Shown in pieces: positions 1-64,000 of a DNA stretch of 64,000 nt. A program made the translations under genes and the position numbers. Every line of letters starts with the position of its first letter. Within the stretch, counting starts at the first letter, position 1. Origin of the DNA: a virus. The stretch is from positions 1-64,000 of IMG/VR virus record IMGVR_UViG_3300020477_001932. The stretch is one strand, 5' to 3'. The notes beneath the pieces are model-generated. The model did not search any database and was not told where the DNA came from. It worked only from the letters and a program-made list of their open reading frames with translations.

Positions 1-195
1 ATTGATCCAGAAGTAACAAGAGAACAGTTACAAGGACAATTAAATTATGCACAAAAAATTATTAATGTTCTTCAAGGAAAAGTAAACGAACTTAACGGAA
101 AGATGGTACAATTAGAAGCTCAATTACTTGTTGCTAATGAAGATAGAGAAAATATCTTAAAACAAGTTGAAACGATGGGAATTACCCCACAATAA
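1..195 (+). CDS. C-terminal end of a coiled-coil protein (partial)
   Basis: An open frame enters from the left edge and stops with TAA at 193-195, giving 64 residues. They are rich in Gln, Glu, Leu and Asn with heptad-like spacing and no Cys or Trp, which reads as an alpha-helical coiled coil. It lies directly upstream of neck gene 13 in the same direction and is probably a small virion or assembly protein, but I do not recognise the family from this fragment. Confidence 0.6.
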   Translation: MDPEVTREQLQGQLNYAQKIINVLQGKVNELNGKMVQLEAQLLVANEDRENILKQVETMGITPQ

Positions 196-208
196 AAAGG
201 AAAATAGT

Positions 209-955
209 ATGGCTAGTGTAACATCAAGGCAAGGACTTATAGACTATTGTTTGCGTAGATTGGGACAGCCTGTAATTGAAATCAATGTTGACGAAGATCA
301 GCTAGACGAAAGAGTAGATGATGCTTTAGAGTTTTTTCAAGAATACCATTTTGACGGTGTTGAAAAAGTTTTTACTAAGCATATAATAACTCAAACTGAT
401 ATTGATAATGAGTATATTTCTACTGATAACTCTATTATTAGTGTAGTTAGAGTATTGCCTATTCCTAGTTTTGATTCATTTCAAGGTGGTTTCTTTAATG
501 AAGAATATCAGTTAAGACTAAATGATTTAAACAATTTTTCTGGCTCATCTCTTGTTCAATGGAGTATGACATTAAGCAATTTTTCTTTAATTGAAGAGCT
601 GTTTTCTATTGCTCCAATTATGATGTTTAATAGAAAACAAGATAGAGTTTATTTAGAAACTAATTGGGTAGAAAAATTTAAAGTAGATGATATTCTAATA
701 GTAGAAGCTTATAAAATTCTTGATCCATCAACATTCCCACAAGTCTGGAATGATATGTTTTTAAAGAGATATGCTACTTCTTTAATAAAGCGTCAATGGG
801 GCGAGAATCTTAAAAAATATCAAGGCGTCGTTTTGCCAGGTGGTATTACACTTGATGGTAAAACTATTTATGATGAAGCAATCGAAGAAATAAGACAGAT
901 TGAAGAAGAAGTAAGTCTTAAATATGAACTTCCAGCAGACGGATATGTAGGTTAA
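209..955 (+). CDS. 13: Neck protein gp13 (head completion)
   Basis: The 248-residue protein begins MASVTSRQGLIDYCLRRLGQ and continues with the acidic stretch and FFQEYHFDG typical of gp13 of marine T4-like phages. In T4, gp13 and gp14 form the collar that closes the filled head and joins it to the tail. The frame is open further upstream to 167, but the ATG at 209 has the purine-rich AAAAGGAAAA before it and matches the family N-terminus, so I place the start there. Gene 14 starts one base after its stop, giving the canonical 13-14-15 order. Confidence 0.9.
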   Translation: MASVTSRQGLIDYCLRRLGQPVIEINVDEDQLDERVDDALEFFQEYHFDGVEKVFTKHIITQTDIDNEYISTDNSIISVVRVLPIPSFDSFQGGFFNEEYQLRLNDLNNFSGSSLVQWSMTLSNFSLIEELFSIAPIMMFNRKQDRVYLETNWVEKFKVDDILIVEAYKILDPSTFPQVWNDMFLKRYATSLIKRQWGENLKKYQGVVLPGGITLDGKTIYDEAIEEIRQIEEEVSLKYELPADGYVG

Positions 956-956
956 T

Positions 957-1850
957 ATGCCAGTTAATAATTACTTTAGAAATTTTAATTCTATGGTTCA
1001 ACAGGAATTAATCAATGATCTAACAAGAGAAGTAATAGAGATCAATGGTCTTGAAGTCTATTATGTTATTAGAGAAAATTCTAATCTTAAAGATACAATT
1101 TATAATGAAGAGCCAACAGCAAGATTTCTAAATGCTAGAAAAGTTGAAATGTATATAAACACGCCTGAAGGCTTTGAGGGTGCTGGGGATCTAGTTTCAA
1201 AATTTGGCCTTGATGTTGTAGATGAATTAATTTTAATTGCAAATCGTGAAAGATTTGTTGATGAAGTTAAAATAGGAACACCTAGAGAAGGTGATTTAAT
1301 TTATCTTCCATTAGGTAAAGGTTTATTTGAAATTAAATTTGTTGAACACGAAAAACCATTTTATCAGTTAGGAAAAAATCACGTTTTTGAAATGACTTGT
1401 GAATTGTTTAGATATAATAATCAAATATTTGATGTTCCACAACAAGAAATGGGTGTAATGTTTAATAAGATTGAACGTGAAAATTCAATAACAAGAAAAT
1501 TTACAGTTGGAACACAATTTAATGCTAACGATCAATTTATAATTAGTGAAACAGTTAGAGGTGCAACATCTGGAGCTACTGGAAAAGTTGCTTCTCAAAG
1601 TGGAAATGTATTACATCTTTATCGTGTTTCAGGTTTGTTTCAAACTGGTGAAACTATTAATGGCCAGGGTCTTACACCACAGCCTCTACTTCATCCGCAA
1701 GTAGGAAGTGAACATACAAATACTATTATAGCTGAGGACGATCAAGTTATCGAATCATCTGAATATGATGATAATGAAATTCTTGAAACAGAGGGTGATA
1801 ACATATTAGACTTTAGTGAAATGGACCCATGGAGTGAAGGGGATCTTTAA
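957..1850 (+). CDS. 14: Neck protein gp14 (head-tail connector)
   Basis: A 297-residue protein assigned as gp14 from its position between genes 13 and 15 and from its N-terminus (MPVNNYFRNF, then a region with EVYYVIRE and EEPTARF as in T4-like neck proteins). In T4, gp14 forms the second neck ring to which the tail docks. Residues about 180-245 carry a beta-rich segment with SETVRGATSGATGKV and GLFQTGETING, a repeat style common in phage structural proteins. The C-terminus is very acidic. The stop overlaps the gene 15 start by one base, consistent with coupled translation. Confidence 0.85.
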   Translation: MPVNNYFRNFNSMVQQELINDLTREVIEINGLEVYYVIRENSNLKDTIYNEEPTARFLNARKVEMYINTPEGFEGAGDLVSKFGLDVVDELILIANRERFVDEVKIGTPREGDLIYLPLGKGLFEIKFVEHEKPFYQLGKNHVFEMTCELFRYNNQIFDVPQQEMGVMFNKIERENSITRKFTVGTQFNANDQFIISETVRGATSGATGKVASQSGNVLHLYRVSGLFQTGETINGQGLTPQPLLHPQVGSEHTNTIIAEDDQVIESSEYDDNEILETEGDNILDFSEMDPWSEGDL

Positions 1851-2896
1851 TGTTTGGTAAATATTTTTACAATAAAAATATCAGAAATATTGTTATCTTA
1901 TTTGGAACAATATTTAATGATATAGAAATAAGAAGAACTAGAGCTGGTACGGTTCAGAGTAGGTTGAAAGTACCTATTGCGTATGGCCCCGCACAAAAGT
2001 ATTTAACAAAATTGGATCAAGGCCCTATTCAAGTTGAAGCAACAGGAATGGATGCAGTAGAAACAAGAGATACAATGGGAATGGTATTACCTAGAATGTC
2101 TTTTGAAATAATGACAATGAATTATGATCCAACAAGAAAATTACAGACAACTAAGAAAATAAGAGAAGTAAAATTTCTCGGGCCAATAGATAGTATAACA
2201 GTTACAGATAATGGTGCTGGATATAATAATATACCAACAGTTGAAATAGAAGCACCAGCTGCTGGTGGAACACAGGCTACTGCAACTGCTACTCTTGGTA
2301 CGGGTTCAGATGCTGGTAAAGTTGTAAGTATTACACTTGTTGATGTAGGTGCTGGTTATACTTTTGTTCCTAATGTTACAATAAAACCAGTTGGTAATGA
2401 TAAACCATCAGATGCAAAAGCAACAGTTAATGTTGATGCAGATACCACAACATTAAATACAGCTTATACACCAGTTCCATATAATTTTGAAATTGATCTT
2501 TCTATTATGGTTTTGAATAGTGATGATGGTTCACAAATACTTGAACAGATTTTACCATATTTTACACCAGAGTTTCAAGTAACAATGAACGAAATGAAAA
2601 CATTGGGTATTAAAAGAGATATACCTATTGTGTTTAATAGTATGTCAACAGAAGATGATTATGAAGGAGACTTTCTTACTAGAAGGTCTTTAGTTCATAC
2701 TTTATCTTTTACTGTTCAAGCATACTTATATGGCCCAACTAAAGATCAGGGTATTATCAAAGAAGTAGATGTAAATGCAACAACAGATGAAAATTTTATT
2801 GATAATGATGCTAATATTAATGTTGTTCCTAAAGACGCTACTGCTGATCCTGATGATAACCCAGGATTTACGATAACAATAGATGAGAATGTATGA
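1850..2896 (+). CDS. 15: Tail sheath stabilizer gp15 with an inserted repeat domain
   Basis: The N-terminus MFGKYFYNKNIRN and the later EQILPYFTPEFQVTMNE and GDFLTRRSLVHTLSFTVQ match T4 gp15, the hexamer that caps the tail tube and sheath and meets the neck. T4 gp15 is about 270 residues; this protein has 348. The extra length is largely residues about 113-205, which contain two similar units (SITVTDNGAGYNNIPTVEI and SITLVDVGAGYTFVPNVTI) separated by an Ala/Thr/Gly-rich stretch, like a beta-rich exposed insertion. The gene is part of the 13-14-15-16-17 run and overlaps gene 16 by four bases. Confidence 0.88.
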   Translation: MFGKYFYNKNIRNIVILFGTIFNDIEIRRTRAGTVQSRLKVPIAYGPAQKYLTKLDQGPIQVEATGMDAVETRDTMGMVLPRMSFEIMTMNYDPTRKLQTTKKIREVKFLGPIDSITVTDNGAGYNNIPTVEIEAPAAGGTQATATATLGTGSDAGKVVSITLVDVGAGYTFVPNVTIKPVGNDKPSDAKATVNVDADTTTLNTAYTPVPYNFEIDLSIMVLNSDDGSQILEQILPYFTPEFQVTMNEMKTLGIKRDIPIVFNSMSTEDDYEGDFLTRRSLVHTLSFTVQAYLYGPTKDQGIIKEVDVNATTDENFIDNDANINVVPKDATADPDDNPGFTITIDENV

Positions 2897-3300
2897 AGAA
2901 AGAAACAGTAAAAAAATTAAATGATATATTAGATATTGCAGATGATATTATTGATATTGAAGAACCAGAGTTGAATCAACATATTGAAGCTGAAAAAAAA
3001 GATGATGTAGTTGATGATTATGAGTTTTCAAGAGATCAATATCACGCTTTGATTGAAAAGGGTAATACTGCATTAGAAAGTTTGTTAGATATTGCGAAAG
3101 AGGGTGAACAGCCTAGAGCATTTGAGGTTGCAACCCAACTTATAAACTCTTTAGCTGCAACTACTAAAGAGCTTTTGGTATTACAAAAAACCAAGAAAGA
3201 AGTTGAAGGAACAAATAAACCCACGAAGAATGAAAATAATCTTTTCATTGGTAGCACTTCCGAACTTCAAAAACTTCTTGAGTTAAAAAAGAAAAAATGA
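2893..3300 (+). CDS. 16: Small terminase subunit gp16
   Basis: A 135-residue, highly charged, helical protein just upstream of the large terminase, the position of T4 gene 16. In T4, gp16 forms rings that regulate packaging by gp17. The central part (YHALIEKGNTALESLLDIAK, then ARAFE-like and AATTKELLVLQK) resembles the central helices of gp16 in marine T4-like phages. The start ATGA overlaps the end of gene 15, and the large terminase starts two bases after the stop. Confidence 0.85.
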   Translation: MKKETVKKLNDILDIADDIIDIEEPELNQHIEAEKKDDVVDDYEFSRDQYHALIEKGNTALESLLDIAKEGEQPRAFEVATQLINSLAATTKELLVLQKTKKEVEGTNKPTKNENNLFIGSTSELQKLLELKKKK

Positions 3301-3301
3301 T

Positions 3302-4915
3302 ATGGCAGACGATACCTATTTAGGGAATAACCTTCTAAAAGGTTTAGGCGTAAAACATGATTTTACTAAAGAAGAAATTGAGGAGTATATTAAATGTGCT
3401 AATGACCCAATTTATTTTTTAGAAAGTTATGTGAAGATCGTACACGTTGACGAAGGCCTTGTGCCTTTTAAGATGTATGATTTTCAGAAAAAACTAGTTG
3501 ACGCTATAACTGAAAACAGAAATGTTATCGTAAAAACTGGTAGGCAGGTTGGTAAAACAACTACAACTATCGGTTGGTTATTACATTATATTCTTTTTAA
3601 CGAAGAAAAAATTGTTGGCATTCTAGCGAATAAAGCCATCACAGCTCGGGAAATTCTTAGTCGGGTTCAAACATCCTACCAACATCTTCCAAAGTTTTTA
3701 CAGCAAGGATTAAGAGAATGGAATAAGGGTTCTATGGAACTTGAGAATGGAAGTAAAGTTATAGCTTCTTCCACATCTTCAAGTGCAATTCGTGGATTTT
3801 CATTTTCTTGTATTCTACTTGATGAATTTGCTCACGTTCAAAGGCATATTGCAAATGAGTTTATTCGTTCAGTTTATCCTACGATTTCGTCTGGTAAAGA
3901 AACAAAAGTTATTATAGTATCTACTCCAAATGGATTTAACTTGTTTTACAAGTTTTGGAATGATGCTGAAAATGGAAATAATACATTCTATCCATTTAGA
4001 GTACATTGGTCAAATGTGCCAGGCCGTGATGAAGAATGGCATAAAAGAATTGTATCGACAATCGGTGAAGATTCTTTCAGGCAAGAGTATGAAGCTGAGT
4101 TTTTGGGGTCAACTAACACACTTGTTTCGACCGAGAAGCTCCAAGAGCTATCATATAATGACCCAATATTCTCAAAAGATGGTTTAGATGTTCACGAAGA
4201 GCCAAATCCTGAGCGTACTTATACCATAACAGTAGATGTTGCAAGGGGTCAAGGAAACGATTATTCGGCGTTTTCGGTGTTTGATATAACAGAAATTCCA
4301 TATAAAGTAGTAGCAAAGTACAGAAATAACACGGTGGCACCCCTACACTTCCCAAATATTATAAATACTATTGGAAAGAGATATAATTATGCGTATATTT
4401 TAGTAGAAATAAATGACATTGGTTCACAGGTTGCAGATGTTTTACACCATGATTTAGAGTATGAGCATTTATATTCAACATCATGGTATGGAAGGCATGG
4501 TCAACAGCTAAGTAGTGGAGCAAGAAAAGAATCAGCTTTTGGTGTTAGAACAACAAAGACAATGAAAAAGATTGGTTGTTCTAATCTGAAATCTTTGATT
4601 GAAGAAAATAAGCTCTTGTTCAATGACTACGATATTATATCAGAATTAACAACATTTATTTCTACGGGTGAGTCCTACTCAGGCGAAGAAGGAACACATG
4701 ATGATTTAGTTATAACATTGGTGTTGTTTGCATGGCTAATAGATCAACAGTATTTTAAAGATTTAAGCCAACAAAATATAAGAGATAATTTATACCAAAA
4801 CCAATTAAACCAGTTAGAAGATTTAACGACACCATTTGGAGTTATTGATAATGGTTTGAATCAAGATGAATTTGAAATTGATTCTGATGGGACAGTTTGG
4901 AAAACAGTTCTTTAA
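3302..4915 (+). CDS. 17: Large terminase subunit gp17 (packaging ATPase and nuclease)
   Basis: The 537-residue protein has the two-domain terminase layout. The N-terminal ATPase has Walker A at about residues 79-88 (TGRQVGKTTT) and Walker B at about 171-179 (ILLDEFAHV), followed by the coupling motif VSTPNG. The C-terminal RNase H-fold nuclease has its first acidic residue in TITVDVARG near 313 and a late DD in THDDLV. It drives DNA into proheads at the portal and cuts the concatemer. The length is close to that of other marine T4-like gp17 and there is no intein or split. Confidence 0.97.
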   Translation: MADDTYLGNNLLKGLGVKHDFTKEEIEEYIKCANDPIYFLESYVKIVHVDEGLVPFKMYDFQKKLVDAITENRNVIVKTGRQVGKTTTTIGWLLHYILFNEEKIVGILANKAITAREILSRVQTSYQHLPKFLQQGLREWNKGSMELENGSKVIASSTSSSAIRGFSFSCILLDEFAHVQRHIANEFIRSVYPTISSGKETKVIIVSTPNGFNLFYKFWNDAENGNNTFYPFRVHWSNVPGRDEEWHKRIVSTIGEDSFRQEYEAEFLGSTNTLVSTEKLQELSYNDPIFSKDGLDVHEEPNPERTYTITVDVARGQGNDYSAFSVFDITEIPYKVVAKYRNNTVAPLHFPNIINTIGKRYNYAYILVEINDIGSQVADVLHHDLEYEHLYSTSWYGRHGQQLSSGARKESAFGVRTTKTMKKIGCSNLKSLIEENKLLFNDYDIISELTTFISTGESYSGEEGTHDDLVITLVLFAWLIDQQYFKDLSQQNIRDNLYQNQLNQLEDLTTPFGVIDNGLNQDEFEIDSDGTVWKTVL

Positions 4916-4951
4916 AAATAGATTATTGAGCAATTGATGAAAATATATTAA

Positions 4952-4959
4952 TATAAAAA
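4952..4959 (+). promoter_or_regulatory. Candidate late promoter before gene 18
   Basis: TATAAAAA lies about 30 bases upstream of the gene 18 start in the short gap after gene 17. It differs at one position from the TATAAATA found before other genes here, so it is a weaker candidate for gp55-directed late transcription. Confidence 0.35.
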
Positions 4960-4987
4960 ATGTAATTAATTGTAAAGGAGATAACAA

Positions 4988-6760
4988 ATGCCATTTCAAG
5001 TAAGTCCGGGCGTAAACGTCAGCGAGATTGATTTAACTAATGTCGTGCCTAATGTATCAACTAGTATTGGTGCATATGCAGGTCAATTTCAATGGGGTCC
5101 CGTAGAACAAAGAACATTAGTAGTTTCAGAAAACGATTTAGTAGAAAGATTTTTTAAACCAGACGAAAATACATTTGAAGATTTTTGGTCTTGTGCAAAC
5201 TATCTTGCATACTCTGATAATTTGCTCGTAGTAAGAATGGTTGAAGCCGATGCACGCAACGCCGTTGTTGGTGATGTTGATGCAGGTACAGCTACTCAAG
5301 TTAAAAATGATGATGATTGGGAAAGTGATAAAGGTGCTTTTTCCGATCAATTATTCATTGCTAAATATCCCGGATCTTTAGGTAACAGCCTAAAATGTAT
5401 TGTTATTGACTCTGCTGGATGGGCCAATGCAGTAGCACAGGGAGCAGGAGCAACAGCAGATCAAAAATTATTTCTAGCCAACTTTAATGGCGCACCCGGT
5501 ACATCACAAGACGTAATCAAAGCTAATGGTGGTGCTACAACTGGTAATGACGAAATGCACGTTTTAGTAATTGACGAAGATGGTCAGTTTACTGGTGAAG
5601 CAGGTGAAATTCTTGAAGTTCACGCATACGTTAGTAAAGCAAGAGATGCTTTGAAATTTGATGGTTCAAGTAACTACATTGAGAATGTTCTACGAAACGA
5701 ATCACGTTATGTTTGGTTGGGAGCTGTAGGACAATTAACAGCATCATCAACTGATGCAGGTAGTGAAGTTGATGCTGGTGCATTAAAAGCTGGAGCAGTA
5801 TTCAAATCATTGAATAGTGCAACACCAGCAGAAATGACACCCGGTGGGTCAATGACTGGTGGAGTAGTTGGTACAAATATTTCAGCCGGTACTAGAGAAT
5901 TAGGATATAACTTTTATTCTGATCCTGAAGTTGTTGATGTAACATTAGTTATTGGTGGACCTATTTTACCTCTAAATGGTAAAAATGTTATCGACAATGT
6001 TGTTGCAGCTAGAAAAGATTGTGTTGGCTTCTTTTCACCAGCAAAAACAAGTGTTGTAGGACAGGCTGATAGAGCAGTTATCGTTAATTCTATTACAACT
6101 GATAATACAGCATTGGGTTCATCTAGTTATGCAGTTATGGATAGTGCATGGAAATATCAATATGATCGCTATCGAGATAACTTCATCTATACACCAATGA
6201 ATGCTGATATTGCTGGTCTTTGTGCAAGAACAGACTTCACAAATGATCCTTGGTTTTCACCCGCTGGTCTTAACAGAGGAACAATTAAAAATGTTGTACG
6301 ACCAAGTTGGGAATGTCGAAAAGCAGAACGTGATACTCTATATAAAATTGGAACAAATCCGGTTGTAACTCAACCAGCTGTAGGTACTGTTTTGTTTGGT
6401 GATAAAACCATGCAAGTAGTTCCAAGTGCTTTTGATCGAATCAATGTACGAAGATTGTTTATCGTTCTTGAAAAAGCAATTGCTACTGCAGCTAAAGCAT
6501 TCATGTTTGAGTTTAATGATGAGTTTACAAGAGCTCAATTTGTTAGTGTTGTTACACCTTTCTTGAGTGAAGTAGAAGGCCGAAGAGGTATTACAGACTT
6601 TAAAGTAGTTTGTGATAGCACAAATAATACTGGCCAAATTATTGATACGAATCAATTTGTTGGCGATATTTATATTAAGCCAAATCGTTCTATCAACTTC
6701 ATTCAGTTGAATTTTATTGCCGCAAGAACTGATGTAGAATTTTCAGAAATCGGTGGTTAA
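4988..6760 (+). CDS. 18: Contractile tail sheath protein gp18
   Basis: The N-terminus MPFQVSPGVNVSEIDLTNVV is the hallmark of T4-like sheath proteins, and the C-terminal region (INVRRLFIVLEKAIATAAKAFMFE through RGITDFKVVCD) is the conserved sheath core. The 590-residue length is within the marine T4-like range. The protein polymerises around the gp19 tube and contracts during infection. A strong AAAGGAG site lies just before the ATG, suiting a major structural protein. Confidence 0.96.
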   Translation: MPFQVSPGVNVSEIDLTNVVPNVSTSIGAYAGQFQWGPVEQRTLVVSENDLVERFFKPDENTFEDFWSCANYLAYSDNLLVVRMVEADARNAVVGDVDAGTATQVKNDDDWESDKGAFSDQLFIAKYPGSLGNSLKCIVIDSAGWANAVAQGAGATADQKLFLANFNGAPGTSQDVIKANGGATTGNDEMHVLVIDEDGQFTGEAGEILEVHAYVSKARDALKFDGSSNYIENVLRNESRYVWLGAVGQLTASSTDAGSEVDAGALKAGAVFKSLNSATPAEMTPGGSMTGGVVGTNISAGTRELGYNFYSDPEVVDVTLVIGGPILPLNGKNVIDNVVAARKDCVGFFSPAKTSVVGQADRAVIVNSITTDNTALGSSSYAVMDSAWKYQYDRYRDNFIYTPMNADIAGLCARTDFTNDPWFSPAGLNRGTIKNVVRPSWECRKAERDTLYKIGTNPVVTQPAVGTVLFGDKTMQVVPSAFDRINVRRLFIVLEKAIATAAKAFMFEFNDEFTRAQFVSVVTPFLSEVEGRRGITDFKVVCDSTNNTGQIIDTNQFVGDIYIKPNRSINFIQLNFIAARTDVEFSEIGG

Positions 6761-6764
6761 GACT

Positions 6765-6772
6765 TATAAATA
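6765..6772 (+). promoter_or_regulatory. Late promoter TATAAATA before gene 19
   Basis: An exact T4-type late promoter box, TATAAATA, lies in the 39-base gap between genes 18 and 19, about 28 bases before the gene 19 ATG. It would let the tube gene be expressed separately from the sheath gene under the gp55 sigma factor encoded at 15942. Confidence 0.75.
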
Positions 6773-6799
6773 CATTAAACAATAAAGGAGTAACAAAAA

Positions 6800-7408
6800 A
6801 TGAGTAACATTTCAAATTTTGCAAAGAATTTTAAAGGTGGAGTAAGACCAAATCAGTTTAGGGTCAGTATTCTAGGTTCTCCTGTAGGTGGTATTCCACT
6901 AGAATTTTTGGGAAAAGCAACAAGTATTCCTGCTTCTACCATTGGTAATATGGATGTTCCATATCGTGGCCGTCAACTGAAAGTACCTGGCGACAGGACT
7001 TTTGAAGATTGGACAGTAACTTGTTTTTCAGATGGTAGTTGGGCTGTTCGTTCTACCTTTGAACGCTGGATGCAGGCTATTTCTGGTCATACCAATATTG
7101 GTAGTAATGTTGCGTCTAATGCAGTATATGGTACAGGGCGTGTTGAACAATTAGATCAAAATGGTAGGACATTAGCTCTCTATCAAGTTGAAGGTATATA
7201 TCCAACAAATCTAGCTGCTATTGATCTGGATTTTGGTACAAATGACACACCTGAGGAATTTCAGGTAACATTTGCTATTAATAACTGGCGTAATACTGCC
7301 TTGCCTACAATTACAGGAAATGGTGGCAATAGCTCGGTTGATATTGGTTTTAATATGAATCTTCCAGGTGGTGTTAATGTATCTGGTAATACTGGATTTG
7401 GAGCATAA
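6800..7408 (+). CDS. 19: Tail tube protein gp19
   Basis: A 202-residue protein with the gp19 pattern NQFRVSILGSP, SIPASTIGNMDVPYRGRQLKVPGDRTFEDW and the C-terminal EEFQVTFAINNWR. It stacks as hexameric rings to form the inner tail tube. It follows the sheath gene as in all T4-like phages, has an AAAGGAG ribosome site, and is followed by a strong terminator. A paralogous fold appears at 12717. Confidence 0.94.
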   Translation: MSNISNFAKNFKGGVRPNQFRVSILGSPVGGIPLEFLGKATSIPASTIGNMDVPYRGRQLKVPGDRTFEDWTVTCFSDGSWAVRSTFERWMQAISGHTNIGSNVASNAVYGTGRVEQLDQNGRTLALYQVEGIYPTNLAAIDLDFGTNDTPEEFQVTFAINNWRNTALPTITGNGGNSSVDIGFNMNLPGGVNVSGNTGFGA

Positions 7409-7422
7409 CAATAAATTTGATG

Positions 7423-7448
7423 AAGGGGAGTTCGCTCCCCTTTATTTT
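7423..7448 (+). terminator. Rho-independent terminator after gene 19
   Basis: The stem AAGGGGAG / CTCCCCTT is closed by a TTCG tetraloop and followed by a T-rich run. It closes the neck-terminase-tail block before portal gene 20. Confidence 0.9.
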
Positions 7449-7472
7449 TCATAATGAACAAAGGATGATAAT

Positions 7473-9005
7473 ATGGCATTTGACTTATTTGGATTTTCAG
7501 TTTCCAAAAAGAAAACAGAAAAAACATTTGTAACACCCGAGAATGATGATGGTGCAATTACTTATGTCGAGGGCGGGGGATTTGTAGGAACATATCTCAA
7601 TACTGATCTTGATGCTAAAGATGAAAATCTTTTAATTCAAAAGTATCGTGAAATGGCAATGACACAAGAAGTAGATTTAGCCATCACGGATGTTATAAAT
7701 GAATCTGTTTTACATGAAACTGGTAAATCCTCTGTAAACCTGTCTTTAGAGAAATTAGAGCAAACACAGTCAATCAAGAAAAAGATTACTGATGAGTTCA
7801 AAAAACTTGTTAAACTTTTAGATTTCAATAAAACAGGATACGATACATTTAGAAAATGGTATATTGATGGTAAGCTATACCATCATATTGTTATTGACAA
7901 AGGAAAACCAAAAGAGGGTATTAAGTCTTTAATTCCAGTTGATGCTCTTGACATCAAAAAAGTTCGTGAAATAAAAAGAGAAAAAGATGCCTTAACTGGT
8001 GTTGAGTTTATAAAAGAAATAGATGAATATTTCATTTATAAACCAGATCAAAGTACAGGCCAATTTTTACCTGGCGGTAAAATGAATGAAGAAGTTAAAG
8101 TATCACTTGATGCTATTTCTTATGTTCATTCTGGTATGATTGATTCACAGAAGCAAGTAGTTATTGGTTATCTTTATAAAGCAATTAAGCCGTTCAATCA
8201 ATTAAGAATGATTGAGGATTCTCTTGTTATATATAGATTAGCAAGGGCACCTGAAAGACGAATTTTTTATATAGACGTTGGTAATTTACCAAAACTAAAA
8301 GCAGAACAATATTTACGTTCTGTTATGGACAAATATAAACAGAAAGTTGTTTATAATGCAGCTACTGGTGAAGTAGAAGATCAGAAAAAACAGATGTCAA
8401 TGTTGGAAGATTTCTGGCTACCAAGACGAGAGGGTGGTAGAGGTACTGAAATAAACACATTACCATCTGGACAGAATCTTGGTGAAATTGAAGATATAGA
8501 ATATTTTAGAAAGAAGCTTTATCAATCTTTGAATATTCCAATTTCAAGAATTGAAGGCACAGATGCAACAGCCTTTAATCTTGGAAGAACATCAGAGATT
8601 AATCGTGATGAAGTAAAATTTTCTAAATTTATTTCAAGGTTACGACAAAGATTTTCAGCTTTATTTACAGATTTACTTAGAGTCCAACTTCTTCTAAAAG
8701 GAATTATCAAAGAAGATGATTGGTATGAAATTAAAGATGCAATCGAATATGTATGGACTAGGGATTCACATTTTGCAGAGTTAAAACAAAATGAAATTCT
8801 TAAAGAGCGTTTGGAAGTTCTTTCATCATTGGATGAATATATCGGTAAATACTTTTCTAACGAATGGGTTAGGAAAACTGTTCTCCGACAATCTGAAGAT
8901 GAAATTGCTGAGATTGATAAACAGATTAAGGATGAAACTGGTGTCGAGCCAGATGATGCAACAATTAATCCTGACTTATTAGATTTTCAAGATACAGGTG
9001 GATAA
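7473..9005 (+). CDS. 20: Portal protein gp20
   Basis: The 510-residue protein has the conserved gp20 core: QEVDLAITDVINESV, RKWYIDGKLYHHIVID, APERRIFYIDVGNLPK, then the GGRGTEINTLPSGQNLGEIED block near residue 320 used for marine myovirus portal typing. Portal dodecamers form the DNA entry vertex and the prohead initiation site. The start ATG follows a GGATGATA sequence just after the terminator. The prohead core genes follow immediately. Confidence 0.96.
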   Translation: MAFDLFGFSVSKKKTEKTFVTPENDDGAITYVEGGGFVGTYLNTDLDAKDENLLIQKYREMAMTQEVDLAITDVINESVLHETGKSSVNLSLEKLEQTQSIKKKITDEFKKLVKLLDFNKTGYDTFRKWYIDGKLYHHIVIDKGKPKEGIKSLIPVDALDIKKVREIKREKDALTGVEFIKEIDEYFIYKPDQSTGQFLPGGKMNEEVKVSLDAISYVHSGMIDSQKQVVIGYLYKAIKPFNQLRMIEDSLVIYRLARAPERRIFYIDVGNLPKLKAEQYLRSVMDKYKQKVVYNAATGEVEDQKKQMSMLEDFWLPRREGGRGTEINTLPSGQNLGEIEDIEYFRKKLYQSLNIPISRIEGTDATAFNLGRTSEINRDEVKFSKFISRLRQRFSALFTDLLRVQLLLKGIIKEDDWYEIKDAIEYVWTRDSHFAELKQNEILKERLEVLSSLDEYIGKYFSNEWVRKTVLRQSEDEIAEIDKQIKDETGVEPDDATINPDLLDFQDTGG

Positions 9006-9008
9006 ATA

Positions 9009-9248
9009 ATGAGTATTTCTAAATCTAGTTTTTTAAATAATTTAAAGAATAAAGTTGTTTCGGAAGATTCAGAAAAAATAAACGAGGCAATTCGGTATGC
9101 TTTCAAACTTACAGATATGTATGGGATTGAAAGAATTAACAAATCAATTTTAGAAGCTTCTATTGAGTTTAAGATTGATGAAAGTTTATTAAGAGAAAAA
9201 ATAAATGATGATTCATTTATATTAGAAGAAAGGATTGACAATGAGTGA
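9009..9248 (+). CDS. Small protein between portal and prohead core genes
   Basis: A 79-residue charged protein (MSISKSSFLNNLKNK) starting three bases after the portal stop and overlapping the next gene by eight bases. It lies in the T4 67/68 interval, where short core proteins are encoded, so a prohead core or assembly role is likely. The sequence is predicted helical and contains ILEA and ILEE, short matches to the (I/L)xE prohead protease site. I do not recognise a named family. Confidence 0.7.
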   Translation: MSISKSSFLNNLKNKVVSEDSEKINEAIRYAFKLTDMYGIERINKSILEASIEFKIDESLLREKINDDSFILEERIDNE

Positions 9249-9456
9249 TGATCTAAAGGCCAACATAGTACAGAATGTTCTTGATAAAAAATTTTCTAGG
9301 GCTAATGCAGATTTTGCTAATTTAATGAGAGATAAAGCATACGCTGCGATTGATGATTTTAAAAACGCATTTAAATATGTTGTTCATCAAAAGAAAGAGC
9401 CCGAAACTGAAAAAAAAGAACCTGAGAAAAAGGAAGCTGAAAAAAAGGAGAAATAG
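9241..9456 (+). CDS. Prohead core protein (gp67/gp68-like)
   Basis: A 71-residue protein with an N-terminal helical part (MSDDLKANIVQNVLDKKFSR) and a C-terminal third made almost only of Lys, Glu and Pro (repeated KKEPE and KKEAE). Low-complexity charged tails and this position between portal gene 20 and protease gene 21 fit T4 core proteins gp67/gp68. The ATG at 9241 is preferred over the in-frame TTG at 9235. The stop TAG is followed directly by the gene 21 ATG. Confidence 0.7.
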   Translation: MSDDLKANIVQNVLDKKFSRANADFANLMRDKAYAAIDDFKNAFKYVVHQKKEPETEKKEPEKKEAEKKEK

Positions 9457-10080
9457 ATGAAACTAATAACAGAACATACAAGTGATGTAGAATATATTGT
9501 TGAAGGTAAAGATAAACAACAATATATTAAAGGTATCTTTATGCAATCTGATATTAAGAATCAGAATGGCAGAGTATATCCTTTTTCTGTTCTTCAAAAA
9601 CAAGTAAAAGAATTTAATAATAAATTTGTGAAACAAGATCGAGCATTGGGCGAACTTGGCCATCCAATGGGGCCAACAATTAATCTTGATCGTGTTTCTC
9701 ATGTAATCACAGAATTAATAGAAGATGGTAAAAATTTTGTTGGAAAAGCAAAAATTATTGACACACCGAATGGAAAGATTGTAAAAAATCTTCTTGAGTC
9801 TGGTGTTCGTTTAGGTGTGAGTTCAAGAGGGCTTGGTTCTGTAAAAACAAATAAAAAGGGTGTGAATGAAGTACAAGATGATTTTGTACTTTCCACCGTT
9901 GATATTGTTTCTGATCCAAGTGCCCCTGACGCATTTGTTAATGGCATCATGGAAGGAAAAGAGTTTACTTTAACAGGTGAAGTTGAATATGATATTCAAC
10001 AGGAAATTAGAGATACTGTCAAATTTAGACTTGAACAAAAGAAGATTGAACTATTCAAAAAATTCATGGGTGGTTTATAA
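9457..10080 (+). CDS. 21: Prohead core scaffold and serine protease gp21
   Basis: A 207-residue protein with the gp21 signature: IKNQNGRVYP at about 34-42, catalytic His in GELGHPMGP (His69), catalytic Ser in GVSSRGLGS (Ser122/123), and an Asp in VDIVSDPSAPDAF. In T4 it cleaves capsid, scaffold and internal proteins after (I/L)xE, then self-destructs. The phage's gp23 and five genes at 48490-52373 carry matching sites near their N-termini. It lies in the canonical place before the scaffold gene. Confidence 0.95.
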   Translation: MKLITEHTSDVEYIVEGKDKQQYIKGIFMQSDIKNQNGRVYPFSVLQKQVKEFNNKFVKQDRALGELGHPMGPTINLDRVSHVITELIEDGKNFVGKAKIIDTPNGKIVKNLLESGVRLGVSSRGLGSVKTNKKGVNEVQDDFVLSTVDIVSDPSAPDAFVNGIMEGKEFTLTGEVEYDIQQEIRDTVKFRLEQKKIELFKKFMGGL

Positions 10081-10110
10081 TTTAATTTTAATTTAAAAGG
10101 AGCTATTAAA

Positions 10111-11148
10111 ATGGCTAAAGAAAATGGACAAGTTGAAGAAGCAGAGATAATGGAAGATAGTGATATTGAGAAAAAGATTGAAGAAGGTGCTGGAGCAACT
10201 GCTAATAAAGAGTTAGGTCTGCCTGATGTTGATGATGAAGAAGGTCGCGAAGATTCAGAAGAAGATGGTGAAGGCGGAACAAAGAAAGCACCAGAAAACA
10301 AAACCAAACCTTCTAAAGCATCTGCAAAACAAGAAGCTAAGAAAGAAGATAAAGAAGATGATGTAAAAGAAGAAGAGGAAGAAGCTGAAGAAGAAGAAGC
10401 TAAGAAAGAAGAAATCGAAGTTAATGTAGATGAAGATGTTGCTGCATTGATTAACGGTGAAGAACTTTCTGAAGAATTTAAAACTAAAGCTGCTACAATC
10501 TTTGAAGCTGCTGTTAAATCTAAAATTGCAAAAATTCGCAAACAGATTAGAGAAGAATCTAAGAAAGAGCAAGACGAGCGTATTACATCTATGCAGGATG
10601 AAATGACTGAGAATATGGATAAATACCTCAACTATGCTGCTAAAGAGTGGATGGAAGAAAACAAACTGGCAGTAGAACATGGTGTTCGTAACGAAGTTAC
10701 AGATAGCCTTGTTGCTGGTTTGAAAAAACTATTGGAAGATCATTACATTGATGTTCCAGAAGAAAAAGAAGATGTTTTTGAAAGTCTAGTAATTGAAAAT
10801 AAAGAACTTGAAGAAAAACTAGACACACAAACCCAGAAGCACATGGATACCGTGAAAGAATTAAATACATATAAGGCTGCTTCTATTTTCCAGACCGTTG
10901 CAGAAGGAATGGTCGATACTGATGTTGAAAAGTTTAAAGAATTGGTAGAGGACGTTGATTACGACGCTGATGAACAATATGCAGAAAAATTGAATACTAT
11001 CAAGAATAGCTATTTCAAATCAGATAAAAAAGATGAAGTTGTTGATAACAAGCAAACTGCTGGCACAAACAATCCAGTTGTAGATGGACAAGGTGATGGG
11101 CGTATGGATAGTGTATTAAAAGCAATTTCTAGTTTATCAAAAAAATAA
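10111..11148 (+). CDS. 22: Prohead scaffolding core protein gp22
   Basis: A 345-residue, very acidic, Glu/Lys-rich protein. The first 110 residues are almost pure low-complexity Glu/Asp/Lys, followed by helical segments such as FEAAVKSKIAKIRKQIREE and KEWMEENKLAVEHGVRNEV that resemble the conserved gp22 core. It forms the internal scaffold and is degraded by gp21. Its position between the protease and major capsid genes and its good AAAAGGAG site support the call. Confidence 0.9.
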   Translation: MAKENGQVEEAEIMEDSDIEKKIEEGAGATANKELGLPDVDDEEGREDSEEDGEGGTKKAPENKTKPSKASAKQEAKKEDKEDDVKEEEEEAEEEEAKKEEIEVNVDEDVAALINGEELSEEFKTKAATIFEAAVKSKIAKIRKQIREESKKEQDERITSMQDEMTENMDKYLNYAAKEWMEENKLAVEHGVRNEVTDSLVAGLKKLLEDHYIDVPEEKEDVFESLVIENKELEEKLDTQTQKHMDTVKELNTYKAASIFQTVAEGMVDTDVEKFKELVEDVDYDADEQYAEKLNTIKNSYFKSDKKDEVVDNKQTAGTNNPVVDGQGDGRMDSVLKAISSLSKK

Positions 11149-11204
11149 TGGGATAAGTGATTTAGACTTAAATTAATTAAACAAATTTTAAAGGAGTAAC
11201 TAAT

Positions 11205-12509
11205 ATGTATATGGCAGAAGAACTTTCTGAGAAGTGGAAGCCCGTAATGGAGCATGAGGCACTTCCAGAAATAAAAGACTCTTATCGACGCGATGTTACA
11301 TTGCGTTTGTTGGAAAATCAGGAGAAGTTTCTTAACGAAGCAGCTCCTACAAACTTCATGGGTGCTGCTGGTGCCGAAGGTGCTAACAAATCCGGTGGAA
11401 TTGATATTTGGGATCCTATTTTGATGGGTCTAGTTCGACGCTCTATGCCTCAAATGATCGCTTATGACATTTGTGGTGTTCAGCCTATGACTGGTCCTAC
11501 GGGATTGATCTTTGCTATGAAAGCACGTTACACGAATCAAAGTGGTGGCGAAGCTTTCGGTGCAGCTGGAACCGGTGCAGACGAATCTCATACAGAGCAT
11601 TCTGGTACTGGTACACATACAACAACGGATGATACCAACAATCCTTTCTCTGCTAACGATACCTGGAAAACAGGCGGTGGTATGGCAACAGGTAATGCTG
11701 AAGCTCTCGGAGATGGTACTGGTCCTCATTTCGCAGAAATGGCTTTCACCATTGAGAAAACTTCCGTAACTGCAAAATCTCGAGCTCTGAAAGCTGAATA
11801 CTCTACGGAGTTGGCTCAAGACTTGAAAGCAGTTCATGGTCTTGATGCTGAAACAGAATTGGCAAATATTTTGTCAACTGAAATTCTGCAAGAGATCAAC
11901 CGTGAAGTTGTCCGCACAATTTATTATTGTGCAAAACCTGGTGCGCAGCGTGATACAACAACAGCTGGTTCTTTTGATCTGGACACAGACTCTAACGGTC
12001 GTTGGTCAGTTGAGAAGTTCAAAGGTTTGATGTATCAAATCGAGCGTGATCGTAACGAAATCGGACACGACACACGACGCGGCAAAGGTAACTTTATGAT
12101 CTGTTCTGCTGACGTTGCATCCGCAATGGCTATGGCAGGTATGTTGGAAGCAGGTCATGCACTTAACACAGACGATACAATGTCCACATTTGCTGGTACA
12201 ATGAACGGAATGAAAGTTTACGTTGATCCTTACTACACATCTGATGTTGGTCAGTTCTACTTGGTTGGTTACAAAGGTGCATCTGCTTATGATGCAGGCC
12301 TTTTCTACTGTCCTTACGTTCCTCTACAAATGGTTCGTGCGATGGGTGAAAACACATTCCAACCAAAAATCGGTTTCAAAACTCGTTACGGAATGGTGAA
12401 AAATCCTTTCGTAAACGGTGGTGGCGAAATTGATTTCACAACTGGTGGTACAACCGATTTCGGTAAAAACCAATATTACAGAAAAGTTAGCATTGCCAAC
12501 TTGATGTAA
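11205..12509 (+). CDS. 23: Major capsid protein gp23
   Basis: The 434-residue protein has the gp23 core WDPILMGLVRRSMPQMIAYDICGVQPM, then TGPTGLIFAMKARY, and the C-terminal PKIGFKTRYGMVKNPF. The N-terminus contains KFLNEAAPTN, which aligns with the T4 gp23 maturation site, so gp21 should cut after Glu45. Codon use shifts to more C- and G-ending codons here than in neighbours, as expected for the most highly expressed gene. The in-frame start is ATG TAT ATG behind AAAGGAG; the second ATG (11211) is a possible alternative. Confidence 0.97.
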   Translation: MYMAEELSEKWKPVMEHEALPEIKDSYRRDVTLRLLENQEKFLNEAAPTNFMGAAGAEGANKSGGIDIWDPILMGLVRRSMPQMIAYDICGVQPMTGPTGLIFAMKARYTNQSGGEAFGAAGTGADESHTEHSGTGTHTTTDDTNNPFSANDTWKTGGGMATGNAEALGDGTGPHFAEMAFTIEKTSVTAKSRALKAEYSTELAQDLKAVHGLDAETELANILSTEILQEINREVVRTIYYCAKPGAQRDTTTAGSFDLDTDSNGRWSVEKFKGLMYQIERDRNEIGHDTRRGKGNFMICSADVASAMAMAGMLEAGHALNTDDTMSTFAGTMNGMKVYVDPYYTSDVGQFYLVGYKGASAYDAGLFYCPYVPLQMVRAMGENTFQPKIGFKTRYGMVKNPFVNGGGEIDFTTGGTTDFGKNQYYRKVSIANLM

Positions 12510-12532
12510 TTTCAGTTTAGTTTTATTAAATC

Positions 12533-12566
12533 GGGTAGGGAACTTATGTTCCCTGCCCTTTTTTTT
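12533..12566 (+). terminator. Rho-independent terminator after gene 23
   Basis: An 11-pair stem (GGGTAGGGAAC with GTTCCCTGCCC, one T-G wobble) is followed by eight T. It ends the head gene transcript. The next 150 bases to 12716 hold one early-type and one late promoter. Confidence 0.92.
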
Positions 12567-12623
12567 GGCATGAAGAAAAAAGTCTTAAAATAGACGAGGA
12601 TTCATTTTTTCTTAACTTTTTCC

Positions 12624-12652
12624 TTGCATTGGGCTTTTTTTTGTGTTATTGT
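12624..12652 (+). promoter_or_regulatory. Early/middle-type promoter (TTCCTTGCAT class)
   Basis: TTGCAT and TATTGT separated by 17 bases, with the upstream TTTTTCC extension shared by at least seven other intergenic sites in the window. It drives the tail-tube-fold gene at 12717, whose ATG is about 58 bases past the expected transcript start. Confidence 0.6.
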
Positions 12653-12676
12653 TTCTATGTGGGTTGGGTCAAGTAT

Positions 12677-12684
12677 TATAAATA
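12677..12684 (+). promoter_or_regulatory. Late promoter TATAAATA
   Basis: An exact TATAAATA 33 bases before the structural gene at 12717. Together with the early-type promoter just upstream it gives this gene two phases of transcription. Confidence 0.7.
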
Positions 12685-12716
12685 TATATATTAACTAATT
12701 AATTAGAGTATATGAA

Positions 12717-13238
12717 ATGGCTTTAAAACCAAAAGAATTAAATCAATTAAATGTAGTATCTTTTCAAACGAACTTTACAAGGCTACCTAATGTAAACTTC
12801 TTTTGTCAAAGAGTTAATATACCAGCTATGACTCTTGGTGCGACTATTCAAACAACACCATTTTCAGATGTTAATTTTGCTGGTGATAAGCTTACATTTG
12901 AACAAATGACTATGAATTTTTATGTAAATGAAGATTTGTCCAATTATTTAGAAATATATGATTGGCTTATTTCTTTGGGATTTCCAGATAATTATAAACA
13001 GTATAATCTAAAAGATAGCTCATTAAATTTTGCGGCGAATGAGACAACAACATCAGATATGAATCTTATACTAGAAACCAATAAATCCAACCCCAATTAT
13101 AGTGTAGTATTCAGAGAGGCTTTTCCTGTATCATTAGGGAGTATTGAGCTTGATACTGCAGCCACAACATTAGAGCCGATTGTAGTTGATGCTACATTTG
13201 CTTATTCTGGCTCATTTTCTATCGACAAAATTATCTAA
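12717..13238 (+). CDS. Tail-tube-fold structural protein (gp19 paralogue)
   Basis: A 173-residue protein. Residues about 25-90 follow the gp19 pattern at 6800: here IPAMTLGATIQTTPFSD, then GDKLTFEQMTMNFYVNED and YDWL; in gp19 SIPASTIGNMDVPYRGR, then GDRTFEDWTV and a similar ERWM. The shared order of strands and the IPAxTxG turn point to a tail-tube fold, so it may be a tube initiator, terminator or baseplate tube protein. It sits between capsid gene 23 and uvsY, with a late promoter upstream. The exact T4 equivalent cannot be named from sequence alone. Confidence 0.72.
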   Translation: MALKPKELNQLNVVSFQTNFTRLPNVNFFCQRVNIPAMTLGATIQTTPFSDVNFAGDKLTFEQMTMNFYVNEDLSNYLEIYDWLISLGFPDNYKQYNLKDSSLNFAANETTTSDMNLILETNKSNPNYSVVFREAFPVSLGSIELDTAATTLEPIVVDATFAYSGSFSIDKII

Positions 13239-13246
13239 CTTGTTCC

Positions 13247-13275
13247 TTGTATTTCCAATATTATTTTGTTATACT
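13247..13275 (+). promoter_or_regulatory. Promoter of uvsY, leaderless type
   Basis: TTGTAT, a 17-base spacer, then TATACT, preceded by GTTCC. The expected transcript start falls at or one base before the A of the uvsY ATG at 13283, and no ribosome binding site precedes that ATG, so a leaderless mRNA is predicted. Confidence 0.8.
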
Positions 13276-13282
13276 TTAAAGT

Positions 13283-13720
13283 ATGAAAATTGAAGAACTA
13301 AAAGAAATGATTAACAAAGATGCAGCTTTCTTAAAAGAAGAAAGTCATATGGACACCTCTTCGCTTTCTATACCAGAATTACACGCAAAGTATTTGTCTA
13401 TAATATATGATGAAAAGCTTGCATTAGATTATTTTAAAGTAGAATATAAAGTTTTAAAACGTGATAAATGGATATATTATACTGGAAAAGCTGACCCTGA
13501 TGTATATGAACAAAAACCTTTTAATTTAAATATATTAAAAGCAGATGTTGATAAGTTCCTTGATGCCGATACAGATTTAAATGCACTTCATTTAAAAGTT
13601 AGAGCTCAAGAAGAAAAACTTAATTTAATAACAGAGATAGTTAAAAGTATTGTGGGTCATTCTTTTAGTGTTGGTAATGCAATAAAATGGAAAAAATTTT
13701 TGAATGGTGAGCTTGGATGA
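13283..13720 (+). CDS. uvsY: Recombination mediator UvsY
   Basis: A 145-residue protein whose N-terminus (MKIEELKEMINKDAAF) and central WIYYTGKADPDVYEQKPF align with T4 UvsY (137 residues). UvsY loads the UvsX recombinase onto gp32-coated single-stranded DNA. It overlaps uvsW by four bases, the conserved T4 pairing. The family N-terminus fixes the start at this ATG, which makes the very short distance to its promoter meaningful. Confidence 0.92.
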   Translation: MKIEELKEMINKDAAFLKEESHMDTSSLSIPELHAKYLSIIYDEKLALDYFKVEYKVLKRDKWIYYTGKADPDVYEQKPFNLNILKADVDKFLDADTDLNALHLKVRAQEEKLNLITEIVKSIVGHSFSVGNAIKWKKFLNGELG

Positions 13721-15204
13721 TTGTGGTTGGAAAACTGAATGAAACTTTCTTACAAGTATCTTGTGAGAGACACGTTGCGTATGAATTGAATGAGTATTTT
13801 TCTTTTAAAGTACCAAACTTTCAATTTCATCCGAAGTTTAAAGCGAAACTATGGGATGGTAAGATACGTTTGTTTAATATTCAAACTGGACAAATGTATC
13901 TTGGACTATACCCATACTTGAAGGAATGGGCAGATAAACATTCTTACAAATTACAATCCGACATAGTAGAGGCCCGAAAGTTAAAGGGCATGGGTGTTAC
14001 GGAGATAAAAGAGTTTTTTGATTCGTTAAAACTCCATTGTAAGAATGTTCCCATTACTCCAAGAGATTATCAAGTTTCATCATTCATTCATTGTGTTAAA
14101 CAAGAAAGAGCTTTGTTGTTGTCTCCTACTTCATCAGGAAAGAGTCTGGTTATATATTCATTAATTAGATGGCATCAACGGTTCATTGAGAATGATAAGA
14201 TATTAATATTAGTACCAACAACAAATCTTGTTAGACAGATGTATAATGATTTTGGTGATTATTCGTCAAAACTAAAAGATTGGAATGTTGAAGAACAATG
14301 CCACCAAATATATTCTGGTAAAGAAAAAGAAACAAACAAACAGATATATATAAGTACATGGCAATCCCTATTCCGTTTGGGGACCCCATACTTCAAGAAA
14401 TTTGGAATGGTTATAGGTGATGAAGCTCATTTATGTAATGCCCAAAGTCTCAAAGGTATTTTGGAAAAGATGGTAACGTGCAGATACCGATTTGGAACTA
14501 CTGGAACAATTACTGATTCTAAGACTAATAAATTAGTATTAGAGGGATTGTTTGGAAAGACTTATCAAGCCATTACTTCAAAAGAATTGATGGATGATAA
14601 ACATATATCTGATTTAAAGATTGAGTGTTTGGTTTTAGGATATACAGATAAAGAAAAACAGTTATTAAAGAAAGCAACATATCAAGAAGAAATAGATTTT
14701 ATCGTTTCAAGTCCGAAAAGAAATGAATTTATATGTGAATTAGCATTGGCCAGAAAAGGTAACGTATTGGTCTTATTTAATTATGTAGAGAAGCATGGTA
14801 AAGTTTTAGAGAAAATATTGAAGTCTAAATTAAAGACAGACAGAAATATTTTCTTTATAGCTGGTGAAACTTCAGTAGAGGATAGAGAATCTATTAGGCA
14901 AATCACGGAAGTTGAAAACTCTATTATTGTGGCATCATCAGGAGTATTGTCAACGGGTGTCAATATTAAAAATTTACAATCATTAATATTTGCTCATCCA
15001 TATAAAGGTAAGATTAGAAATCTTCAATCCATAGGAAGGGTGTTACGATTAGATGATAAAGAAAACAAGGCTATATTGTTTGATGTAGTTGATGATCTTA
15101 GTTGGAAGAAACACCAAAATTATGGGATTAAACATTGGAGTGAAAGAGTGAAAACTTATACTAATGAGAAGTTTGAATATAATATTAGAGAAATAACTTT
15201 ATAA
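13717..15204 (+). CDS. uvsW: DNA helicase UvsW (superfamily 2)
   Basis: A 495-residue SF2 helicase. An N-terminal UvsW domain (SCERHVAYELNEYFSFKVPNF) precedes the RecA-like cores: ITPRDYQ (Q motif), LSPTSSGKSLVIYSL (motif I), GDEAHLC (DEAH-type motif II), FGTTGTI (motif III), and a C-terminal half ending in QSIGRVLR (motif VI). T4 UvsW remodels branched recombination intermediates and R-loops and helps switch origin-dependent to recombination-dependent replication. The length and order match T4 UvsW (about 500 residues). Confidence 0.95.
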   Translation: MIVVGKLNETFLQVSCERHVAYELNEYFSFKVPNFQFHPKFKAKLWDGKIRLFNIQTGQMYLGLYPYLKEWADKHSYKLQSDIVEARKLKGMGVTEIKEFFDSLKLHCKNVPITPRDYQVSSFIHCVKQERALLLSPTSSGKSLVIYSLIRWHQRFIENDKILILVPTTNLVRQMYNDFGDYSSKLKDWNVEEQCHQIYSGKEKETNKQIYISTWQSLFRLGTPYFKKFGMVIGDEAHLCNAQSLKGILEKMVTCRYRFGTTGTITDSKTNKLVLEGLFGKTYQAITSKELMDDKHISDLKIECLVLGYTDKEKQLLKKATYQEEIDFIVSSPKRNEFICELALARKGNVLVLFNYVEKHGKVLEKILKSKLKTDRNIFFIAGETSVEDRESIRQITEVENSIIVASSGVLSTGVNIKNLQSLIFAHPYKGKIRNLQSIGRVLRLDDKENKAILFDVVDDLSWKKHQNYGIKHWSERVKTYTNEKFEYNIREITL

Positions 15205-15215
15205 AGGAAAATAAA

Positions 15216-15377
15216 ATGGGTAAAACTTACAAGAAGATTGTGAGAAACAAATTTGAAAAGAAAAAATTTAATAACTTAAAGAAAAAACAATTAGAAGAGG
15301 AATATGAAGATGAGTACGAAGAAGATGAAGTCTTGTCGGAGGTGCAAGACCAAGACGGAACACAAAAAGACCTCTGA
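15216..15377 (+). CDS. Small charged protein
   Basis: A 53-residue open frame starting MGKTYKKIVRNKFEKKKF and ending in an acidic run. AAAGGAAA precedes the ATG, and it starts 12 bases after uvsW. It is half basic and half acidic with no known motif. Its last 68 bases overlap the zinc-ribbon gene at 15310 in another frame. The ribosome site and position in a tight operon support expression; function unknown. Confidence 0.55.
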   Translation: MGKTYKKIVRNKFEKKKFNNLKKKQLEEEYEDEYEEDEVLSEVQDQDGTQKDL

Positions 15378-15507
15378 AGGATTTGCAGGTAAAATATATT
15401 ATGAAGATTTTACTTGTAGTGTATGTGGTGCTATAAATTTATTTAAAAAACGAAAATTACCAAAACATGAGACAATATATTATGTTAGTTCTAATTGTCC
15501 CTACTAA
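15310..15507 (+). CDS. Small zinc-ribbon protein
   Basis: A 65-residue basic protein with CRRCKTKTEHKK near the start and CSVCGAINLF in the middle, a two-knuckle zinc ribbon. The ATG at 15310 is nine bases after AGAGG; an in-frame ATG at 15304 is too close to it. It overlaps the preceding gene out of frame. Proteins like this in T4-like phages usually bind nucleic acid or RNA polymerase, but no specific role can be read. Confidence 0.7.
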   Translation: MSTKKMKSCRRCKTKTEHKKTSEGFAGKIYYEDFTCSVCGAINLFKKRKLPKHETIYYVSSNCPY

Positions 15508-15519
15508 AAGGAATATAAA

Positions 15520-15945
15520 ATGAAAGTTAATATGATTAATAAAAGTGAAAATCCATTACCAAAGTATGCAAAAGAAGGTGATGCTGGTATGGATATTTGT
15601 GCAGCTGAAGATGTTGCTATACCAGCATTTTGTTGGGAGGCAATTTTAACTGGAATATATATGCAACTTCCAGAAGGCTATGAATGTCAAATAAGATCAA
15701 GGTCTGGATTAGCTGCAAAACATGGTATTCAAGTTTTAAATAGTCCTGGCACTATTGATTCTGGTTATCGTGGTGAAGTTAAAGTTATATTAAAAAATAA
15801 TGCATACGCACCTTATGATATTAAAAAAGGTGATAGAATTGCACAGATGGTTTTTGCACCTGTAACAACTGCATCTATTACAGAAGTTGCTGAACTTTCT
15901 GATTCAGAACGTGGTGAAGGTGGATTGGGGAGTACAGGAAAATGA
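15520..15945 (+). CDS. dut: dUTP diphosphatase
   Basis: A 141-residue trimeric-type dUTPase with all five motifs in order: GDAGMDICA (I), RSRSGLAAKHGI (III region II-III), NSPGTIDSGYRGEV (III), GDRIAQMVF (IV) and the Gly-rich C-terminal RGEGGLGSTGK (V). It hydrolyses dUTP to dUMP and pyrophosphate, keeping uracil out of DNA and supplying dUMP to the ThyX encoded at 59812. The stop overlaps the gene 55 start by four bases. Confidence 0.96.
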   Translation: MKVNMINKSENPLPKYAKEGDAGMDICAAEDVAIPAFCWEAILTGIYMQLPEGYECQIRSRSGLAAKHGIQVLNSPGTIDSGYRGEVKVILKNNAYAPYDIKKGDRIAQMVFAPVTTASITEVAELSDSERGEGGLGSTGK

Positions 15946-16466
15946 CTGATAAGAAAAAACATTATGTTGACAATGAGAAGTTTTTTACTGAAATGAAGAA
16001 ATGGAAGCAAAGAGTACATGATGCTCGTGAGGTGGAAGATGATGATCCACCTACAACTGAATATATGGGTGAGTGTTTTCTAAAGATTTGTGAACATCTA
16101 GCCATGCGTCCAAATTTTATTAATTACACATTCCGTGATGATTTGATTTCTGATGGAATCGAGAATTGTTTGCTTTATGCTCACAATTTCAATCCAGAAA
16201 AATCGAAGAATCCTTTTTCATATTTTACACAAATTATTCATCATGCTTACGTTAGGAGGATAGTAAAAGAAAGAAAATTAATGCACGTTAAATATCTGCT
16301 CGTTGAACGGGAAGGTATATTAGAAGAAATAAGTAAATCTGGTGAAAGCCATAAAAAAATGACTAAAGAATGGGTGGACTATTTAAGAACCCATGAAAAA
16401 TATGCTGTAAATCCAACAAAGAAGAAAAAGAAGAAGAAGGCTGATTTAGAGTTGTATTATAGATAA
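15942..16466 (+). CDS. 55: Late-transcription sigma factor gp55
   Basis: A 174-residue protein of the T4 gp55 family. FRDDLISDGIENCLLYAHNFNPEKSKNPFSYFTQIIHHAYVRRI is the sigma region 2-like core that recognises TATAAATA. It replaces host sigma on RNA polymerase and requires the sliding clamp for activated late transcription. The basic run KKKKKKK near the end is followed by ADLELYYR, a hydrophobic C-terminal tail in the place where T4 gp55 contacts the clamp. Confidence 0.93.
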   Translation: MTDKKKHYVDNEKFFTEMKKWKQRVHDAREVEDDDPPTTEYMGECFLKICEHLAMRPNFINYTFRDDLISDGIENCLLYAHNFNPEKSKNPFSYFTQIIHHAYVRRIVKERKLMHVKYLLVEREGILEEISKSGESHKKMTKEWVDYLRTHEKYAVNPTKKKKKKKADLELYYR

Positions 16467-16477
16467 AAAGTTTTTCC

Positions 16478-16506
16478 TTGTATTTTTAATTAATTTATAG
16501 TATAAT
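16478..16506 (+). promoter_or_regulatory. Early/middle-type promoter before the gene 47 group
   Basis: TTGTAT, a 17-base spacer and a perfect TATAAT, with the TTTTTCC extension. The expected transcript start is near 16513, leaving about eight bases before the ATG at 16521. Confidence 0.8.
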
Positions 16507-16520
16507 TCTTGGAGTTATTA

Positions 16521-16757
16521 ATGGATTATCATGTTATGGCTAATGAAGAATGTCAAAGATGCAAACAATTTGAATTAGACCATAAATTTAAACATTGTTC
16601 TTTTACAGTAAGTCGTTTGGAAAATGGAAACGCATTACAAGAATTTGAATGTTCAAGATGTAAATTTAAATGGGAAAGGATATATGAAAGTAGCTCTAAT
16701 TACAGATCAACATTTCGGGGGAAAACAGGACAGTCAGAACTTTTTAAATCACATTGA
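16521..16757 (+). CDS. Small two-knuckle zinc protein
   Basis: A 78-residue frame with CQRCKQFE, a central HCSF and CSRCKFKWER, the layout of a zinc ribbon. It is the first gene after a strong promoter and has GGAG close to the ATG. Its final 74 bases overlap gene 47 in a different frame; the shared part codes for a Ser/Arg-rich tail. The Cys pairs all lie in the non-overlapping part, which supports a real gene. Function unknown. Confidence 0.6.
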   Translation: MDYHVMANEECQRCKQFELDHKFKHCSFTVSRLENGNALQEFECSRCKFKWERIYESSSNYRSTFRGKTGQSELFKSH

Positions 16758-17751
16758 GAGGTTTTACCGTGAACAATTTTTTCCATATTTGTCTGAAAAT
16801 AACATTCATACTGTTATTGATCTTGGCGATACTTTTGATCGCAGAAAGTTTGTTAATTTTAATACATTAGATAAAGTACGTCAATTTTATTTTGATGTAT
16901 TCTACGAAAACGGTATTAAATTACATTCTATCGTAGGCAATCATTCTACTTATTACAGAAATACAAATTCTGTTAATAGCTCTGAATTACTTTATGGTCA
17001 TTATGATAATATTGAAGTCTATCCAGAAGTTGAAACGATATGCCTTGATGGAACACTTATTGATTTAATACCTTGGATAAATTCAGAAAATTATGATAAG
17101 ACAATGTATTTTATCAAAAATTCTAAATCACAAATTGCTCTTGGACATTTAGAAGTTGCTGGATTTGCCATGTATAAAGGATATAATGCAGAGGATGGTA
17201 TTGCAAAAGATATATTTAAAGGATATGAGATAGTATGTTCTGGTCATTATCATCATAAGTCAAGTAAAGATAACATTCATTATCTTGGAGCTCCATACGA
17301 AATTACATGGAATGATTATGATGATCCTAGAGGGTTTCATGTATTAGATACAGAAATCAGAGAAATAGAGTTTATTCGTAATAAGTTTAGGTTGTTTGAA
17401 AAAATATATTATGATGATGAAAATACAGATTATGATACAATAGATACTGGTTATTATAAGAATAAGATAGTTAAACTGATTGTAGAAAATAAGAATAACA
17501 CAAATAATTATGAGAATTTTGTGGATAAGTTATATGAATCAGAATTAGCTGATTTAACTATACTTGAAGATTTGTCAGAGTATAGTGCTAGATATAGTGA
17601 AGATGAAGATGATGATGTTGAAATAAGTAATACTTCAGATTTCTTAGATGAGTATGTTGATGGTATGTCTGAAAATAAGAGTGAAGAAAAGGTTAAAGTA
17701 AAAAAATTATTAAAAGTTATTTATGATGAAGCCCTTAACATGGATGAATAA
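16684..17751 (+). CDS. 47: Recombination nuclease subunit gp47 (SbcD/Mre11-like)
   Basis: A 355-residue metallophosphoesterase. Motifs in order: ITDQHFGGK (I), DLGDTFDRR (II), VGNHS (III), ALGHLEV (IV) and CSGHYHHK (V), which bind the two catalytic metals. With gp46 it makes the Mre11/Rad50-type complex that resects ends for recombination-dependent replication. The frame is open upstream to 16624, but the ATG at 16684 follows GGGAAAGGA and begins at the family start MKVALITDQH. Confidence 0.94.
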   Translation: MKVALITDQHFGGKQDSQNFLNHIERFYREQFFPYLSENNIHTVIDLGDTFDRRKFVNFNTLDKVRQFYFDVFYENGIKLHSIVGNHSTYYRNTNSVNSSELLYGHYDNIEVYPEVETICLDGTLIDLIPWINSENYDKTMYFIKNSKSQIALGHLEVAGFAMYKGYNAEDGIAKDIFKGYEIVCSGHYHHKSSKDNIHYLGAPYEITWNDYDDPRGFHVLDTEIREIEFIRNKFRLFEKIYYDDENTDYDTIDTGYYKNKIVKLIVENKNNTNNYENFVDKLYESELADLTILEDLSEYSARYSEDEDDDVEISNTSDFLDEYVDGMSENKSEEKVKVKKLLKVIYDEALNMDE

Positions 17752-19451
17752 TGATTGTATTAAAAACTGTTAGATGGAAGAATTTTCTATCGACTGGTAA
17801 TCAATTTTTAGAGGTACAATTAGATAAAGAACCAATGACATTAATCGTTGGTAAAAATGGTGCTGGTAAATCGACATTAATTGATGCCATCACCTTTTCT
17901 TTATTTGGAAAGCCTTTTAAAAGGATTAATAAAGGCCAGTTGATGAACTCTGTCAATGAAAAAGATTTAGTTACAGAGATTGAGTTTAACATTGGTAAAA
18001 GTAAATGGAAAGTAAGGCGTGGTATTAAACCAGCTTTATTTGAAATCTACCACAATGGTAAAATAATCAACCAAGATGCAAAGAGTACAGATTATCAGAA
18101 GTATCTTGAAGATAAAGTTTTAAAATTGAATTTTAAATCATTTACTCAAATTGTCGTATTGGGCTCAGCTTCATTTGTTCCCTTTATGCAGTTATCAGCA
18201 AATGATAGACGAATTATTATTGAGGATATTCTGGATATTGGTATATTCTCTGTTATGAAGAATTTACTCAAAGATCGTTCAATGCTTCTCAAGGAAGAAA
18301 TGAGTGAGATTGAATATGAGATTAAATTGCTTCAAGAGAAAATCAAGATACAAGAAAAACATTTAAAGGAATTGAAAGAAAAAACAGCTTCTAAACGAAA
18401 ATCTGATTTAGAGAAAATAGAGGAGACGCAAGACGAAATTGCTAGACTTACAGAGGAGATAGAAGATCATCAAGATATGGTGGTATCCTTGATGAAGTCT
18501 ATTGCAGATGAAAATACGACACATAAAAAGAATAGTGAGTTGGATAAGTATCGTTCACAGATAAATAAGAATTTAAAGAAACTTAATAAGGATAAAAAGT
18601 TTTTTGCAGAAAAAGAAAATTGTCCTACTTGTGAACAAGATATTGATGAAGTATTTAAGAAAAGTAAGTTAAATTCTTTACAAGATGATATTGAAGAAAT
18701 GGATGATGGTCTTGAAAAGATAGAAACTGAAATTCAGAAAGTTTTTGACCGTTTAGCTGAAATTAATTTAGTTAATAAAGATATACAAAAAGAAGAAAAT
18801 GAGATTAGAACAAAGAATGGATATATTAAATCTCATAATAGCTTTATTAAGCATTTAAACGAAGAACTAACCAACATAGTAGAAGAAGCTGATGAGGGTA
18901 AGATAAAGATTTTAAATAGTGAATTAGAAGATCAAAAGAAGTCCAGAAGTGAATATACAGAGCAAAAGAGATATTATGATATTCTTGGTGCTATATTAAA
19001 TGATAAAGGTATTAAGACAAGGATTATACGGAAGTATCTTCCTTTCATAAATAACCATGTAAACAATTATCTTAAAGATATGGATTTCTTTGTTAATTTC
19101 CAGCTGGATGAGAATTTTCAAGAAACCATTAAGAGTAGGCATAGGGATGATTTCTCTTACTACTCATTTTCAGAAGGTGAAAAGAAAAGAATTGATATTG
19201 CATTATTGTTGACTTGGAGGCATATAGCTTCTATGCGTAATTCTGTTAATGTCAATCTTTTGATATTGGATGAAGTATTTGATGCAAGTTTAGATCAGGC
19301 TGGTGTAGATGATTTGATGAAGTTGTTTAATATACTAAATAAGACGAACTTGTTTATTATATCACATAAACTGGATATACTAGATGATAAGTTTCCAGCC
19401 AAGATAACAGTTGAGAAACTTAAAAACTTTACAACAATGGATTATAGATGA
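17751..19451 (+). CDS. 46: Recombination nuclease subunit gp46 (SbcC/Rad50-like)
   Basis: A 566-residue SMC-type ATPase: Walker A GKNGAGKST at about 34-42, long coiled coils on both sides of a zinc hook CPTC near residue 291, ABC signature FSEGEKKRIDIALLL, and Walker B LLILDEVFD near the end. It tethers DNA ends and powers the gp47 nuclease. The ATG shares its A with the gp47 stop (ATAATGA), so the pair should be translated together. Confidence 0.95.
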   Translation: MIVLKTVRWKNFLSTGNQFLEVQLDKEPMTLIVGKNGAGKSTLIDAITFSLFGKPFKRINKGQLMNSVNEKDLVTEIEFNIGKSKWKVRRGIKPALFEIYHNGKIINQDAKSTDYQKYLEDKVLKLNFKSFTQIVVLGSASFVPFMQLSANDRRIIIEDILDIGIFSVMKNLLKDRSMLLKEEMSEIEYEIKLLQEKIKIQEKHLKELKEKTASKRKSDLEKIEETQDEIARLTEEIEDHQDMVVSLMKSIADENTTHKKNSELDKYRSQINKNLKKLNKDKKFFAEKENCPTCEQDIDEVFKKSKLNSLQDDIEEMDDGLEKIETEIQKVFDRLAEINLVNKDIQKEENEIRTKNGYIKSHNSFIKHLNEELTNIVEEADEGKIKILNSELEDQKKSRSEYTEQKRYYDILGAILNDKGIKTRIIRKYLPFINNHVNNYLKDMDFFVNFQLDENFQETIKSRHRDDFSYYSFSEGEKKRIDIALLLTWRHIASMRNSVNVNLLILDEVFDASLDQAGVDDLMKLFNILNKTNLFIISHKLDILDDKFPAKITVEKLKNFTTMDYR

Positions 19452-19630
19452 AATTTATTGTGTTGATGTGGATTCTTTCATTTTCTGATTTATCTGGTGA
19501 AATTCGTGCTTATGAGGGTTCATTAGATGAATGTTTATTAACTTCAATGTTATTCAACCAAAATCATAAAAATAAATATTCTGGTTGTTTTATAATATCT
19601 AAACAATACAGTTATGTACCAAGGGAGTAG
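19448..19630 (+). CDS. Small protein with N-terminal signal-like segment
   Basis: A 60-residue protein that begins MKFIVLMWILSFSDLSGEI, a short hydrophobic stretch resembling a signal peptide, followed by a polar part with two Cys. The start overlaps gene 46 by four bases. The segment may direct it to the membrane or periplasm. No family recognised. Confidence 0.55.
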   Translation: MKFIVLMWILSFSDLSGEIRAYEGSLDECLLTSMLFNQNHKNKYSGCFIISKQYSYVPRE

Positions 19631-19632
19631 AA

Positions 19633-19854
19633 ATGCCGTTATACAGTTATCGTTGCAACCAATGTGGTTTTGTTGATGAAGTATTTATTGATGTAAGTAA
19701 AAGAGATAAGAAGTGGCCGTGTGAGCAAGAAGGATGTACTGGTGTTATGATAAGAGAGTTGGATGCTCCATCATTCCAGTTAAAGGGTGATGGATGGTAT
19801 AAAGACGGATATACTAAAAAACCAAAGAAAGAGGAAAAAAATGAAAATAGTTAA
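19633..19854 (+). CDS. FmdB-type zinc-ribbon protein
   Basis: A 73-residue protein starting MPLYSYRCNQCGFVDEVF, the classic opening of the FmdB/CxxC zinc-ribbon family, with a second Cys pair (WPCEQEGCTG) and a basic C-terminal tail. Such proteins occur in bacteria and many phages as putative regulators. The start has AAGGGAG upstream. The next small gene overlaps its 3' end. Confidence 0.8.
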   Translation: MPLYSYRCNQCGFVDEVFIDVSKRDKKWPCEQEGCTGVMIRELDAPSFQLKGDGWYKDGYTKKPKKEEKNENS

Positions 19855-19936
19855 ATGGGCATTAATATTAGGTGTAATAGGATTTGTGGGGTATTGGGCA
19901 TTGAGAATATTAACAGCTATTGCGGTATTACATTAA
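19841..19936 (+). CDS. Tiny single-span membrane protein
   Basis: A 31-residue frame: MKIVKWALILGVIGFVGYWA continuing with a second hydrophobic half and ending in His. It is essentially one membrane helix with a basic N-terminus. A strong AAAGAGGAAA site precedes the ATG, and its stop TAA abuts the ATG of the proline dehydrogenase gene, so translation is likely coupled. Function unknown. Confidence 0.6.
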   Translation: MKIVKWALILGVIGFVGYWALRILTAIAVLH

Positions 19937-20830
19937 ATGAAACTATTATTTCTATTTGCAAAGAGATTTATTGCTGGATATGACTTTGCATCTGCAATAC
20001 CAGTTATCCAAAAACTTATGGATGATGGTTATAAAGTATCAGTTGATTATCTTGGTGAGTTGAGTGAGACCGAAGAAGATTGTGAAAGAGCTTACCAGCA
20101 ATATTTAGAAATTGTAGATTACTATAAAAATAATAAAATTGATATATCCATTAAACCATCACAATTAGGTTTAAAAATTAATAAAAATCTTTGTCAAAAG
20201 TTTATGGGTGGAATTGTTGGAAAGGCTTTTAGAAATGGTTTGACTATTCGTTTAGATATGGAAGATGATTCTTTGATAGAAGATACGATAGACTTATGTT
20301 TAAGGTTGCATAAATTTTATCCGAATACTGGATGTGCGATACAAACTAATATGTATCGAACTAAAGATGATCTAACCAAATTATTACAAAATAAAGTATC
20401 TATTAGATTAGTTAAAGGTGCATATAGAGGAAATAATAAAATAGCTTATCAGAATAAGAAACAGATTGAAAATTTGTTTTTGAAACAAAGCTTACAGATA
20501 TTATCTGATCGTTGTCGTTCTTATTATCATTTAAAAGATAAAAGAACACCCATTCATGCAATAGGTACACATGATAACAATATTATTAAACAGATTATTC
20601 ATTATAGTAAAACGATTAATATTAAGAAAGAAGATTTTGATTTTGAATTTTTATATGGAATTAGAAGGGACATTCAAACAGAGCTATTAGATTCAGGCTA
20701 TAATGTTAGGCTTTATGTGCCATTCGGCCAACAATGGCTACCTTATACGCTTAGGCGGCTTAAGGAGTTTAAGAACTTAAAATTTGTATTTTTGAATATT
20801 TTTCGTGAATTTTTTTCCAAAAGACCTTGA
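19937..20830 (+). CDS. Proline dehydrogenase (monofunctional)
   Basis: A 297-residue FAD enzyme with the full PRODH motif set: AKRFIAG near 8-14, DYLGE at 37-41, SIKPSQLGL at 71-79 (Lys73), IRLDMED at 104-110, IQTNMYR near 135-141, RLVKGAY at 157-163, THD at 211-213, FEFLYGIR at 236-243, RLYVPFG and PYTLRRL near 269-275, whose Arg pair holds the proline carboxylate. It oxidises proline to pyrroline-5-carboxylate and passes electrons to the respiratory chain. No P5C dehydrogenase domain is present, so the host would complete the pathway. It lies between recombination genes and hsp20. Likely host-derived. Confidence 0.92.
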   Translation: MKLLFLFAKRFIAGYDFASAIPVIQKLMDDGYKVSVDYLGELSETEEDCERAYQQYLEIVDYYKNNKIDISIKPSQLGLKINKNLCQKFMGGIVGKAFRNGLTIRLDMEDDSLIEDTIDLCLRLHKFYPNTGCAIQTNMYRTKDDLTKLLQNKVSIRLVKGAYRGNNKIAYQNKKQIENLFLKQSLQILSDRCRSYYHLKDKRTPIHAIGTHDNNIIKQIIHYSKTINIKKEDFDFEFLYGIRRDIQTELLDSGYNVRLYVPFGQQWLPYTLRRLKEFKNLKFVFLNIFREFFSKRP

Positions 20831-20856
20831 CATTTGAATTTTAGATGTTATTTATA
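20827..20856 (+). promoter_or_regulatory. Candidate promoter for hsp20
   Basis: A perfect TTGACA preceded by CC overlaps the end of the proline dehydrogenase gene; TTTATA follows after 18 bases. The CC-TTG context resembles the other promoters here, but the -10 is poor and several alternative registers exist. Confidence 0.45.
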
Positions 20857-20888
20857 TAGTAACACTAACTTTTCAAAGGAGATTTAAA

Positions 20889-21305
20889 ATGACATTTTTA
20901 ACAAAACGTAACAACCATGACTTGTTTCCAAGTTGGATGGATTTCGACCGATTCGATAATTTTTTCAATTTAGACCCATGGACAGCTGGCTTAGAACATA
21001 GACCACAGAATAAGTATCGCTGGGATGAAACTGAAGATGCTTATATGATTGATATTGTTATGCCAGGTATGACAAAGAAAGATATTGACATTACATTTAA
21101 GAATGAAATGTTGTCTATTAAATGCACTAAAGAAGTATCGGAAAAAGACCAGAGATTCTTGGGTGTAAAAACTGAACAATCTTTTAAGAATTTTCCAAGT
21201 ACGATTGACTCCAATAATATTTCAGCAGAAATGGGTGATGGGGTCTTGACTATTACATTACCAAAGAGAGAGTCGGATAAACCGAAAACTATTGACATTA
21301 GATAG
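20889..21305 (+). CDS. hsp20: Small heat-shock protein Hsp20
   Basis: A 138-residue alpha-crystallin-type chaperone: a variable N-terminus, then the crystallin domain (YRWDETEDAYMIDIVMPGMTKKDIDI) with the conserved late GDGVLTITLPK. Marine T4-like phages commonly carry hsp20, probably to help fold phage proteins during infection. It has its own ribosome site (AAAGGAG) and is followed by a strong terminator, so it may be a single-gene unit. Confidence 0.94.
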   Translation: MTFLTKRNNHDLFPSWMDFDRFDNFFNLDPWTAGLEHRPQNKYRWDETEDAYMIDIVMPGMTKKDIDITFKNEMLSIKCTKEVSEKDQRFLGVKTEQSFKNFPSTIDSNNISAEMGDGVLTITLPKRESDKPKTIDIR

Positions 21306-21312
21306 TGAACAT

Positions 21313-21337
21313 GGGGAGCCAGTCTCCCCTTTTTTTT
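21313..21337 (+). terminator. Rho-independent terminator after hsp20
   Basis: GGGGAG and CTCCCC form a six-pair stem with a five-base loop, followed by eight T. Confidence 0.88.
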
Positions 21338-21348
21338 ATGAGGAGATT

Positions 21349-21552
21349 ATGAGTAGTGAATTTGAAATAAGTGATGATGAATTAGAAGCCATTGATAGAA
21401 CTGAATGGATTGAAAAAGTATATTATGAAGATGGAGTTAAGATAACTAGATATAAGCCTGTATGGTGGAAAGAAGGATTATCGAAAACTACATTAAGGGG
21501 AAAACCACGGAAACCAAGTTTTGGGCCGAGAACTCCGATTGAAAATTGGTAA
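21349..21552 (+). CDS. Small conserved-looking hypothetical protein
   Basis: A 67-residue protein (MSSEFEISDDELEAIDRTEW) with an acidic first half and a Trp/Lys/Arg/Pro-rich second half. AGGAG lies four bases before the ATG at 21349. The frame extends upstream through the terminator, but that part is not plausible coding sequence. It starts just after the hsp20 terminator and precedes the phosphate permease. No family recognised. Confidence 0.6.
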   Translation: MSSEFEISDDELEAIDRTEWIEKVYYEDGVKITRYKPVWWKEGLSKTTLRGKPRKPSFGPRTPIENW

Positions 21553-21567
21553 TTGAGAGGATATATA

Positions 21568-22539
21568 ATGGATTTAACAATATGGGCTTTACTTGGTTTT
21601 TTGTTTGCGTGTTATGCGGTAACTGCTAATGATAGTATTCAAACACTAGGAACTTATATCTCATCTAATAGAGATATTAAGTGGTATTACCAATTTACAT
21701 TTATGGGTACTATCTTTGTTGGTACAATGTTATATGGATTTGGACAATATGATCCTGCCTTTGGTAGATTAGAAAAATTCCCCAATATAGATGTTCAATG
21801 GTATCATGCAGTAGCTCCATTAATCTTGATTGGACTAACAAGATTAAAAATTCCTGTTTCAACAACATTTTTAGTTTTATCAGTATTTGCTACATCCGTA
21901 GTAATGGAAAAAATGTTATTAAAAAGTTTTCTAGGGTATGCAGTATCTTTTGTATTCGCCTTTGTTTCATGGTATCTTATTAGTAGATATGTATTAAACG
22001 AAGGTGAAAAGGGTAAAGATGAACATAATAACTATTGGAGAGCATCCCAATGGATTACTACTGGTTGGTTATGGTCAACATGGTTAAAACATGATATGGC
22101 AAATATCATGGTATTTCTTCCACGTTATCATCCAGCTGGAAATGGAACTTATGAAGCACTTGTATTGATTTCTATGTTAGCAGGTCTTGGATATATGTTT
22201 TATGAACGAGGAGGAAAAATCCAAGAAATTGTAATGTCAAAAACTAATACAAGATATGTTCGTTCAGCAACATTGATTGATCTTGTATATTGTTTTGTTC
22301 TATATTTCTTTAAAGAATTAAATAATATTCCAATGAGTACAACATTTGTTTTTATGGGAATGTTAGCTGGTAGAGAATTGGGCATTTGGGTTTGGCTTGG
22401 ATATGGAAATTTGACTTATGGTAAAGAACATAGAAAAGCAATATTTCCAATGTTATATACTGATTTTCTCCGACTAATGCTTGGACTGGCTGTTTCCGTA
22501 TCACTTGCATATGGCGTTTTTTACTCTAACTCCTTGTAA
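21568..22539 (+). CDS. PiT-family inorganic phosphate permease
   Basis: A 323-residue polytopic membrane protein with the duplicated PiT signature: TANDSIQTLGTY near residues 18-29 and KIPVSTTF in the first half; KHDMANIMVFLPR and NIPMSTTFVFMGMLAGRELG in the second. These inverted repeats bind phosphate and the coupling cation in PiT carriers. It would import phosphate during infection of phosphate-limited cells. The ATG at 21568 follows GAGAGG. Sulfate or another anion cannot be fully excluded as substrate. Confidence 0.85.
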   Translation: MDLTIWALLGFLFACYAVTANDSIQTLGTYISSNRDIKWYYQFTFMGTIFVGTMLYGFGQYDPAFGRLEKFPNIDVQWYHAVAPLILIGLTRLKIPVSTTFLVLSVFATSVVMEKMLLKSFLGYAVSFVFAFVSWYLISRYVLNEGEKGKDEHNNYWRASQWITTGWLWSTWLKHDMANIMVFLPRYHPAGNGTYEALVLISMLAGLGYMFYERGGKIQEIVMSKTNTRYVRSATLIDLVYCFVLYFFKELNNIPMSTTFVFMGMLAGRELGIWVWLGYGNLTYGKEHRKAIFPMLYTDFLRLMLGLAVSVSLAYGVFYSNSL

Positions 22540-22561
22540 AATAGGGACTTATGAATATAAT
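22534..22561 (+). promoter_or_regulatory. Candidate promoter overlapping the permease stop
   Basis: TTGTAA, a 16-base spacer and TATAAT, with CC before the -35. It begins inside the last codons of the permease gene and would start a transcript near 22568, in the second arm of a hairpin, upstream of the regular promoter at 22645. Confidence 0.4.
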
Positions 22562-22574
22562 GTCTGTAAGTCCC
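22544..22574 (+). terminator. Hairpin after the phosphate permease gene
   Basis: GGGACTTA and TAAGTCCC pair across a 15-base loop. The following sequence is only moderately T-rich, so this may be a weak terminator or an RNA 3'-end stabiliser. Confidence 0.45.
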
Positions 22575-22644
22575 CATTTCTAAAGGTCTCGGTCGTTTCT
22601 TTGTAAATCGTTTAAAAACAATAGTTTACAGATACACTTTTTCC

Positions 22645-22673
22645 TTGTAATAAAACGCGCATTTTGCTATAAT
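22645..22673 (+). promoter_or_regulatory. Early/middle-type promoter of the HExxH/VWA gene
   Basis: TTGTAA, 17 bases, TATAAT, with the TTTTTCC extension. The expected start near 22680 leaves about 31 bases of leader with an AAGAGGCG ribosome site before the ATG at 22711. Confidence 0.8.
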
Positions 22674-22710
22674 AATAACAAAATTGAATAAAATAAGAGG
22701 CGAATATATT

Positions 22711-24981
22711 ATGGTAAAAATTGAAAGTAAAGAAAAACTAGCAAAACTACTTGCGATGGAAGATATTGACATTCAGCATCGCAATGTAAGAACCGCTATG
22801 TTTGATGTTAAGAACCGCGTTTTAACTCTGCCTGTCTGGAAAGATATGCCAAATCATTTATATGATTTATTAGTCGGCCATGAAGTTGGGCATGCTCTTT
22901 TCACTCCGAACAATGAAGAAAAGCTCACCAAGTTAATCAAGAAAACTTCTAAACATTGTGTTAATGTTGTTGAGGACGCAAGAATAGAAGCTCTGATGAA
23001 ACGAAAGTACCCCGGATTGAGAAAACAATTTTATAAGGGCTATAGTCATTTAGTTGAGCAAGACTTTTTCGGTCTTTCTAAAATGGATATTCGTCAAATT
23101 AATTTGTTGGATAAAATCAATCTTACTTTCAAAATTCCACAGACTGTAAACGGACTTATTGAGTTTAATGAGCAAGAGCAATCTTTTATTGATAGAATTG
23201 CAAAACTCAAAAAGTTTTCTGAATTGGAAAAGTTGTGCGTTGAGATTTGTAAATATATTAAAGAGAATCGCGAAGAAGATGAAAATCAAGATTCTATCTT
23301 TGATGAAGATTCACATACTTTTGTTACGGAAGAAAGTGAAGATTTGCAGGGCGAACAAATGGAAAGTGAGCCTGAGTCTGGTGAAGATGATAAAGAAGCT
23401 GAATCCGAATCCGAGTCTGGTGAATCAGATGAGGAAGATGAAGGCGAAAAAGAAGCTTCGGATTCTAAAGAAGATGAAGGCGAAGATATGGATTCTAACG
23501 CAGAAAAGCACGCTGGTTCGCCTGATTATGATGAATCGGAGTCTGATGATGAAGATTTGAAGTCCGAAACATATAAGAATTTTGAAGATAATATTAAGAA
23601 AGATTTAACAAGTTATAATCAGGATAATGTTTACGCAACAATTCCAGAGTCTATTTGTTATGATAATATCATTGACTATAAAGACGCTTGGAAGGCCTTT
23701 GATAATTATTATTCAGTAGAAGGCTGGAAAAACGCACTTGCGTCTGATGATTATAATGTAAAGACGCGATATGATTGGTATTTTAACAATAACTTTGTTG
23801 TAAAAACAAAAGAGATTTTTGATAACGCAAAACAAACTCTTAATAAGATTAAAAAAGAGTCTGTTAAAAATGTTAATCATATGGCCATGGAGTTTGAGCG
23901 AAAGAAGTGTGCAGATATTTACAAACGCACTTTACTTACTAAAACTGGTGTTCTGGACACTAACAAGTTATTTTCTGCAAAATATAATGATGATGTTTTC
24001 AGAAAAAATGTTAGAGTTCCAGAAGGCAAGAATCATGGTTTGGTTATGTTCATTGACTGGTCTGGTTCTATGGCGCAAAACATGGATGGTTGTGTTAAGC
24101 AGTTAATTGAGCTGGTTCTTTTCTGTAAGAAAGTTAATATTCCGTTTGAAGTTTATTCTTTTACGGATGTTATGACCGGCAAAGATAAGAAAAGAACATT
24201 CAACTATAAGCATGGTGATTTAATGGCTGATACTAAAGTAACTTTGAAAAATTATGTATCATCAAGAATGAAAGCGAAAGAGCTTCAAGACGCAATGTTA
24301 AACTTGGTAGTTATTTCAAACTCTATGCTTAGTGGTTATACTTCTTATCCGATTCCAGATGAGGACCGTCTTGGATATACTCCGTTGAACGGAGCAATCT
24401 TGGCTTCTGAGCATCTTATTAGAGATTTCAAAAAGTCTAATAATGTGGAAGAGGTACACGCAGTTTGGATAACAGACGGTGAAGGCAATCAATCTTATAA
24501 TCTATATAATGGTGAAACTGGTAACGGCCAGGGTGTTCATTATGAAAAAGGCTTGTTGTTACAAGATAAGAAATCTAAAAAGTCTTATAGAGTAACACGA
24601 CGCAATTTGACTCCAGCATGTTTTCAAATTGTTAAAGAGCGTCTTGGTTGTAACATTGTTGGATTTTATATAGAAGCTAATTTTGGTAAAAAGCATTTCA
24701 TGCAAAATCATTTTTGGAAGTGTAGATTTGGAAACGGTCAAGTAGAATTTTCAGCGTGGTTTGCACAAGCTAAAAAAGATGGTTTCTTTGTAAGAACGGA
24801 AAATGGTTATGATGAATATTATGTTATCTCTAACGCACCACAAAATATTAAAACTAATGAGATAACTGATAAAATGACAGCGCGTAAAATGGCGGTAGTT
24901 TTCGGCGCACAATCGACTAAATTTAAGAAAAGTCGCGTAATTTTATCGAAATTCATTGATTTAATCACAAAAAAGTTCTAA
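22711..24981 (+). CDS. HExxH metallopeptidase-like/VWA-domain protein (CobT-like partner of AAA+)
   Basis: A 756-residue protein in three parts. Residues about 50-95 hold LLVGHEVGHALF (HExxH) followed by NVVEDARIEAL, a likely third zinc ligand. Residues about 190-290 are a long Glu/Asp/Ser acidic linker. From about 440 there is a VWA domain with the MIDAS loop FIDWSGSM (Asp449, Ser451, Ser453), a later YTPLNGA and WITDGEGN. The layout resembles CobT-type partners of CobS/MoxR AAA+ proteins, and such an AAA+ gene follows at 25093. The pair probably forms a metal-dependent remodelling machine. The ATG at 22711 is chosen for its ribosome site. A true cobalt-chelatase role is unproven. Confidence 0.8.
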   Translation: MVKIESKEKLAKLLAMEDIDIQHRNVRTAMFDVKNRVLTLPVWKDMPNHLYDLLVGHEVGHALFTPNNEEKLTKLIKKTSKHCVNVVEDARIEALMKRKYPGLRKQFYKGYSHLVEQDFFGLSKMDIRQINLLDKINLTFKIPQTVNGLIEFNEQEQSFIDRIAKLKKFSELEKLCVEICKYIKENREEDENQDSIFDEDSHTFVTEESEDLQGEQMESEPESGEDDKEAESESESGESDEEDEGEKEASDSKEDEGEDMDSNAEKHAGSPDYDESESDDEDLKSETYKNFEDNIKKDLTSYNQDNVYATIPESICYDNIIDYKDAWKAFDNYYSVEGWKNALASDDYNVKTRYDWYFNNNFVVKTKEIFDNAKQTLNKIKKESVKNVNHMAMEFERKKCADIYKRTLLTKTGVLDTNKLFSAKYNDDVFRKNVRVPEGKNHGLVMFIDWSGSMAQNMDGCVKQLIELVLFCKKVNIPFEVYSFTDVMTGKDKKRTFNYKHGDLMADTKVTLKNYVSSRMKAKELQDAMLNLVVISNSMLSGYTSYPIPDEDRLGYTPLNGAILASEHLIRDFKKSNNVEEVHAVWITDGEGNQSYNLYNGETGNGQGVHYEKGLLLQDKKSKKSYRVTRRNLTPACFQIVKERLGCNIVGFYIEANFGKKHFMQNHFWKCRFGNGQVEFSAWFAQAKKDGFFVRTENGYDEYYVISNAPQNIKTNEITDKMTARKMAVVFGAQSTKFKKSRVILSKFIDLITKKF

Positions 24982-25020
24982 AGCCTTTTAAAAACAAGGA
25001 CTTGGAAGTGCATTTTTTCC

Positions 25021-25049
25021 TTGTATTACTTGTTGATATTTGGTATAAT
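25021..25049 (+). promoter_or_regulatory. Early/middle-type promoter of the CobS-like gene
   Basis: TTGTAT, 17 bases, TATAAT, with TTTTTTCC upstream. It lies in the 111-base gap before the AAA+ gene, which has a TAGGAG ribosome site. Confidence 0.82.
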
Positions 25050-25092
25050 TTACTTAACAAATGAGAATTATATAAACTAGGAGCATTATATT

Positions 25093-26355
25093 ATGACAAA
25101 CAATGAATTGAAAAACGTATTTTTGGAAAAGCTTGGTGAAAAATTTGGTAGTGATGTTTTTACTATCCAAGAAGCAAAAGACTTATTCGAGCAAGAGGGC
25201 CTCGGACAAGTTAAAAAATCTAAAGACGCATTTAGCGCTGGTTGGATTTATGTTCATACGCATATACTTTGTAAGAATAAAACTACTGATGGCTCTCGGG
25301 GAAAATATTGTTTAAATACTTCCGTTGAAAACATTAAAAAAGAGACAAAGAAATCCATTAAAAAGGACTTGGAAATTATCCAAGAGCCAGTTGTGTCTCC
25401 GGTTGTTGAAACTGAAAAAGTAGAAATGAAATCAGTCGAAGCAACGGTTATGAATCTTATTCCAAAAAAAGACCCTACTTATGTAACATTTGGTCATTTC
25501 AAAGATGTTAAATCTATCATTGAAAGTAAAATCTTTTATCCGATTTTCATTACTGGATTGTCTGGAAATGGTAAAACTTCAATGGTTCGCGAAGTGTGTG
25601 CGAAATTGAAACGCGATATGGTTCGCGTGAATATCACCGTTGAAACGGATGAGGACGATTTGCTTGGTGGCTTTCGTTTGGTAAATGGTGAAACGGTTTG
25701 GCAAGACGGACCGTTAATCGTTGCTATGAAAACTGGTGCTTTGGCATTGATTGATGAAATTGATTTGGCTTCTCATAAAATCATGTGTCTCCAGCCCATT
25801 TTGGAAGGGCAACCAATTTATCTTAAAAAGATAAACCAAGTTGTTTATCCAGCAGAAGGCTTTAACGTAGTTGCTACTGCAAACACCAAAGGCAAAGGTT
25901 CCGCTGATGGCCGTTTCATGGGGACTAACATTTTAAACGAGGCATTTCTTGATCGCTTTGCAGCGACTTTCTATCAAGAATATCCATCTACCAACGCAGA
26001 AGCGAAAATTCTTAAAAAGCAGTTTGCTTCTAAAGAAATGGTAGAGGACGATTTTGTTGATAAACTTGTTAAGTGGGCTGATGTTATTCGCAAGGCCTTC
26101 AAAGATGGTGCTGTTGATGAAATCGTTACAACGCGTCGTTTGATTGACATTGTTAAGACGTACTCTATCTTTAATAATAAGATGAAAGCAATTACAATGT
26201 GCTTGGAGCGTTTTGATGATGAAACGCGAGATTCTTTTGCGGATCTTTACACCAAAGTAGATGCTGGTGCTTCTTATGAAGAAATCGCTGGTGAAGCTGG
26301 TGTTCAGATTGAAGAAATGGAAGAAGAAAACAAAGATGATGGAGTACCTTTCTAA
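25093..26355 (+). CDS. cobS: CobS-like/MoxR-type AAA+ ATPase
   Basis: A 420-residue protein. After an N-terminal domain of about 140 residues comes the AAA+ core: Walker A GLSGNGKTSM near 155, then ETDEDDLLGGFRL (MoxR/CobS insertion), Walker B ALALIDEIDLA near 220, sensor 1 VVATANTKGKG, and LNEAFLDRF. Marine T4-like phages often carry this gene, annotated cobS for cobaltochelatase. The adjacent VWA protein is the expected partner. The C-terminus is acidic. Whether it serves cobalamin, the B12-dependent NrdJ at 60668 or another task cannot be told from sequence. Confidence 0.88.
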   Translation: MTNNELKNVFLEKLGEKFGSDVFTIQEAKDLFEQEGLGQVKKSKDAFSAGWIYVHTHILCKNKTTDGSRGKYCLNTSVENIKKETKKSIKKDLEIIQEPVVSPVVETEKVEMKSVEATVMNLIPKKDPTYVTFGHFKDVKSIIESKIFYPIFITGLSGNGKTSMVREVCAKLKRDMVRVNITVETDEDDLLGGFRLVNGETVWQDGPLIVAMKTGALALIDEIDLASHKIMCLQPILEGQPIYLKKINQVVYPAEGFNVVATANTKGKGSADGRFMGTNILNEAFLDRFAATFYQEYPSTNAEAKILKKQFASKEMVEDDFVDKLVKWADVIRKAFKDGAVDEIVTTRRLIDIVKTYSIFNNKMKAITMCLERFDDETRDSFADLYTKVDAGASYEEIAGEAGVQIEEMEEENKDDGVPF

Positions 26356-26741
26356 TGAGATTTATGATTTTCATTTTAATAATATTGTATCATGTTCCGT
26401 TATCTGCATTTGAAAAACAAGATTGTGATATTATGAGATATGAAAAAGATAATATTACATTTGGTTTTAAAGCCGGTGGCCTCTTTTGGGGTATCGGTCC
26501 GGAAGTTACTTTCGGAAGTATCTCTGGTGTAGAATGGCGTGATAATCTGCAATATATGGTTGCGGAGTATCAAGAATTATGTTCCAGATATAATACTGGC
26601 AGAGTTTCTAAAGTAGAATATGATAAAGAAATTCAAACGATAATTGAAAGAAGCCGGGATTATACTTTTAAAATAAATGAGTATTTTAGAAAAAAGAAAA
26701 ATTTAATTTTTAATGAACTTGAAAGAGAGGTTTCAAAATGA
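26355..26741 (+). CDS. Exported small protein
   Basis: A 128-residue protein starting MRFMIFILIILYHVPLSAFE, a clear signal peptide with a likely cleavage after SAF/SA. The mature part is polar with a Gly-rich segment (FKAGGLFWGIGPEVTFGS) and a helical C-terminus. It overlaps the AAA+ gene stop by one base and the next lipoprotein gene by four, so the three are one transcript. Probably periplasmic; family not recognised. Confidence 0.72.
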   Translation: MRFMIFILIILYHVPLSAFEKQDCDIMRYEKDNITFGFKAGGLFWGIGPEVTFGSISGVEWRDNLQYMVAEYQELCSRYNTGRVSKVEYDKEIQTIIERSRDYTFKINEYFRKKKNLIFNELEREVSK

Positions 26742-27364
26742 AAAACTATATTATGATTTTCGCTACTATGTCGCTTTTAATGTTAAACGCTTGTACGGGT
26801 ATGCAAAAAATTCCGGATCCTGCACCAAAAAAACTTTCAGATTATAAACCACCTGCATGGGTATTGAAGGGGTCTGGAGCATATACTGATGCTCGTGGTA
26901 AAGCATTCTTTGGTGTCGGTTCTGCAACTGGAATCAAAAATTATTCACTACAAAGAACGGTTGCAGATGATCGAGCTCGTAGTGATTTGGCAAAAGTGTT
27001 TGAGTTTTATATTGGTTCTTTAACAAAAGATTATCAAGCACATACTACTGTTGGAAATTTCAAAGAATCAACGGAAGAGCAAAACGCTGAAGTTGCTATG
27101 AAAATTGTTGTATCACAGACTTTGCGTGGAGTTGCTATTGTTGACCATTTTGAAATTCCAGAACGTCAGGAGTTTCTATCTTTAGCACGTTTGGATTATG
27201 ATAAATTTGAGTCAAACATAGAAGCTAATGAAACATTCCAAGAATTGCCTGCAAAGGTCCGTGAAGAAATTAAAGATCGTGCAGAAAAATTGCATGAAGA
27301 ATTGGAAGAAGCTTCACGGAAACTAGCAGAAGGTAATTGTTGGAGTGGTTCTACTGATTGTTAA
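26738..27364 (+). CDS. LPP20-like lipoprotein
   Basis: A 208-residue lipoprotein: the N-terminus MKNYIMIFATMSLLMLNACT has a lipobox with Cys19. The mature part has PPAWVLKGSG, FFGVGSATG and DRARSDLAKVFEFY, the pattern of the LPP20 family of outer-membrane-associated lipoproteins. A helical Glu-rich C-terminus follows. Its neighbour at 27385 has the same fold signature, so the phage encodes two related envelope proteins. Confidence 0.78.
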   Translation: MKNYIMIFATMSLLMLNACTGMQKIPDPAPKKLSDYKPPAWVLKGSGAYTDARGKAFFGVGSATGIKNYSLQRTVADDRARSDLAKVFEFYIGSLTKDYQAHTTVGNFKESTEEQNAEVAMKIVVSQTLRGVAIVDHFEIPERQEFLSLARLDYDKFESNIEANETFQELPAKVREEIKDRAEKLHEELEEASRKLAEGNCWSGSTDC

Positions 27365-27384
27365 TTTTTATAGAGGAATTGATT

Positions 27385-28608
27385 ATGCGATATGTACTTA
27401 CATTTATGATGTTGTTGGTTGTCTCATTTGTTGAAGCATCCCCCGCACCTGATTGGGTATTTGGAAAGGGCCACCCCTCTTATGACCCTAACCAATACCT
27501 GATGGGTGTTGGATATTCTAAAGAAAATACTGTTTCTGCAAGTGAATCAGCAAGAGCAGAATTGATTAAGAGTATTAGGGTGAAAGTCAATTCCACTCTT
27601 AAAGATTATAAGAGTAGCGAAAAATCATTTTCCGAAGCTTCCATTAGTTCGGAGAGTGATTTTCTCTTAGAGGGATCGCAAGTAAAAGATGGTTGGTATG
27701 ATGAAGAAAAAGAGATTTTTTATTCTTTAGTAGTTATTAAGAGGCAATATGTATTAGATACTCTTTCTGATTTAATTCAAAATATTGTTTCAAAGAATAG
27801 TTTAACGCTTAGACAGGCTGATACATTCTATAATAATGGCGCTATATTAAAGGCCCTTGTTTACTATTATGATGGCTATGTTGAAAGCACTAAGCTTTTT
27901 CCTTACATACAGACCTATAAAAGTGTTATAATGGAACCTACAAATCAAGTTTTGGAAGAAAATTATAATCTTTTATTTAAAGAGAAAATTCAAAATATTG
28001 TAGAACATATTGATATTGAGAAAATAGATAGCTTTGTTAAAGATAATAATGTTTCTTTAAAAGTTAAAGTTGTCCATAAAGGAAGGGGAATAGACTTTCC
28101 AATTAAATTTTATAGTGTTTATAGGCATCATGTAGAAAGAGTTTTTTGTAAAAAAGAAGGTTGTGAAACTAAAGTTTTATTTACAAGTGTTCTAAATAAA
28201 GAAAATCGTATTTTTATAAAAGCAGTTCCAGACTTGAAAACATTTGAAAAACTCTTTACTTATAATTTAAGTGAAAGGCTTTTTAATCGTATTGGTTTAC
28301 TGAATGTAGCTTTAAGAGATACATTACAAAATCAAAAAGATATAGCTGAAGAAAAACATTATGCTTATATGAATAAAGAATTAGATAAAAAAATGAGTAG
28401 AGACCCTTTTGTTCCACTTGAACGAGAAGTCCAAAATATGAGAGCTAGACAGAGGGGACAAAATAACTATGGCCCGGATTGTGAAGTAGGTTGTTTTGCA
28501 CCGCCTGTTAGAATATTTGGTGGCAGTAATAGTGGTAATATAAATTTTAATATCGGTTTTGGTAAAGGTAGAAATCGGGGTAATATTAATATCCATAAGG
28601 AGTGGTAA
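27385..28608 (+). CDS. Exported LPP20-domain protein
   Basis: A 407-residue protein with signal peptide MRYVLTFMMLLVVSFVEASP. The first mature domain repeats the LPP20 pattern of the preceding gene (PDWVFGKG, YLMGVGYS, SARAELIKSIRVKV, then YSLVVIKR). The middle is alpha/beta with no known motif, and the last 60 residues are Gly/Asn-rich (FGGSNSGNINFNIGFGKG). It lacks a lipobox Cys. I place the ATG at 27385 behind TAGAGGAA; the frame is open upstream but without a signal peptide. Likely periplasmic or outer-membrane associated. Confidence 0.75.
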   Translation: MRYVLTFMMLLVVSFVEASPAPDWVFGKGHPSYDPNQYLMGVGYSKENTVSASESARAELIKSIRVKVNSTLKDYKSSEKSFSEASISSESDFLLEGSQVKDGWYDEEKEIFYSLVVIKRQYVLDTLSDLIQNIVSKNSLTLRQADTFYNNGAILKALVYYYDGYVESTKLFPYIQTYKSVIMEPTNQVLEENYNLLFKEKIQNIVEHIDIEKIDSFVKDNNVSLKVKVVHKGRGIDFPIKFYSVYRHHVERVFCKKEGCETKVLFTSVLNKENRIFIKAVPDLKTFEKLFTYNLSERLFNRIGLLNVALRDTLQNQKDIAEEKHYAYMNKELDKKMSRDPFVPLEREVQNMRARQRGQNNYGPDCEVGCFAPPVRIFGGSNSGNINFNIGFGKGRNRGNINIHKEW

Positions 28609-28611
28609 ATT

Positions 28612-29172
28612 ATGCCAAGAGAAATGTTGAAGTTGAGAAAAGGTGATTCGGCCATTATGATTAAAGCAGATGGTTCTATTCAAATGGCAGGGTTGAATGA
28701 TAGACCTTTGATAGATGAAAAGGGTGCAATTTCACCTTGTATTTTGTTTGCAGCTGCATGGGCAAAAAAAGATCAGAAGCTTTTAATGGATTTAGTAGAA
28801 AATTTTAAGACTTGTGTTAAAGAAGGATATTTCGGTCCTGAAGCGCAAAGTGATTATAAAGCAATGGAAGCAGCTGCAGCGTCAGCAACAACTACACAGG
28901 CTGCTTCTGGTACTGTAACAAAAGAAGCATGGAATAAACATAAAGCAGAAGAAGAACGTCTTAAAGCACTTGCTGCACAAGGACAGGATCCCCAAGTAAA
29001 ACGCCAGATGGATGCTCTTAAAGCTGGTGCAAGAAAAACTACAACAAAACCATTTGAAGGACATTTAATAAAAGATACAGCTTCTGGAGCTGTAACTGTA
29101 GGTACTGCAATTATTGAAGAACAACCTAAACCCTTAACAAGTGAAGAAGCTGTAACAAGGAGAGATTCGTAA
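28612..29172 (+). CDS. Hypothetical protein with ADGS domain, upstream of the clamp gene
   Basis: A 186-residue protein. The first 65 residues (MLKLRKGDSAIMIKADGSIQ, then an Ala/Leu helix ILFAAAWAKKDQKLL) resemble the N-terminal domain of the protein at 38825 (KLTMDDSALVVRADGSVELI, then LVLALASALENEDLY). The rest is Ala/Lys/Thr-rich and probably disordered. Both copies lie just upstream of sliding-clamp system genes (45 here, 62 there). Function unknown. Confidence 0.7.
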   Translation: MPREMLKLRKGDSAIMIKADGSIQMAGLNDRPLIDEKGAISPCILFAAAWAKKDQKLLMDLVENFKTCVKEGYFGPEAQSDYKAMEAAAASATTTQAASGTVTKEAWNKHKAEEERLKALAAQGQDPQVKRQMDALKAGARKTTTKPFEGHLIKDTASGAVTVGTAIIEEQPKPLTSEEAVTRRDS

Positions 29173-29843
29173 TGAAAATAAGTAAAAGTACAATGGATGT
29201 ATTAAAAAATTATTCAGAGATTAATCAGTCTATTGTTATCAAAGAAGGTAATGAGATTAAAACAATTTCTGCATTGAAAAACATTCTTTCCAGAGCAGTT
29301 GTGAAAGAGAATTTTCCAAAAGATTTTGCAATTTATGATCTTCCAACTTTCATCGGCTTTCATTCTACTATGTCGGAGCCGGACTTTGAGTTTGGTGATG
29401 ATTCCATGACATTAAAAGATGTAAACGGTAAAGGCAAATACTTTTATGCAGAACCTTCATTAGTTGTTACTCCACCTGAAAAGGGTGTTACTATGCCTGA
29501 TTCAGATATTCGATTTGAATTAAAAAATGATGTTCTTGAAGATATAATCAAGAAAGCAAATGTTCTTAAGCTTGCAGATATTGGATTAAAGAGTTGTCCT
29601 AAATCTCAAGGCCTTTATCTATATGCTACTAATAAAAGTAATGATACTTCAAATGATTATTCTGTTAAAGTAGGTGATGGTGCTACGAAGAAATTTAACA
29701 TTATTTTCAAGAAAGATAATTTAAAGATTATCCCAGGAGATTATGATGTTACTATTGCAAATGGTATTTCTCATTTTAAAAATAAAGAGCTTGATTTGGA
29801 ATACTGGATTGCATTAGAAGCTAGTAGTGATTATGGAGAATAA
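29172..29843 (+). CDS. 45: Sliding clamp gp45
   Basis: A 223-residue protein matching T4 gp45 (228 residues): MKISKSTMDVLKNYSEINQS at the start and ISHFKNKELDLEYWIALEASSDY at the end. It forms the trimeric ring that tethers gp43 to DNA and activates late transcription through gp55. The ATG overlaps the previous stop (TAATG). The clamp loader large subunit gene follows after two small genes. Confidence 0.94.
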   Translation: MKISKSTMDVLKNYSEINQSIVIKEGNEIKTISALKNILSRAVVKENFPKDFAIYDLPTFIGFHSTMSEPDFEFGDDSMTLKDVNGKGKYFYAEPSLVVTPPEKGVTMPDSDIRFELKNDVLEDIIKKANVLKLADIGLKSCPKSQGLYLYATNKSNDTSNDYSVKVGDGATKKFNIIFKKDNLKIIPGDYDVTIANGISHFKNKELDLEYWIALEASSDYGE

Positions 29844-29845
29844 GT

Positions 29846-30469
29846 ATGGCCTTTTATATTTTTCCAAGAGCAATACCTCAAAAAGATTGTGATAAGTATC
29901 TGAAGTATTGTTTAAAAAATGTAAAATGGGAAGATGCTTCTACTATAGCAAAGGGTTATACGGATGTAACAAATAAGGAAATGACTGAAGAGGAGAGAGA
30001 AAAATCATCACATTTTGATTATAAAATGAGAAAAACTGATATTAGTTTTATAACTGATAAAGATAATCTTATGAATGAATTAGTTTGGGGTTTTATCAGA
30101 GAAGCTAATAAACAATATTTTCATTATAATTTAGATTATTTTCAACCAGTTCAGTTTGCAAGATACCAAAATGGAGGCCATTATGACTGGCATCAAGACG
30201 CTAACGGTGATACTCAATTATCATCTGAATGTAGAAAACTATCTTTAACAATGTCATTGACAGACCATACTACTTATGATGGAGGATATTTAGAATTTTA
30301 TAATGGTAATAAACCATATGAACACGAAGAACATGATGTTGCAAAAGATGTAAAAGATCAAGGTTCTGTTATTGTTTTTGATAGCAGAGATTGGCATAGA
30401 GTAACACCAGTAACGAAAGGAGTGAGATATTCGATAGTTTGTTGGACTGTTGGCCCACACTTTATTTAA
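29846..30469 (+). CDS. 2-oxoglutarate/Fe(II)-dependent oxygenase (PKHD type)
   Basis: A 207-residue protein with the Fe(II) triad HQD (His116, Asp118) in YDWHQD and His184 in DWHRVTPV, and Arg194 in KGVRYSIVCW for 2-oxoglutarate. The DGGYLEFYNG strand is typical of the PKHD hydroxylase group. It hydroxylates an unidentified substrate. Such enzymes are common in marine T4-like phages, here set between clamp and clamp loader genes. Confidence 0.88.
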   Translation: MAFYIFPRAIPQKDCDKYLKYCLKNVKWEDASTIAKGYTDVTNKEMTEEEREKSSHFDYKMRKTDISFITDKDNLMNELVWGFIREANKQYFHYNLDYFQPVQFARYQNGGHYDWHQDANGDTQLSSECRKLSLTMSLTDHTTYDGGYLEFYNGNKPYEHEEHDVAKDVKDQGSVIVFDSRDWHRVTPVTKGVRYSIVCWTVGPHFI

Positions 30470-30490
30470 TTATTAAAAAGGAGATTTATT

Positions 30491-30616
30491 ATGCGTAAAA
30501 CAGAAATTAAAGAAGTTGTATATCCTCTAACTGCTGAAGAATTTAAGCAGTCTGAAAAAATTACTTCTCAAGATGTTTTGGCTGTTATCAACGAAGCCGA
30601 TATTGAAGTAGAGTAG
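30491..30616 (+). CDS. Small 41-residue protein
   Basis: A short frame, MRKTEIKEVVYPLTAEEFKQ through INEADIEVE, behind a strong AAAAGGAG site and directly followed by a terminator. The composition is charged and probably helical. The good ribosome site and tight flanks support expression; no family recognised. Confidence 0.62.
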   Translation: MRKTEIKEVVYPLTAEEFKQSEKITSQDVLAVINEADIEVE

Positions 30617-30625
30617 TTTGCTCCG

Positions 30626-30651
30626 CCCCCTGTTTCGGCAGGGGGTTTTTT
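30626..30651 (+). terminator. Rho-independent terminator
   Basis: CCCCCTG and CAGGGGG form a seven-pair G/C-rich stem with loop TTTCGG, followed by six T. It separates the clamp gene transcript from gene 44. Confidence 0.92.
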
Positions 30652-30666
30652 ATAGAAAGGAATGTG

Positions 30667-31608
30667 ATGAAAGATAATATATTATGGGTAGAAAAGTATC
30701 GACCCGATATGATTGACGATTGTATTCTGCCTAAATCAACAAAAGATATTTTCCAGTCTATTGTTGATTCGGGGGAGTTGCCGAATCTCCTATTATTCGG
30801 CACATCGGGCGTCGGAAAGACTACGGTTGCAAAGGCGCTATGTAATCAACTAAAATGTGATTGGTTGATGATAAATGGCAGCGATGAAGGGCGTATGATA
30901 GATACGCTGAGAACTACTATAAGTAGTTATGCCTCAACCGTGAGTCTTTCCGGCGGTAAGAAAGTTATTATAATAGATGAAGCAGACTATATGAACAAGG
31001 ATTCTGTCCAACCAGCTATGCGTGGTTTGATAGAAGAATTTTCAAATAACTGTCGTTTTATATTTACTTGTAATTATAAAAATAGAATTATTCCAGCTTT
31101 ACATTCACGGTGTTCTGTTGTAGATTTTAGAATACCAAAAGAAGAAAAACCAGAGTTAGCACAAAAGTTTTCAGCAGTAGCATTAAGCATATTAGATGGT
31201 GAAGAAATAAAATATAAACCAGATATTATTGCACAACTTGTCGTCAAGTTTTTTCCAGATTTTAGAAGGGTTTTGAATGAGCTCCAGAAGCATTCAATCG
31301 GTGGAAATATTGATGCGAGTGTTTTGACCTCATCATCCAATGAAACATTTGATGAGCTGATGAATTATTTGAAGCATAAAGATTTTACTAAGATGAGGAA
31401 ATGGGTAGCAGAAAATATTGACAATGACCATGTGAGATTATACCGTCAAGTCTATGACTCCCTGTTTACAAAATTAGAAAAAAGTACAATACCTGGGGCT
31501 GTACTAACGATAGCCGATTATTCGTATAAGTCAGCTTTTGTTGCAGACCAGGAAGTTAATATGGTTGCGTGTTTAACTGAATTAATGATGAATTGTGAGT
31601 TTGTGTGA
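30667..31608 (+). CDS. 44: Clamp loader large subunit gp44
   Basis: A 313-residue AAA+ protein: WVEKYRPDMIDDCILP at the start, Walker A FGTSGVGKTT at about 44-53, Walker B VIIIDEADYM, sensor 1 FIFTCNYKNRII and arginine finger LHSRCSVVDF, followed by a helical collar domain. With gp62 it loads gp45 on primer-template ends. The ATG at 30667 follows AAAGGA; a GTG three bases before is possible. The length matches T4 gp44 (319). Confidence 0.96.
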   Translation: MKDNILWVEKYRPDMIDDCILPKSTKDIFQSIVDSGELPNLLLFGTSGVGKTTVAKALCNQLKCDWLMINGSDEGRMIDTLRTTISSYASTVSLSGGKKVIIIDEADYMNKDSVQPAMRGLIEEFSNNCRFIFTCNYKNRIIPALHSRCSVVDFRIPKEEKPELAQKFSAVALSILDGEEIKYKPDIIAQLVVKFFPDFRRVLNELQKHSIGGNIDASVLTSSSNETFDELMNYLKHKDFTKMRKWVAENIDNDHVRLYRQVYDSLFTKLEKSTIPGAVLTIADYSYKSAFVADQEVNMVACLTELMMNCEFV

Positions 31609-31621
31609 ATAAGGAGAATGA

Positions 31622-33715
31622 ATGAATAAAAATATAAATTTAGAACAACTGATAGCCAAGGCCATTACTAATGGATTAGCAGAACTACCACTAGAGATAC
31701 GCGACCGTATAACACCTGGATTTTTACATAATATGTATACTTGTCAAAATAAGGTTGATGTTTCATTTAAGGACATTGTAGCTACGCAAAATACAAATGG
31801 AAATAGCTCAGATACAAAGAAAGATACAAAGAAAGATACAAAGAAAAAGGAAAAAAAGGAAATCAGCGCAGCGCAAAGAAAAATTACCCAGGATGCTACA
31901 GCAAGAATAGCTAAAGAAAGAGCTAATTGTTCTAAATATTATGACCTGTTTTGGAAGAAGAAAAAAATAAAAAAATTATTTGTAAAAGATGATAGTAAGT
32001 TAAGAAAAAGTGAAGGATGGTCAAGTCTTTATGGAATTGATTTTAGGTATCAAAGAGAAACTGATTTTACTGATGAAGAACAAATGATGGCATCTAGTAT
32101 TGTTGGTAGTATATTGACAGGGACATTAGCTCTGCCCGAATTAATAGTTCGTGAATATTCTAAGGAATGGGAAACGGTCGAAAAGGATGTTAAAGAAAAT
32201 TTTAAATTATTGGATGGTGAAGTAATTGATGGCCAGTTTAAATATGCAAAAAGTATTTTTGGGTTTTTGAAAGGTCTGGTTAGATTAGAAGATAATATAG
32301 GTAAAGAACATCATTATGGTGATGTAAAACATCCCATTGGTGGAATGAATATAGATGAATTAGCTCAATATGATAAAGATAATGGAACAGCCTATGTAGA
32401 CAAATTTTTAGATTATGAAGTTCAATTATCTGTTTATTATGGTATTACTGGTGATTATGCAGCCTTGGTTTATTTAAGGACAAATACTAGTCGTATAATG
32501 AAGTGGTGGGATATACTTAAAGCACATAATCACTTTTTATGTGATTTAACAAAGAACGAAGTTGTTTTTGATCCTAATGAGCTTTCTTCTGATATTACTG
32601 AAATGCAGATGCCATGTGATTTCCTTAATACTCTAACAAAGATAAATGTTACAGAAACAGGTAAATTTTGTAAAAATTTTGAGTTAAGAATGTCTTATAT
32701 TAGAATTTGGATAGTTTCTTTCTATATTCAATATCATTTGGATATGGGAACAAAAATAGATTCTTTACCTAAATGGAGTGATAGTGATATTACAGATTGG
32801 TGGCAATCTTCTCCGATTCTACATGATGAAAATCTTGTAAATAATATTTATGACCATGTAAAAACAGCCTTTAGTTATGTTTCACATATTTTACTAACCG
32901 CAGATGAAAAAGATGTGAAAATATTTAAAGGAGAAAAAAAACAGGGTTGGGTAATTTCTTTGATTATGTCAATTCAATTCTTTTTGCATAAGAATAAAGA
33001 TACTGTTGGTAAACCAAACCTATGGGATGGTCAAGTTTTTTTGAAAAGCTGGCTTGATAGTGTTGATAAATTAACAGTAAAAAAAGATTCCACCGGTGCT
33101 ATGTTGCCGTTTTATTTTGAGCATGAAATAAAGGAATTTATTAAAACAAATGATTGGTCATTATCAGCTACCAAAAACGTAATATATGATAATCAATTTG
33201 TGGGAGCTTATTGGAAGAATGCTTTACAAGCACATTGTTCTGTATCACATACAAAAAAATCAGATGCTTTAGAAAAAGATACCGTAATAGGTATTCCTGG
33301 CCTTTATTGGCAGTTGAATCATTGTTTTATTAGACCAAATAAAGACTTTGATAAAGATAAACACAATCCAAAGGATAAATATGCAGATTGGGGAGTTGTT
33401 GTATTAGATGAAGTAAGAACACCACCTTTGTCTCAAAGACAAATTATTTTTAAGTTGCAAAATGGGTATTGTCCTTTTTCTGGTAACCAAATTGATTTAG
33501 AACAATGTAATGCACATGATATACCATATAGTGAGGGTGGTTCTTATATGCACACTAACTGTTATGGTTGTCTTGGTATTTATAATACTAGTTCTAAGAA
33601 AACATTTCCAGTTTTGTTTGAAGAAATACATGGAGAAGCCGGTGTTACTTTAGAAGAATATCGCAGAAGAATAAAAGATGGTGAAATTGTTTGGGGCATA
33701 ACAAAAAAAATATAA
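31622..33715 (+). CDS. DUF262/HNH-type nuclease candidate (GmrSD-like)
   Basis: A 697-residue protein. After a Lys-rich, repeat-containing N-terminus comes RYQRETDF (about 142-149), a helix ending in GSILTGTLALPELIV, and VIDGQFKYAKSIFGFLKGL (about 201-219); this order matches the DUF262 ParB/sulfiredoxin-fold domain, whose usual motif is DGQQRLTT. Later FLNTLTKINVTETG and helical segments follow. Residues about 615-662 look like an HNH nuclease: GYCPFSG, AHDIPYSEGG, then TNCYGCLGIYNTSSKK. DUF262 plus HNH is the layout of GmrSD-type modification-dependent restriction enzymes. The active-site residues of the DUF262 motif are partly altered. Its position beside the 7-deazaguanine module is suggestive; function is inferred. 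Confidence 0.65.
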   Translation: MNKNINLEQLIAKAITNGLAELPLEIRDRITPGFLHNMYTCQNKVDVSFKDIVATQNTNGNSSDTKKDTKKDTKKKEKKEISAAQRKITQDATARIAKERANCSKYYDLFWKKKKIKKLFVKDDSKLRKSEGWSSLYGIDFRYQRETDFTDEEQMMASSIVGSILTGTLALPELIVREYSKEWETVEKDVKENFKLLDGEVIDGQFKYAKSIFGFLKGLVRLEDNIGKEHHYGDVKHPIGGMNIDELAQYDKDNGTAYVDKFLDYEVQLSVYYGITGDYAALVYLRTNTSRIMKWWDILKAHNHFLCDLTKNEVVFDPNELSSDITEMQMPCDFLNTLTKINVTETGKFCKNFELRMSYIRIWIVSFYIQYHLDMGTKIDSLPKWSDSDITDWWQSSPILHDENLVNNIYDHVKTAFSYVSHILLTADEKDVKIFKGEKKQGWVISLIMSIQFFLHKNKDTVGKPNLWDGQVFLKSWLDSVDKLTVKKDSTGAMLPFYFEHEIKEFIKTNDWSLSATKNVIYDNQFVGAYWKNALQAHCSVSHTKKSDALEKDTVIGIPGLYWQLNHCFIRPNKDFDKDKHNPKDKYADWGVVVLDEVRTPPLSQRQIIFKLQNGYCPFSGNQIDLEQCNAHDIPYSEGGSYMHTNCYGCLGIYNTSSKKTFPVLFEEIHGEAGVTLEEYRRRIKDGEIVWGITKKI
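31811..31846 (+). repeat. Three 12-base tandem repeats inside the DUF262/HNH gene
   Basis: GATACAAAGAAA occurs three times in a row, encoding DTKK repeats in the N-terminal linker. It keeps the reading frame and probably reflects slippage in a disordered segment. Confidence 0.9.
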
Positions 33716-33721
33716 TGTTCC

Positions 33722-33750
33722 TTGTATTATAAACTTTTTTATGGTACACT
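33722..33750 (+). promoter_or_regulatory. Promoter of the 7-deazaguanine module, leaderless type
   Basis: TTGTAT, 17 bases, TACACT, preceded by TGTTCC. The expected transcript start is the A of the queE ATG at 33757. A TATAAT directly abuts the ATG but is too close to serve as -10 for a transcript containing the start codon. No ribosome site is present. Confidence 0.75.
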
Positions 33751-33756
33751 TATAAT

Positions 33757-34686
33757 ATGAATAAATTAAGATACAGCGAAATGTTTTATTCCCTCCAAGG
33801 AGAAGGAAGGTACGTTGGTGTGCCTTCCGTTTTCCTTCGGCTGTTTGGATGTAATTTTGAATGTCGTGGCTTCGGTCAAGATAGAGATAAATCCAAATGG
33901 TTACCTGAAGATCAAATGCCTCATAATACAGATTATCCAGATGTAAAATCTATCGTAGATTTACCAGTTCCTCAACTTGGTTGTGATAGCTCTTTTTCTT
34001 GGGGAAAGAAATGGGGCCACCTAGCCAATTATGAGGATATTGATACTATCGTTAAAAAAATGAATGAGTTTACAAATTGGTATGGACAAAAAGAAAGGAT
34101 GGAGGGGGACATATCAGCTGCACTTAAACAAGATGATGCTGTTCATTTAGTTATTACTGGAGGAGAGCCGTTGTTAAAAGGATTTCAGTCAGGTGTATTT
34201 GAATTAATGACACATCCAGATTTATTAACACGTTATGTTACCATTGAGACAAATGGTACGCAAATATTTTCTCCATATGATTATTTTGCAGGTCATAATT
34301 ATATGTTTCCAGATCATCATAGAAAGTTTGGTGTAAATAAAAATGCAGGTATAACATGGTCTGTTTCACCAAAGCTTTCTAATAGTGGTGAAAGTTGGAG
34401 TGAAGCAATTAGACCAGAAGCACTTGCATCATATAATGCTTGGCCTTATTCTTATTTGTATCTCAAGTTTGTTATTAGGGATGAATATGATTTGGTAGAA
34501 GTAGAACAAGCTATTCGTGAATATGATAAAGCTGGTGTTAATATATGTGCAGTTTATTTGATGCCTGAGGGTGCAGTAGATCATCAAATGGAAGAATTAA
34601 AAATAGCAAAGATTGCATTAAAACATGGATATAAGTATAGTCCTAGACTACATTTAAATCTTTTTGGAAATGAGTGGGGGACATAA
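33757..34686 (+). CDS. queE: 7-carboxy-7-deazaguanine synthase QueE (radical SAM)
   Basis: A 309-residue protein: SEMFYSLQGEGRYVGVPSVF is the QueE N-terminus, TGGEPLLKGF the SAM GGE motif, and TIETNGT follows. It converts 6-carboxytetrahydropterin to 7-carboxy-7-deazaguanine. The cluster Cys are unusual: Cys32 and Cys36 (GCNFECRGFG) are in place but the third position of CX3CX2C is Phe39; the next Cys is Cys76 in LGCDSSFSW, giving CX3CX39C. Related long-loop QueE forms exist, so I read this as an active variant. First gene of the preQ0 module. Confidence 0.9.
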   Translation: MNKLRYSEMFYSLQGEGRYVGVPSVFLRLFGCNFECRGFGQDRDKSKWLPEDQMPHNTDYPDVKSIVDLPVPQLGCDSSFSWGKKWGHLANYEDIDTIVKKMNEFTNWYGQKERMEGDISAALKQDDAVHLVITGGEPLLKGFQSGVFELMTHPDLLTRYVTIETNGTQIFSPYDYFAGHNYMFPDHHRKFGVNKNAGITWSVSPKLSNSGESWSEAIRPEALASYNAWPYSYLYLKFVIRDEYDLVEVEQAIREYDKAGVNICAVYLMPEGAVDHQMEELKIAKIALKHGYKYSPRLHLNLFGNEWGT

Positions 34687-35144
34687 TGTCACAAGCATTA
34701 AAGAAAGGCAGAAGTGGACAAAGAGGTATTAAGAATGCTGATAGAGTAAATGATACTGAAATGTTTTGTTCTGAGTATAAAGATGAAAATGGAAAGCAGG
34801 TTCGTCTTGGAAAAATCAGGCTTGCACATGAAATCAATGATGGTTTAAAACATATTGCACATGATTTAAATACTACTAAAGCAGAACTAGTAAGAACATT
34901 ATTTGTTGATTTTATACAGGATTATAAAGAAGCTAAAGCTACTGGTGCTATACAAAAGTTTACACCAGCACAAACTATTGAAAGATATTTAACCAGTAGA
35001 TATGAGTTCTTCCAATTATTCAATGAACTTAAAAAACAAACAAAATATTTGGAGGATTCTAAATCACCAGAAGTTAAAATTTTATCAAGACAAATTAGTA
35101 TAATAGCAGAAATGTTAAACCTTACAAATAAGAATGTGATATGA
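34686..35144 (+). CDS. Putative ribbon-helix-helix protein in the deazaguanine module
   Basis: A 152-residue basic protein. Residues about 45-80 (IRLAHEINDGLKHIAHDLNTTKAELVRTLFVDFI) follow the ribbon-helix-helix pattern: a strand, a helix, a short turn with Thr-Lys-Ala, and a second helix. The rest is helical. The ATG overlaps the queE stop by one base (TAATG). It may regulate the module or bind the DNA substrate; inference only. Confidence 0.6.
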   Translation: MSQALKKGRSGQRGIKNADRVNDTEMFCSEYKDENGKQVRLGKIRLAHEINDGLKHIAHDLNTTKAELVRTLFVDFIQDYKEAKATGAIQKFTPAQTIERYLTSRYEFFQLFNELKKQTKYLEDSKSPEVKILSRQISIIAEMLNLTNKNVI

Positions 35145-35608
35145 ATAAATATAATTATTATTATGACCAGTATTATAAAGATATAACAGAGATTGTTGAA
35201 AGACACGAAGCAACACCAAATTTGCACGTTGTCGGTGTTTATCGTGGTTCATTACCAATAGCTACTCATTTAAGCAATGCTCTTGAGTGTCCTATGAGTA
35301 TTATTAAATTTCAGTCGCGAGACGGTTCTGATGATAAAGCAGAATGGATGTTAAATTTAACAGATGATGAAAGCTTAAGGCCTGAAAAGTCTAAGCAGTT
35401 TTTTCCAACATTATTGGTTGTGGATGATGTTTATGATACTGGAAAAACTTTTAGGGCTATTAAAGAATTACCAGAGCTTAAACAAAATCCAGATTATCAT
35501 TGTATTGCATTGTTTGGTAATGAAAATAATGATGGTGTAACTTATATCCATGAGCAACTATATAGATGGATAGTGTATCCTTGGGAAAGAGTAGGAGGTG
35601 CTATGTGA
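35141..35608 (+). CDS. Phosphoribosyltransferase-like protein
   Basis: A 155-residue type I phosphoribosyltransferase: VVGVYRGSLPIATHLS near the start and the PRPP-binding loop LLVVDDVYDTGKTF at about 91-104. The size and motif resemble xanthine/guanine or hypoxanthine phosphoribosyltransferases. It lies between queE and queD with four-base overlaps on both sides, suggesting a role in purine or deazapurine handling. The substrate cannot be told from sequence. Confidence 0.8.
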   Translation: MNKYNYYYDQYYKDITEIVERHEATPNLHVVGVYRGSLPIATHLSNALECPMSIIKFQSRDGSDDKAEWMLNLTDDESLRPEKSKQFFPTLLVVDDVYDTGKTFRAIKELPELKQNPDYHCIALFGNENNDGVTYIHEQLYRWIVYPWERVGGAM

Positions 35609-36048
35609 AATATGAGAGTACGAAAACGTATGGTAATGATAGAGGTTTGAGTTGTTGTTTTCGTCAATGGAAAGCAACTAGTCATTGTAAATATTTACAT
35701 GGTTATAGTTTAGGTTTTAGATTTACATTTGAAACAGATGAATTAGATGGTAGAAATTGGGTTTATGATTTTGGTAATTGTAAATGGATTAAAGTGTTTC
35801 TTGAACAAACATTTGACCATAAGCTTTTAATAGATAAAAATGATCCTGATATAGAACATATATATAAAATACATGATGAAAATATGGCACAAGTTCTTAC
35901 AATGGATGGTGTTGGTTGTGAGAAGTTTGCTGAGTATGTTTATAATTATGTTTTACGACAAGTTCAAGAAGAAACAGGAGGACGAGTTAATTTGAAAAGT
36001 GTTGAGTGTTTTGAACATGGTTCAAATAGTGCAATATATTATGGTTAG
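35605..36048 (+). CDS. queD: 6-carboxytetrahydropterin synthase QueD
   Basis: A 147-residue protein of the PTPS/QueD family variant with LSCCFRQWKATSHCKYLHGYSL, VYDFGNCKWIK, FDHKLLID and VECFEHGSNSA. It makes 6-carboxytetrahydropterin from dihydroneopterin triphosphate, the FolE product, and feeds QueE. The zinc motif reads HGY rather than the usual HGH, as in a known divergent QueD branch. The start is GTG at 35605 behind AGGAGG, overlapping the previous stop by four bases. Confidence 0.86.
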   Translation: MKYESTKTYGNDRGLSCCFRQWKATSHCKYLHGYSLGFRFTFETDELDGRNWVYDFGNCKWIKVFLEQTFDHKLLIDKNDPDIEHIYKIHDENMAQVLTMDGVGCEKFAEYVYNYVLRQVQEETGGRVNLKSVECFEHGSNSAIYYG

Positions 36049-36065
36049 TGAGAGGAGCTTATATA

Positions 36066-36734
36066 ATGAAAATTTCAGAAAAGATAAAAAATGCATTAGA
36101 CAAGGGTTACTTAGCTAATGATACAATATATGATGTTATTAATGATGAAGATAGAATAGAGTTAATAGAAGAAGTTAAAGAGGCATTTCAAGGTGTATTG
36201 GATGCTTTAGTTATAGATACAAAGAATGACCACAATACACAAGAGACAGCAAAACGTGTAGCAAAAATGTTTGTCAATGAAATATTCCGTGGCAGATATT
36301 ATCCCCCGCCTTGTGTTACTGCATTTCCAAATGCAAAGCAGTATGACCAGATTTATATGTCTGGCCCCATAACAATCAATTCAACGTGTGCGCACCATTT
36401 CCAAGCTATTGCTGGAAAAGCATATGTTGGAATCTTTCCGGGAAAGAAAGTTATTGGATTATCCAAGTTTAATCGTATGGTTGATTGGGTTGCATCCAGA
36501 CCACAAATTCAAGAAGAAATGACAGAACAAATAGCAGATATGATACAAGAAGAAACTGAAGCAAAGGGTGTAGCTGTTATTGTTAAAGCAGAACATTTTT
36601 GTATGACGGCAAGAGGTGTTAAAGAACATGAAAGTGATATGGTAACATCTGTTGTGCGTGGTATTTTTCGTGATGAACCAGCAACAAAAGCTGAGTTCTT
36701 TTCTTTGTTAAGTAATATGAAAGGGATGCAATAA
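36066..36734 (+). CDS. folE: GTP cyclohydrolase I FolE
   Basis: A 222-residue protein with the complete active site: STCAHHFQAIAGKAYVGIFPG, GLSKFNRMVDW, RPQIQEEMTEQIADMI, and AEHFCMTARGVKEHES, including the zinc-binding Cys and His residues. It converts GTP to dihydroneopterin triphosphate, the first step of the deazaguanine pathway. The ATG at 36066 is preceded by GAGAGGAG. The stop overlaps the queC start by one base. Confidence 0.95.
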   Translation: MKISEKIKNALDKGYLANDTIYDVINDEDRIELIEEVKEAFQGVLDALVIDTKNDHNTQETAKRVAKMFVNEIFRGRYYPPPCVTAFPNAKQYDQIYMSGPITINSTCAHHFQAIAGKAYVGIFPGKKVIGLSKFNRMVDWVASRPQIQEEMTEQIADMIQEETEAKGVAVIVKAEHFCMTARGVKEHESDMVTSVVRGIFRDEPATKAEFFSLLSNMKGMQ

Positions 36735-37516
36735 TGGTAAACATGGTAACTAGTGGTAAACAAGAAGCTACTGGTAAATCTGTTTTATTATATTCTGGTG
36801 GCATGGATAGTTTGATGTTTGACTATTTAATGAAGCCTGATGTATTATTGTATATTCCGACTGGTAGTGAATACGAAATGATAGAAAGCAGTAAAATACG
36901 TTTACTTGGTAAATATGGTTATTTGGATGAAGATAAATTAGTTGTTTTACCTCGTGTTTTAAATTTAAGTAAGTTTGAACGTGATGATGCAATCGTTCCA
37001 AATCGTAACGCACATTTAATGTTGTTAGCTTCTATGTATGGTGAAGATTTGATTCTTGGAAGTGTTCAAGGTGATAGATCATTCGATAAGGATCCTATTT
37101 TTTATCAGAAAATGACAGACTTGTTAAATCATATGTGGAAAGAACAGCATTGGACTGAGGAACGTGTTTTTAAAGTTAGCTCTCCATATAAAGATAAAAC
37201 AAAGACGGAGATTGTTAAAGAGTATCTGGAAAAGGGTGGTAGTGCAGACGCATTACTACTTTCATGGAGTTGTTATGATCCACAATCAAGATATTTGTTA
37301 GACCCCGAAAGGGCTTGTGGATGGTGTAAACCATGTTTTCGTAAATGGATTTCACTTCATAATAACAATATAAGTATTCCAGAAGATTATTATGCAAACA
37401 ATCCATGGGAAGCACCATGGCTTGAAAAGTTAATTCCTTCTGTACTTGAAAAGAATTATCGAGGAAAAGAAGATTATGATTGGTGTGATGCCTTAACAAG
37501 TAAAGGAGTTTTATGA
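36734..37516 (+). CDS. queC: 7-cyano-7-deazaguanine (preQ0) synthase QueC
   Basis: A 260-residue PP-loop ATPase: VLLYSGGMDSLMF near residues 17-29, PNRNAHLM, and the zinc site SWSCYDPQ with RACGWCKPCFRKW near the end. It turns 7-carboxy-7-deazaguanine into preQ0 with ATP and ammonia. No amidotransferase domain is fused, so the product should be free preQ0. It follows folE and overlaps the transglycosylase gene by four bases. Confidence 0.94.
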   Translation: MVNMVTSGKQEATGKSVLLYSGGMDSLMFDYLMKPDVLLYIPTGSEYEMIESSKIRLLGKYGYLDEDKLVVLPRVLNLSKFERDDAIVPNRNAHLMLLASMYGEDLILGSVQGDRSFDKDPIFYQKMTDLLNHMWKEQHWTEERVFKVSSPYKDKTKTEIVKEYLEKGGSADALLLSWSCYDPQSRYLLDPERACGWCKPCFRKWISLHNNNISIPEDYYANNPWEAPWLEKLIPSVLEKNYRGKEDYDWCDALTSKGVL

Positions 37517-38763
37517 AAGACGCGATTTACATTCCAGCATATAGTGATGGTTTAATGAATTTACTGGAAAAAGATGATGCTGATGCAAGTGAAAAATATC
37601 AGTCAAGTTTTGATAAAAAGAAATCATTAAGAATATATAAGAAAGATAGTGATTCGTATTTTAAGAATTTCTTTATGTTAATCTCAGCTGGTACACAACA
37701 TAATAAAAAAGATTTTAGAAAAACTATTCAAGCAGAAGATGCAAAGATATTTGTTGATAGTGGAGGATACCAGTTAGCACATTCCACAGTTAATCATAAA
37801 AAGTACACAGATGATATAGCTTTGAAATGGTCTGAAGAAAATGGTGATATATTTCCAATTTTAGATAGGCCAACATTTACGCTTGGAATGATGAGAGATG
37901 GAAAACCAGTATCGCCATATAAAGATTATCAAGAATGTTTGGATTTGTCAGTAAATTCTGCAAAACATTATTCAGAAAATCGTACACGTTCAGATGCAAA
38001 AATCTTAAATGTTATACAGGGCCAAACGATACCACAAGTTAAGAAGTGGTATGATGAAATAAAGAAGTATGAGTTTGAGGGTTGGGCATATGGTGGTACA
38101 AGAGGCAATTTGGGTCGTATTGTTCCAGCAATATTGTTTTTAATTAATAACAAAGAATTTGATAGACCTAAGTGTGATTTATTTCATATATTTGGTGTAA
38201 CATCAAATGAAAGTATGATTTATTTTCAGTATCTTCAAATGTTACTAAATAAACATAATATTGATATGCAGATAACATATGATTCAACATACTGGAATCG
38301 TACTGTTGTTTTTGGTGGTTACTTTACAGAGGCTAGATATATTACTGGAACTGGTATGGCTTCTATGAATTGGCCTAATACAATTAGTTATGAAAATCTT
38401 TCAAAAGATTTTAAATTACCTTGTCATTGTCCTATATGTAAAGATTGCACAGATGTTTATTCTTTATTTAATCAATATAAGACAAATAAAGAGGGCAAAG
38501 AAGTGGTAGTTTTTAGAGATTTTAATATGACAATGGCATTTCATAATTTATATTTACAGTTAGAATATCTTGAAAATATTACAAGAATTTTAAAATCAGG
38601 CATGAAAGAGATTTATTTAGAGTTTTTTCCAAAGAAAATTTATGATAATTTAATCTTTTTAGAAGGAGTTTTTAATAATATGTCAAAAGATTGGGAAGGA
38701 GAGCTAAATAAACGATTTCTAAAGGCTGAGGATCTTAATACATTAGAGGGTTTTTTTGGATGA
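37513..38763 (+). CDS. dpdA: DNA 7-deazaguanine transglycosylase DpdA (TGT-like)
   Basis: A 416-residue TGT-fold protein: VDSGGYQLA at 81-89 (catalytic Asp82), LNVIQGQT near 165-172, EGWAYGGTRGN at 189-199, a second Asp in TYDSTYW (Asp257), and the zinc site CHCPICKDC at 304-312. Its sequence is far from host tRNA enzymes and it ends a complete preQ0 pathway, as with phage DpdA, which exchanges guanine in DNA for preQ0 or a derivative. The C-terminus LNTLEGFFG closely matches the DNA polymerase C-terminus SSLESFFG. No QueF, ArcS or other later enzyme is nearby. Confidence 0.85.
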   Translation: MKDAIYIPAYSDGLMNLLEKDDADASEKYQSSFDKKKSLRIYKKDSDSYFKNFFMLISAGTQHNKKDFRKTIQAEDAKIFVDSGGYQLAHSTVNHKKYTDDIALKWSEENGDIFPILDRPTFTLGMMRDGKPVSPYKDYQECLDLSVNSAKHYSENRTRSDAKILNVIQGQTIPQVKKWYDEIKKYEFEGWAYGGTRGNLGRIVPAILFLINNKEFDRPKCDLFHIFGVTSNESMIYFQYLQMLLNKHNIDMQITYDSTYWNRTVVFGGYFTEARYITGTGMASMNWPNTISYENLSKDFKLPCHCPICKDCTDVYSLFNQYKTNKEGKEVVVFRDFNMTMAFHNLYLQLEYLENITRILKSGMKEIYLEFFPKKIYDNLIFLEGVFNNMSKDWEGELNKRFLKAEDLNTLEGFFG

Positions 38764-38796
38764 TATGATTAATTTTTTTCGATACCTTGTGAGAGT

Positions 38797-38804
38797 TATA
38801 AATA
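38797..38804 (+). promoter_or_regulatory. Late promoter TATAAATA before 38825
   Basis: An exact TATAAATA 28 bases before the ATG at 38825, followed by AAAGGGGG as ribosome site. It also argues that the gene starts at 38825 rather than at an upstream in-frame codon. Confidence 0.7.
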
Positions 38805-38824
38805 ATTATGTAAAGGGGGTAACA

Positions 38825-39622
38825 ATGATGGAAGAAGAAAACAAACCAAAACGACCTAGTGATTGGGCTAAAGAAGAAAAGGCTAAACAACCAGAAAAAA
38901 AACCATTAGAAGAACAAAAGTTTGATAAAAATGGTAAGCTTTTTGTTAAACTTACTATGGATGATAGTGCATTGGTAGTTCGTGCTGACGGTTCTGTTGA
39001 GTTAATTAGCCATGACTTAGAAAACTCAGATGATGGTTATGTTGGTGATGTTGAAGATTTAAATAAAACTTTTTCTTTGGTGTTAGCATTAGCTTCTGCA
39101 TTAGAGAATGAAGATTTGTATAATCGTATATTCCATAACCTTAATATGACATTGATGAAAAAATGGGATAATATGCCTGATGATATTAAACAACAAATTG
39201 TAAAAAAGAGAAATAAAATTGATAACAGTCGAAATTCTCAAGAAGAGCTAGAAAAGAAGAAACGTGTTGAGGAATTTCGTAAACGAATGAACAAATATAA
39301 AGAAACTTTCTTAGATGATTTGGATGCAGAAAAAGAAAGACTGAAACAAGATATGCGTGATGAAGAAGATTTCCATAAACGGTATGGTAGAGATTTTGGT
39401 GCTGAACAAGAATATCCAGATCACTTAATGCCAGAAGATATTGATCCTTTTATGAATGGCCCAGGTGGAGATATGGAATCCAGACCAAGAAAAAAGATAA
39501 AGAAAAAGAAAGTTTCTTTGGATAGTCTAAGAGGTGTTGATTGGGACCCATACCATGAAACATTAAAAACTAAAAAGGGAAAATGGCGTTTAGATTATCC
39601 CCCTGATGATGAGGAGGAATAA
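38825..39622 (+). CDS. Hypothetical protein with ADGS domain, upstream of gene 62
   Basis: A 265-residue, highly charged protein. Residues about 28-105 match the domain at 28612: KLFVKLTMDDSALVVRADGS, then a Leu/Ala helix FSLVLALASALENEDLY. The middle is a Lys/Glu-rich coiled coil (KKKRVEEFRKRMNKYKETF), and the C-terminal part is Pro/Asp/Lys-rich. The upstream in-frame extension to 38756 covers the late promoter and is rejected. One base overlaps gene 62. Function unknown; two paralogues next to clamp genes suggest a link to clamp-dependent processes. Confidence 0.72.
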   Translation: MMEEENKPKRPSDWAKEEKAKQPEKKPLEEQKFDKNGKLFVKLTMDDSALVVRADGSVELISHDLENSDDGYVGDVEDLNKTFSLVLALASALENEDLYNRIFHNLNMTLMKKWDNMPDDIKQQIVKKRNKIDNSRNSQEELEKKKRVEEFRKRMNKYKETFLDDLDAEKERLKQDMRDEEDFHKRYGRDFGAEQEYPDHLMPEDIDPFMNGPGGDMESRPRKKIKKKKVSLDSLRGVDWDPYHETLKTKKGKWRLDYPPDDEEE

Positions 39623-39999
39623 TGAATCCGTTTGAGTATGCTAATGAGTTGATAACAAAAGATAAGTATGATGAAGAAGTACCAGATAGAAAAGATTATA
39701 AACCATTTCTGATTAATCGTACTTTATCATATCATAATGATTTAATACATTATGTCAATTATTTGAATCAATATCCAGATGTAAATGATAAACTGCATTA
39801 TGATTTTCTTAATTTGTCCATAGCAAAGAAAAAGAGACCTAAGAAATGGTGGGTCAAGGGCAAGAAGTATGAGAACATGGAAGTTATAAAAGAGTATTAT
39901 AAGTACAGTACAGATAAGGCAATTACAGCCTTGTCAGTTTTATCTGATAAAGATATTAAAAACATCAAAAATAAGCTCTTCAAGGGCGGAGGAAAGTAA
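39622..39999 (+). CDS. 62: Clamp loader small subunit gp62
   Basis: A 125-residue protein with MNPFEYANELI, PFLINRTLSYHNDLIHYVNYLN, YDFLNLSIAKKKRPKKWW and IKEYYKYSTDKAITALSVL, the conserved pattern of gp62 in marine T4-like phages, which is shorter than T4 gp62 (187). It partners with gp44 to load the clamp. It is separated from gene 44 by the nuclease and deazaguanine block, whereas in T4 44 and 62 are adjacent. Confidence 0.85.
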   Translation: MNPFEYANELITKDKYDEEVPDRKDYKPFLINRTLSYHNDLIHYVNYLNQYPDVNDKLHYDFLNLSIAKKKRPKKWWVKGKKYENMEVIKEYYKYSTDKAITALSVLSDKDIKNIKNKLFKGGGK

Positions 40000-40002
40000 T
40001 AT

Positions 40003-40010
40003 TATAAATA
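40003..40010 (+). promoter_or_regulatory. Late promoter TATAAATA before regA
   Basis: An exact TATAAATA right after gene 62 and 55 bases before the regA ATG. Its presence at a replication-control gene is unexpected, so it may act on downstream genes late in infection. Confidence 0.55.
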
Positions 40011-40064
40011 CTTATATAATGTATTATATTCTATAAAAACAGTTGATTTGAAAGGAACAGTACA

Positions 40065-40535
40065 ATGAATGATAATGTTAAGTGGTCAATCGAAGATATG
40101 ATAGAAGTTCGATTGAAAGAAGATGATGATTTTCTAAAAGTCAAAGAAACACTCACACGAATTGGAATAGCCTCGCGCAGAGAAAAAAAGTTATTTCAAT
40201 CTTGCCATATACTACACAAACAAGGTAAATATTATATTGTGCATTTTAAAGAGTTGTTTGCTCTTGATGGAAAGCCTACCAACATTTCTGAGAACGATAT
40301 TGAACGTAGAAATACCGTTGTAAATCTTTTGAACGAATGGGACTTGGTTGAGATCGTTGTACCTGAAAAGGCTCAACCAACTACTTCTATTCGACAAATG
40401 AAAATTCTTCCTTTTAGTGAAAAGGGTGAATGGGATTTACAAGCTAAATATACTATTGGTAATGTATCAATAAAAACAACTAAAGAACCTAAAGAAAAAT
40501 CTTTTGAAATAAATGATGATGATTTTGCAATATGA
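40065..40535 (+). CDS. regA: Translational repressor RegA
   Basis: A 156-residue protein whose residues about 10-105 match T4 RegA (122 residues): DDFLKVKETLTRIGIASRREKKLFQSCHILHKQGKYYIVHFKEL. RegA binds the start regions of early mRNAs and blocks ribosomes. Here the protein has an N-terminal extension of about ten residues and a C-terminal extension of about 45 residues absent from T4. AAAGGAA precedes the ATG. Confidence 0.92.
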   Translation: MNDNVKWSIEDMIEVRLKEDDDFLKVKETLTRIGIASRREKKLFQSCHILHKQGKYYIVHFKELFALDGKPTNISENDIERRNTVVNLLNEWDLVEIVVPEKAQPTTSIRQMKILPFSEKGEWDLQAKYTIGNVSIKTTKEPKEKSFEINDDDFAI

Positions 40536-40795
40536 AAATTCTTTTATTATGTAGTATTATTATTATTACTAGTTGTACTACTGCTAGTGAATTGGCTTTA
40601 AATACAGCAGCTGGTGTATTAGGTAATATGATTGATAGAAGGGTTGAAGATAAACTTGGTAATGATGCTGGTTTATCTGATGAAAAACTTGATGGTAAGA
40701 TAAGTAGAAAAAATGTTATTTTATGTAAACTAACTTTTATAGAAAATGAGGAGCGATATTATGAATGTGAAGATCGTGAAGATGATAAGCGGTGA
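40532..40795 (+). CDS. Small lipoprotein
   Basis: An 87-residue protein starting MKILLLCSIIIITSCTTASE, a signal peptide with lipobox Cys15. The mature part is polar with two later Cys residues. It overlaps regA by four bases and the next gene by 35 bases out of frame. Envelope location is likely; function unknown. Confidence 0.62.
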   Translation: MKILLLCSIIIITSCTTASELALNTAAGVLGNMIDRRVEDKLGNDAGLSDEKLDGKISRKNVILCKLTFIENEERYYECEDREDDKR

Positions 40796-41042
40796 AGAAA
40801 TTATAGGTGAATGGGACGATAAAGCAGGTATAATAAAAAATCCTGTTGTAATGATTCCCGTGGATAAAAATAAAATAGCTTTCCAACCATGGCTTCCATA
40901 TGCCGAAGATAAAGAATACAAATTAAAAGAAGCACAGATACACGTTGTAGCTAATCCTAGCTCTACGATTGTTAATGAATACAATCGTATGTTTGGCTCA
41001 GGTATAGTGGTTCCTACTGATGGTGGTGGGCTTATTGCTTAA
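40761..41042 (+). CDS. Conserved small phage protein (Lsm-like N-terminus)
   Basis: A 93-residue protein starting MNVKIVKMISGEEIIGEWDD, a pattern seen in small hypothetical proteins of marine T4-like phages next to gene 43 and reminiscent of an Sm-like strand-turn-strand. The ATG at 40761 has GAGGAG before it. It ends just before the gene 43 promoter. No enzymatic motif. Confidence 0.68.
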   Translation: MNVKIVKMISGEEIIGEWDDKAGIIKNPVVMIPVDKNKIAFQPWLPYAEDKEYKLKEAQIHVVANPSSTIVNEYNRMFGSGIVVPTDGGGLIA

Positions 41043-41050
41043 GCTTTTCC

Positions 41051-41079
41051 TTACATTACGAACCTTTTTTTGATATAAT
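41051..41079 (+). promoter_or_regulatory. Promoter of gene 43, near-leaderless type
   Basis: TTACAT, 17 bases, TATAAT, preceded by CTTTTCC. The expected start near 41086 leaves about three bases before the polymerase ATG at 41089, and no ribosome site fits. Confidence 0.8.
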
Positions 41080-41088
41080 ATATACACT

Positions 41089-43602
41089 ATGAAATTCTAT
41101 ACCTACGCAAGTCAAGTATTCAATAAAATCTATATTCGTGAAATAGATAATAAGGGTGAAGAATATTCTGAAACATTTGATTTCAAACCAACTCTTTATG
41201 TTCCAGCCCCAAAAGAAAAAGCAAATTTTAAAACATTAGATAATCGGCCTTTGGCTGATATAAAGTTTCCTTCAATAAAAGAGTGTAAAGATTTTATTGA
41301 CCAATATTCAGGTGTTACCAATTATAAGATTTTTGGTAATACAAATTATGTATTTCAGTTTTTATCTGAGCAATACGCTGATGATGTTCAATGGGATAAA
41401 TCCAAAATATTAATATATACTCTTGACATTGAGGTTGCTTCAGATGATGGCTTTCCAGATATTCGTTTGGCCAATGCACCAATAACAGCAATAACAGTTC
41501 ATAACAGCATTAACGATACATATTATGTTTTTGGTACTGGTGATTATATACCAGATAAAAATATTAAGTATTTTCGTTTAGATAATGAAGAAGAAATGAT
41601 GCAAGTTTTCTTGGATTGGTGGAAAGATAATCCGCCTCATATCATTACTGGATGGAATTGTAAATTCTTTGATATTCCATACATTGTCAATCGAATGAAA
41701 TATCTTGATATTGAAGCCAAGTATCTTTCACCAATTAAAAGAGTAGTCGATAAGAATGTAGTTATTGCAGGCCGTGATAATATGTATTATACGATTATCG
41801 GCATATCTACTCTGGATTATATTGATTTATATAAAAAATATACTTACAAGGCAAGAGAATCATATCGTCTGGATTATATAGGCCAAGTGGAGCTTGGCAT
41901 GGGAAAAATTACAGATGATGAAATGCAAGGGTATGATTTATATAAAACAGATTATCAAAAGTTTATAGAATATAATATAAAAGACGTTGAGATTGTTAAA
42001 AAACTAGACGATAAGATGAAATTATTGGATTTGGTCATAACTATAGCCTATGAATCCAAGATTAATTTTGAAGATGTATTTTCACCAGTTAAGACCTGGG
42101 AAACTATTATTTACAATTTCTTGAGAAAACAAAATATAGCTGTTCCACAGGAACGGCATAAGGGAGAAACAAAAGGTGGCATTGAGGGTGGATATGTAAA
42201 AGAACCTCATGTTGGTTTACATAAATGGGTAGTATCATTTGACTTAAATTCTCTTTATCCACATTTAATTCAGCAATACAATATCAGTCCAGAAATGATT
42301 TCAGATGATGAAGTTCTCAAGATAAAATATAAAGATGGAGTCAAAGGCTTACTGAATAAGCAATTAGATACAAAATATTTAAAAGAACATCAAATGACGT
42401 TGACTCCAAATGGTCAACATTTCTCAACAAAACGTCAAGGATTTCTTCCAAAGTTAATGAAATCTATGTATGATGAAAGAGTTATTTACAAAAAGAAAAT
42501 GCTTGAAGAAGAGCAGAGATTGGAGGATGGAAATTATAAAAATAAAGAAGAAGTTGTAAATAATATAGCAAAATTTAATAATGTCCAGATGGCTAAAAAG
42601 ATACTCTTAAATAGCGCCTATGGTGCATTGGCCAATCAGTATTTCTTGTATTATTCTCCTGAACAGGCAGAAGCCGTTACTATGTCTGGTCAGTTGTCGA
42701 TTAGATGGATCGAAAAGTATATAAATAAATTCATCAACGATTTACTCAAAACAGGAGATAGAGATTATGTTATCGCATCGGATACAGATAGCATTTATAT
42801 CACGTTTGATAAGTTGGTTAATGAAGTGTGGGGAGAGGGAGCTGAAACTGAGAAAGTTATCATGTTCTTGGATAAAATGTGCAAAGATAGGATTGAACCA
42901 TATATTGATGAGTGTTATAAAGTTCTTCATTCGTATGTAAATTCATACGAGCAGAAGATGGTGATGAAAAGAGAGTCGATAGCTGACAAAGGTATCTGGA
43001 CAGCTAAGAAACGATACATTTTAAATGTATATGATTCTGAGGGTGTAAGATACAAAGAACCTAAATTAAAGATAATGGGTATTGAGAGTGTCAGAAGTTC
43101 TACCCCTCAATGGTGTCGGGAGAACATACAATCGTTGATAAAGACAATTATCAATACAGATGAGCAGACAGTAATAAAAACTATTGAAGATTATAGAGAA
43201 ACTTTCAAGACTTTGAAGTTTAGTGATATTGCATTTCCAAGATCAGTCAAAGGCTTGAGTAAATATAAATCTTCAAAAGATATTTACATTAAAGCTACTC
43301 CAATTCATGTTCGGGGTACTTTATTGTATAACCATCATTTAAAGGAGAAAAACTTAGTAAAGAAATATCAATTAATCCGTGATGGAGAAAAGATTAAGTT
43401 TGCATATCTGAAAGAGCCAAACATACTCGGTGAGAATGTGATTGCTATTGCAACTGTCTTGCCGAGTGAGTTTGGTTTAGAGAAATATATAGATTATGAC
43501 TTACAATTCGATAAATCGTTTCTGCAGCCAATTAAGAATATATTGGATGTTATTGGATGGAAGTCAGAGAATATGAGTTCGTTAGAATCATTTTTTGGGT
43601 GA
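41089..43602 (+). CDS. 43: DNA polymerase gp43 (family B)
   Basis: An 837-residue family B polymerase. Exonuclease motifs: TLDIEVASDDGFPD (I), ITGWNCKFFDIPY (II), YNIKDVEIV (III). Polymerase motifs: SFDLNSLYPHLIQQYNISPE (A), KKILLNSAYGAL (B), IASDTDSIYI (C). Slightly shorter than T4 gp43 (898). The C-terminus SSLESFFG fits the clamp-binding peptide known for T4-like polymerases. Preceded by its own promoter with almost no leader; no intein or split. Confidence 0.97.
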   Translation: MKFYTYASQVFNKIYIREIDNKGEEYSETFDFKPTLYVPAPKEKANFKTLDNRPLADIKFPSIKECKDFIDQYSGVTNYKIFGNTNYVFQFLSEQYADDVQWDKSKILIYTLDIEVASDDGFPDIRLANAPITAITVHNSINDTYYVFGTGDYIPDKNIKYFRLDNEEEMMQVFLDWWKDNPPHIITGWNCKFFDIPYIVNRMKYLDIEAKYLSPIKRVVDKNVVIAGRDNMYYTIIGISTLDYIDLYKKYTYKARESYRLDYIGQVELGMGKITDDEMQGYDLYKTDYQKFIEYNIKDVEIVKKLDDKMKLLDLVITIAYESKINFEDVFSPVKTWETIIYNFLRKQNIAVPQERHKGETKGGIEGGYVKEPHVGLHKWVVSFDLNSLYPHLIQQYNISPEMISDDEVLKIKYKDGVKGLLNKQLDTKYLKEHQMTLTPNGQHFSTKRQGFLPKLMKSMYDERVIYKKKMLEEEQRLEDGNYKNKEEVVNNIAKFNNVQMAKKILLNSAYGALANQYFLYYSPEQAEAVTMSGQLSIRWIEKYINKFINDLLKTGDRDYVIASDTDSIYITFDKLVNEVWGEGAETEKVIMFLDKMCKDRIEPYIDECYKVLHSYVNSYEQKMVMKRESIADKGIWTAKKRYILNVYDSEGVRYKEPKLKIMGIESVRSSTPQWCRENIQSLIKTIINTDEQTVIKTIEDYRETFKTLKFSDIAFPRSVKGLSKYKSSKDIYIKATPIHVRGTLLYNHHLKEKNLVKKYQLIRDGEKIKFAYLKEPNILGENVIAIATVLPSEFGLEKYIDYDLQFDKSFLQPIKNILDVIGWKSENMSSLESFFG

Positions 43603-43606
43603 AGTT

Positions 43607-44797
43607 GTGAAGATTTATATAGAAGATGAGTTTATTAATCTTGTAAGAAAAGATATAAATCCATTGTCTTTTAAAGATTTTGTTCAAACAAAACAAATAA
43701 GCAATTTGTGGGATAAATTAGAATTTGATGATATTAGGATAAAGTCTTTAAAAACAAAAGAAGAATTTTATAAATGGTGTTATGATTTCATTCATAATGA
43801 CGAGCCACTTAAAGTATATTTTAGAAAAAGATTATCATATAATACACAATCAGTACATGAAGAAGTACCAATACAAAATATAAAAAATATAAAAGATTCT
43901 ATAATACATATATCGAATAATTCTAGGTATATAAAAAATATAAATTTACCAAGTATTTTAGATTGTAGAGCATTTGATGGTAAAAGTATAAAAAATATAT
44001 ATAAAGATGCACTTGAACTTGGTAAGATAGATAGATGTATAACAATGCCATCTGTTTTTAAAGATTCTTCTAATGGAAATTATGATACGTTTGTGGTTAC
44101 AATGAAAACTATTTCTGGGCAAATGTCTATTTTTAGTCCAGTAATTTATAATATGTTATTAAATAAGGTAAATGGATATTTAGAAAAAAAAGATAAATGT
44201 AAAATACTTATTCCATCTGCTTCGTGGGGTAGTCCTATTATAGCTACTTTGAATGAAGAAAAATATTCAGATATTCATATAGTTGATGTTCAACAAGCAG
44301 TTTTAAATGTTTGTGAGGATATTTTTAATGATTATGTAGATAAGCCTTTTCGTAAGTTATCTGGCATTAAACCCCCATACAATTTAAAAACATTTTGTGT
44401 ACCATCTGAAAATATGACTGAGGTTATTGATAATAATTATGATACAGTATTCTTTTGTCCGCCTTATTATGATTTAGAGCTTTATGGTGGTAGTGATTTA
44501 CAATCAACTACTTTATATCAAACGTATGAAGAATGGTTAGATTTATATTGGAGAAAAACAGTTAATGAATGTTATAAAGTTTTAAATACTGGTGGAATGT
44601 TTTGTTTTGTGATGGGTAGGCTTTGTAGAGGATATGAAATGGGTAATGATATGAAAAAAATTGCAGAAGAAAAATTTAATTTAATTGATGAAATTAAAAT
44701 ATTGCCCCCTAATGAATCAACTAGGGATAGCAATAAAATTGAAAAGTATGAAATATGTTACATTATGAAAAAGGAGATAGATTATGGCAGTAAATAA
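43607..44797 (+). CDS. SAM-dependent DNA methyltransferase candidate
   Basis: About 396 residues. The catalytic loop FFCPPYYDLELYGG corresponds to the (D/N/S)PPY motif of N6-adenine or N4-cytosine methyltransferases, with Cys in the first position. Residues ILIPSASWGSPIIATL and DIHIVDVQQAVL form the SAM-binding strand-turn and acidic loop, and FCFVMGRL follows as a core strand. The N-terminal third is unrelated to known domains. The start is uncertain: GTG at 43607 or TTG at 43595 overlapping gene 43. It probably adds a second modification to phage DNA. Confidence 0.75.
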   Translation: MKIYIEDEFINLVRKDINPLSFKDFVQTKQISNLWDKLEFDDIRIKSLKTKEEFYKWCYDFIHNDEPLKVYFRKRLSYNTQSVHEEVPIQNIKNIKDSIIHISNNSRYIKNINLPSILDCRAFDGKSIKNIYKDALELGKIDRCITMPSVFKDSSNGNYDTFVVTMKTISGQMSIFSPVIYNMLLNKVNGYLEKKDKCKILIPSASWGSPIIATLNEEKYSDIHIVDVQQAVLNVCEDIFNDYVDKPFRKLSGIKPPYNLKTFCVPSENMTEVIDNNYDTVFFCPPYYDLELYGGSDLQSTTLYQTYEEWLDLYWRKTVNECYKVLNTGGMFCFVMGRLCRGYEMGNDMKKIAEEKFNLIDEIKILPPNESTRDSNKIEKYEICYIMKKEIDYGSK

Positions 44798-45815
44798 TTT
44801 GGTCAAACAATTAATAAAGGAGAGTTCAAATGATATGGCGTCGGTTGTATCCGCTGGGATTCTTGGTGATTGCTCTACTTTTGTGGATACTGGGTCTTAT
44901 ACGTTAAATGCTTTATTGAGTGGTTCTTTATATGGTGGTGTTCCATCAAATAAGATTACTTGTTTAGCAGGACAAGAGGCTGTCGGTAAAACATTTTTTG
45001 CATTAAGCATAGCCAAGAATTTTTTAGATACTAATAAAGATGGTATTATATTATATTTTGAAAGTGAAGGTGCATTGACAACGGAAATGATAACAGATAG
45101 AGGATTAGATCCTGATAGATTTATTGTATTTCCAGTTGCTACAGTAGAAGAATTTAGAACACAATGTCTCAAAGTTATAGAGGGAGTTCCAAAAGACCAC
45201 AAAGTTATGATCTTTTTGGATTCTCTAGGAAATTTATCAACAAAGAAAGAAATGGAAGATTCTGCTAGTGGTTCTGATAAAAGAGATATGACTAGAGCTC
45301 CTGTTGTTAGGGGAACATTCAGAACATTAGCAATTAAATTAGCAAGTAAAAACATTCCACTTATTATCACAAATCATACTTACGATAAAGTCGGCAGTAT
45401 GTTTCCATCAAAAGAGATTTCTGGTGGTGGTGGAATTAAGTATGCAGCTTCAGTAATTGTTACTCTAGGAAAACGAAAAGTTAAAGAGGGTACTGAAGTG
45501 ATGGGTAATATTATTAAGTGTAAGCTACATAAAGGTAGATTTACAAAAGAAGAATCAGTTGTTGAAACAATGCTTGACTACCAGACTGGCTTAGACAAAT
45601 ATTTTGGACTGGTTGAGATTGCAGAGAAATATGAAATTTTTAAAAAGGTTTCTACAAGATTTGAAATGCCAGACGGAACAAAAGTTTTTGAAAAGGCAAT
45701 CGTCAATAATCCAGAAAAATACTTTACAGAGGATATAATGAAACAACTTGAAGAAGCTGTATTTCAAGAGTTTAATTATGGCTCCAAAAAGGGAGAACAG
45801 GATGAGGACGCATGA
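44784..45815 (+). CDS. uvsX: RecA-like recombinase UvsX
   Basis: A 343-residue recombinase: Walker A LAGQEAVGKTFFALS at about 61-75, an aromatic/acidic ILYFESEGAL, Walker B VMIFLDSLGNL, and the L2-region ISGGGGIKYAASVIVTL. It forms filaments on single-stranded DNA with UvsY help. It overlaps the methyltransferase by 14 bases and has an AAGGAG site before the ATG. Confidence 0.95.
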   Translation: MAVNNLVKQLIKESSNDMASVVSAGILGDCSTFVDTGSYTLNALLSGSLYGGVPSNKITCLAGQEAVGKTFFALSIAKNFLDTNKDGIILYFESEGALTTEMITDRGLDPDRFIVFPVATVEEFRTQCLKVIEGVPKDHKVMIFLDSLGNLSTKKEMEDSASGSDKRDMTRAPVVRGTFRTLAIKLASKNIPLIITNHTYDKVGSMFPSKEISGGGGIKYAASVIVTLGKRKVKEGTEVMGNIIKCKLHKGRFTKEESVVETMLDYQTGLDKYFGLVEIAEKYEIFKKVSTRFEMPDGTKVFEKAIVNNPEKYFTEDIMKQLEEAVFQEFNYGSKKGEQDEDA

Positions 45816-45957
45816 TGTAGGTTTAAAAATATTATGGATGGTTGTTGGTATTATTATAGTTGGAGGAATTTACTGCTTATCATATTATAACGTGGATGAA
45901 GCCGTGGTAAGTGAGTCGAAAACATTTATGGAATTTGTGAGAACTGTATTAAAATGA
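45802..45957 (+). CDS. Small single-span membrane protein
   Basis: A 51-residue protein starting MRTHDVGLKILWMVVGIIIV with one membrane helix, then a short polar end. The ATG follows GGGAGAACAGG and overlaps the uvsX end by 14 bases; the gp59 gene overlaps its stop by four. Upstream in-frame starts lie inside uvsX and are less likely. Function unknown. Confidence 0.6.
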   Translation: MRTHDVGLKILWMVVGIIIVGGIYCLSYYNVDEAVVSESKTFMEFVRTVLK

Positions 45958-46604
45958 TAACAATGAATAACGAAGAAACAGAAAGATTATTTAGAGCATA
46001 TACATCTTATAGGGGAGTATATGCTCATTTTTTTGGTGAGTATGATTATTTTAAGTATGGAGGTTCTGGGCCATGGAATAATCCAGATTCAATGGAAAAG
46101 TTTTTTAATAAAAATGAGTCTGGTAATTTTTCCATGCAAAGAACTATATTTAAAAATATTGCAAACTCATTTGATAGTAAAAAAGACTTAGTATTCTTTT
46201 TTCTTTCACAATTTACTAATGAGTTGATTTATCCGACAGTATTTGATACAGATGTTTATGATGAATATAAAGCCAGGATGAATAACTTTGATTTCCATAT
46301 ACAACAAGATATGGAAGAAGTCAAAAAGTGTATGAAAGAATATAATATAAGCTTTGATGAGATATTCATTACTAAAAGTATGAATCATCCATATATATTG
46401 AAGCTAAGTCTTTCAAAGAGAATATCATTAGAAACATTTGCAGTATTAGATATGATATTGAATTTTATTCCAGAGATAGATAAGTATTTAAAAGACCCTA
46501 TCTGGAAAGATCATAAGAAGTTAGTTGTGAATTATAAGCCATTTTTAGAAGTAGATATAGAAAAGCAAAAGAAATTAATAATGGATGTACTTATGAAAGG
46601 ATGA
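45954..46604 (+). CDS. 59: Helicase loader gp59
   Basis: A 216-residue protein, nearly the length of T4 gp59 (217). The stretch SLSKRISLETFAVLDMILNFI aligns with the T4 gp59 C-terminal domain, and the order uvsX-59-41 supports it. gp59 loads gp41 helicase on gp32-coated forks. N-terminal start could be ATG 45954 or ATG 45963. It ends just before gene 41. Confidence 0.83.
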   Translation: MITMNNEETERLFRAYTSYRGVYAHFFGEYDYFKYGGSGPWNNPDSMEKFFNKNESGNFSMQRTIFKNIANSFDSKKDLVFFFLSQFTNELIYPTVFDTDVYDEYKARMNNFDFHIQQDMEEVKKCMKEYNISFDEIFITKSMNHPYILKLSLSKRISLETFAVLDMILNFIPEIDKYLKDPIWKDHKKLVVNYKPFLEVDIEKQKKLIMDVLMKG

Positions 46605-46605
46605 T

Positions 46606-48027
46606 ATGCGAACTGAAACATTGATTTTAGAAAATCTTTTATATAATGACAATTATTCAAGTATCGTTGGTATCTTCTTAAAACCAGAATATTTCAAAGA
46701 GAACGCTGAGAAGCAAATCTTTATAGAAATACAAAAACACATTTCGGAGTTTAATAAAGCTCCAACAAAAGAAGCACTATCAGTCAAACTGAATAACAGA
46801 GAAGATTTGAATGAAGCTGCATTTAATAAATGTAATGAAGTTCTTGAAACTCTAAAAGGTAAAACAGATGATGAAGAATGGTTGACAAAAGAAACAGAAA
46901 AGTGGGCAAAAGACCAAGCAGTATATAATGGTATCGTGCAAAGTATTTCTATCTTGGAAGGTAAAGATAAGAAAGCCTCCAAGGATGTCATTCCAGAAAT
47001 TCTTACAGAAGCATTAGCCGTTTCATTAGATAAAAGTATCGGACATAATTATTTGGAAGATGGTGAAAATAGATGGGAATTTTATCATCAAAAAGAAACT
47101 AAAATTCCATTTAAAATGATTATGCTTGATAAAATTACTGGTGGTGGTATCTCGCCAAAAACTCTTACAGTCTTATTAGGTGGAACTGGTGTTGGTAAAA
47201 CTCTAGTAAAAACTCATTTTGCATCACAATATTTAAGACAGGGAAAAAATGTTTTATATATTACAATGGAAATGGCTGAAGAAAGAATAGCTGAAAGAGT
47301 TGATGCTAACTTAATGGATGTTGAGTTAAATGATTTACATAGAATGCCGAAAGATATGTTTGAGAAAAATCTCAAAGAAATGAAAATCGGTAAGTTAGTT
47401 GTTAAAGAATATCCAACAGCTGGAGCCCATGTTGGTAATTTTCGTGCATTGATACGAGAATTGAAAATTAAAAAAGACTTCACACCAGATATTATCATTT
47501 TGGATTATTTAAATATTTGTGCATCTAGCAGAGTGAAGTGGGCTGCAAATATGAATACCTACATTTATATCAAATCTATTGCAGAGGAGGTTCGTGGTTT
47601 GGCAGTAGAATGTAATGTTCCAATTATTACAAGTTCACAATTAAATCGGGAAGGGTTTACAAGTTCGGATCCTGATTTATCTAATACGTCTGAAAGTTTT
47701 GGATTACCAGCAACAGCAGATTTAATGCTTGCAATTATAGCAAAAGATGATGGAGTTGGTACGAATAACCAGATTTTGTTTAAGCAGTTGAAGAATCGTT
47801 ATAGTGATATTTCTTTGAATAGTAAATTCTTGGTTAATGTAGTTAAGAAGAAAATGATGTTGGTGGATATAGAAGAAAATGACCAGCCTGCTCTAGCAAA
47901 TGATGGTAGCAATAAATATTATGAAAAGAAGTCAGATGCAAATTCTAGTTCAAATCCATTGGCCAAAGAGTTCAAAATTAGACCAAAGTTGAGGACTGAA
48001 AAAGCCTATGATGATTGGAATATATAA
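46606..48027 (+). CDS. 41: Replicative DNA helicase gp41
   Basis: A 473-residue DnaB-type helicase: Walker A LLGGTGVGKTL at about 190-200, VLYITMEMAEERIAERVDAN (motif 1a), Walker B DIIILDYLNIC, and PIITSSQLNREG (motif 3). With primase gp61 (encoded at 58650) it forms the primosome. The size matches T4 gp41 (475). A late promoter overlaps its last codons. Confidence 0.96.
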   Translation: MRTETLILENLLYNDNYSSIVGIFLKPEYFKENAEKQIFIEIQKHISEFNKAPTKEALSVKLNNREDLNEAAFNKCNEVLETLKGKTDDEEWLTKETEKWAKDQAVYNGIVQSISILEGKDKKASKDVIPEILTEALAVSLDKSIGHNYLEDGENRWEFYHQKETKIPFKMIMLDKITGGGISPKTLTVLLGGTGVGKTLVKTHFASQYLRQGKNVLYITMEMAEERIAERVDANLMDVELNDLHRMPKDMFEKNLKEMKIGKLVVKEYPTAGAHVGNFRALIRELKIKKDFTPDIIILDYLNICASSRVKWAANMNTYIYIKSIAEEVRGLAVECNVPIITSSQLNREGFTSSDPDLSNTSESFGLPATADLMLAIIAKDDGVGTNNQILFKQLKNRYSDISLNSKFLVNVVKKKMMLVDIEENDQPALANDGSNKYYEKKSDANSSSNPLAKEFKIRPKLRTEKAYDDWNI

Positions 48028-48030
48028 ATA
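48023..48030 (+). promoter_or_regulatory. Late promoter TATAAATA at the end of gene 41
   Basis: An exact TATAAATA overlapping the gene 41 stop, 33 bases before the ATG at 48056. The first of two late promoters that open the late 48-52 kb block. Confidence 0.75.
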
Positions 48031-48055
48031 ATAGTATAACTTAAAGGAGGCTATT

Positions 48056-48277
48056 ATGCAAGATTTAACTATTTCTGATGGCTGGTTTAATAAAAAAGAA
48101 GATGAAAAACCATTAATGAAGAAATTATGTGAACATCGAGCTGATACAACTACTTTGGATTATGATGTAGGTATAGAATATTGCAATTTTTGTGGTGCAT
48201 TAGGCCACTATAACGTAGATATTGACAAGGTGGAGTGGAAATTGCCTGAGTTTTTAGTGAAGCAGAATTATAACTAG
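48056..48277 (+). CDS. Small zinc-binding protein, late class
   Basis: A 73-residue protein with CEHRADTTTLDYDVGIEYCNFCGALGHY, a Cys-His plus CxxC zinc knuckle. An ideal AAAGGAGG precedes the ATG, and a late promoter precedes that. It is the first gene of the late block and may be a virion or nucleic-acid-binding protein. Family not recognised. Confidence 0.72.
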   Translation: MQDLTISDGWFNKKEDEKPLMKKLCEHRADTTTLDYDVGIEYCNFCGALGHYNVDIDKVEWKLPEFLVKQNYN

Positions 48278-48289
48278 GCTGAAAAGTAT

Positions 48290-48297
48290 TATAAATA
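48290..48297 (+). promoter_or_regulatory. Late promoter of the capsid-targeted protein operon
   Basis: An exact TATAAATA ten bases upstream of the ATG at 48308. Transcription from it would start almost at that ATG and then run through the genes with capsid-targeting N-termini. Confidence 0.75.
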
Positions 48298-48307
48298 TAG
48301 AGTAAAT

Positions 48308-48493
48308 ATGAGTGATGATATTAAAAAAATGTTTTCCGATGCAGTAGAAAAAGCCGTAACGGAAAAAGAAGAAATTAGTGAAAATTCTATCTTACATAGA
48401 ATTTTAGCTACTAATGTTGACCATTATAAGATATGTCCATTTCGGTCATTAAACGTGGATGATTGCCCACTATGTAAGATAAAAAACTTATGA
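48308..48493 (+). CDS. Small late protein with two Cys motifs
   Basis: A 61-residue protein (MSDDIKKMFSDAVEKAVTEK) with CPFRSLNVDDCPLCKIK at the C-terminus, a likely zinc site. The late promoter is so close that its mRNA may have almost no leader; the next gene overlaps by four bases. Function unknown. Confidence 0.62.
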   Translation: MSDDIKKMFSDAVEKAVTEKEEISENSILHRILATNVDHYKICPFRSLNVDDCPLCKIKNL

Positions 48494-49590
48494 AATCATT
48501 TAAGAATTTTTTAAAAGAAGCAGATACTTCTGGTGCATTTGAAATGGAGGCAGCTCTTGTTGCAGCTGCAAACAATGACAATAAAGCCAAGTTCAAAGAC
48601 CCAACTGTTTCTGTTGCAAATGCTAAGAAAGTTTTAAAATCACAAAAGATAAAAGGAAAAGGAAAATTTCCTAGCAGTCGATATGAAGTAACAAAAGAAT
48701 GGGCTTCCTATTTTGATGGTGGTAAAGTTCCAAGTGCTACTAAAACACCTAAGACTGATATTATAATTGGAAAAAATTATATTTCTTTAAAAACGGGTGA
48801 TGCACAATTAATGAGTGGTCAACGGCCTGAAGCACAAGCAACTTTTTATGCAGCTATGAAAAAAACTGATAATACGGCTTTGTTGAAAAAAGTAGAAAAA
48901 CAATTAAAAGAATTAAAAACAGCTTTTCGTCTAACAAACAAAAAAGGAAAAGAAATTCATGGTAACAAACGTGATTTGATAGGAACAGCAAAAGGACAAG
49001 TGTTAGAAGAAATAGATGTGTTTCATAGAAAATTTAAAAAAGATTTAAGAAAGGCATTTGAATCAAATTCTAAATTTGCTCAAGAGTTTACTTTTGAAGC
49101 TATGACAGGAGCTCAAAAGTTTGGAAAGAATGAGGGGACTGCTACTTCTTTTCTTATAACAAATAAAGAAGGAACAAAATCTGATTTTCATACTGTTATA
49201 AAATCATCTGATAAATATGTTAAGAAAATTGCAAGTCAAGTAAAGCCTGATGTTAGATTTAAGTCAGGGTCTGTTAAAGGTTCTGCTGATAAAACAGGAA
49301 AGAAAATATATAATTTCTGGGCCACAGTTGGTTTGGGTGTTAAGATGGTTTTGGATGAAGGTTTTGAACAGATTGAAAAAGAAATGCTAACAGAAGGAAT
49401 ACTTGATAAAGCTAGTGTGGTATGGGATAAGTTGAAAAGTAAAGTAACCAATTTATTTGACAAATTTATTGATTGGATTATGGAAAATTTCCAAAAAGCA
49501 AAATCTTGGATTGGTGATAATTGGAAAAGATTGGTTGATTATATGGATTATGAACCCATGGTGTCATATACAAATAATATTAAGTGGTAG
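48490..49590 (+). CDS. Predicted capsid-packaged protein with PD-(D/E)XK-like motif
   Basis: A 366-residue protein. The N-terminus MKSFKNFLKEAD matches the capsid-targeting peptides of T4 internal proteins and ends in FLKE-A, the gp21 cleavage form (compare FLNE-A in gp23 here). Residues about 89-103 (TDIIIGKNYISLKTG: Asp90, Lys101) followed by AQLMSGQRPEAQAT resemble a PD-(D/E)XK nuclease core. A second possible gp21 site (LTE-G, near 301) would free an amphipathic Trp-rich C-terminus. It probably enters the cell with the DNA. Nuclease activity is inferred, not certain. Confidence 0.68.
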   Translation: MKSFKNFLKEADTSGAFEMEAALVAAANNDNKAKFKDPTVSVANAKKVLKSQKIKGKGKFPSSRYEVTKEWASYFDGGKVPSATKTPKTDIIIGKNYISLKTGDAQLMSGQRPEAQATFYAAMKKTDNTALLKKVEKQLKELKTAFRLTNKKGKEIHGNKRDLIGTAKGQVLEEIDVFHRKFKKDLRKAFESNSKFAQEFTFEAMTGAQKFGKNEGTATSFLITNKEGTKSDFHTVIKSSDKYVKKIASQVKPDVRFKSGSVKGSADKTGKKIYNFWATVGLGVKMVLDEGFEQIEKEMLTEGILDKASVVWDKLKSKVTNLFDKFIDWIMENFQKAKSWIGDNWKRLVDYMDYEPMVSYTNNIKW

Positions 49591-49593
49591 TTT

Positions 49594-50817
49594 ATGTTAT
49601 CATTCAAAGAAGTATTAAATGAAGATAAAAATACGCACATGGAGCACCTTGAAGATGAAATCATCAACAATGGTGTAAAAGGTGCGACAACAGTAATAAG
49701 GTTTTTAGATTCCTTGAAAGATATGTTATCTGGTGGAAAAAAGAAAACCAATATTACTACGAAGTGGGATGGAGCTCCAGCAATTTTTGCTGGAATCAAT
49801 CCAGAGAACGGAAAGTTTTTCGTCGCAATAAAAGCATTGTTTAATAAGTCCCCCAAAATAAATTATACGGTAGCTGACATTAAAGCTAATCATGGTTCAG
49901 GCGGGCCTTCAGATAAAATAAAACTTGCGTTGAAACATTTACCGGATCTCGGATTAGATGATGGAGTCTATCAAGGTGATATAATGTTTTCTAAAGGTGA
50001 TTTGAAAAAACAAACAATAGATGGTGAGAGTTGTTTGACATTTACACCGAATACTATCACCTATGCTGTTCCAGAAGATAGTGATTTGGCTTCTGATATG
50101 AGGAAGGCAAGTATTGGAGTGGTGTGGCACACAAAGTATTCAGGAAACAGTATTGCTGATTTGAAAGCATCTTATGGTGTTGATTCAAGTCAATTCAATA
50201 AAAGTAAAAAAGTTTGGTTTGATGATGCATATGTAGATACTGCAAATGCAGCTACGTTTTCTCCAAGTGAAATAAAAACACTTGAAGGCAAAATCAGACA
50301 GGTGGCTGGTGCAGCTTCCAAAGCAGGTAAATTTTTAAATCAACTTTCTAAAGATAAAACTAAGTGGGGATTAGCTCCACTTATGAAAATCTTTTTTAAT
50401 TCAAAGATTCGTGAAGGAGATAAGATAGCAGACACAAAAAATCTTGTTAAAGAGTTTCAGCAATACTATGTCGCTCGAATGAAACAAGAGATCGACTCAA
50501 AGAAATCTGATAAAGGTAAACAGAAATATAAAGATATTCAAAAAGAATCAGAAAAGACTTTAAAGAAATTCAAAGACGAATTATATTTTACAATGGCCAC
50601 TTACTTGGGAATACTTGAAGCAAAAGAAATGGTCATTAGAAAACTGGAAACTATAAAAGGTATTGGTACGTTTTTAAAAACTAAAGATGGGTTTAAAGTA
50701 ACAGCACCAGAAGGCTTTGTTGCTATTAATTCAAAAGGCGGTGCTGTTAAATTAGTTGATCGACTTACTTTTTCCCATGCTAATTTTACAATAGCTAAAG
50801 ATTGGGTAAAGGGGTGA
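49594..50817 (+). CDS. Predicted capsid-packaged ligase-like nucleotidyltransferase
   Basis: A 407-residue protein starting MLSFKEVLNED, another capsid-targeting-type peptide (VLNE-D). Inside, TTKWDGAPAIFAG has the KxDG of the DNA/RNA ligase and capping superfamily (Lys57); VYQGDIMF near 127 could be motif III; EGFVAINSKGGAVKLV near 373-386 looks like motifs IV and V (EGxV and a Lys in a strand). The order and spacing fit a covalent nucleotidyltransferase. No other ligase is in this window. It lies in the late operon four bases after the previous stop. Enzyme class is a motif-based inference. Confidence 0.65.
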   Translation: MLSFKEVLNEDKNTHMEHLEDEIINNGVKGATTVIRFLDSLKDMLSGGKKKTNITTKWDGAPAIFAGINPENGKFFVAIKALFNKSPKINYTVADIKANHGSGGPSDKIKLALKHLPDLGLDDGVYQGDIMFSKGDLKKQTIDGESCLTFTPNTITYAVPEDSDLASDMRKASIGVVWHTKYSGNSIADLKASYGVDSSQFNKSKKVWFDDAYVDTANAATFSPSEIKTLEGKIRQVAGAASKAGKFLNQLSKDKTKWGLAPLMKIFFNSKIREGDKIADTKNLVKEFQQYYVARMKQEIDSKKSDKGKQKYKDIQKESEKTLKKFKDELYFTMATYLGILEAKEMVIRKLETIKGIGTFLKTKDGFKVTAPEGFVAINSKGGAVKLVDRLTFSHANFTIAKDWVKG

Positions 50818-50821
50818 TACT

Positions 50822-50992
50822 ATGCTAGAAGATTTAAAAGAACTCAGAAGAATATTAGATAGATTTATAGCTAAGTATGAAAAAGAAGCTATATATTGTG
50901 TAGGGCAATTAGAAGTAGATAGAGAAGAAGAAAAAGAACCAGATAACAATTTAACAAAGGAAGGATTTTGGAGAGGGAATGACATCTATTAG
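50822..50992 (+). CDS. Small charged helical protein
   Basis: A 56-residue frame starting MLEDLKELRRILDRFIAKYE, a short amphipathic helix, with a Glu-rich middle. It starts four bases after the ligase-like gene and overlaps the next gene by 14 bases. The start lacks a strong ribosome site but GGGGTGA lies upstream. Function unknown. Confidence 0.5.
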   Translation: MLEDLKELRRILDRFIAKYEKEAIYCVGQLEVDREEEKEPDNNLTKEGFWRGNDIY

Positions 50993-51170
50993 ATCGAGGT
51001 ATTGTGCAAAGTGTGATGCAGTATTGAAGTGGAATTGTAAGTGTCCAAATAACAGAGCCATGGCATGGCATAGAAAAAACGTATTTCATTCTGGTAAACG
51101 GTATAAGGGGAAAAAGGCTTGGAAAAAAGTTTATCCAGATGAAGTTGAATATAAAGGGGATTCAAAATGA
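50979..51170 (+). CDS. Small basic zinc-knuckle protein
   Basis: A 63-residue, very basic protein with CAKCDAVLKWNCKCP near the N-terminus, a four-Cys zinc site, then a Lys/Trp/Arg-rich stretch suited to nucleic-acid binding. GAGAGGGA precedes the ATG. It overlaps the next gene by four bases in the late operon. Confidence 0.65.
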   Translation: MTSIRSRYCAKCDAVLKWNCKCPNNRAMAWHRKNVFHSGKRYKGKKAWKKVYPDEVEYKGDSK

Positions 51171-51466
51171 AATCATTTAGAAAATTTGTTAAAGAGGGAA
51201 CTAAGGAAGAATACAACAAACTTTTTGATGCAAAACTAAAAAAGTATGGTGTTGATAGTCCTGAAGATTTGTCTGATGAAGAAAAGAAAAAGTTTTTTGA
51301 TGAAATTGATAAAGAATGGAAGTCTGATAAAGAGGAAGTTAAAGAGTTTATTAAGAAAGATGGTGCAAGGCGTCGTGTTGCTGGTGGCGACGGTCGAAAG
51401 AGTAAAAAGTCTAAAGAAGAAGGTTGTGCTGACCATGAGGATGAGGAAGAAGAGGAAGAAGAATGA
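51167..51466 (+). CDS. Predicted capsid-packaged small protein
   Basis: A 99-residue protein starting MKSFRKFVKEG, a capsid-targeting-type peptide ending in FVKE-G. The middle (KYGVDSPEDLSDEEKKKFFDEIDKEW) is a helical segment seen in small proteins of marine T4-like phages. The C-terminus is basic, then a run of Glu. Likely a mature internal DNA-associated protein after gp21 cleavage. Confidence 0.68.
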   Translation: MKSFRKFVKEGTKEEYNKLFDAKLKKYGVDSPEDLSDEEKKKFFDEIDKEWKSDKEEVKEFIKKDGARRRVAGGDGRKSKKSKEEGCADHEDEEEEEEE

Positions 51467-51786
51467 AAGGCTTTGGAACATTCATAAAAGAAAATTGGAA
51501 AGATGAAGCTACTGAGTTAAAGCTATTCATTGATAATGATGCAAATCTTTATCGTCAAAGACTTGTTCCTATTGTCAAAAATATCCAGAAGAAAATGAAG
51601 TCTGGAAAGTATGACCATAAGAAAGCTCCTAAACTTTGGAAGTATCTTGTAGATGATGGTGCAAAGAAATATGCTAAAGAATTTCCAGGTGTTAAGTTTG
51701 ATAGGAAAGTTAAAGATCATGTTGCACAAGAATTTGCAGATGAATACAGAGTTGAAATAGAAGCCCAAGGCGGAAAGATGTTCTAA
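51463..51786 (+). CDS. Predicted capsid-packaged small protein
   Basis: A 107-residue protein starting MKGFGTFIKENW (cleavage form FIKE-N). The body contains NDANLYRQRLVPIVKNIQKK and KLWKYLVDDGAKKYAKEF, a pattern I associate with conserved small proteins of marine T4-like phages. Overlaps both neighbours by one to four bases. Function after injection unknown. Confidence 0.68.
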   Translation: MKGFGTFIKENWKDEATELKLFIDNDANLYRQRLVPIVKNIQKKMKSGKYDHKKAPKLWKYLVDDGAKKYAKEFPGVKFDRKVKDHVAQEFADEYRVEIEAQGGKMF

Positions 51787-52373
51787 TGAAAAGTTATAGG
51801 AAATTCATAAACGAAGCAAAAGGTGATACAGCTGTTTTCTCTTTTGGTAGAATGAATCCTCCTACCATTGGACACGGGAAACTTATCGCTAAAGTTATTT
51901 CAGTTGCAAAGAAAGAAAGAGCAACACCTATTATTTTTCCTTCAAAGACCGAAGATAAAAAGAAAAATCCTTTGTCATTTAAAACAAAAGTGAAAGTAAT
52001 GAAGGATGTTTTTGGTAATGTTATAAATACTGATACATCAATAAAGACACCCTTTGACGTATTAGACAAGCTAAATAATGATAAGTATGAAAAAGTTGTT
52101 TTTGTAGTTGGCAGTGATCGGGTAAGCGAATTCAAACGAAATATGAGTAAATATGTTGATAGCGACCTTGATAATATAAAAGATTTTTCAGTTGTCTCAG
52201 CAGGAGATCGTGATCCAGACGCTGAGGGTGTTGCTGGTATGTCTGGTTCAAAAATGAGAGACTTTGTTATTAAAGATAAGTTTAGCAAGTTCAAGGAAGG
52301 GCTTATGACGAAGAATGCTAGACTTGCAAAAGCCGTTTTCAAAGAGATCGGCAAAAAATTAAAAATCAAATAG
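51786..52373 (+). CDS. Predicted capsid-packaged HIGH-motif nucleotidyltransferase
   Basis: A 195-residue protein starting MKSYRKFINEA (cleavage form FINE-A). Right after it comes a nucleotidylyltransferase fold: VFSFGRMNPPTIGHGKLI (the HxGH-type motif, here TIGH) and the C-terminal AGMSGSKMRDFV in place of ISSTxxR. The family includes nicotinamide-mononucleotide and cytidylyl transferases; the substrate is unknown. Sharing the N-terminal peptide with four neighbours suggests it is delivered with the DNA. Confidence 0.75.
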   Translation: MKSYRKFINEAKGDTAVFSFGRMNPPTIGHGKLIAKVISVAKKERATPIIFPSKTEDKKKNPLSFKTKVKVMKDVFGNVINTDTSIKTPFDVLDKLNNDKYEKVVFVVGSDRVSEFKRNMSKYVDSDLDNIKDFSVVSAGDRDPDAEGVAGMSGSKMRDFVIKDKFSKFKEGLMTKNARLAKAVFKEIGKKLKIK

Positions 52374-52387
52374 GAGGAGAACCTATA

Positions 52388-52459
52388 ATGCATCCAAGAT
52401 TTATGCAAGCTTTAATATTTTTGGCAGGTTGGGCAGTAGCAGGTTATTTGTATCATTAA
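52388..52459 (+). CDS. Tiny membrane peptide
   Basis: A 23-residue frame, MHPRFMQALIFLAGWAVAGY then LYH, consisting of one hydrophobic helix. AGGAGGAG lies about eight bases before the ATG, a very strong site that argues for translation. Function unknown. Confidence 0.5.
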   Translation: MHPRFMQALIFLAGWAVAGYLYH

Positions 52460-52485
52460 ATATTATTAGAAAGGAGTAAAATAGT

Positions 52486-52677
52486 ATGGAAACTATGATT
52501 TTAGCATGGGCACAGGGACAATCTTGGTTTGGTATTGCTTGCACAGTTATTGCAGTTGCAAACGCAGTTACTCTTACCTTAAAAGATGATTATGCAGAAA
52601 AATTGCCTGTTCTTGGAAAAATATGGCCGATTCTGAATTGGTTGTCTTTGAATGTTCATAATAATAAAAATGGTTAA
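52486..52677 (+). CDS. Small membrane protein
   Basis: A 63-residue protein with one hydrophobic segment (WFGIACTVIAVANAVTLTL) and a second, weaker one (PILNWLSLNV). AAAGGAG precedes the ATG, and a strong terminator follows. It could be a holin-like or virion membrane-active protein, but size and topology alone do not decide it. Confidence 0.65.
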   Translation: METMILAWAQGQSWFGIACTVIAVANAVTLTLKDDYAEKLPVLGKIWPILNWLSLNVHNNKNG

Positions 52678-52683
52678 TAATTG

Positions 52684-52716
52684 ATATATGGGGGAAGCTT
52701 CCCCCATATATTTTTT
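52684..52716 (+). terminator. Strong terminator ending the capsid-targeted operon
   Basis: A perfect 28-base palindrome (ATATATGGGGGAAG and its complement) followed by T residues. The symmetric end could also act on the opposite strand, but no genes face it. Confidence 0.93.
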
Positions 52717-52735
52717 GATTTGAAAGGAAAAGAGT

Positions 52736-53035
52736 ATGCGTAAAGGAATAGTTGGTGGTTTACATAATGAAACTGGTTGTATTATGAGTGAAGGTAATAC
52801 TTATAATTTTAATATTAAAATAGTTAATGGAACCGTAGCGAATGGTCAGCAAGTAGATTTTGAGTTAAACCAATATGACGGCGTAGTTAAAGTGGATGGT
52901 CTTGGTGCAACAAAACCAACACCCGCACCTCAACCAAAACAAAAACCAAAACATAAACAAAAAGAAAATACTGCAAGTAAGCTTGTGGATAATTTTGCAG
53001 TAGATAACAGAGAATTACTAACGGAGGATAAATAA
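52736..53035 (+). CDS. Hypothetical late protein
   Basis: A 99-residue protein. The N-terminal half (NTYNFNIKIVNGTVANGQQVDFELNQYD) is beta-rich; residues 58-80 are Pro/Lys/Gln-rich (TPAPQPKQKPKHKQK); the end is helical. AAAGGAAAAGAG precedes the ATG. A structural role is plausible from the neighbours; no family recognised. Confidence 0.6.
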   Translation: MRKGIVGGLHNETGCIMSEGNTYNFNIKIVNGTVANGQQVDFELNQYDGVVKVDGLGATKPTPAPQPKQKPKHKQKENTASKLVDNFAVDNRELLTEDK

Positions 53036-53036
53036 A

Positions 53037-53246
53037 ATGAGTACATGGGGATCAGATGGTGCTGAAGGAAGTAAACCAAAAAATTTAACAGATGCAGAAA
53101 AAGCTAAGTGTACTGCTGATAAAACTGGCTGGACAGTTCCTGCTGGTGGTAATGATAATCCAGCTGCAGATCGTGAAACATTGGTTGCTGTTAGAGGAAT
53201 GAAAGAAGCACCAGCACCAGCTCCGGCTGAGGAAGAAGAAGAATAG
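53037..53246 (+). CDS. Small probable virion protein
   Basis: A 69-residue protein starting MSTWGSDGAEGSKPKNLTDA, an opening similar to short MSxWGxxD proteins of marine T4-like virions, ending in an Ala/Pro and Glu tail. ACGGAGG precedes the ATG. Expression is likely; role inferred from similarity of style only. Confidence 0.58.
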   Translation: MSTWGSDGAEGSKPKNLTDAEKAKCTADKTGWTVPAGGNDNPAADRETLVAVRGMKEAPAPAPAEEEEE

Positions 53247-53249
53247 GTA

Positions 53250-53708
53250 ATGATCCGTATTGCCTGTTTATTATTTTCATTATTTATTTTAACAGGGTTT
53301 TCTAAACCAAGAATTATAGACAACGGTGAATTTCAAGAACCTGCTATTGACAAATTAATACAATGGGTGCCAGAACAAATCCCACGCACCGTATCATTTT
53401 ATTTTGATACTGATGGGGATGGTGTATCTGATATTATTATTGCATATTATCTTATAGAAGCTTATGCTTGTAGAGAATTATGTACGATTGAGTTAAGAGA
53501 ATTTGAGGATCATTGGATTTTAGTATCTTCTATTGGTGAAAATCCATATGCATATTATATTGTTAAGAAGTGGTCAATGTGGCGTGAGACAGAAAAAGAA
53601 GATTGGAAAAGTGTAAAAAAATCATCTGGATCGGTTTATAAGTATAAGGACCATGATGAATGGTTTAATGATAAGTTTTTAAAATTATGGCCAGAAATGG
53701 CTCCATAA
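53250..53708 (+). CDS. Exported protein with calcium-loop motif
   Basis: A 152-residue protein with signal peptide MIRIACLLFSLFILTGFSKP. The mature part contains FDTDGDGVSDIII, an EF-hand/thrombospondin-type calcium loop, and a Trp/Lys-rich C-terminus. It should act in the periplasm or on the cell surface. Family not recognised. It has a weak ribosome site, suggesting coupling to the previous gene. Confidence 0.65.
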   Translation: MIRIACLLFSLFILTGFSKPRIIDNGEFQEPAIDKLIQWVPEQIPRTVSFYFDTDGDGVSDIIIAYYLIEAYACRELCTIELREFEDHWILVSSIGENPYAYYIVKKWSMWRETEKEDWKSVKKSSGSVYKYKDHDEWFNDKFLKLWPEMAP

Positions 53709-53724
53709 AAAATGTAGAGGTTTT

Positions 53725-54090
53725 ATGCGATTTGATGTTTTGACGAATGGTAATTATATGATGTATGCACTACTTCATTATGATAACCCACATTGTAAAG
53801 ATATAAAAGAGTTCTTTGAGGATATTAAACGAATACATTATATTCGTAGATTGTTTAAAAGATACGAAACAGATGGTATTCTTAAAGACCGATTAATACT
53901 TAATCATCTAATTACATTCTATAATGTTTTTGAAGCTAAAGCAGCTTCAAGAATACTATTCTTTAGAATAGAAGAAAAATATCATTCTGCGTTGAAAACT
54001 TTTTTAGTTTTTATTAACAAAGCGCCAGAAGAAAGAAATGATATATCATTAGATGATGTTGTAATTAATGTTCTAAGGAATATAAAATAA
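53725..54090 (+). CDS. Conserved T4-like phage protein
   Basis: A 121-residue helical protein with MYALLHYDNPHCKDIKEFFEDI, KDRLILNHLITFYNVF and KTFLVFINKAPE, a pattern I recognise from conserved hypothetical proteins of marine T4-like phages lying before the gene at 54091. TAGAGG lies before the ATG. No enzymatic motif; probably structural or assembly related. Confidence 0.7.
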   Translation: MRFDVLTNGNYMMYALLHYDNPHCKDIKEFFEDIKRIHYIRRLFKRYETDGILKDRLILNHLITFYNVFEAKAASRILFFRIEEKYHSALKTFLVFINKAPEERNDISLDDVVINVLRNIK

Positions 54091-54393
54091 ATGTCAAGAT
54101 TAGTAGATACCTATATAACATATCGAATTATTAAAACATTAGTAAAGCCATGGAAACAACAAGAAGCCTATAAACTTGGTATTATTGATGCTAAAGGTAA
54201 GACTTTAAAAAAAGCTAAAGATTTAAAAACAGCTGACGAAAAAGAAGCTTATACTGTTTTGACTAGATTTATTTTCAATCTTAAACGTCTTTTGAATCAA
54301 GTGCCAGGTGGCAAAAGTAAGTTTGGGTCTTATGCAGCAGCAGCTGTTCTTTTACTAAAAGAGGAAGAAGAAAATGAACAAGAAACCATTTGA
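54091..54393 (+). CDS. Conserved T4-like phage protein
   Basis: A 100-residue protein starting MSRLVDTYITYRIIKTLVKP with NLKRLLNQVPGGKSKFGSYAAAAVLLLKEE near the end, a strongly conserved pattern in T4-like phages, always beside the previous gene in my experience of the family. It begins immediately after the preceding stop. The Ala/Leu C-terminal helix may contact a membrane or another protein. Function unknown. Confidence 0.7.
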   Translation: MSRLVDTYITYRIIKTLVKPWKQQEAYKLGIIDAKGKTLKKAKDLKTADEKEAYTVLTRFIFNLKRLLNQVPGGKSKFGSYAAAAVLLLKEEEENEQETI

Positions 54394-55042
54394 AGAAGAT
54401 GCTCCAACTAATGCAACCGGCCCAGCTGTAGTTGGTACTGGTGATGATAAGTCAACTTGGAAAAAGAAGAAAAAGAAATCCAAGATTATTAAGCGTCTCA
54501 AAGGAACTTATGAAGTTGGTAGAAAACCAGATAAAGAATTAGTATTGAAAAAAGAAGATCGTGATTATCGTAAAGAATATGATAATTATCATGCAAAACC
54601 AGAGCAGCGTAAAAAGAACGCAGCTCGTTTGAGAGCGAGGAGGCTAATGGTGAAAAAAGGTAAAGTGAAAAAGAATGATAAAATGGATGTGCATCATAAA
54701 GACAACAATCCCTTGAATAATGACCCCAAAAATCTTTCAGTAACTACACAAAATTATAATAGAAAAGAACCTCGATTGCGTGAAGAAGGTGAGATTGATA
54801 TTACACCTGATTCTACGTTTGCGCAGATGCCAGTATTCAAAGTTGATTCAAGCGATTTTGTAAGATGTCAAGATGTGAAAAAGAAACATGCTAGATGGAG
54901 TAAACATATTGATACAAATTCAGAATATGGTAAAAAGATTCATACATACGCACAAAAGAATCCTAAGAAATCTATTATAGTTCAAGATGATAAAACAGGC
55001 CACATGGTATATTTACGAAAATACTCACAAATGGAGAAATAA
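54374..55042 (+). CDS. HNH-motif protein with APTNATG-type N-terminus
   Basis: A 222-residue protein. The N-terminus PFEEDAPTNATGPAVVGTGDD resembles the openings of a family of late proteins in marine T4-like phages. A Lys-rich linker follows, then an HNH-like segment near residues 95-130 (KMDVHHKDNNPLNNDPKNLS, then TQNYNRKE), then a C-terminal domain (VRCQDVKKKHARWSKHI through VQDDKTGHMVYLRK). The combination of a virion-type N-terminus with an HNH motif suggests a packaged or assembly nuclease. It overlaps the previous gene by 20 bases. Confidence 0.65.
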   Translation: MNKKPFEEDAPTNATGPAVVGTGDDKSTWKKKKKKSKIIKRLKGTYEVGRKPDKELVLKKEDRDYRKEYDNYHAKPEQRKKNAARLRARRLMVKKGKVKKNDKMDVHHKDNNPLNNDPKNLSVTTQNYNRKEPRLREEGEIDITPDSTFAQMPVFKVDSSDFVRCQDVKKKHARWSKHIDTNSEYGKKIHTYAQKNPKKSIIVQDDKTGHMVYLRKYSQMEK

Positions 55043-55044
55043 AA

Positions 55045-55257
55045 ATGATAAGTCTTATTGGTAACGCATTAGGTCTTGGTTTAAAGATTATGGATAGGAT
55101 TGAAAAAAATTCTGATAAACCAAGTTTTGAAGAATTTAAAGGAAGAAAAAAAGAAATGGATAATTCATTAGCAGATGAAGATGTTAATGGTATTGATTCT
55201 ATGTTTGAATATCTAGCAGAACGTGCGAGGGCTGGAAAAACAGGAAAAAAAGGTTAA
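55045..55257 (+). CDS. Small protein with amphipathic N-terminus
   Basis: A 70-residue protein starting MISLIGNALGLGLKIMDRIE, a short Gly/Leu amphipathic helix, then a charged helical part. It starts three bases after the previous stop behind GGAGAAA. It could associate with the membrane. Function unknown. Confidence 0.6.
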   Translation: MISLIGNALGLGLKIMDRIEKNSDKPSFEEFKGRKKEMDNSLADEDVNGIDSMFEYLAERARAGKTGKKG

Positions 55258-55285
55258 TCAATAACACTTTTTAAGGAAAAAAGTA

Positions 55286-56887
55286 ATGTCAGAAAAAGAA
55301 TACGTTGTTATTGTTAAAGAAGGGGAAGATTTAAATGCACTTGATGCTGAAATGGCAGCTAGTTCTGGAAGTGGTGTTATACCAGATCGTGCTGTAGTAT
55401 GTGCTGATCCACAAACACATGATACACGAATGACACATTGGAATCTTACAGATGCAGAAGCAGAAACACTAAAAGGTGATGGTAGAGTTTTAGCTGTTGA
55501 AAGACCAACTAAAGACAGAACAGATATTGAAATTGCACCTGTTGCTAGACAACCTGAAACATTTACCAAAGGGAATAATCCTGCTGGTGGTGTTAATTGG
55601 GGATTGTCTCGTTGTAATTATAGCATTGATAATTTCGACGGTAACGATTCAATATTTGATAACTACAAATACGCTATGACAGGTAAAGATGTTGATGTTG
55701 TTATCATGGATAGTGGTATTGAACTTGACCATCCAGAGTTTAAAGACGCTGCAGGAAATAATCGAATACAAGCAATAGATTGGTATGCAGCTTCTAATGG
55801 TGCTATGACAGGTACTCAGGGTGCTGATTGGTACACCGATACTAATGGTCATGGTACTTTTTGTGCAAGTATTTCTTGTGGTAAGAAATATGGTTGGGCA
55901 AAGGATGCTAACATATATTCTATTCCAATTTATAATAATGCAGCTGCTGTTTCAGCTGAAACTGCTATGGACTTGGTAAGACATTGGCATAATAATAAGG
56001 GTACGAATAAACCAACTATTGTTAATATGAGTTTTGCTTATCTTTATACAATGGACAATGCTGGAACACAAAATGGTGATAATGGTCAATGTTGGGATAC
56101 ATTTACTGGTCAAATGGATATATGGACTTTTGGTGATCCGGGTTATACTAATGCAAATGAAATAGAAGATAATGTTGATCTTAATTCTTTTACAAAACCA
56201 GCATCAAGAGTTGCATCTGTTGATGCGAAACTTGACCAAATGATTGCAGCTGGTATTCATATTTCTATTGCAGCTAATAATAATTATGAAGTTCAATATG
56301 AATATGAAGATAGCGCAAATGACAACTATAATGATTTTATGGTTCGACCTACTTTTGCTGGTGGAGCTCCATTGTATTACCATCGCGGCTCTAGTCCAAG
56401 AGGTACTATGAAGGGTGGAGCAGAAATGGTTGTTGGTAATATTGGTGTCGATTATACTAATAATAAAGAAAGATTAAGAGCATCATCTGCAAATGGAGAG
56501 GCAGTAGATATATTTGCACCTGGCACTCAAATTACTGCGGGAGTTTCTAATGTCAATAGTGGATTTTATGCAGACACAGCACATCCGGATGATGGAAGTT
56601 GGAAAATCGGTAATAGTTCTGGTACAAGTTTTGCTTGCCCTCAAGTTGTTGGTGTTGGTGCATTATATTTGCAAAACGAGCCAAACCTTACGCCGGATGA
56701 GTTGAAAGCAAAAATGTTGCATGATTCAAAAAAAGGTGTATTGTATGATGATCTTAATTGGGATCAAAAAGATTTGGGTAAGTATGCAGATCATGTTACT
56801 ACAAACAAAGGCTTGATGGGAGGGCCTAACAAAGTTCTTTATAATAGATTTACTGGTGATGTTTTTGTAGGATACTACGAAGCTTAA
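55286..56887 (+). CDS. Subtilisin-like serine protease
   Basis: A 533-residue S8 protease. Residues about 1-85 (EYVVIVKEGEDLNALDAEMA, then VLAVERP) look like an I9-type propeptide. The catalytic triad is Asp142 in VVIMDSGIELDH, His189 in DTNGHGTFCAS, and Ser448 in GTSFACPQV. No signal peptide is seen. Some marine T4-like phages carry a subtilase among late genes; it may process virion proteins or act on the host envelope as part of the particle. AAGGAAAAAAG precedes the ATG. Confidence 0.88.
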   Translation: MSEKEYVVIVKEGEDLNALDAEMAASSGSGVIPDRAVVCADPQTHDTRMTHWNLTDAEAETLKGDGRVLAVERPTKDRTDIEIAPVARQPETFTKGNNPAGGVNWGLSRCNYSIDNFDGNDSIFDNYKYAMTGKDVDVVIMDSGIELDHPEFKDAAGNNRIQAIDWYAASNGAMTGTQGADWYTDTNGHGTFCASISCGKKYGWAKDANIYSIPIYNNAAAVSAETAMDLVRHWHNNKGTNKPTIVNMSFAYLYTMDNAGTQNGDNGQCWDTFTGQMDIWTFGDPGYTNANEIEDNVDLNSFTKPASRVASVDAKLDQMIAAGIHISIAANNNYEVQYEYEDSANDNYNDFMVRPTFAGGAPLYYHRGSSPRGTMKGGAEMVVGNIGVDYTNNKERLRASSANGEAVDIFAPGTQITAGVSNVNSGFYADTAHPDDGSWKIGNSSGTSFACPQVVGVGALYLQNEPNLTPDELKAKMLHDSKKGVLYDDLNWDQKDLGKYADHVTTNKGLMGGPNKVLYNRFTGDVFVGYYEA

Positions 56888-56905
56888 TAATAGAAAGGGA
56901 TAAAA

Positions 56906-57127
56906 ATGAAAAACATAATGTTAGGATTTTGTTTAATTGTTTTAATTGGTTGTGGAGCGACTAGTAATGCTTATAAAAGACCCGATGTAAGAATAGTGGG
57001 GGAAGCTCAAATGAAGAAACTTGAGAATGGCAATTACGAAGTTACCCCACGCTGGATCAAAGATCGCTTTGATGCAGAGAACTCAATGTTAAAGCAATTA
57101 GAGGACTGTCGAGAAGGTGGAAGATAA
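56906..57127 (+). CDS. Small lipoprotein
   Basis: A 73-residue protein starting MKNIMLGFCLIVLIGCGATS, a signal peptide with lipobox Cys16. The mature part is helical and charged. GAAAGGGA precedes the ATG. It overlaps the next membrane-protein gene by 11 bases, and the pair could be an outer/inner-membrane spanin pair, although the order and topology are not the textbook ones. Confidence 0.68.
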   Translation: MKNIMLGFCLIVLIGCGATSNAYKRPDVRIVGEAQMKKLENGNYEVTPRWIKDRFDAENSMLKQLEDCREGGR

Positions 57128-57482
57128 CGAGAAACAAAGCAGAGAATCACAGACACAGATACTTGAACTCCAAAAAGACATTGAACATTTAAATTATATA
57201 CTGAAAGAACTTGATAAAGATAAAGAGTTTTTAAAAGAACACTTTACTTTAAAAAATTCTCAACGTCTTGAAGATATTGCTAAACTTCATTCTAGGCTGG
57301 ATAAGCATATTCAGACTGAATTGGAATATCATCAAAGCGTGAGAGATAAAGCTACAGTCGAACACGCAGCTATTCATAAAAGAATAAATCAGGCTGAGCG
57401 TTGGATATGGATTTTCTTTGGAGGCTTTACGGTCGTCGGTGCTTTGCTAGGCAAAGCTTCATTCACTAGCATTTTTAATTAA
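57117..57482 (+). CDS. Coiled-coil protein with C-terminal membrane anchor
   Basis: A 121-residue protein. Residues 1-90 are a long coiled coil (QTQILELQKDIEHLNYILKELDKD), followed by a membrane span WIWIFFGGFTVVGALLG near the C-terminus. The start is GTG at 57117 behind GAGAAGG. It is paired with the lipoprotein gene by overlap. Such a tail-anchored topology occurs in some holin or lysis-associated proteins; role unproven. Confidence 0.65.
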   Translation: MEDNEKQSRESQTQILELQKDIEHLNYILKELDKDKEFLKEHFTLKNSQRLEDIAKLHSRLDKHIQTELEYHQSVRDKATVEHAAIHKRINQAERWIWIFFGGFTVVGALLGKASFTSIFN

Positions 57483-57490
57483 GTATTTCC

Positions 57491-57519
57491 TTGTTTATTA
57501 ATTTTTTATATGTTATTAT
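57491..57519 (+). promoter_or_regulatory. Promoter of the dehydrogenase gene, leaderless type
   Basis: TTGTTT, 17 bases, TATTAT, preceded by ATTTCC. The expected transcript start is the A of the ATG at 57526, and no ribosome site is present. Confidence 0.75.
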
Positions 57520-57525
57520 TGTTGT

Positions 57526-58635
57526 ATGAAAAATGAAAACATACATATTGGAATAGTTGGAGCTGGAATCATTGGCTCCACAATATATCAACTTTTGGTT
57601 AGTTGTGGAAAGAAGTACCAAGTTTCCATAGCAGATCAAAAGGAAAATAATGATCTCCTCATCAATGATGATAACTATCATAGGTTGACAATCACAAAAC
57701 CAACTTATGATGGTAAATCTACGCAGTTTACTCAATTCGTGCGTAGTAAAGATGTTATCATTAATGCACTCCCCTATCATCAAAATATCAATTTATTTAA
57801 AGCCTGTTTTGAATTGGGCGTTCCATATTTCGATTTATCAGAAGATGATGGTTTGGACAAATTCATAGAAAGTCTAAATATCTTTGACTTGTCTTTTACT
57901 ATGCCTCATTGTGGACTTGCACCTGGTTTATCTACTGTAATAGCAAATGACTTATTACGCATAACATCTAATCCGAAAAATGTTAAAATTCGTGTTGGTG
58001 CATTATCTCAAAATGCAGCTAATAAATTAAGATATTATACTTCTTGGAGTGGTGAGGGTTTAGTTAATGAGTATATTGGTGATTGTCAAGTAATGGAAGA
58101 TGGTGAATATAAAACAGTACCAGCTCTATCTGGATATGAAAAGATTACTTTAGATGGTAGAGAGTATGAGTGTTTTAATACGTCTGGTGGTTTGGGTACT
58201 TATGCTAAATCTTTAGATGATACAAACAAGTCTAATAGAATGTATAAATCATTAAGTGTAGATTATAAAACCATAAGAAGAAATGGCCATCATAATTACG
58301 TTGATTTTCTGTTTAATGATTTGCAATTATCACAACAGGAGCTAACTAGTATATTCAGAAATATTCCACAAACAAGAAAAGATGTTGTTTTACTTTATGC
58401 TTCATGTAGTAGTCCTGGCCATGATGATGAGCATACATATTTTAATATATTCAGACCAAGACAAATTAATGGTAGATGGTTGACAGCTATTCAATATACA
58501 ACAGCTATTGGTTTGGTTGCTATGGTTGAATTATTTTTAGATGGAAAATTGGGAGAAACAGGTTATCGAAAGCAAGAAGAAGTTTTATTGAGTGATGTTT
58601 ATTCTACAACATATGGGAGTTATTATAGAGATTAG
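57526..58635 (+). CDS. Saccharopine dehydrogenase-like oxidoreductase
   Basis: A 369-residue protein with an N-terminal NAD(P)-binding Rossmann fold (IGIVGAGIIGSTIYQLL), DVIINALPYHQN, and the family hallmark HCGLAPGLSTVIANDLL near residue 130, then TSGGLGTY. This fits saccharopine dehydrogenase/lysine 6-dehydrogenase-type enzymes, which handle saccharopine or lysine-derived semialdehydes; carboxynorspermidine synthase is a related alternative. Driven by its own leaderless-type promoter. Likely acquired from a bacterium. Confidence 0.82.
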   Translation: MKNENIHIGIVGAGIIGSTIYQLLVSCGKKYQVSIADQKENNDLLINDDNYHRLTITKPTYDGKSTQFTQFVRSKDVIINALPYHQNINLFKACFELGVPYFDLSEDDGLDKFIESLNIFDLSFTMPHCGLAPGLSTVIANDLLRITSNPKNVKIRVGALSQNAANKLRYYTSWSGEGLVNEYIGDCQVMEDGEYKTVPALSGYEKITLDGREYECFNTSGGLGTYAKSLDDTNKSNRMYKSLSVDYKTIRRNGHHNYVDFLFNDLQLSQQELTSIFRNIPQTRKDVVLLYASCSSPGHDDEHTYFNIFRPRQINGRWLTAIQYTTAIGLVAMVELFLDGKLGETGYRKQEEVLLSDVYSTTYGSYYRD

Positions 58636-58649
58636 GAGTAATTATTGTG

Positions 58650-59648
58650 ATGTGTACCTATATTGACATAAAATATATAAATCAGTGCTCTAGTTTACTA
58701 GAAAAGTTTAAACAGAAAACAAGTAATTTATGGAATTTTCGTTGTCCAATATGCGGAGATTCACAAAAGAATAAGAATAAGGCTAGAGGCTTTATTTACG
58801 AAAAACAGAATAAGTATTTTTATCGTTGTCATAATTGTGAGTTTGGAACAAGTTTTAGTAAATTCCTAGAGAAGATTAATCCGTCTTTGCATAGGGAATA
58901 TATAACCGATCAATATAAGGAGAAACGCCTTGTTAAGCAAGATACTGATATTTCTAAGTTTGATTTTGTTCCAAAGTTTAATGATGTCCTTCAAGGATTA
59001 CAATCCATCACTTCTTTGGCAAAAGATCACCCGGCGAGACAATACCTCGCGAAGAGACTGATACCAGAGAAGTTCTTTAGTAAGTTTTATTTTTGCACAG
59101 AATTTAAGAAGTGGACAAATAAAGTAATACCAAATAAATTTCCAACCCCAATTACAGGAGATACACCTAGATTAATCATACCATTCTTTGATAGAAAGAA
59201 TAATTTAATCGGTTTTCAAGGCAGGTCTTTTGATCCAAAAGACGCCTGTAAGTATATAACAATTAAACTGGAAGGAGTTGATGATTTAATATATGGCCAA
59301 GAAAGAATCAACGAAAGGAAACAAAAATATTGTGTAGAAGGCCCATTTGATAGTTTGTTTCTTCCAAATTGTATGGCAATGGCTGGTGTTAAGTTTAATG
59401 TGTTTGATTTGGAAACTATCATAGTGCTGGACAATGAAAAGCGAAATAAAGAGATTGTTCATTCAATAGAGAAGTTTATTACTAATGGTTACAAAGTTTG
59501 TATATGGCCGGATGATATGGAAGGTAAAGATATTAATGAAATGATACTTAATGGAATGACAAGTGAAGAAATTTTAGATATTATAGATAGTAATGTATAT
59601 TCTGGTTTGCAAGCAAGCTTTGCACTTTCTCGGTGGAGAAAATGTTAG
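58650..59648 (+). CDS. 61: DNA primase gp61
   Basis: About 332 residues. The N-terminal zinc ribbon has CPICGDSQKNKNKARGF and YRCHNCEFG; the TOPRIM core has KYCVEGPFDSLFLPN and TIIVLDNEKRN, and WPDDMEGKDINEMI follows. It makes primers with gp41. The ATG at 58650 is given; a GTG three bases earlier is better spaced from AGGAG and may be the true start. The length matches T4 gp61 (342). Confidence 0.94.
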   Translation: MCTYIDIKYINQCSSLLEKFKQKTSNLWNFRCPICGDSQKNKNKARGFIYEKQNKYFYRCHNCEFGTSFSKFLEKINPSLHREYITDQYKEKRLVKQDTDISKFDFVPKFNDVLQGLQSITSLAKDHPARQYLAKRLIPEKFFSKFYFCTEFKKWTNKVIPNKFPTPITGDTPRLIIPFFDRKNNLIGFQGRSFDPKDACKYITIKLEGVDDLIYGQERINERKQKYCVEGPFDSLFLPNCMAMAGVKFNVFDLETIIVLDNEKRNKEIVHSIEKFITNGYKVCIWPDDMEGKDINEMILNGMTSEEILDIIDSNVYSGLQASFALSRWRKC

Positions 59649-59657
59649 GAGGCTTAA

Positions 59658-59843
59658 ATGCTAAACAACACACCCGTAGAAGATTATATGGAAGTAAAAT
59701 GTTATTTGGAAGCAATGATTGACCATTATAAACATACAAGCAGTCCAGTTTTAGCAGAAAGAAGAAAAACATATAAAGATATAAAGATAGCAATATTTGG
59801 TGAGGATATAGATGATGGAGATACAAGAAAGAAAAGTACATGA
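59658..59843 (+). CDS. Small hypothetical protein
   Basis: A 61-residue protein starting MLNNTPVEDYMEVKCYLEAM, helical and charged, behind TTAGGAGG. It overlaps thyX by 32 bases out of frame. The excellent ribosome site supports expression; no family recognised. Confidence 0.6.
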   Translation: MLNNTPVEDYMEVKCYLEAMIDHYKHTSSPVLAERRKTYKDIKIAIFGEDIDDGDTRKKST

Positions 59844-60666
59844 ACATGGTTTTGTTAGATTAGTTGACATTATGGGTAGCGACGGAGATATTGCTGATGC
59901 TGCTCGGGTGAGTTATGGGAAGGGTACCCGAGCGGTGTCAGACAATAGAAATCTCATTCGTTATTTGGTGAGACATAAACATACTAGTCCACTTGAGATG
60001 GCCTCAGTAAAGTTTCATTTGAAACTTCCGATATTTGTTATGAGGCAACTAGTGAGACACCGCACAGCAAAATTAAACGAATACTCTGGTAGATATTCAG
60101 TTATGTCAGATGATTGTTATATACCAGAACAAGAGTATATTCAGCCCCAATCTATGTCAAACAAACAAGGTAGGGATGGGATACTTTCTGATGGATGGAA
60201 AGGTAAATATAGAGATATTATTACAGCCATCCAAGTCAAAGCAGAAATTGCTTATAAATTATTATTAGCAAATGAATCAGTAGAACATGGTGGTTTGACA
60301 AGAGAATTGGCGAGGACAGTTTTACCAGTATCTAATTATACAGAGTGTTACTGGAAGATTGACTTACATAACTTTTTTCATTTTTGTAAGTTGAGAATGG
60401 ATAGTCATGCACAACAAGAAATACAGGATTATGCGATACCAATGTTTGAAATGGTAAAACCACATTTTCCGATTGCAACAAAAGCTTTTGAAGATTATAG
60501 TTTAGGAAGTGTAACATTAAGTAGAATGGAAAGAGATATTTTACAACACACTTTAAAATGCCATCCAGATGCCAAAACATTTTTGTTGAATTTAAAAAAT
60601 TCTCAAGATGTAGAATTTGGAATGGGTAAACGTGAATGGACAGAATTAGAGGAGAAATTCAAGTAA
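59812..60666 (+). CDS. thyX: Flavin-dependent thymidylate synthase ThyX
   Basis: A 284-residue protein with the ThyX signature RHRTAKLNEYSGRYS at about 82-96 (RHR plus the later Ser), HTSPLEMASVKFHLKLPIFV before it and HNFFHFCKLRMDSHAQQEI in the C-terminal half. It makes dTMP from dUMP with FAD, NADPH and methylenetetrahydrofolate. Start is ATG ATG at 59812/59815, behind TGAGGA. It lies next to the ribonucleotide reductase gene, a DNA-precursor unit with dut. Confidence 0.96.
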   Translation: MMEIQERKVHEHGFVRLVDIMGSDGDIADAARVSYGKGTRAVSDNRNLIRYLVRHKHTSPLEMASVKFHLKLPIFVMRQLVRHRTAKLNEYSGRYSVMSDDCYIPEQEYIQPQSMSNKQGRDGILSDGWKGKYRDIITAIQVKAEIAYKLLLANESVEHGGLTRELARTVLPVSNYTECYWKIDLHNFFHFCKLRMDSHAQQEIQDYAIPMFEMVKPHFPIATKAFEDYSLGSVTLSRMERDILQHTLKCHPDAKTFLLNLKNSQDVEFGMGKREWTELEEKFK

Positions 60667-60667
60667 T

Positions 60668-62599
60668 ATGGATATATACCAGCAGTTTATACACAAAAGT
60701 AGATACGCCCGATGGTTAGAGACAGAGAATAGACGAGAGACTTGGGAAGAAACAGTTAAGAGATATTTTGATTTTTTTGAAAAACATTTAAAAGGAAAGA
60801 AAGGAATAAAAGAACAAAGAAAAGAATTAGAACAAGCAGTATTGAATATGGAAATCATGCCGTCAATGAGATCCTTAATGACGGCTGGTGAAGCATTAGA
60901 AAGAGATAACGTAGCTGGATATAATTGTGCTTATCTCGCAGTTAATAAAACAAGAGCATTTGATGAATGTTTATTTATTCTCATGTGTGGAACTGGTGTT
61001 GGATTTTCAGTAGAACGTAGAGAAGTTGAGAAATTACCTGAAGTCCCTGATGAATTATTTGACACGGATACAACTATTGTTGTGGCTGACTCAAAAATTG
61101 GTTGGGCTAAGGCCTATAAAGAATTAATACAGATGTTATATGCTGGACAGATTGCAAAATGGGATATGTCAAAGGTTAGAGCTGCTGGAGAACGATTAAA
61201 AACATTTGGTGGGCGTTCGTCTGGTCAAGAACCATTAGATAATCTTTTTCGTTTTACAGTAGAGATTTTCCAGAGTGCGAAGGGTAGAAAATTATCTTCT
61301 ATTGAATGCCATGATATAATGTGTAAGATTGCAGAGATTGTTGTGGTTGGTGGTGTTCGTAGATCAGCGTTAATTTCTTTGTCTAATCTTACAGATGAAA
61401 GAATGAGAAATGCTAAGACAGGCCAATGGTGGTTGGATAATACTCAACGTGCATTGTCTAATAATTCTGTTTGTTATACAGAGAAACCAGATGTTAATAT
61501 ATTCTTAAAAGAGTGGATGGCACTTATACAATCGAAGTCTGGTGAACGTGGTATCTTTAATCGACAAGCTGCAAAAAAACAAGTAGAGAAACTCGGAGAT
61601 CGTAGAGACGCAGACCATAACTTTGGAACGAATCCATGTAGTGAAATTATATTAAGAGATAAAGAATTTTGTAATTTAACAGAGGTTGTAGTTAGACCAT
61701 CTGATTGTCCCAAAGATTTAAAAGAAAAAGTAAGACTTGCAACTATACTTGGAACATGGCAAGCAACATTAACTAATTTTCGTTACTTGTCAAAAGAGTG
61801 GAAAACAAATTGTGATGAAGAAGCATTATTGGGTGTATCATTAACTGGTATTATGGATAATGAATTTACTAGTGGCTCTTATGATAAGAAAAAAGAAGTG
61901 CAAGCAGTAGTAGATCAGTTACCAGCATTGCTAACAATGTTAAAAGAGATATGTGTTGATACAAATAAAAAAGTTGCTAAACAACTTGGTATTAAACCAT
62001 CTGCAGCTATTACTTGTGTTAAGCCATCTGGTACAGTTTCACAATTAGTTGATGCAGCTTCTGGTATTCATGCAAGACATTCTAAATATTATGTTAGAAC
62101 AGTAAGAGGAGATAAGAAAGACCCTCTTTGTCAATTTTTAGTAGAGAAAGGGATACCCCATGAGTCTGATGTTACAAAACCAGAACATACATGGGTATTT
62201 TCTTTTCCGATTAAAACAGCAGATAGTGCAATATGTAGAAATGACAGGTCTGCTATACAACAATTAGAGTTCTGGAAATTATATCAAGAAAGCTGGTGTG
62301 AACATAAGCCCTCTGTAACAATAACTGTCAAGGAAGATGAGTGGATTGAAGTGGGCGCATGGGTATATAAACATTTTGATATGATTTCTGGAATTTCATT
62401 TTTACCTTATTCAGACCATTCTTATAAACAAGCACCTTATCAGGAATGTGATGAAGAAGAATATAATGCTATGGTAGCAAAGATGCCAACTGATATTGAC
62501 TGGAATGAGTTGTCTAAGTATGAGGTAGAAGATAATACAAGAGGTTCACAAGAATATGCCTGTACGGGTGATAAATGTGAGGTTGTTGATATTAAATAG
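60668..62599 (+). CDS. nrdJ: Adenosylcobalamin-dependent ribonucleotide reductase (class II)
   Basis: A 643-residue monomeric-type class II enzyme. The catalytic residues line up with the Lactobacillus RTPR: Cys87 in GYNCAYLAV, NPCSEI with Cys324 and Glu326, Cys335 in EFCNL, and the C-terminal redox pair CTGDKC. KPSGTVSQL is also conserved. It reduces ribonucleotides to deoxyribonucleotides and needs B12, which links it loosely to the CobS-like gene at 25093. No NrdA/NrdB genes are in the window. Confidence 0.93.
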   Translation: MDIYQQFIHKSRYARWLETENRRETWEETVKRYFDFFEKHLKGKKGIKEQRKELEQAVLNMEIMPSMRSLMTAGEALERDNVAGYNCAYLAVNKTRAFDECLFILMCGTGVGFSVERREVEKLPEVPDELFDTDTTIVVADSKIGWAKAYKELIQMLYAGQIAKWDMSKVRAAGERLKTFGGRSSGQEPLDNLFRFTVEIFQSAKGRKLSSIECHDIMCKIAEIVVVGGVRRSALISLSNLTDERMRNAKTGQWWLDNTQRALSNNSVCYTEKPDVNIFLKEWMALIQSKSGERGIFNRQAAKKQVEKLGDRRDADHNFGTNPCSEIILRDKEFCNLTEVVVRPSDCPKDLKEKVRLATILGTWQATLTNFRYLSKEWKTNCDEEALLGVSLTGIMDNEFTSGSYDKKKEVQAVVDQLPALLTMLKEICVDTNKKVAKQLGIKPSAAITCVKPSGTVSQLVDAASGIHARHSKYYVRTVRGDKKDPLCQFLVEKGIPHESDVTKPEHTWVFSFPIKTADSAICRNDRSAIQQLEFWKLYQESWCEHKPSVTITVKEDEWIEVGAWVYKHFDMISGISFLPYSDHSYKQAPYQECDEEEYNAMVAKMPTDIDWNELSKYEVEDNTRGSQEYACTGDKCEVVDIK

Positions 62600-62607
62600 G
62601 AGTTAGT

Positions 62608-62802
62608 ATGGAAGAAGAATATGAAGATGAGATTGTAAAAAGATTTGGATGTGCTGAGTGTGGACATTCGTTTGCTATGGAATGTGAATCACCTGATATG
62701 ATTCCAAGATTTTGTCCATTTTGTGCAGCCCCTGTATATAACAGGGATGTTGATGAAGATGATGAATATGATCTTGAAGATGATTTAGGCTTTCATTTAT
62801 GA
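62608..62802 (+). CDS. Small zinc-ribbon protein
   Basis: A 64-residue acidic protein with CAECGHSFAMEC and FCPFCAAPVY, two CxxC knuckles. AGGAG lies just before the ATG. It overlaps the nuclease gene by four bases. Similar small zinc-ribbon proteins occur throughout this genome; role unknown. Confidence 0.72.
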   Translation: MEEEYEDEIVKRFGCAECGHSFAMECESPDMIPRFCPFCAAPVYNRDVDEDDEYDLEDDLGFHL

Positions 62803-63335
62803 CAAGCAAATCCAAAACAAAGGGTAAGAGTTGGGAACGTGATGTTTGCAACTTTCTGTCAGAGCTGTACCATGATTCATTCATAAGAGTACCTAATAGT
62901 GGAGCTTATGTTGGTGGAAAGAATGAATATAGAAAAGATACTCTTTCAGAAGAACAAATCAAGCTGGCAAGAGGCGACATAATACCGCCTACCAAATATC
63001 CATACTTTTTAGCAGAGTGTAAGAATTATGCAGACTTTCCATTTCACTTATTGTTAGCAAAAACCACAATAGCACAACTTGATAATTGGATAGAGCAAGT
63101 CGAGCATGATGTTACAAGTGATAATGATTTATGGTTATTGTTTATAAAGATAACACGAAAGGGTACATATGTTTTATTTGATAGAAATTTATATGATCCA
63201 TATGTTCATAGCAACATATCAGCAAATTTACCATATGGTGCGAAGTACAAAAATTATTGGTTTACTGAAATGAACCATTTTTTCAATTTACACAAAGACA
63301 AACTTGAAATGAGATGGAGGAGTAAGGAAGGTTAA
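62799..63335 (+). CDS. PD-(D/E)XK-type endonuclease (resolvase-like)
   Basis: A 178-residue protein: [13 protein letters not shown] at the start (Glu13), [15 protein letters not shown] (Asp60) and AECKNY (Glu73, Lys75) give the E...D...ExK core of archaeal Hjc-like and related nucleases. It probably cuts branched or recombining DNA. Located after nrdJ in the nucleotide metabolism unit; T4's own resolvase gp49 is not seen in this window. Confidence 0.78.
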
Positions 63336-63361
63336 TTATTAATAACAATGAAAGGAGTATT

Positions 63362-64000
63362 ATGAAAAAGATTGTATTATTTTTATTAATGTTTATATTA
63401 CCAACTGGTGTATTTGCAGAGGATAAAATCAAAATAGGTGTTTTACATTCACTATCTGGAACAATGGCTATTAGTGAAACATCATTGAAAGATGTTGCAT
63501 TGATGGCAATAGAAGAAATCAATGAAAGTGGTGGATTACTTGGAAAACAATTAGAGCCAGTTGTAGTTGACCCTGCCTCAGATTGGCCGTTGTTTGCAGA
63601 GAAGGCAAGAGAGTTAATCCAGAAACATAAAGTTGCAGTAACATTTGGTTGTTGGACTTCTGTTTCAAGAAAATCCGTTCTTCCAGTATTTGAAGAACAC
63701 AATGGATTATTGTTCTATCCAGTACAATACGAAGGTGAGGAAAGTTCTTACAATGTATTCTATACTGGTGCAGCTCCAAATCAACAAGCAATTCCTGCTG
63801 TTGAATATTTAATGAGTGAAGATGGTGGTGGTGCAAAACGATTTGTTTTGTTGGGTACAGATTATGTATATCCAAGAACCACTAATAAAATACTCAATTA
63901 CTTCTTAAGGTCAAAGGGTGTTAATGCAAAAGATGTTTTAGAAGTATATACACCGTTTGGTCATAGTGATTATCAAACTATTGTTGCAGAAATTAAAAAG
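63362..64000 (+). CDS. urtA: Urea ABC transporter substrate-binding protein UrtA (N-terminal part)
   Basis: The frame is open to the window end (213 residues). It has a signal peptide ([20 protein letters not shown]) and then a periplasmic binding protein with the UrtA pattern: [74 protein letters not shown] and [16 protein letters not shown]. It binds urea (or a short amide) for an ABC importer. The gene is truncated here only by the window edge; AAAGGAG precedes the ATG. Confidence 0.93.

Follow-up and report, generated by a model that had tools for sequence, protein, structure and literature searches.

A proline dehydrogenase gene within a T4-like replication block

The window analysed here is a stretch of 64,000 nucleotides from the viral record IMGVR_UViG_3300020477_001932, which is 74,256 bases long and probably an incomplete fragment. 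Using its open reading frames, we identified an uninterrupted frame of 297 codons with an ATG start, at exactly the coordinates given in a preliminary description of this DNA, whose product is assigned to proline dehydrogenase (PRODH; Table 1). The record encodes many T4-like proteins, including the head protein phrog_138, terminase, sheath, DNA polymerase and replicative helicase, together with UvsX, UvsW, a late sigma factor, gp46/gp47, dUTPase and ribonucleotide reductase. The PRODH gene is thus flanked by phage genes inside a genuine phage genome, and its place within the T4-like replication block excludes contamination by host DNA. The nearest INPHARED phages by gp46 are cyanomyoviruses (~48% identity), and we found no evidence in this analysis that the window phage is a cyanophage. 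A search for tRNA genes as a clue to the host found none across the window and the rest of the record.

Immediately upstream of PRODH lie an FmdB-type gene and a micro-ORF, and a peptide similar to the latter is found in contig L002. We considered the micro-ORF as a partner of PRODH and rejected it because the interval between the FmdB and HSP20 genes holds small ORFs even where PRODH sits elsewhere; the micro-ORF probably has no functional tie to PRODH. Two other genes of the window are recorded as separate observations. One encodes a protein with multiple TM segments whose AND..QTLGTY and P(V/M)STTF motifs resemble PiT phosphate permeases; it gave only a weak PHO4 match (E 0.0018) and no PHROG. 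The other is a QueC-like gene of queuosine/7-deazaguanine biosynthesis (PF06508), possibly with a role in DNA modification.

Table 1. Features of the window discussed in the text, with positions in the window.
Feature	Position	Strand	Remarks
late sigma factor (gp55 type)	15942..16466	+	left border of site i, vacant in the window
gp47/SbcD-like nuclease subunit	16624..17751	+	right border of alternative site i
gp46/SbcC-like nuclease subunit	17751..19451	+	phage phylogenetic marker
FmdB-type zinc-ribbon protein	19633..19854	+	left neighbour of PRODH, insertion site ii
single-TM micro-ORF	19841..19936	+	31 codons; stop codon abuts PRODH start
proline dehydrogenase (PRODH)	19937..20830	+	297 aa; assigned by Pfam, PDB sequence match and AlphaFold model
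PRODH architecture			predicted FAD TIM barrel; helix C at ~residues 2-14; helix 8 with Arg273/Arg274
Glu41 codon	20057..20059	+	Thermus Glu65, Arg partner in active-site gate
Lys73 codon	20153..20155	+	Thermus Lys99, proline carboxylate binding
Arg273-Arg274 codons	20753..20758	+	Thermus Arg288/Arg289, proline binding
HSP20 small heat-shock protein	20889..21305	+	right neighbour of PRODH, insertion site ii
multi-TM protein	21553..22539	+	PiT phosphate permease-like
QueC-like gene	36734..37516	+	PF06508
saccharopine-dehydrogenase/lysine-6-dehydrogenase-like enzyme	57526..58635	+	369 aa; PF16653 and PF03435 over cut-off

Family, fold and active site

The protein scores 102 bits with the Pfam family PF01619 (Pro_dh), whose cut-off is 27, its residues 23-277 aligning to model positions 4-268 of 278, and its top PDB sequence match is the Thermus thermophilus PRODH 2ekg (E 1.5e-41). 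An AlphaFold model with 34 phage homologues as input (pLDDT 88.5, pTM 0.87) superimposes on 2ekg with a TM score of 0.84 and an rmsd of 1.5 Å, which indicates a PRODH-type beta/alpha barrel, and the top structural matches of the model are PRODH or PutA without exception. The nearest NCBIfam model is NF045947 (ProDh_Thermus) at 183 bits, under its equivalog cut-off of 500, which by sequence places the phage protein in the superfamily of the Thermus enzyme and outside the Thermus equivalog. The 297-aa ORF has no fused delta1-pyrroline-5-carboxylate (P5C) dehydrogenase domain and is no bifunctional PutA; as judged from sequence and model, it is a monofunctional PRODH.

The preliminary description had proposed a phage-encoded PRODH with an intact active site, naming Lys73, a THD motif and a C-terminal Arg pair. 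We found all of these (THD at 211-213, the Arg pair at 273/274) in alignment with the Thermus and Deinococcus enzymes, and the Pfam match, alignment, tree position and model all agree with the proposal. The FAD- and proline-binding residues checked are all present (K73, D107, R157, K160, Y163, T211-H212-D213, Y260, Y270, R273, R274 and E277). Residues E41, Q136 and Y240, the LDMED block, VKGAY (159-163) and LYG (239-241) are also kept. In the alignment with the Thermus and Deinococcus enzymes all of these positions are invariant across the complete phage copies (50 of 50). The invariance of RLDMED, GTHD and LYGIRRD is partly ascertained because these motifs served as search patterns for the phage copies; K73, E41, R157, VKGAY, Y260, Y270, R273, R274 and E277 are free of this bias. 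In Thermus numbering (chain numbers minus the 20-residue tag), E41 corresponds to E65, K73 to K99, D107 to D133, R157 to R184, Y163 to Y190, Y260 to Y275 and R273/R274 to R288/R289. Additionally, the phage copies differ from the solved enzymes at some fixed positions, such as N138 (Tyr in Thermus) and E237 (Gln), which may bear on activity.

Studies of the Thermus enzyme assign roles to Lys99, to Arg288/289 and to a gate formed by Arg288 and Glu65 (PMC6017737). Without helices A and B that enzyme is a highly active tetramer, and loss of helix C nearly abolishes its activity, partly via clipping of helix 8 (PMC6017737). The phage PRODH lacks the N-terminal helices A-B and keeps helix C, its residues 8-12 aligning with Thermus 32-36. 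Since it begins about at helix C, it resembles the active engineered Thermus ΔAB form.

Occurrence among viruses

No PHROGs family matches the phage PRODH, a viral structure library gives a single good match, to a protein of mimivirus type with 19% identity, and our search of the phage literature yielded no report of a phage-encoded PRODH. INPHARED holds seven matching records, at ~26-32% identity to the window protein. We inspected two annotated records and rejected both as phage PRODH: in UPMK_1 (MG543995.1) the gene lies beside riboflavin genes in a chromosomal context, and in MaAM05 (MW495066.1) it lies with murJ, pcnB and ompA on a chromosomal stretch. As these two records carry bacterial chromosome, the 'phage PRODH' entries of the database are misleading, a verdict drawn from this annotated pair. 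Two further S. aureus records have the same 31.6% match and no annotation, the Acinetobacter matches bear a trifunctional PutA annotation, and MT836077 is an unverified clone of 13 kb that likewise lacks annotation.

Relatives are plentiful in IMG/VR, where one search gave 57 loci and a second gave 62, on mostly identical contigs (~60 contigs). They split into two groups that represent two unrelated phage lineages. Group A has a G+C of ~0.29-0.34 and the same T4-like block as the window. Group B has a G+C of mostly 0.35-0.43 and contigs of up to 178 kb; phrog_138 is absent from all four long group-B contigs examined, and a terminase match was obtained in two of them. The gene had been described as uncommon. 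This description holds for PHROGs, for the phage literature searched and for viral structures other than the giant-virus type, but not for two uncultured marine phage lineages in which the gene is common.

Several observations accompany this survey. Two viral contigs (L152 and L153) carry a third type of phage PRODH, on a very long branch at the base of the tree and with 35-36% identity. A 178-kb phage contig contains a tmRNA gene (L285, G011:66001-86000, 4910-5327, + strand; RF00023, 126 bits, tag EADEILAKFGYVEEEELQLAA), close to which lie phage tRNAs for Arg, Ile and Leu, and the contig also encodes an RpoS/RpoD-type sigma factor (L286 8426-9283), a histidine-decarboxylase-type protein (L285 3-713) and a GMP reductase (L286 5605-6759). 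The phage contigs L059 and L060 are binned in an Acidimicrobiaceae and a Marinimicrobia MAG; because these two bins are unrelated we take the placement as a binning error and rejected it as host evidence.

Cellular origin and inheritance

The nearest cellular PRODHs are found in Nitrospinota and in a small marine gammaproteobacterial family with genomes of 1.1-1.6 Mb, at 36-48% identity, and these short-arm enzymes have the N-terminus MKLLYPFAKRFIAG and their length in common with the phage protein. Within the wider cellular PRODH tree the phages group with the small-genome Gammaproteobacteria (support 100/99.7; seven gammaproteobacterial sequences, from few cellular genomes, in the donor analysis), the phage protein falling inside the PRODH tree and not in a non-PRODH branch. 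Nitrospinota had been suggested as the donor by a first hint from a genome scan, and we rejected them, as a grouping of phages with Nitrospinota without the gammas is rejected by the AU test (p 0.00032). The gammaproteobacterial genes look chromosomal, since their neighbours on the contigs encode an amidohydrolase or a TonB receptor. In one tree the PRODHs of groups A and B make up a single clade (81/58); this clade is missing in the other tree but is not rejected by the test (p 0.34), and on these phylogenies we regard the PRODH of both groups as likely monophyletic. The tree thus derives the phage PRODH from a cellular lineage, with a donor that was probably a marine gammaproteobacterial-type cell, before the window lineage diversified. 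The cellular relatives suggest candidate hosts among uncultured marine Gammaproteobacteria.

The majority of group A contigs carry PRODH at site i, with the late sigma gene on one side and gp47 on the other. The window, L002, L005, L006, L008, L009 and L011-L013 carry it at site ii, between the FmdB and HSP20 genes, and where a group A contig covers both sites only one is occupied. A scan based on gp46, and hence blind to PRODH, found 33 contigs, six of which are too short to tell; PRODH is present in 23 of the 27 informative contigs and absent from four fully covered ones (L252, L266 and the near-identical L268 and L269). On the gp46 tree the site-ii phages form a single clade (97/98), and the contigs without PRODH are nested at three places within PRODH-bearing clades. 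PRODH and gp46 distances are correlated (Mantel r 0.63, 0 of 2000 permutations). On this one marker tree the most economical reading is a single ancestral acquisition, one relocation and about three losses, with otherwise mainly vertical inheritance; the direction of the relocation is not fixed because the gp46 tree is midpoint-rooted. Among PRODH pairs with a dS of 0.2-0.9 the dN/dS is ~0.10-0.34, and phage PRODH is under purifying selection. A relative with an empty site i (L273, IMGVR_UViG_2811995109_000001) has a source number unlike those of metagenomes and, should it come from a single cell or an isolate, could name the host.

Proposed function

Monofunctional PRODHs pass electrons from proline via FAD to the membrane quinone. 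We think it likely that the phage gene encodes a catalytically competent PRODH that is expressed in infection and delivers electrons to quinone, after acquisition from a cell and then mainly vertical inheritance; expression, activity, quinone as the acceptor and a benefit to the phage are what we infer, whereas the gene itself, its modelled fold and active-site residues, the purifying selection, the phage setting and the inheritance on a single marker tree are shown. The phage would express the FAD-dependent enzyme during infection, L-proline would be oxidised to P5C, and the electrons would enter the membrane quinone pool of the host, which would help to maintain respiration and ATP while host metabolism shuts down. 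Host enzymes would then convert P5C to glutamate. A respiratory quinone pool in the host that could accept these electrons is assumed. Host catabolic genes can be turned down in infected cells; in Yersinia infected by YerA41 the host putA transcript falls (PMC7354516). We found no aldehyde dehydrogenase that could act as a P5C dehydrogenase in the 74-kb record, itself incomplete, so that glutamate formation would depend on the host. Of the P5C/glutamate supply proposed in the preliminary description, the predicted P5C step stands and the glutamate step would require a P5C dehydrogenase from the host; the electron transfer to the respiratory chain, also proposed there, is sound for the enzyme family and predicted for the phage enzyme.

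The PRODH may also belong to a wider set of amino-acid enzymes. The window encodes a saccharopine-dehydrogenase-family protein whose top PDB match is 3abi/PH1688, an L-lysine 6-dehydrogenase. A homologue with 30% identity is present in the group-B phage L039, and homologues occur in all four long group-B contigs, each of which bears PRODH, with an aldehyde dehydrogenase gene ~1-6 kb away. We considered this aldehyde dehydrogenase as the P5C dehydrogenase partner and do not claim it as such, as it reaches no P5C dehydrogenase cut-off. An ornithine-cyclodeaminase-family gene is found in three of the four long contigs; it lies near PRODH in 7 of ~13 distinct group-B loci and directly beside it in four. 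As a tentative extension, which we consider less likely than not, PRODH could be part of a phage amino-acid oxidation programme common to two unrelated marine lineages. It would act alongside the saccharopine/lysine-6-dehydrogenase-like enzyme and, in group B, the aldehyde dehydrogenase and often the ornithine-cyclodeaminase-family enzyme, and in this programme proline, ornithine and lysine from host protein would yield reduced quinone and NADH.

Alternative explanations

An anabolic role, in which phage-made P5C would be converted to glutamate by the host and so supply the synthesis of nucleotides and amino acids for phage DNA, is compatible with the electron role, and we take it seriously while leaning against it. 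The window phage has its own ribonucleotide reductase and dUTPase and so invests in nucleotide supply, and the ornithine-cyclodeaminase/mu-crystallin gene often found beside group-B PRODH may mean ornithine-proline-P5C traffic. However, the window record has no aldehyde dehydrogenase able to act on P5C, and the group-B enzyme is below every NCBIfam equivalog cut-off shown (P5C dehydrogenase 257 vs 660 bits). The enzyme might instead use a substrate such as hydroxyproline or a similar cyclic or N-alkyl amino acid, as the phage copies share no more than 48% identity with the cellular copies found and carry fixed residues that are theirs alone. We consider this improbable, since the residues for the proline carboxylate are fully intact and Tyr260, presumably the counterpart of the hydroxyproline-excluding Tyr540 of E. 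coli PutA, is kept in 50 of 50 copies. A Y540S mutant of PutA has been crystallised with hydroxyproline (PDB 3e2q).

The protein might have ceased to be an active PRODH and have taken on a structural or regulatory role. This is very improbable given that highly diverged copies keep all checked catalytic and FAD contacts at a dN/dS of 0.1-0.34. The published 'phage' records UPMK_1 (riboflavin genes) and MaAM05 (murJ, pcnB), with PRODH amid chromosomal genes, also raise the question of host DNA misassembled onto a phage contig. To this we assign a negligible probability, because the gene recurs between phage genes at one or other of two fixed positions across dozens of separate contigs, its sequence is distant from every cellular copy, and its divergence is correlated with that of gp46. 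The reading that we prefer remains a catalytically competent PRODH with quinone as its acceptor.

Comparison with known systems and significance

The phage enzyme resembles the monofunctional bacterial PRODHs of Thermus (2g37/2ekg) and Deinococcus (4h6q) in its TIM barrel, FAD/proline residues, Arg-Glu gate and helices C and 8. It differs from them in being ~32% identical, in the absence of helices A/B and in its own fixed residues, and the group A enzymes have an insertion of ~16 residues before the GTHD motif. The short-arm Nitrospinota and gammaproteobacterial PRODHs are the closest cellular relatives, but they are found in bacterial chromosomal contexts. PRODH is likewise virus-encoded in the prasinovirus OtV5, where a bacterial origin is suspected (PMC2386258), and in haptophyte viruses (PMC11953307); these are algal viruses of an unrelated group. 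T4-like cyanomyoviruses also carry host-derived metabolic genes within their core block, but their genes serve photosynthesis or the pentose-phosphate route, whereas the window PRODH is predicted to serve amino-acid oxidation.

Altogether, sequence evidence supports a real and apparently functional phage-borne PRODH, representing a new auxiliary metabolic gene family that extends far beyond a one-off occurrence. The known metabolic genes of phages mostly concern photosynthesis, sugar flow and nucleotide supply. Most phages of one T4-like marine lineage keep PRODH, which is also found in an unrelated phage lineage. If the proposed function is true, some ocean phages would fuel respiration directly from the amino acids of the infected cell.

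Follow-up and report, generated by a model that had tools for sequence, protein, structure and literature searches.

A putative sliding-clamp-binding motif at the C-terminus of a phage DpdA DNA transglycosylase

Genes and features of the window

The window, a 64 kb stretch of a 74256-base IMG/VR virus record (IMGVR_UViG_3300020477_001932), was found to carry T4-type replication genes together with a preQ0 gene cluster (Table 1). The order of genes in this cluster is QueE-like, a phosphoribosyltransferase-fold ORF, QueD-like, FolE and QueC-like, with dpdA as the last gene. The phosphoribosyltransferase-fold product might recycle the guanine freed by base exchange, and a gene for a protein with this domain was also seen near QueE in PA5oct-like phages. 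An ORF encoding 156 aa of no recognised family (34674–35144) lies between the QueE-like and phosphoribosyltransferase-fold genes, and an ORF of similar size occupies the same place in many relatives. A methyltransferase-like ORF (43595–44797) overlaps the end of the gp43 gene, and other genes are found at this site in close relatives. In one relative (L008; coordinates 3207–6489), dpdA is followed by an ORF of ~447 aa and then directly by gp45; the ~447-aa product contains MCSIVGWT and was judged by eye to be glutamine-amidotransferase-like. None of the genes of the window was recognised as gp33.

Table 1. Coordinates of genes and sequence features in the window, with the evidence for each
Feature	Coordinates	Strand	Evidence
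gp55 late sigma factor	15942–16466	+	phrog_234 8.6e-54; PDB 7d7c gp55 7e-15
gp55 tail ADLELYYR	16440–16463	+	compared with tails of relatives
gp45 sliding clamp, proposed docking partner	29172–29843	+	Pfam 5.5e-10; phmmer T4 gp45 4.8e-17; AF2 model TM 0.87 to 6drt/1czd/1b77
gp44 clamp loader large subunit	30664–31608	+	Pfam Gp44_lid 1.7e-9
QueE-like, preQ0 pathway	33757–34686	+	NCBIfam QueE models up to 9e-13, below their cut-offs
Phosphoribosyltransferase-fold protein within preQ0 cluster	35141–35608	+	Pfam Pribosyltran 3.2e-12
QueD-like	35566–36048	+	NCBIfam QueD 2.6e-9, below cut-off
FolE GTP cyclohydrolase I	36048–36734	+	NCBIfam FolE 1.8e-55
QueC-like preQ0 synthase	36734–37516	+	Pfam QueC 3.7e-12
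dpdA, TGT-type DNA transglycosylase, 416 aa	37513–38763	+	Pfam TGT 3.6e-7; model; invariant residues
Variable linker KAEDLN, from last ordered helix to motif	38722–38739	+	length and sequence vary by lineage; model residues 406–416 pLDDT <50
Putative clamp-binding motif TLEGFFG, DpdA C-terminus	38740–38760	+	profile test; synonymous codon changes with motif kept
gp62 clamp loader small subunit, two genes downstream of dpdA	39622–39999	+	Pfam Phage_clamp_A 4.8e-9
gp43 family B DNA polymerase, 837 aa	41089–43602	+	phrog_262 E=0; 1clq etc.
gp43 C-terminal clamp-interacting peptide SSLESFFG, putative	43576–43599	+	conserved in relatives; equivalent of T4 SLDFLF (PMC12746103)

The DpdA product matched the Pfam TGT model with 30 bits, above the cut-off of 26.3, and scored below the NCBIfam TGT superfamily model's own cut-off. 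Its AF2 model (pLDDT 85) was compared with the PDB using Foldseek, and the best matches were 2pot and 4ghr (TGT) and 7ui4 (DpdA), with E values of 5e-7 to 1e-5 and TM scores of about 0.4–0.5. The DSGG, LDRP, YDS and C-x-C-x2-C...H residues were invariant or nearly so in an alignment of 27 homologues, and D82, D118, D257, C304, C306, C309 and H344 were invariant in alignment A2. By analogy to TGT, the aspartates of DSGG, LDRP and YDS are presumably catalytic and the C-x-C-x2-C...H residues zinc ligands. The genome context of QueE, QueD, FolE and QueC makes insertion of 7-deazaguanine into DNA the putative role of this DpdA. The last 11 residues of the model (406–416) have a pLDDT below 50, and a C-terminus predicted to be disordered in this way is as expected of a linear motif.

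The match of the window gp45 to T4 gp45 extends end to end, and on this match and the fold of its model (Table 1) gp45 is judged to be a true T4-type clamp. In RB69 the ligand pocket of the clamp is formed by Y39, I107, F109, W199 and V217 (PMC3012046), and the positions in the window gp45 that correspond to these, as mapped solely by sequence alignment, are hydrophobic (I/L, V, M, I/A and W). Clamp binding by T4 gp43 depends on its final six residues and is abolished by their deletion, and SLDFLF occupies the hydrophobic pocket of gp45 (PMC12746103). The gp43, gp55 and gp33 tails are interchangeable, and the linker that bears the gp55 motif is divergent and variable in length, though the same review cautions that the likeness of these tails is not universal among T4 relatives (PMC2988020).

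C-terminal tails of DpdA, gp43 and gp55

The initial annotation had noted that DpdA and gp43 end alike, and the ORF translations confirmed the ends as LNTLEGFFG (38734–38760, followed by the stop codon) and SSLESFFG, respectively. It had noticed the tail on these two proteins only, but gp55 ends in ADLELYYR, a tail of the same kind, and T4 gp55 attaches to gp45 by its C-terminus. The gp55 proteins of relatives carry NLELYF, SLEMYFA, RLEIFMK, NLEKFM and the like, and by its tail sequence gp55 is a third candidate clamp ligand in the window phage. The gp43 tail was retained in nearly every relative with at least 67% identity. T4 gp43 ends in SLDFLFG and T4 gp55 in SLDFLYEAND, and the DpdA tail matches T4 gp43 SLDFLF at each position of [ST]-L-[DE]-x-[LF]-F.

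A five-residue tail profile was built from the tails of 14 gp43 and 16 gp55 proteins of relatives, with no DpdA included. When the 194 ORFs of the 74 kb record were scored, DpdA (10.2 bits) ranked third after gp43 and gp55 themselves, whose own tails are two of those in the training set, and the next ORF reached 5.2 bits. Only 0.07% of internal 9-mers scored at or above the 10.2 bits of DpdA. Among 3649 ORFs of the loci covered by this test, scores of at least 7 bits were obtained for 97 gp43, 21 gp55, 7 DpdA and 18 other ORFs, many of the last being antisense or repeated copies. C-termini resembling that of gp43 were also seen at L101:6210–6554 (PPPATLEQFFE), L270:11557–12141 (STFQNLFAYDN) and L224:11869–12522 (NLEGFFV), and these proteins are candidate clamp clients by their C-terminal sequences.

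Among related DpdAs, the tail recurs in the nearest lineages, but it is degraded at 75–85% identity and mostly absent below that. LE[GS]FF is retained in the window lineage (with L001), L002–L004, L019 and L045, where the preceding linker varies in both sequence and length (KAEDLN, TEGA, ESDA, KHGA). Between these lineages the codons of the motif differ synonymously, with one G/S replacement in addition, and such changes in codons while the peptide is kept are the pattern of purifying selection on the DpdA tail. The tail is kept in L003, where gp45 is just 55% identical to that of the window.

At 75–85% identity the tail is DLLKFM or SSLA[GS]F[IM], and the L015 and L016 DpdAs (75% identity) end in PAELSFK. 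Below 70% identity the DpdA ends are hydrophobic and unrelated, with the exception of L045 (69%). T4-like DpdAs at 45–65% identity end in GLGI, SLF, VFDL, ALDV or ILNSFGK, whereas gp43 there still ends in SLESFF, indicating that the tether either is not obligatory or has changed so far in sequence that it is no longer recognisable. That these other T4-like DpdAs have lost the motif suggests that a tether is dispensable for the pathway. The T4-like control, Vibrio phage nt-1 DpdA2, has no LExFF tail and ends in AEYPDFKS, and T4-type replication genes are present in that phage. No tail motif was found in the TGT proteins of GR7B, Peetri and Ep032, which have lysine-rich ends. A scan of genome contigs for relatives found none.

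The APSVFDL tails common to DpdA clades C and D were considered as a case of convergence, which was rejected; the DNA is identical, indicating recombination, and these tails are therefore not evidence of selection. An exchange of the dpdA 3' end was observed between clades whose proteins are about 45% identical (L037 and L046 versus L023–L044), in which the DNA of the last codons is identical.

DpdA and clamp genes in jumbo and 9g-like phages

The closest annotated relatives of the window DpdA (about 25% identity) include those of Pseudomonas PA5oct-like jumbo phages. The DpdA-like gene of PAC2 comes after those for gp43 and a clamp, and gp43 ends in HFDSLFGW while the C-terminal region of DpdA contains SFNSLFDVD. 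In Vibrio phage 2.275.O, gp43 ends in NNTDLFDW and DpdA in NNNDLFGW; a gene for a gp45-family clamp separates the two genes, and several codons differ in the stretch that they have in common. A scan with these jumbo-phage proteins yielded over 580 relatives, and 80 loci from among them were retained. A clamp gene was located no more than 1.5 kb upstream of DpdA in 75 of the 77 loci with a full DpdA, and within 100 bases in 37. In Phosso, the ORF upstream of DpdA was considered as a clamp gene and rejected, as it encodes a virion protein.

After dereplication of the jumbo-phage DpdAs at 80% (n=51), a motif like the gp43 tail (F-x-x-L-F-like) was found in the last 70 residues of 37. Shuffled sequences gave a mean of 2.1 and at most 7, and the motif occurred in none of 305 internal windows and in 3 of 406 other ORFs. 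Around one in four of the dereplicated DpdAs scored under the motif threshold. The motif mostly lies 30–40 residues before the end of an acidic segment rather than at the very end, and it is at the DpdA end or a few residues from it in L251, L253, L281, L310 and 2.275.O.

The best six-residue match between the DpdA end and the gp43 end of the same phage had a mean score of 20.1 over 59 phages, higher than swapped partners (18.0; highest of 5000 swaps, 19.6) and shuffled ends (12.7), and the FF or LF class of DpdA and gp43 agreed in 50 of 52 phages (6 FF/FF and 44 LF/LF; Fisher 2e-6), though the phages in both tests are not independent and the five jumbo-phage FF cases form one clade, so the p-values are overstated. 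In L251 and L253, gp43 ends in LQAFFEF and MQQFFEF, and DpdA in LNEFFEF and MNEFFEF, respectively. With the window included, FF arose separately at least twice, and few independent events underlie the covariation.

In phages 9g, CAjan, MiCath, Vibrio K251 and Rhizobium N17, dpdA precedes the clamp and polymerase genes, either directly or with one to two small genes between, and the DpdAs end in LQDLFDE, VMELF, VQELF, TQGLF and EQRLF, respectively. No match was found between the DpdA and polymerase ends of these five phages. The [QM]-x-L-F end is similar to the bacterial beta-clamp motif, although the spacing is not identical. The DpdAs of the 9g-like loci (L328, L329, L330, L331 and L247) end in or near [QM]-x-L-F. 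Together with the adjacent clamp gene, the [QM]-x-L-F sequence is treated as a lead only to a possible clamp link.

Interpretation and comparison with known systems

It is likely, at a probability of about 0.83, that the C-terminus of the window DpdA is a clamp-binding motif that tethers the enzyme to the sliding clamp, and it is from this reading that we infer binding and fork-coupled base exchange. Docking of DpdA on gp45, as proposed in the initial annotation, is well supported at the sequence level by the match to T4 SLDFLF, the disordered end and the purifying selection on the tail, and above all by the distant DpdAs of unrelated phages, which carry the tail of their own polymerase and are encoded beside a clamp gene. 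However, docking does not stand as a universal rule, as the motif is missing from T4-like relatives at 45–65% identity and from nt-1 DpdA2, although T4-type replication genes remain.

The tail would be a motif of the same kind as the clamp-interacting peptide of the polymerase, carried on a short flexible linker, and could insert into the hydrophobic pocket that T4 gp43, gp55 and ligase use, which lies on the gp45 ring at its C face. This would tether DpdA to a clamp encircling DNA and may give it processive or replication-coupled access to DNA, with guanine exchanged for a 7-deazaguanine on new DNA in the wake of the fork or on stretches tracked by clamps that stay behind. DNA modification in the window phage is thus probably tethered to the replication machinery.

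That the tail binds some other partner, such as gp43, a single-strand binding protein or an enzyme of the preQ0 pathway, or is a C-terminal degradation signal, is improbable. Other DpdA clades do retain different hydrophobic ends, e.g. [FL]D[LV], that are unlike the gp43 tail, but the window tail resembles those by which gp43 and gp55 bind the clamp, the likeness follows the polymerase tail of the same phage, and the adjacent clamp gene points to the clamp. A shade less probable still is chance, in which a short hydrophobic end with no partner drifted into LExFF. The motif is short, and T4-like relatives more distant than about 75% identity have lost it, but DpdA has, by a wide margin, the best C-terminus in the record outside the training set, the motif is retained through synonymous codon changes across lineages, and the parallel matches in jumbo phages far exceed shuffles and swaps. 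Capture of the tail from the gp43 3' end by recombination, leaving a neutral remnant, is very improbable. The 3' ends of dpdA do recombine (the identical 3' DNA in clades C and D), but the tail codons of dpdA and gp43 differ at about half of positions, a comparison that gives DNA-level capture no support, no clear DNA-level identity between dpdA and gp43 ends was seen in relatives, and the motif stays while the linker diverges.

For phage DpdAs as a class, the balance tips modestly towards their being sliding-clamp clients, with T4-like, jumbo and perhaps 9g-like phages having separately gained a motif that mimics the ligands of their own clamp, and with insertion of 7-deazaguanine coupled to replication or to clamp tracking. 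Replacement of guanine is partial; in phage 9g at most 27% of dG is exchanged (PMC6884629). A clamp tether would be a simple answer to how DpdA finds guanines and why only part of the guanine is replaced, modification being directed to clamp-bearing DNA, and a DNA base-exchange enzyme would then join the clients of the clamp. No link between DpdA and a sliding clamp or PCNA was found in the open-access literature searched. Clamp motifs and DpdA are each known already; relative to that literature, what is new is a DpdA with the putative clamp motif of its polymerase, seen in several groups of phages and encoded next to the clamp gene.

The 9g-type DpdA and Vibrio nt-1 DpdA2, both 7-deazaguanine-inserting enzymes, belong, like the window DpdA, to the TGT superfamily and are encoded with a preQ0 gene cluster, and in 9g dpdA adjoins the clamp and polymerase genes, but both differ from the window DpdA in having no LExFF tail. 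The gp43 peptide of T4 and RB69 and the gp55 and gp33 motifs share with the window tail a C-terminal position, hydrophobic plus acidic character, a variable linker, the pattern [ST]-L-[DE]-x-[LF]-F and gp45 as partner (putative in the window). They are carried on a polymerase or a transcription factor, whereas the window motif is on a DNA base transglycosylase.

The nearest precedent is T4 alpha-glucosyltransferase. This enzyme, which likewise modifies DNA and is encoded by a phage, was pulled down with gp45 and co-purifies with the sliding clamp (PMC13216743, citing Sommer et al. 2004), a property that is putative for the window DpdA. This precedent cuts both ways, and in a 2026 study the glucosylation pattern of T4 in vivo was mostly set by expression and not by clamp binding (PMC13216743). 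T4 alpha-glucosyltransferase also differs from DpdA in its chemistry, and its last 14 residues (SSFCFKEQFDIITK) include no such tail. In eukaryotes, DNMT1 is a PIP-box enzyme that acts on new DNA at PCNA. There, as proposed for DpdA, a short motif ties DNA modification to a trimeric clamp, but the DNMT1 reaction is methylation on PCNA, whereas that in the window phage would be base exchange on a phage clamp.
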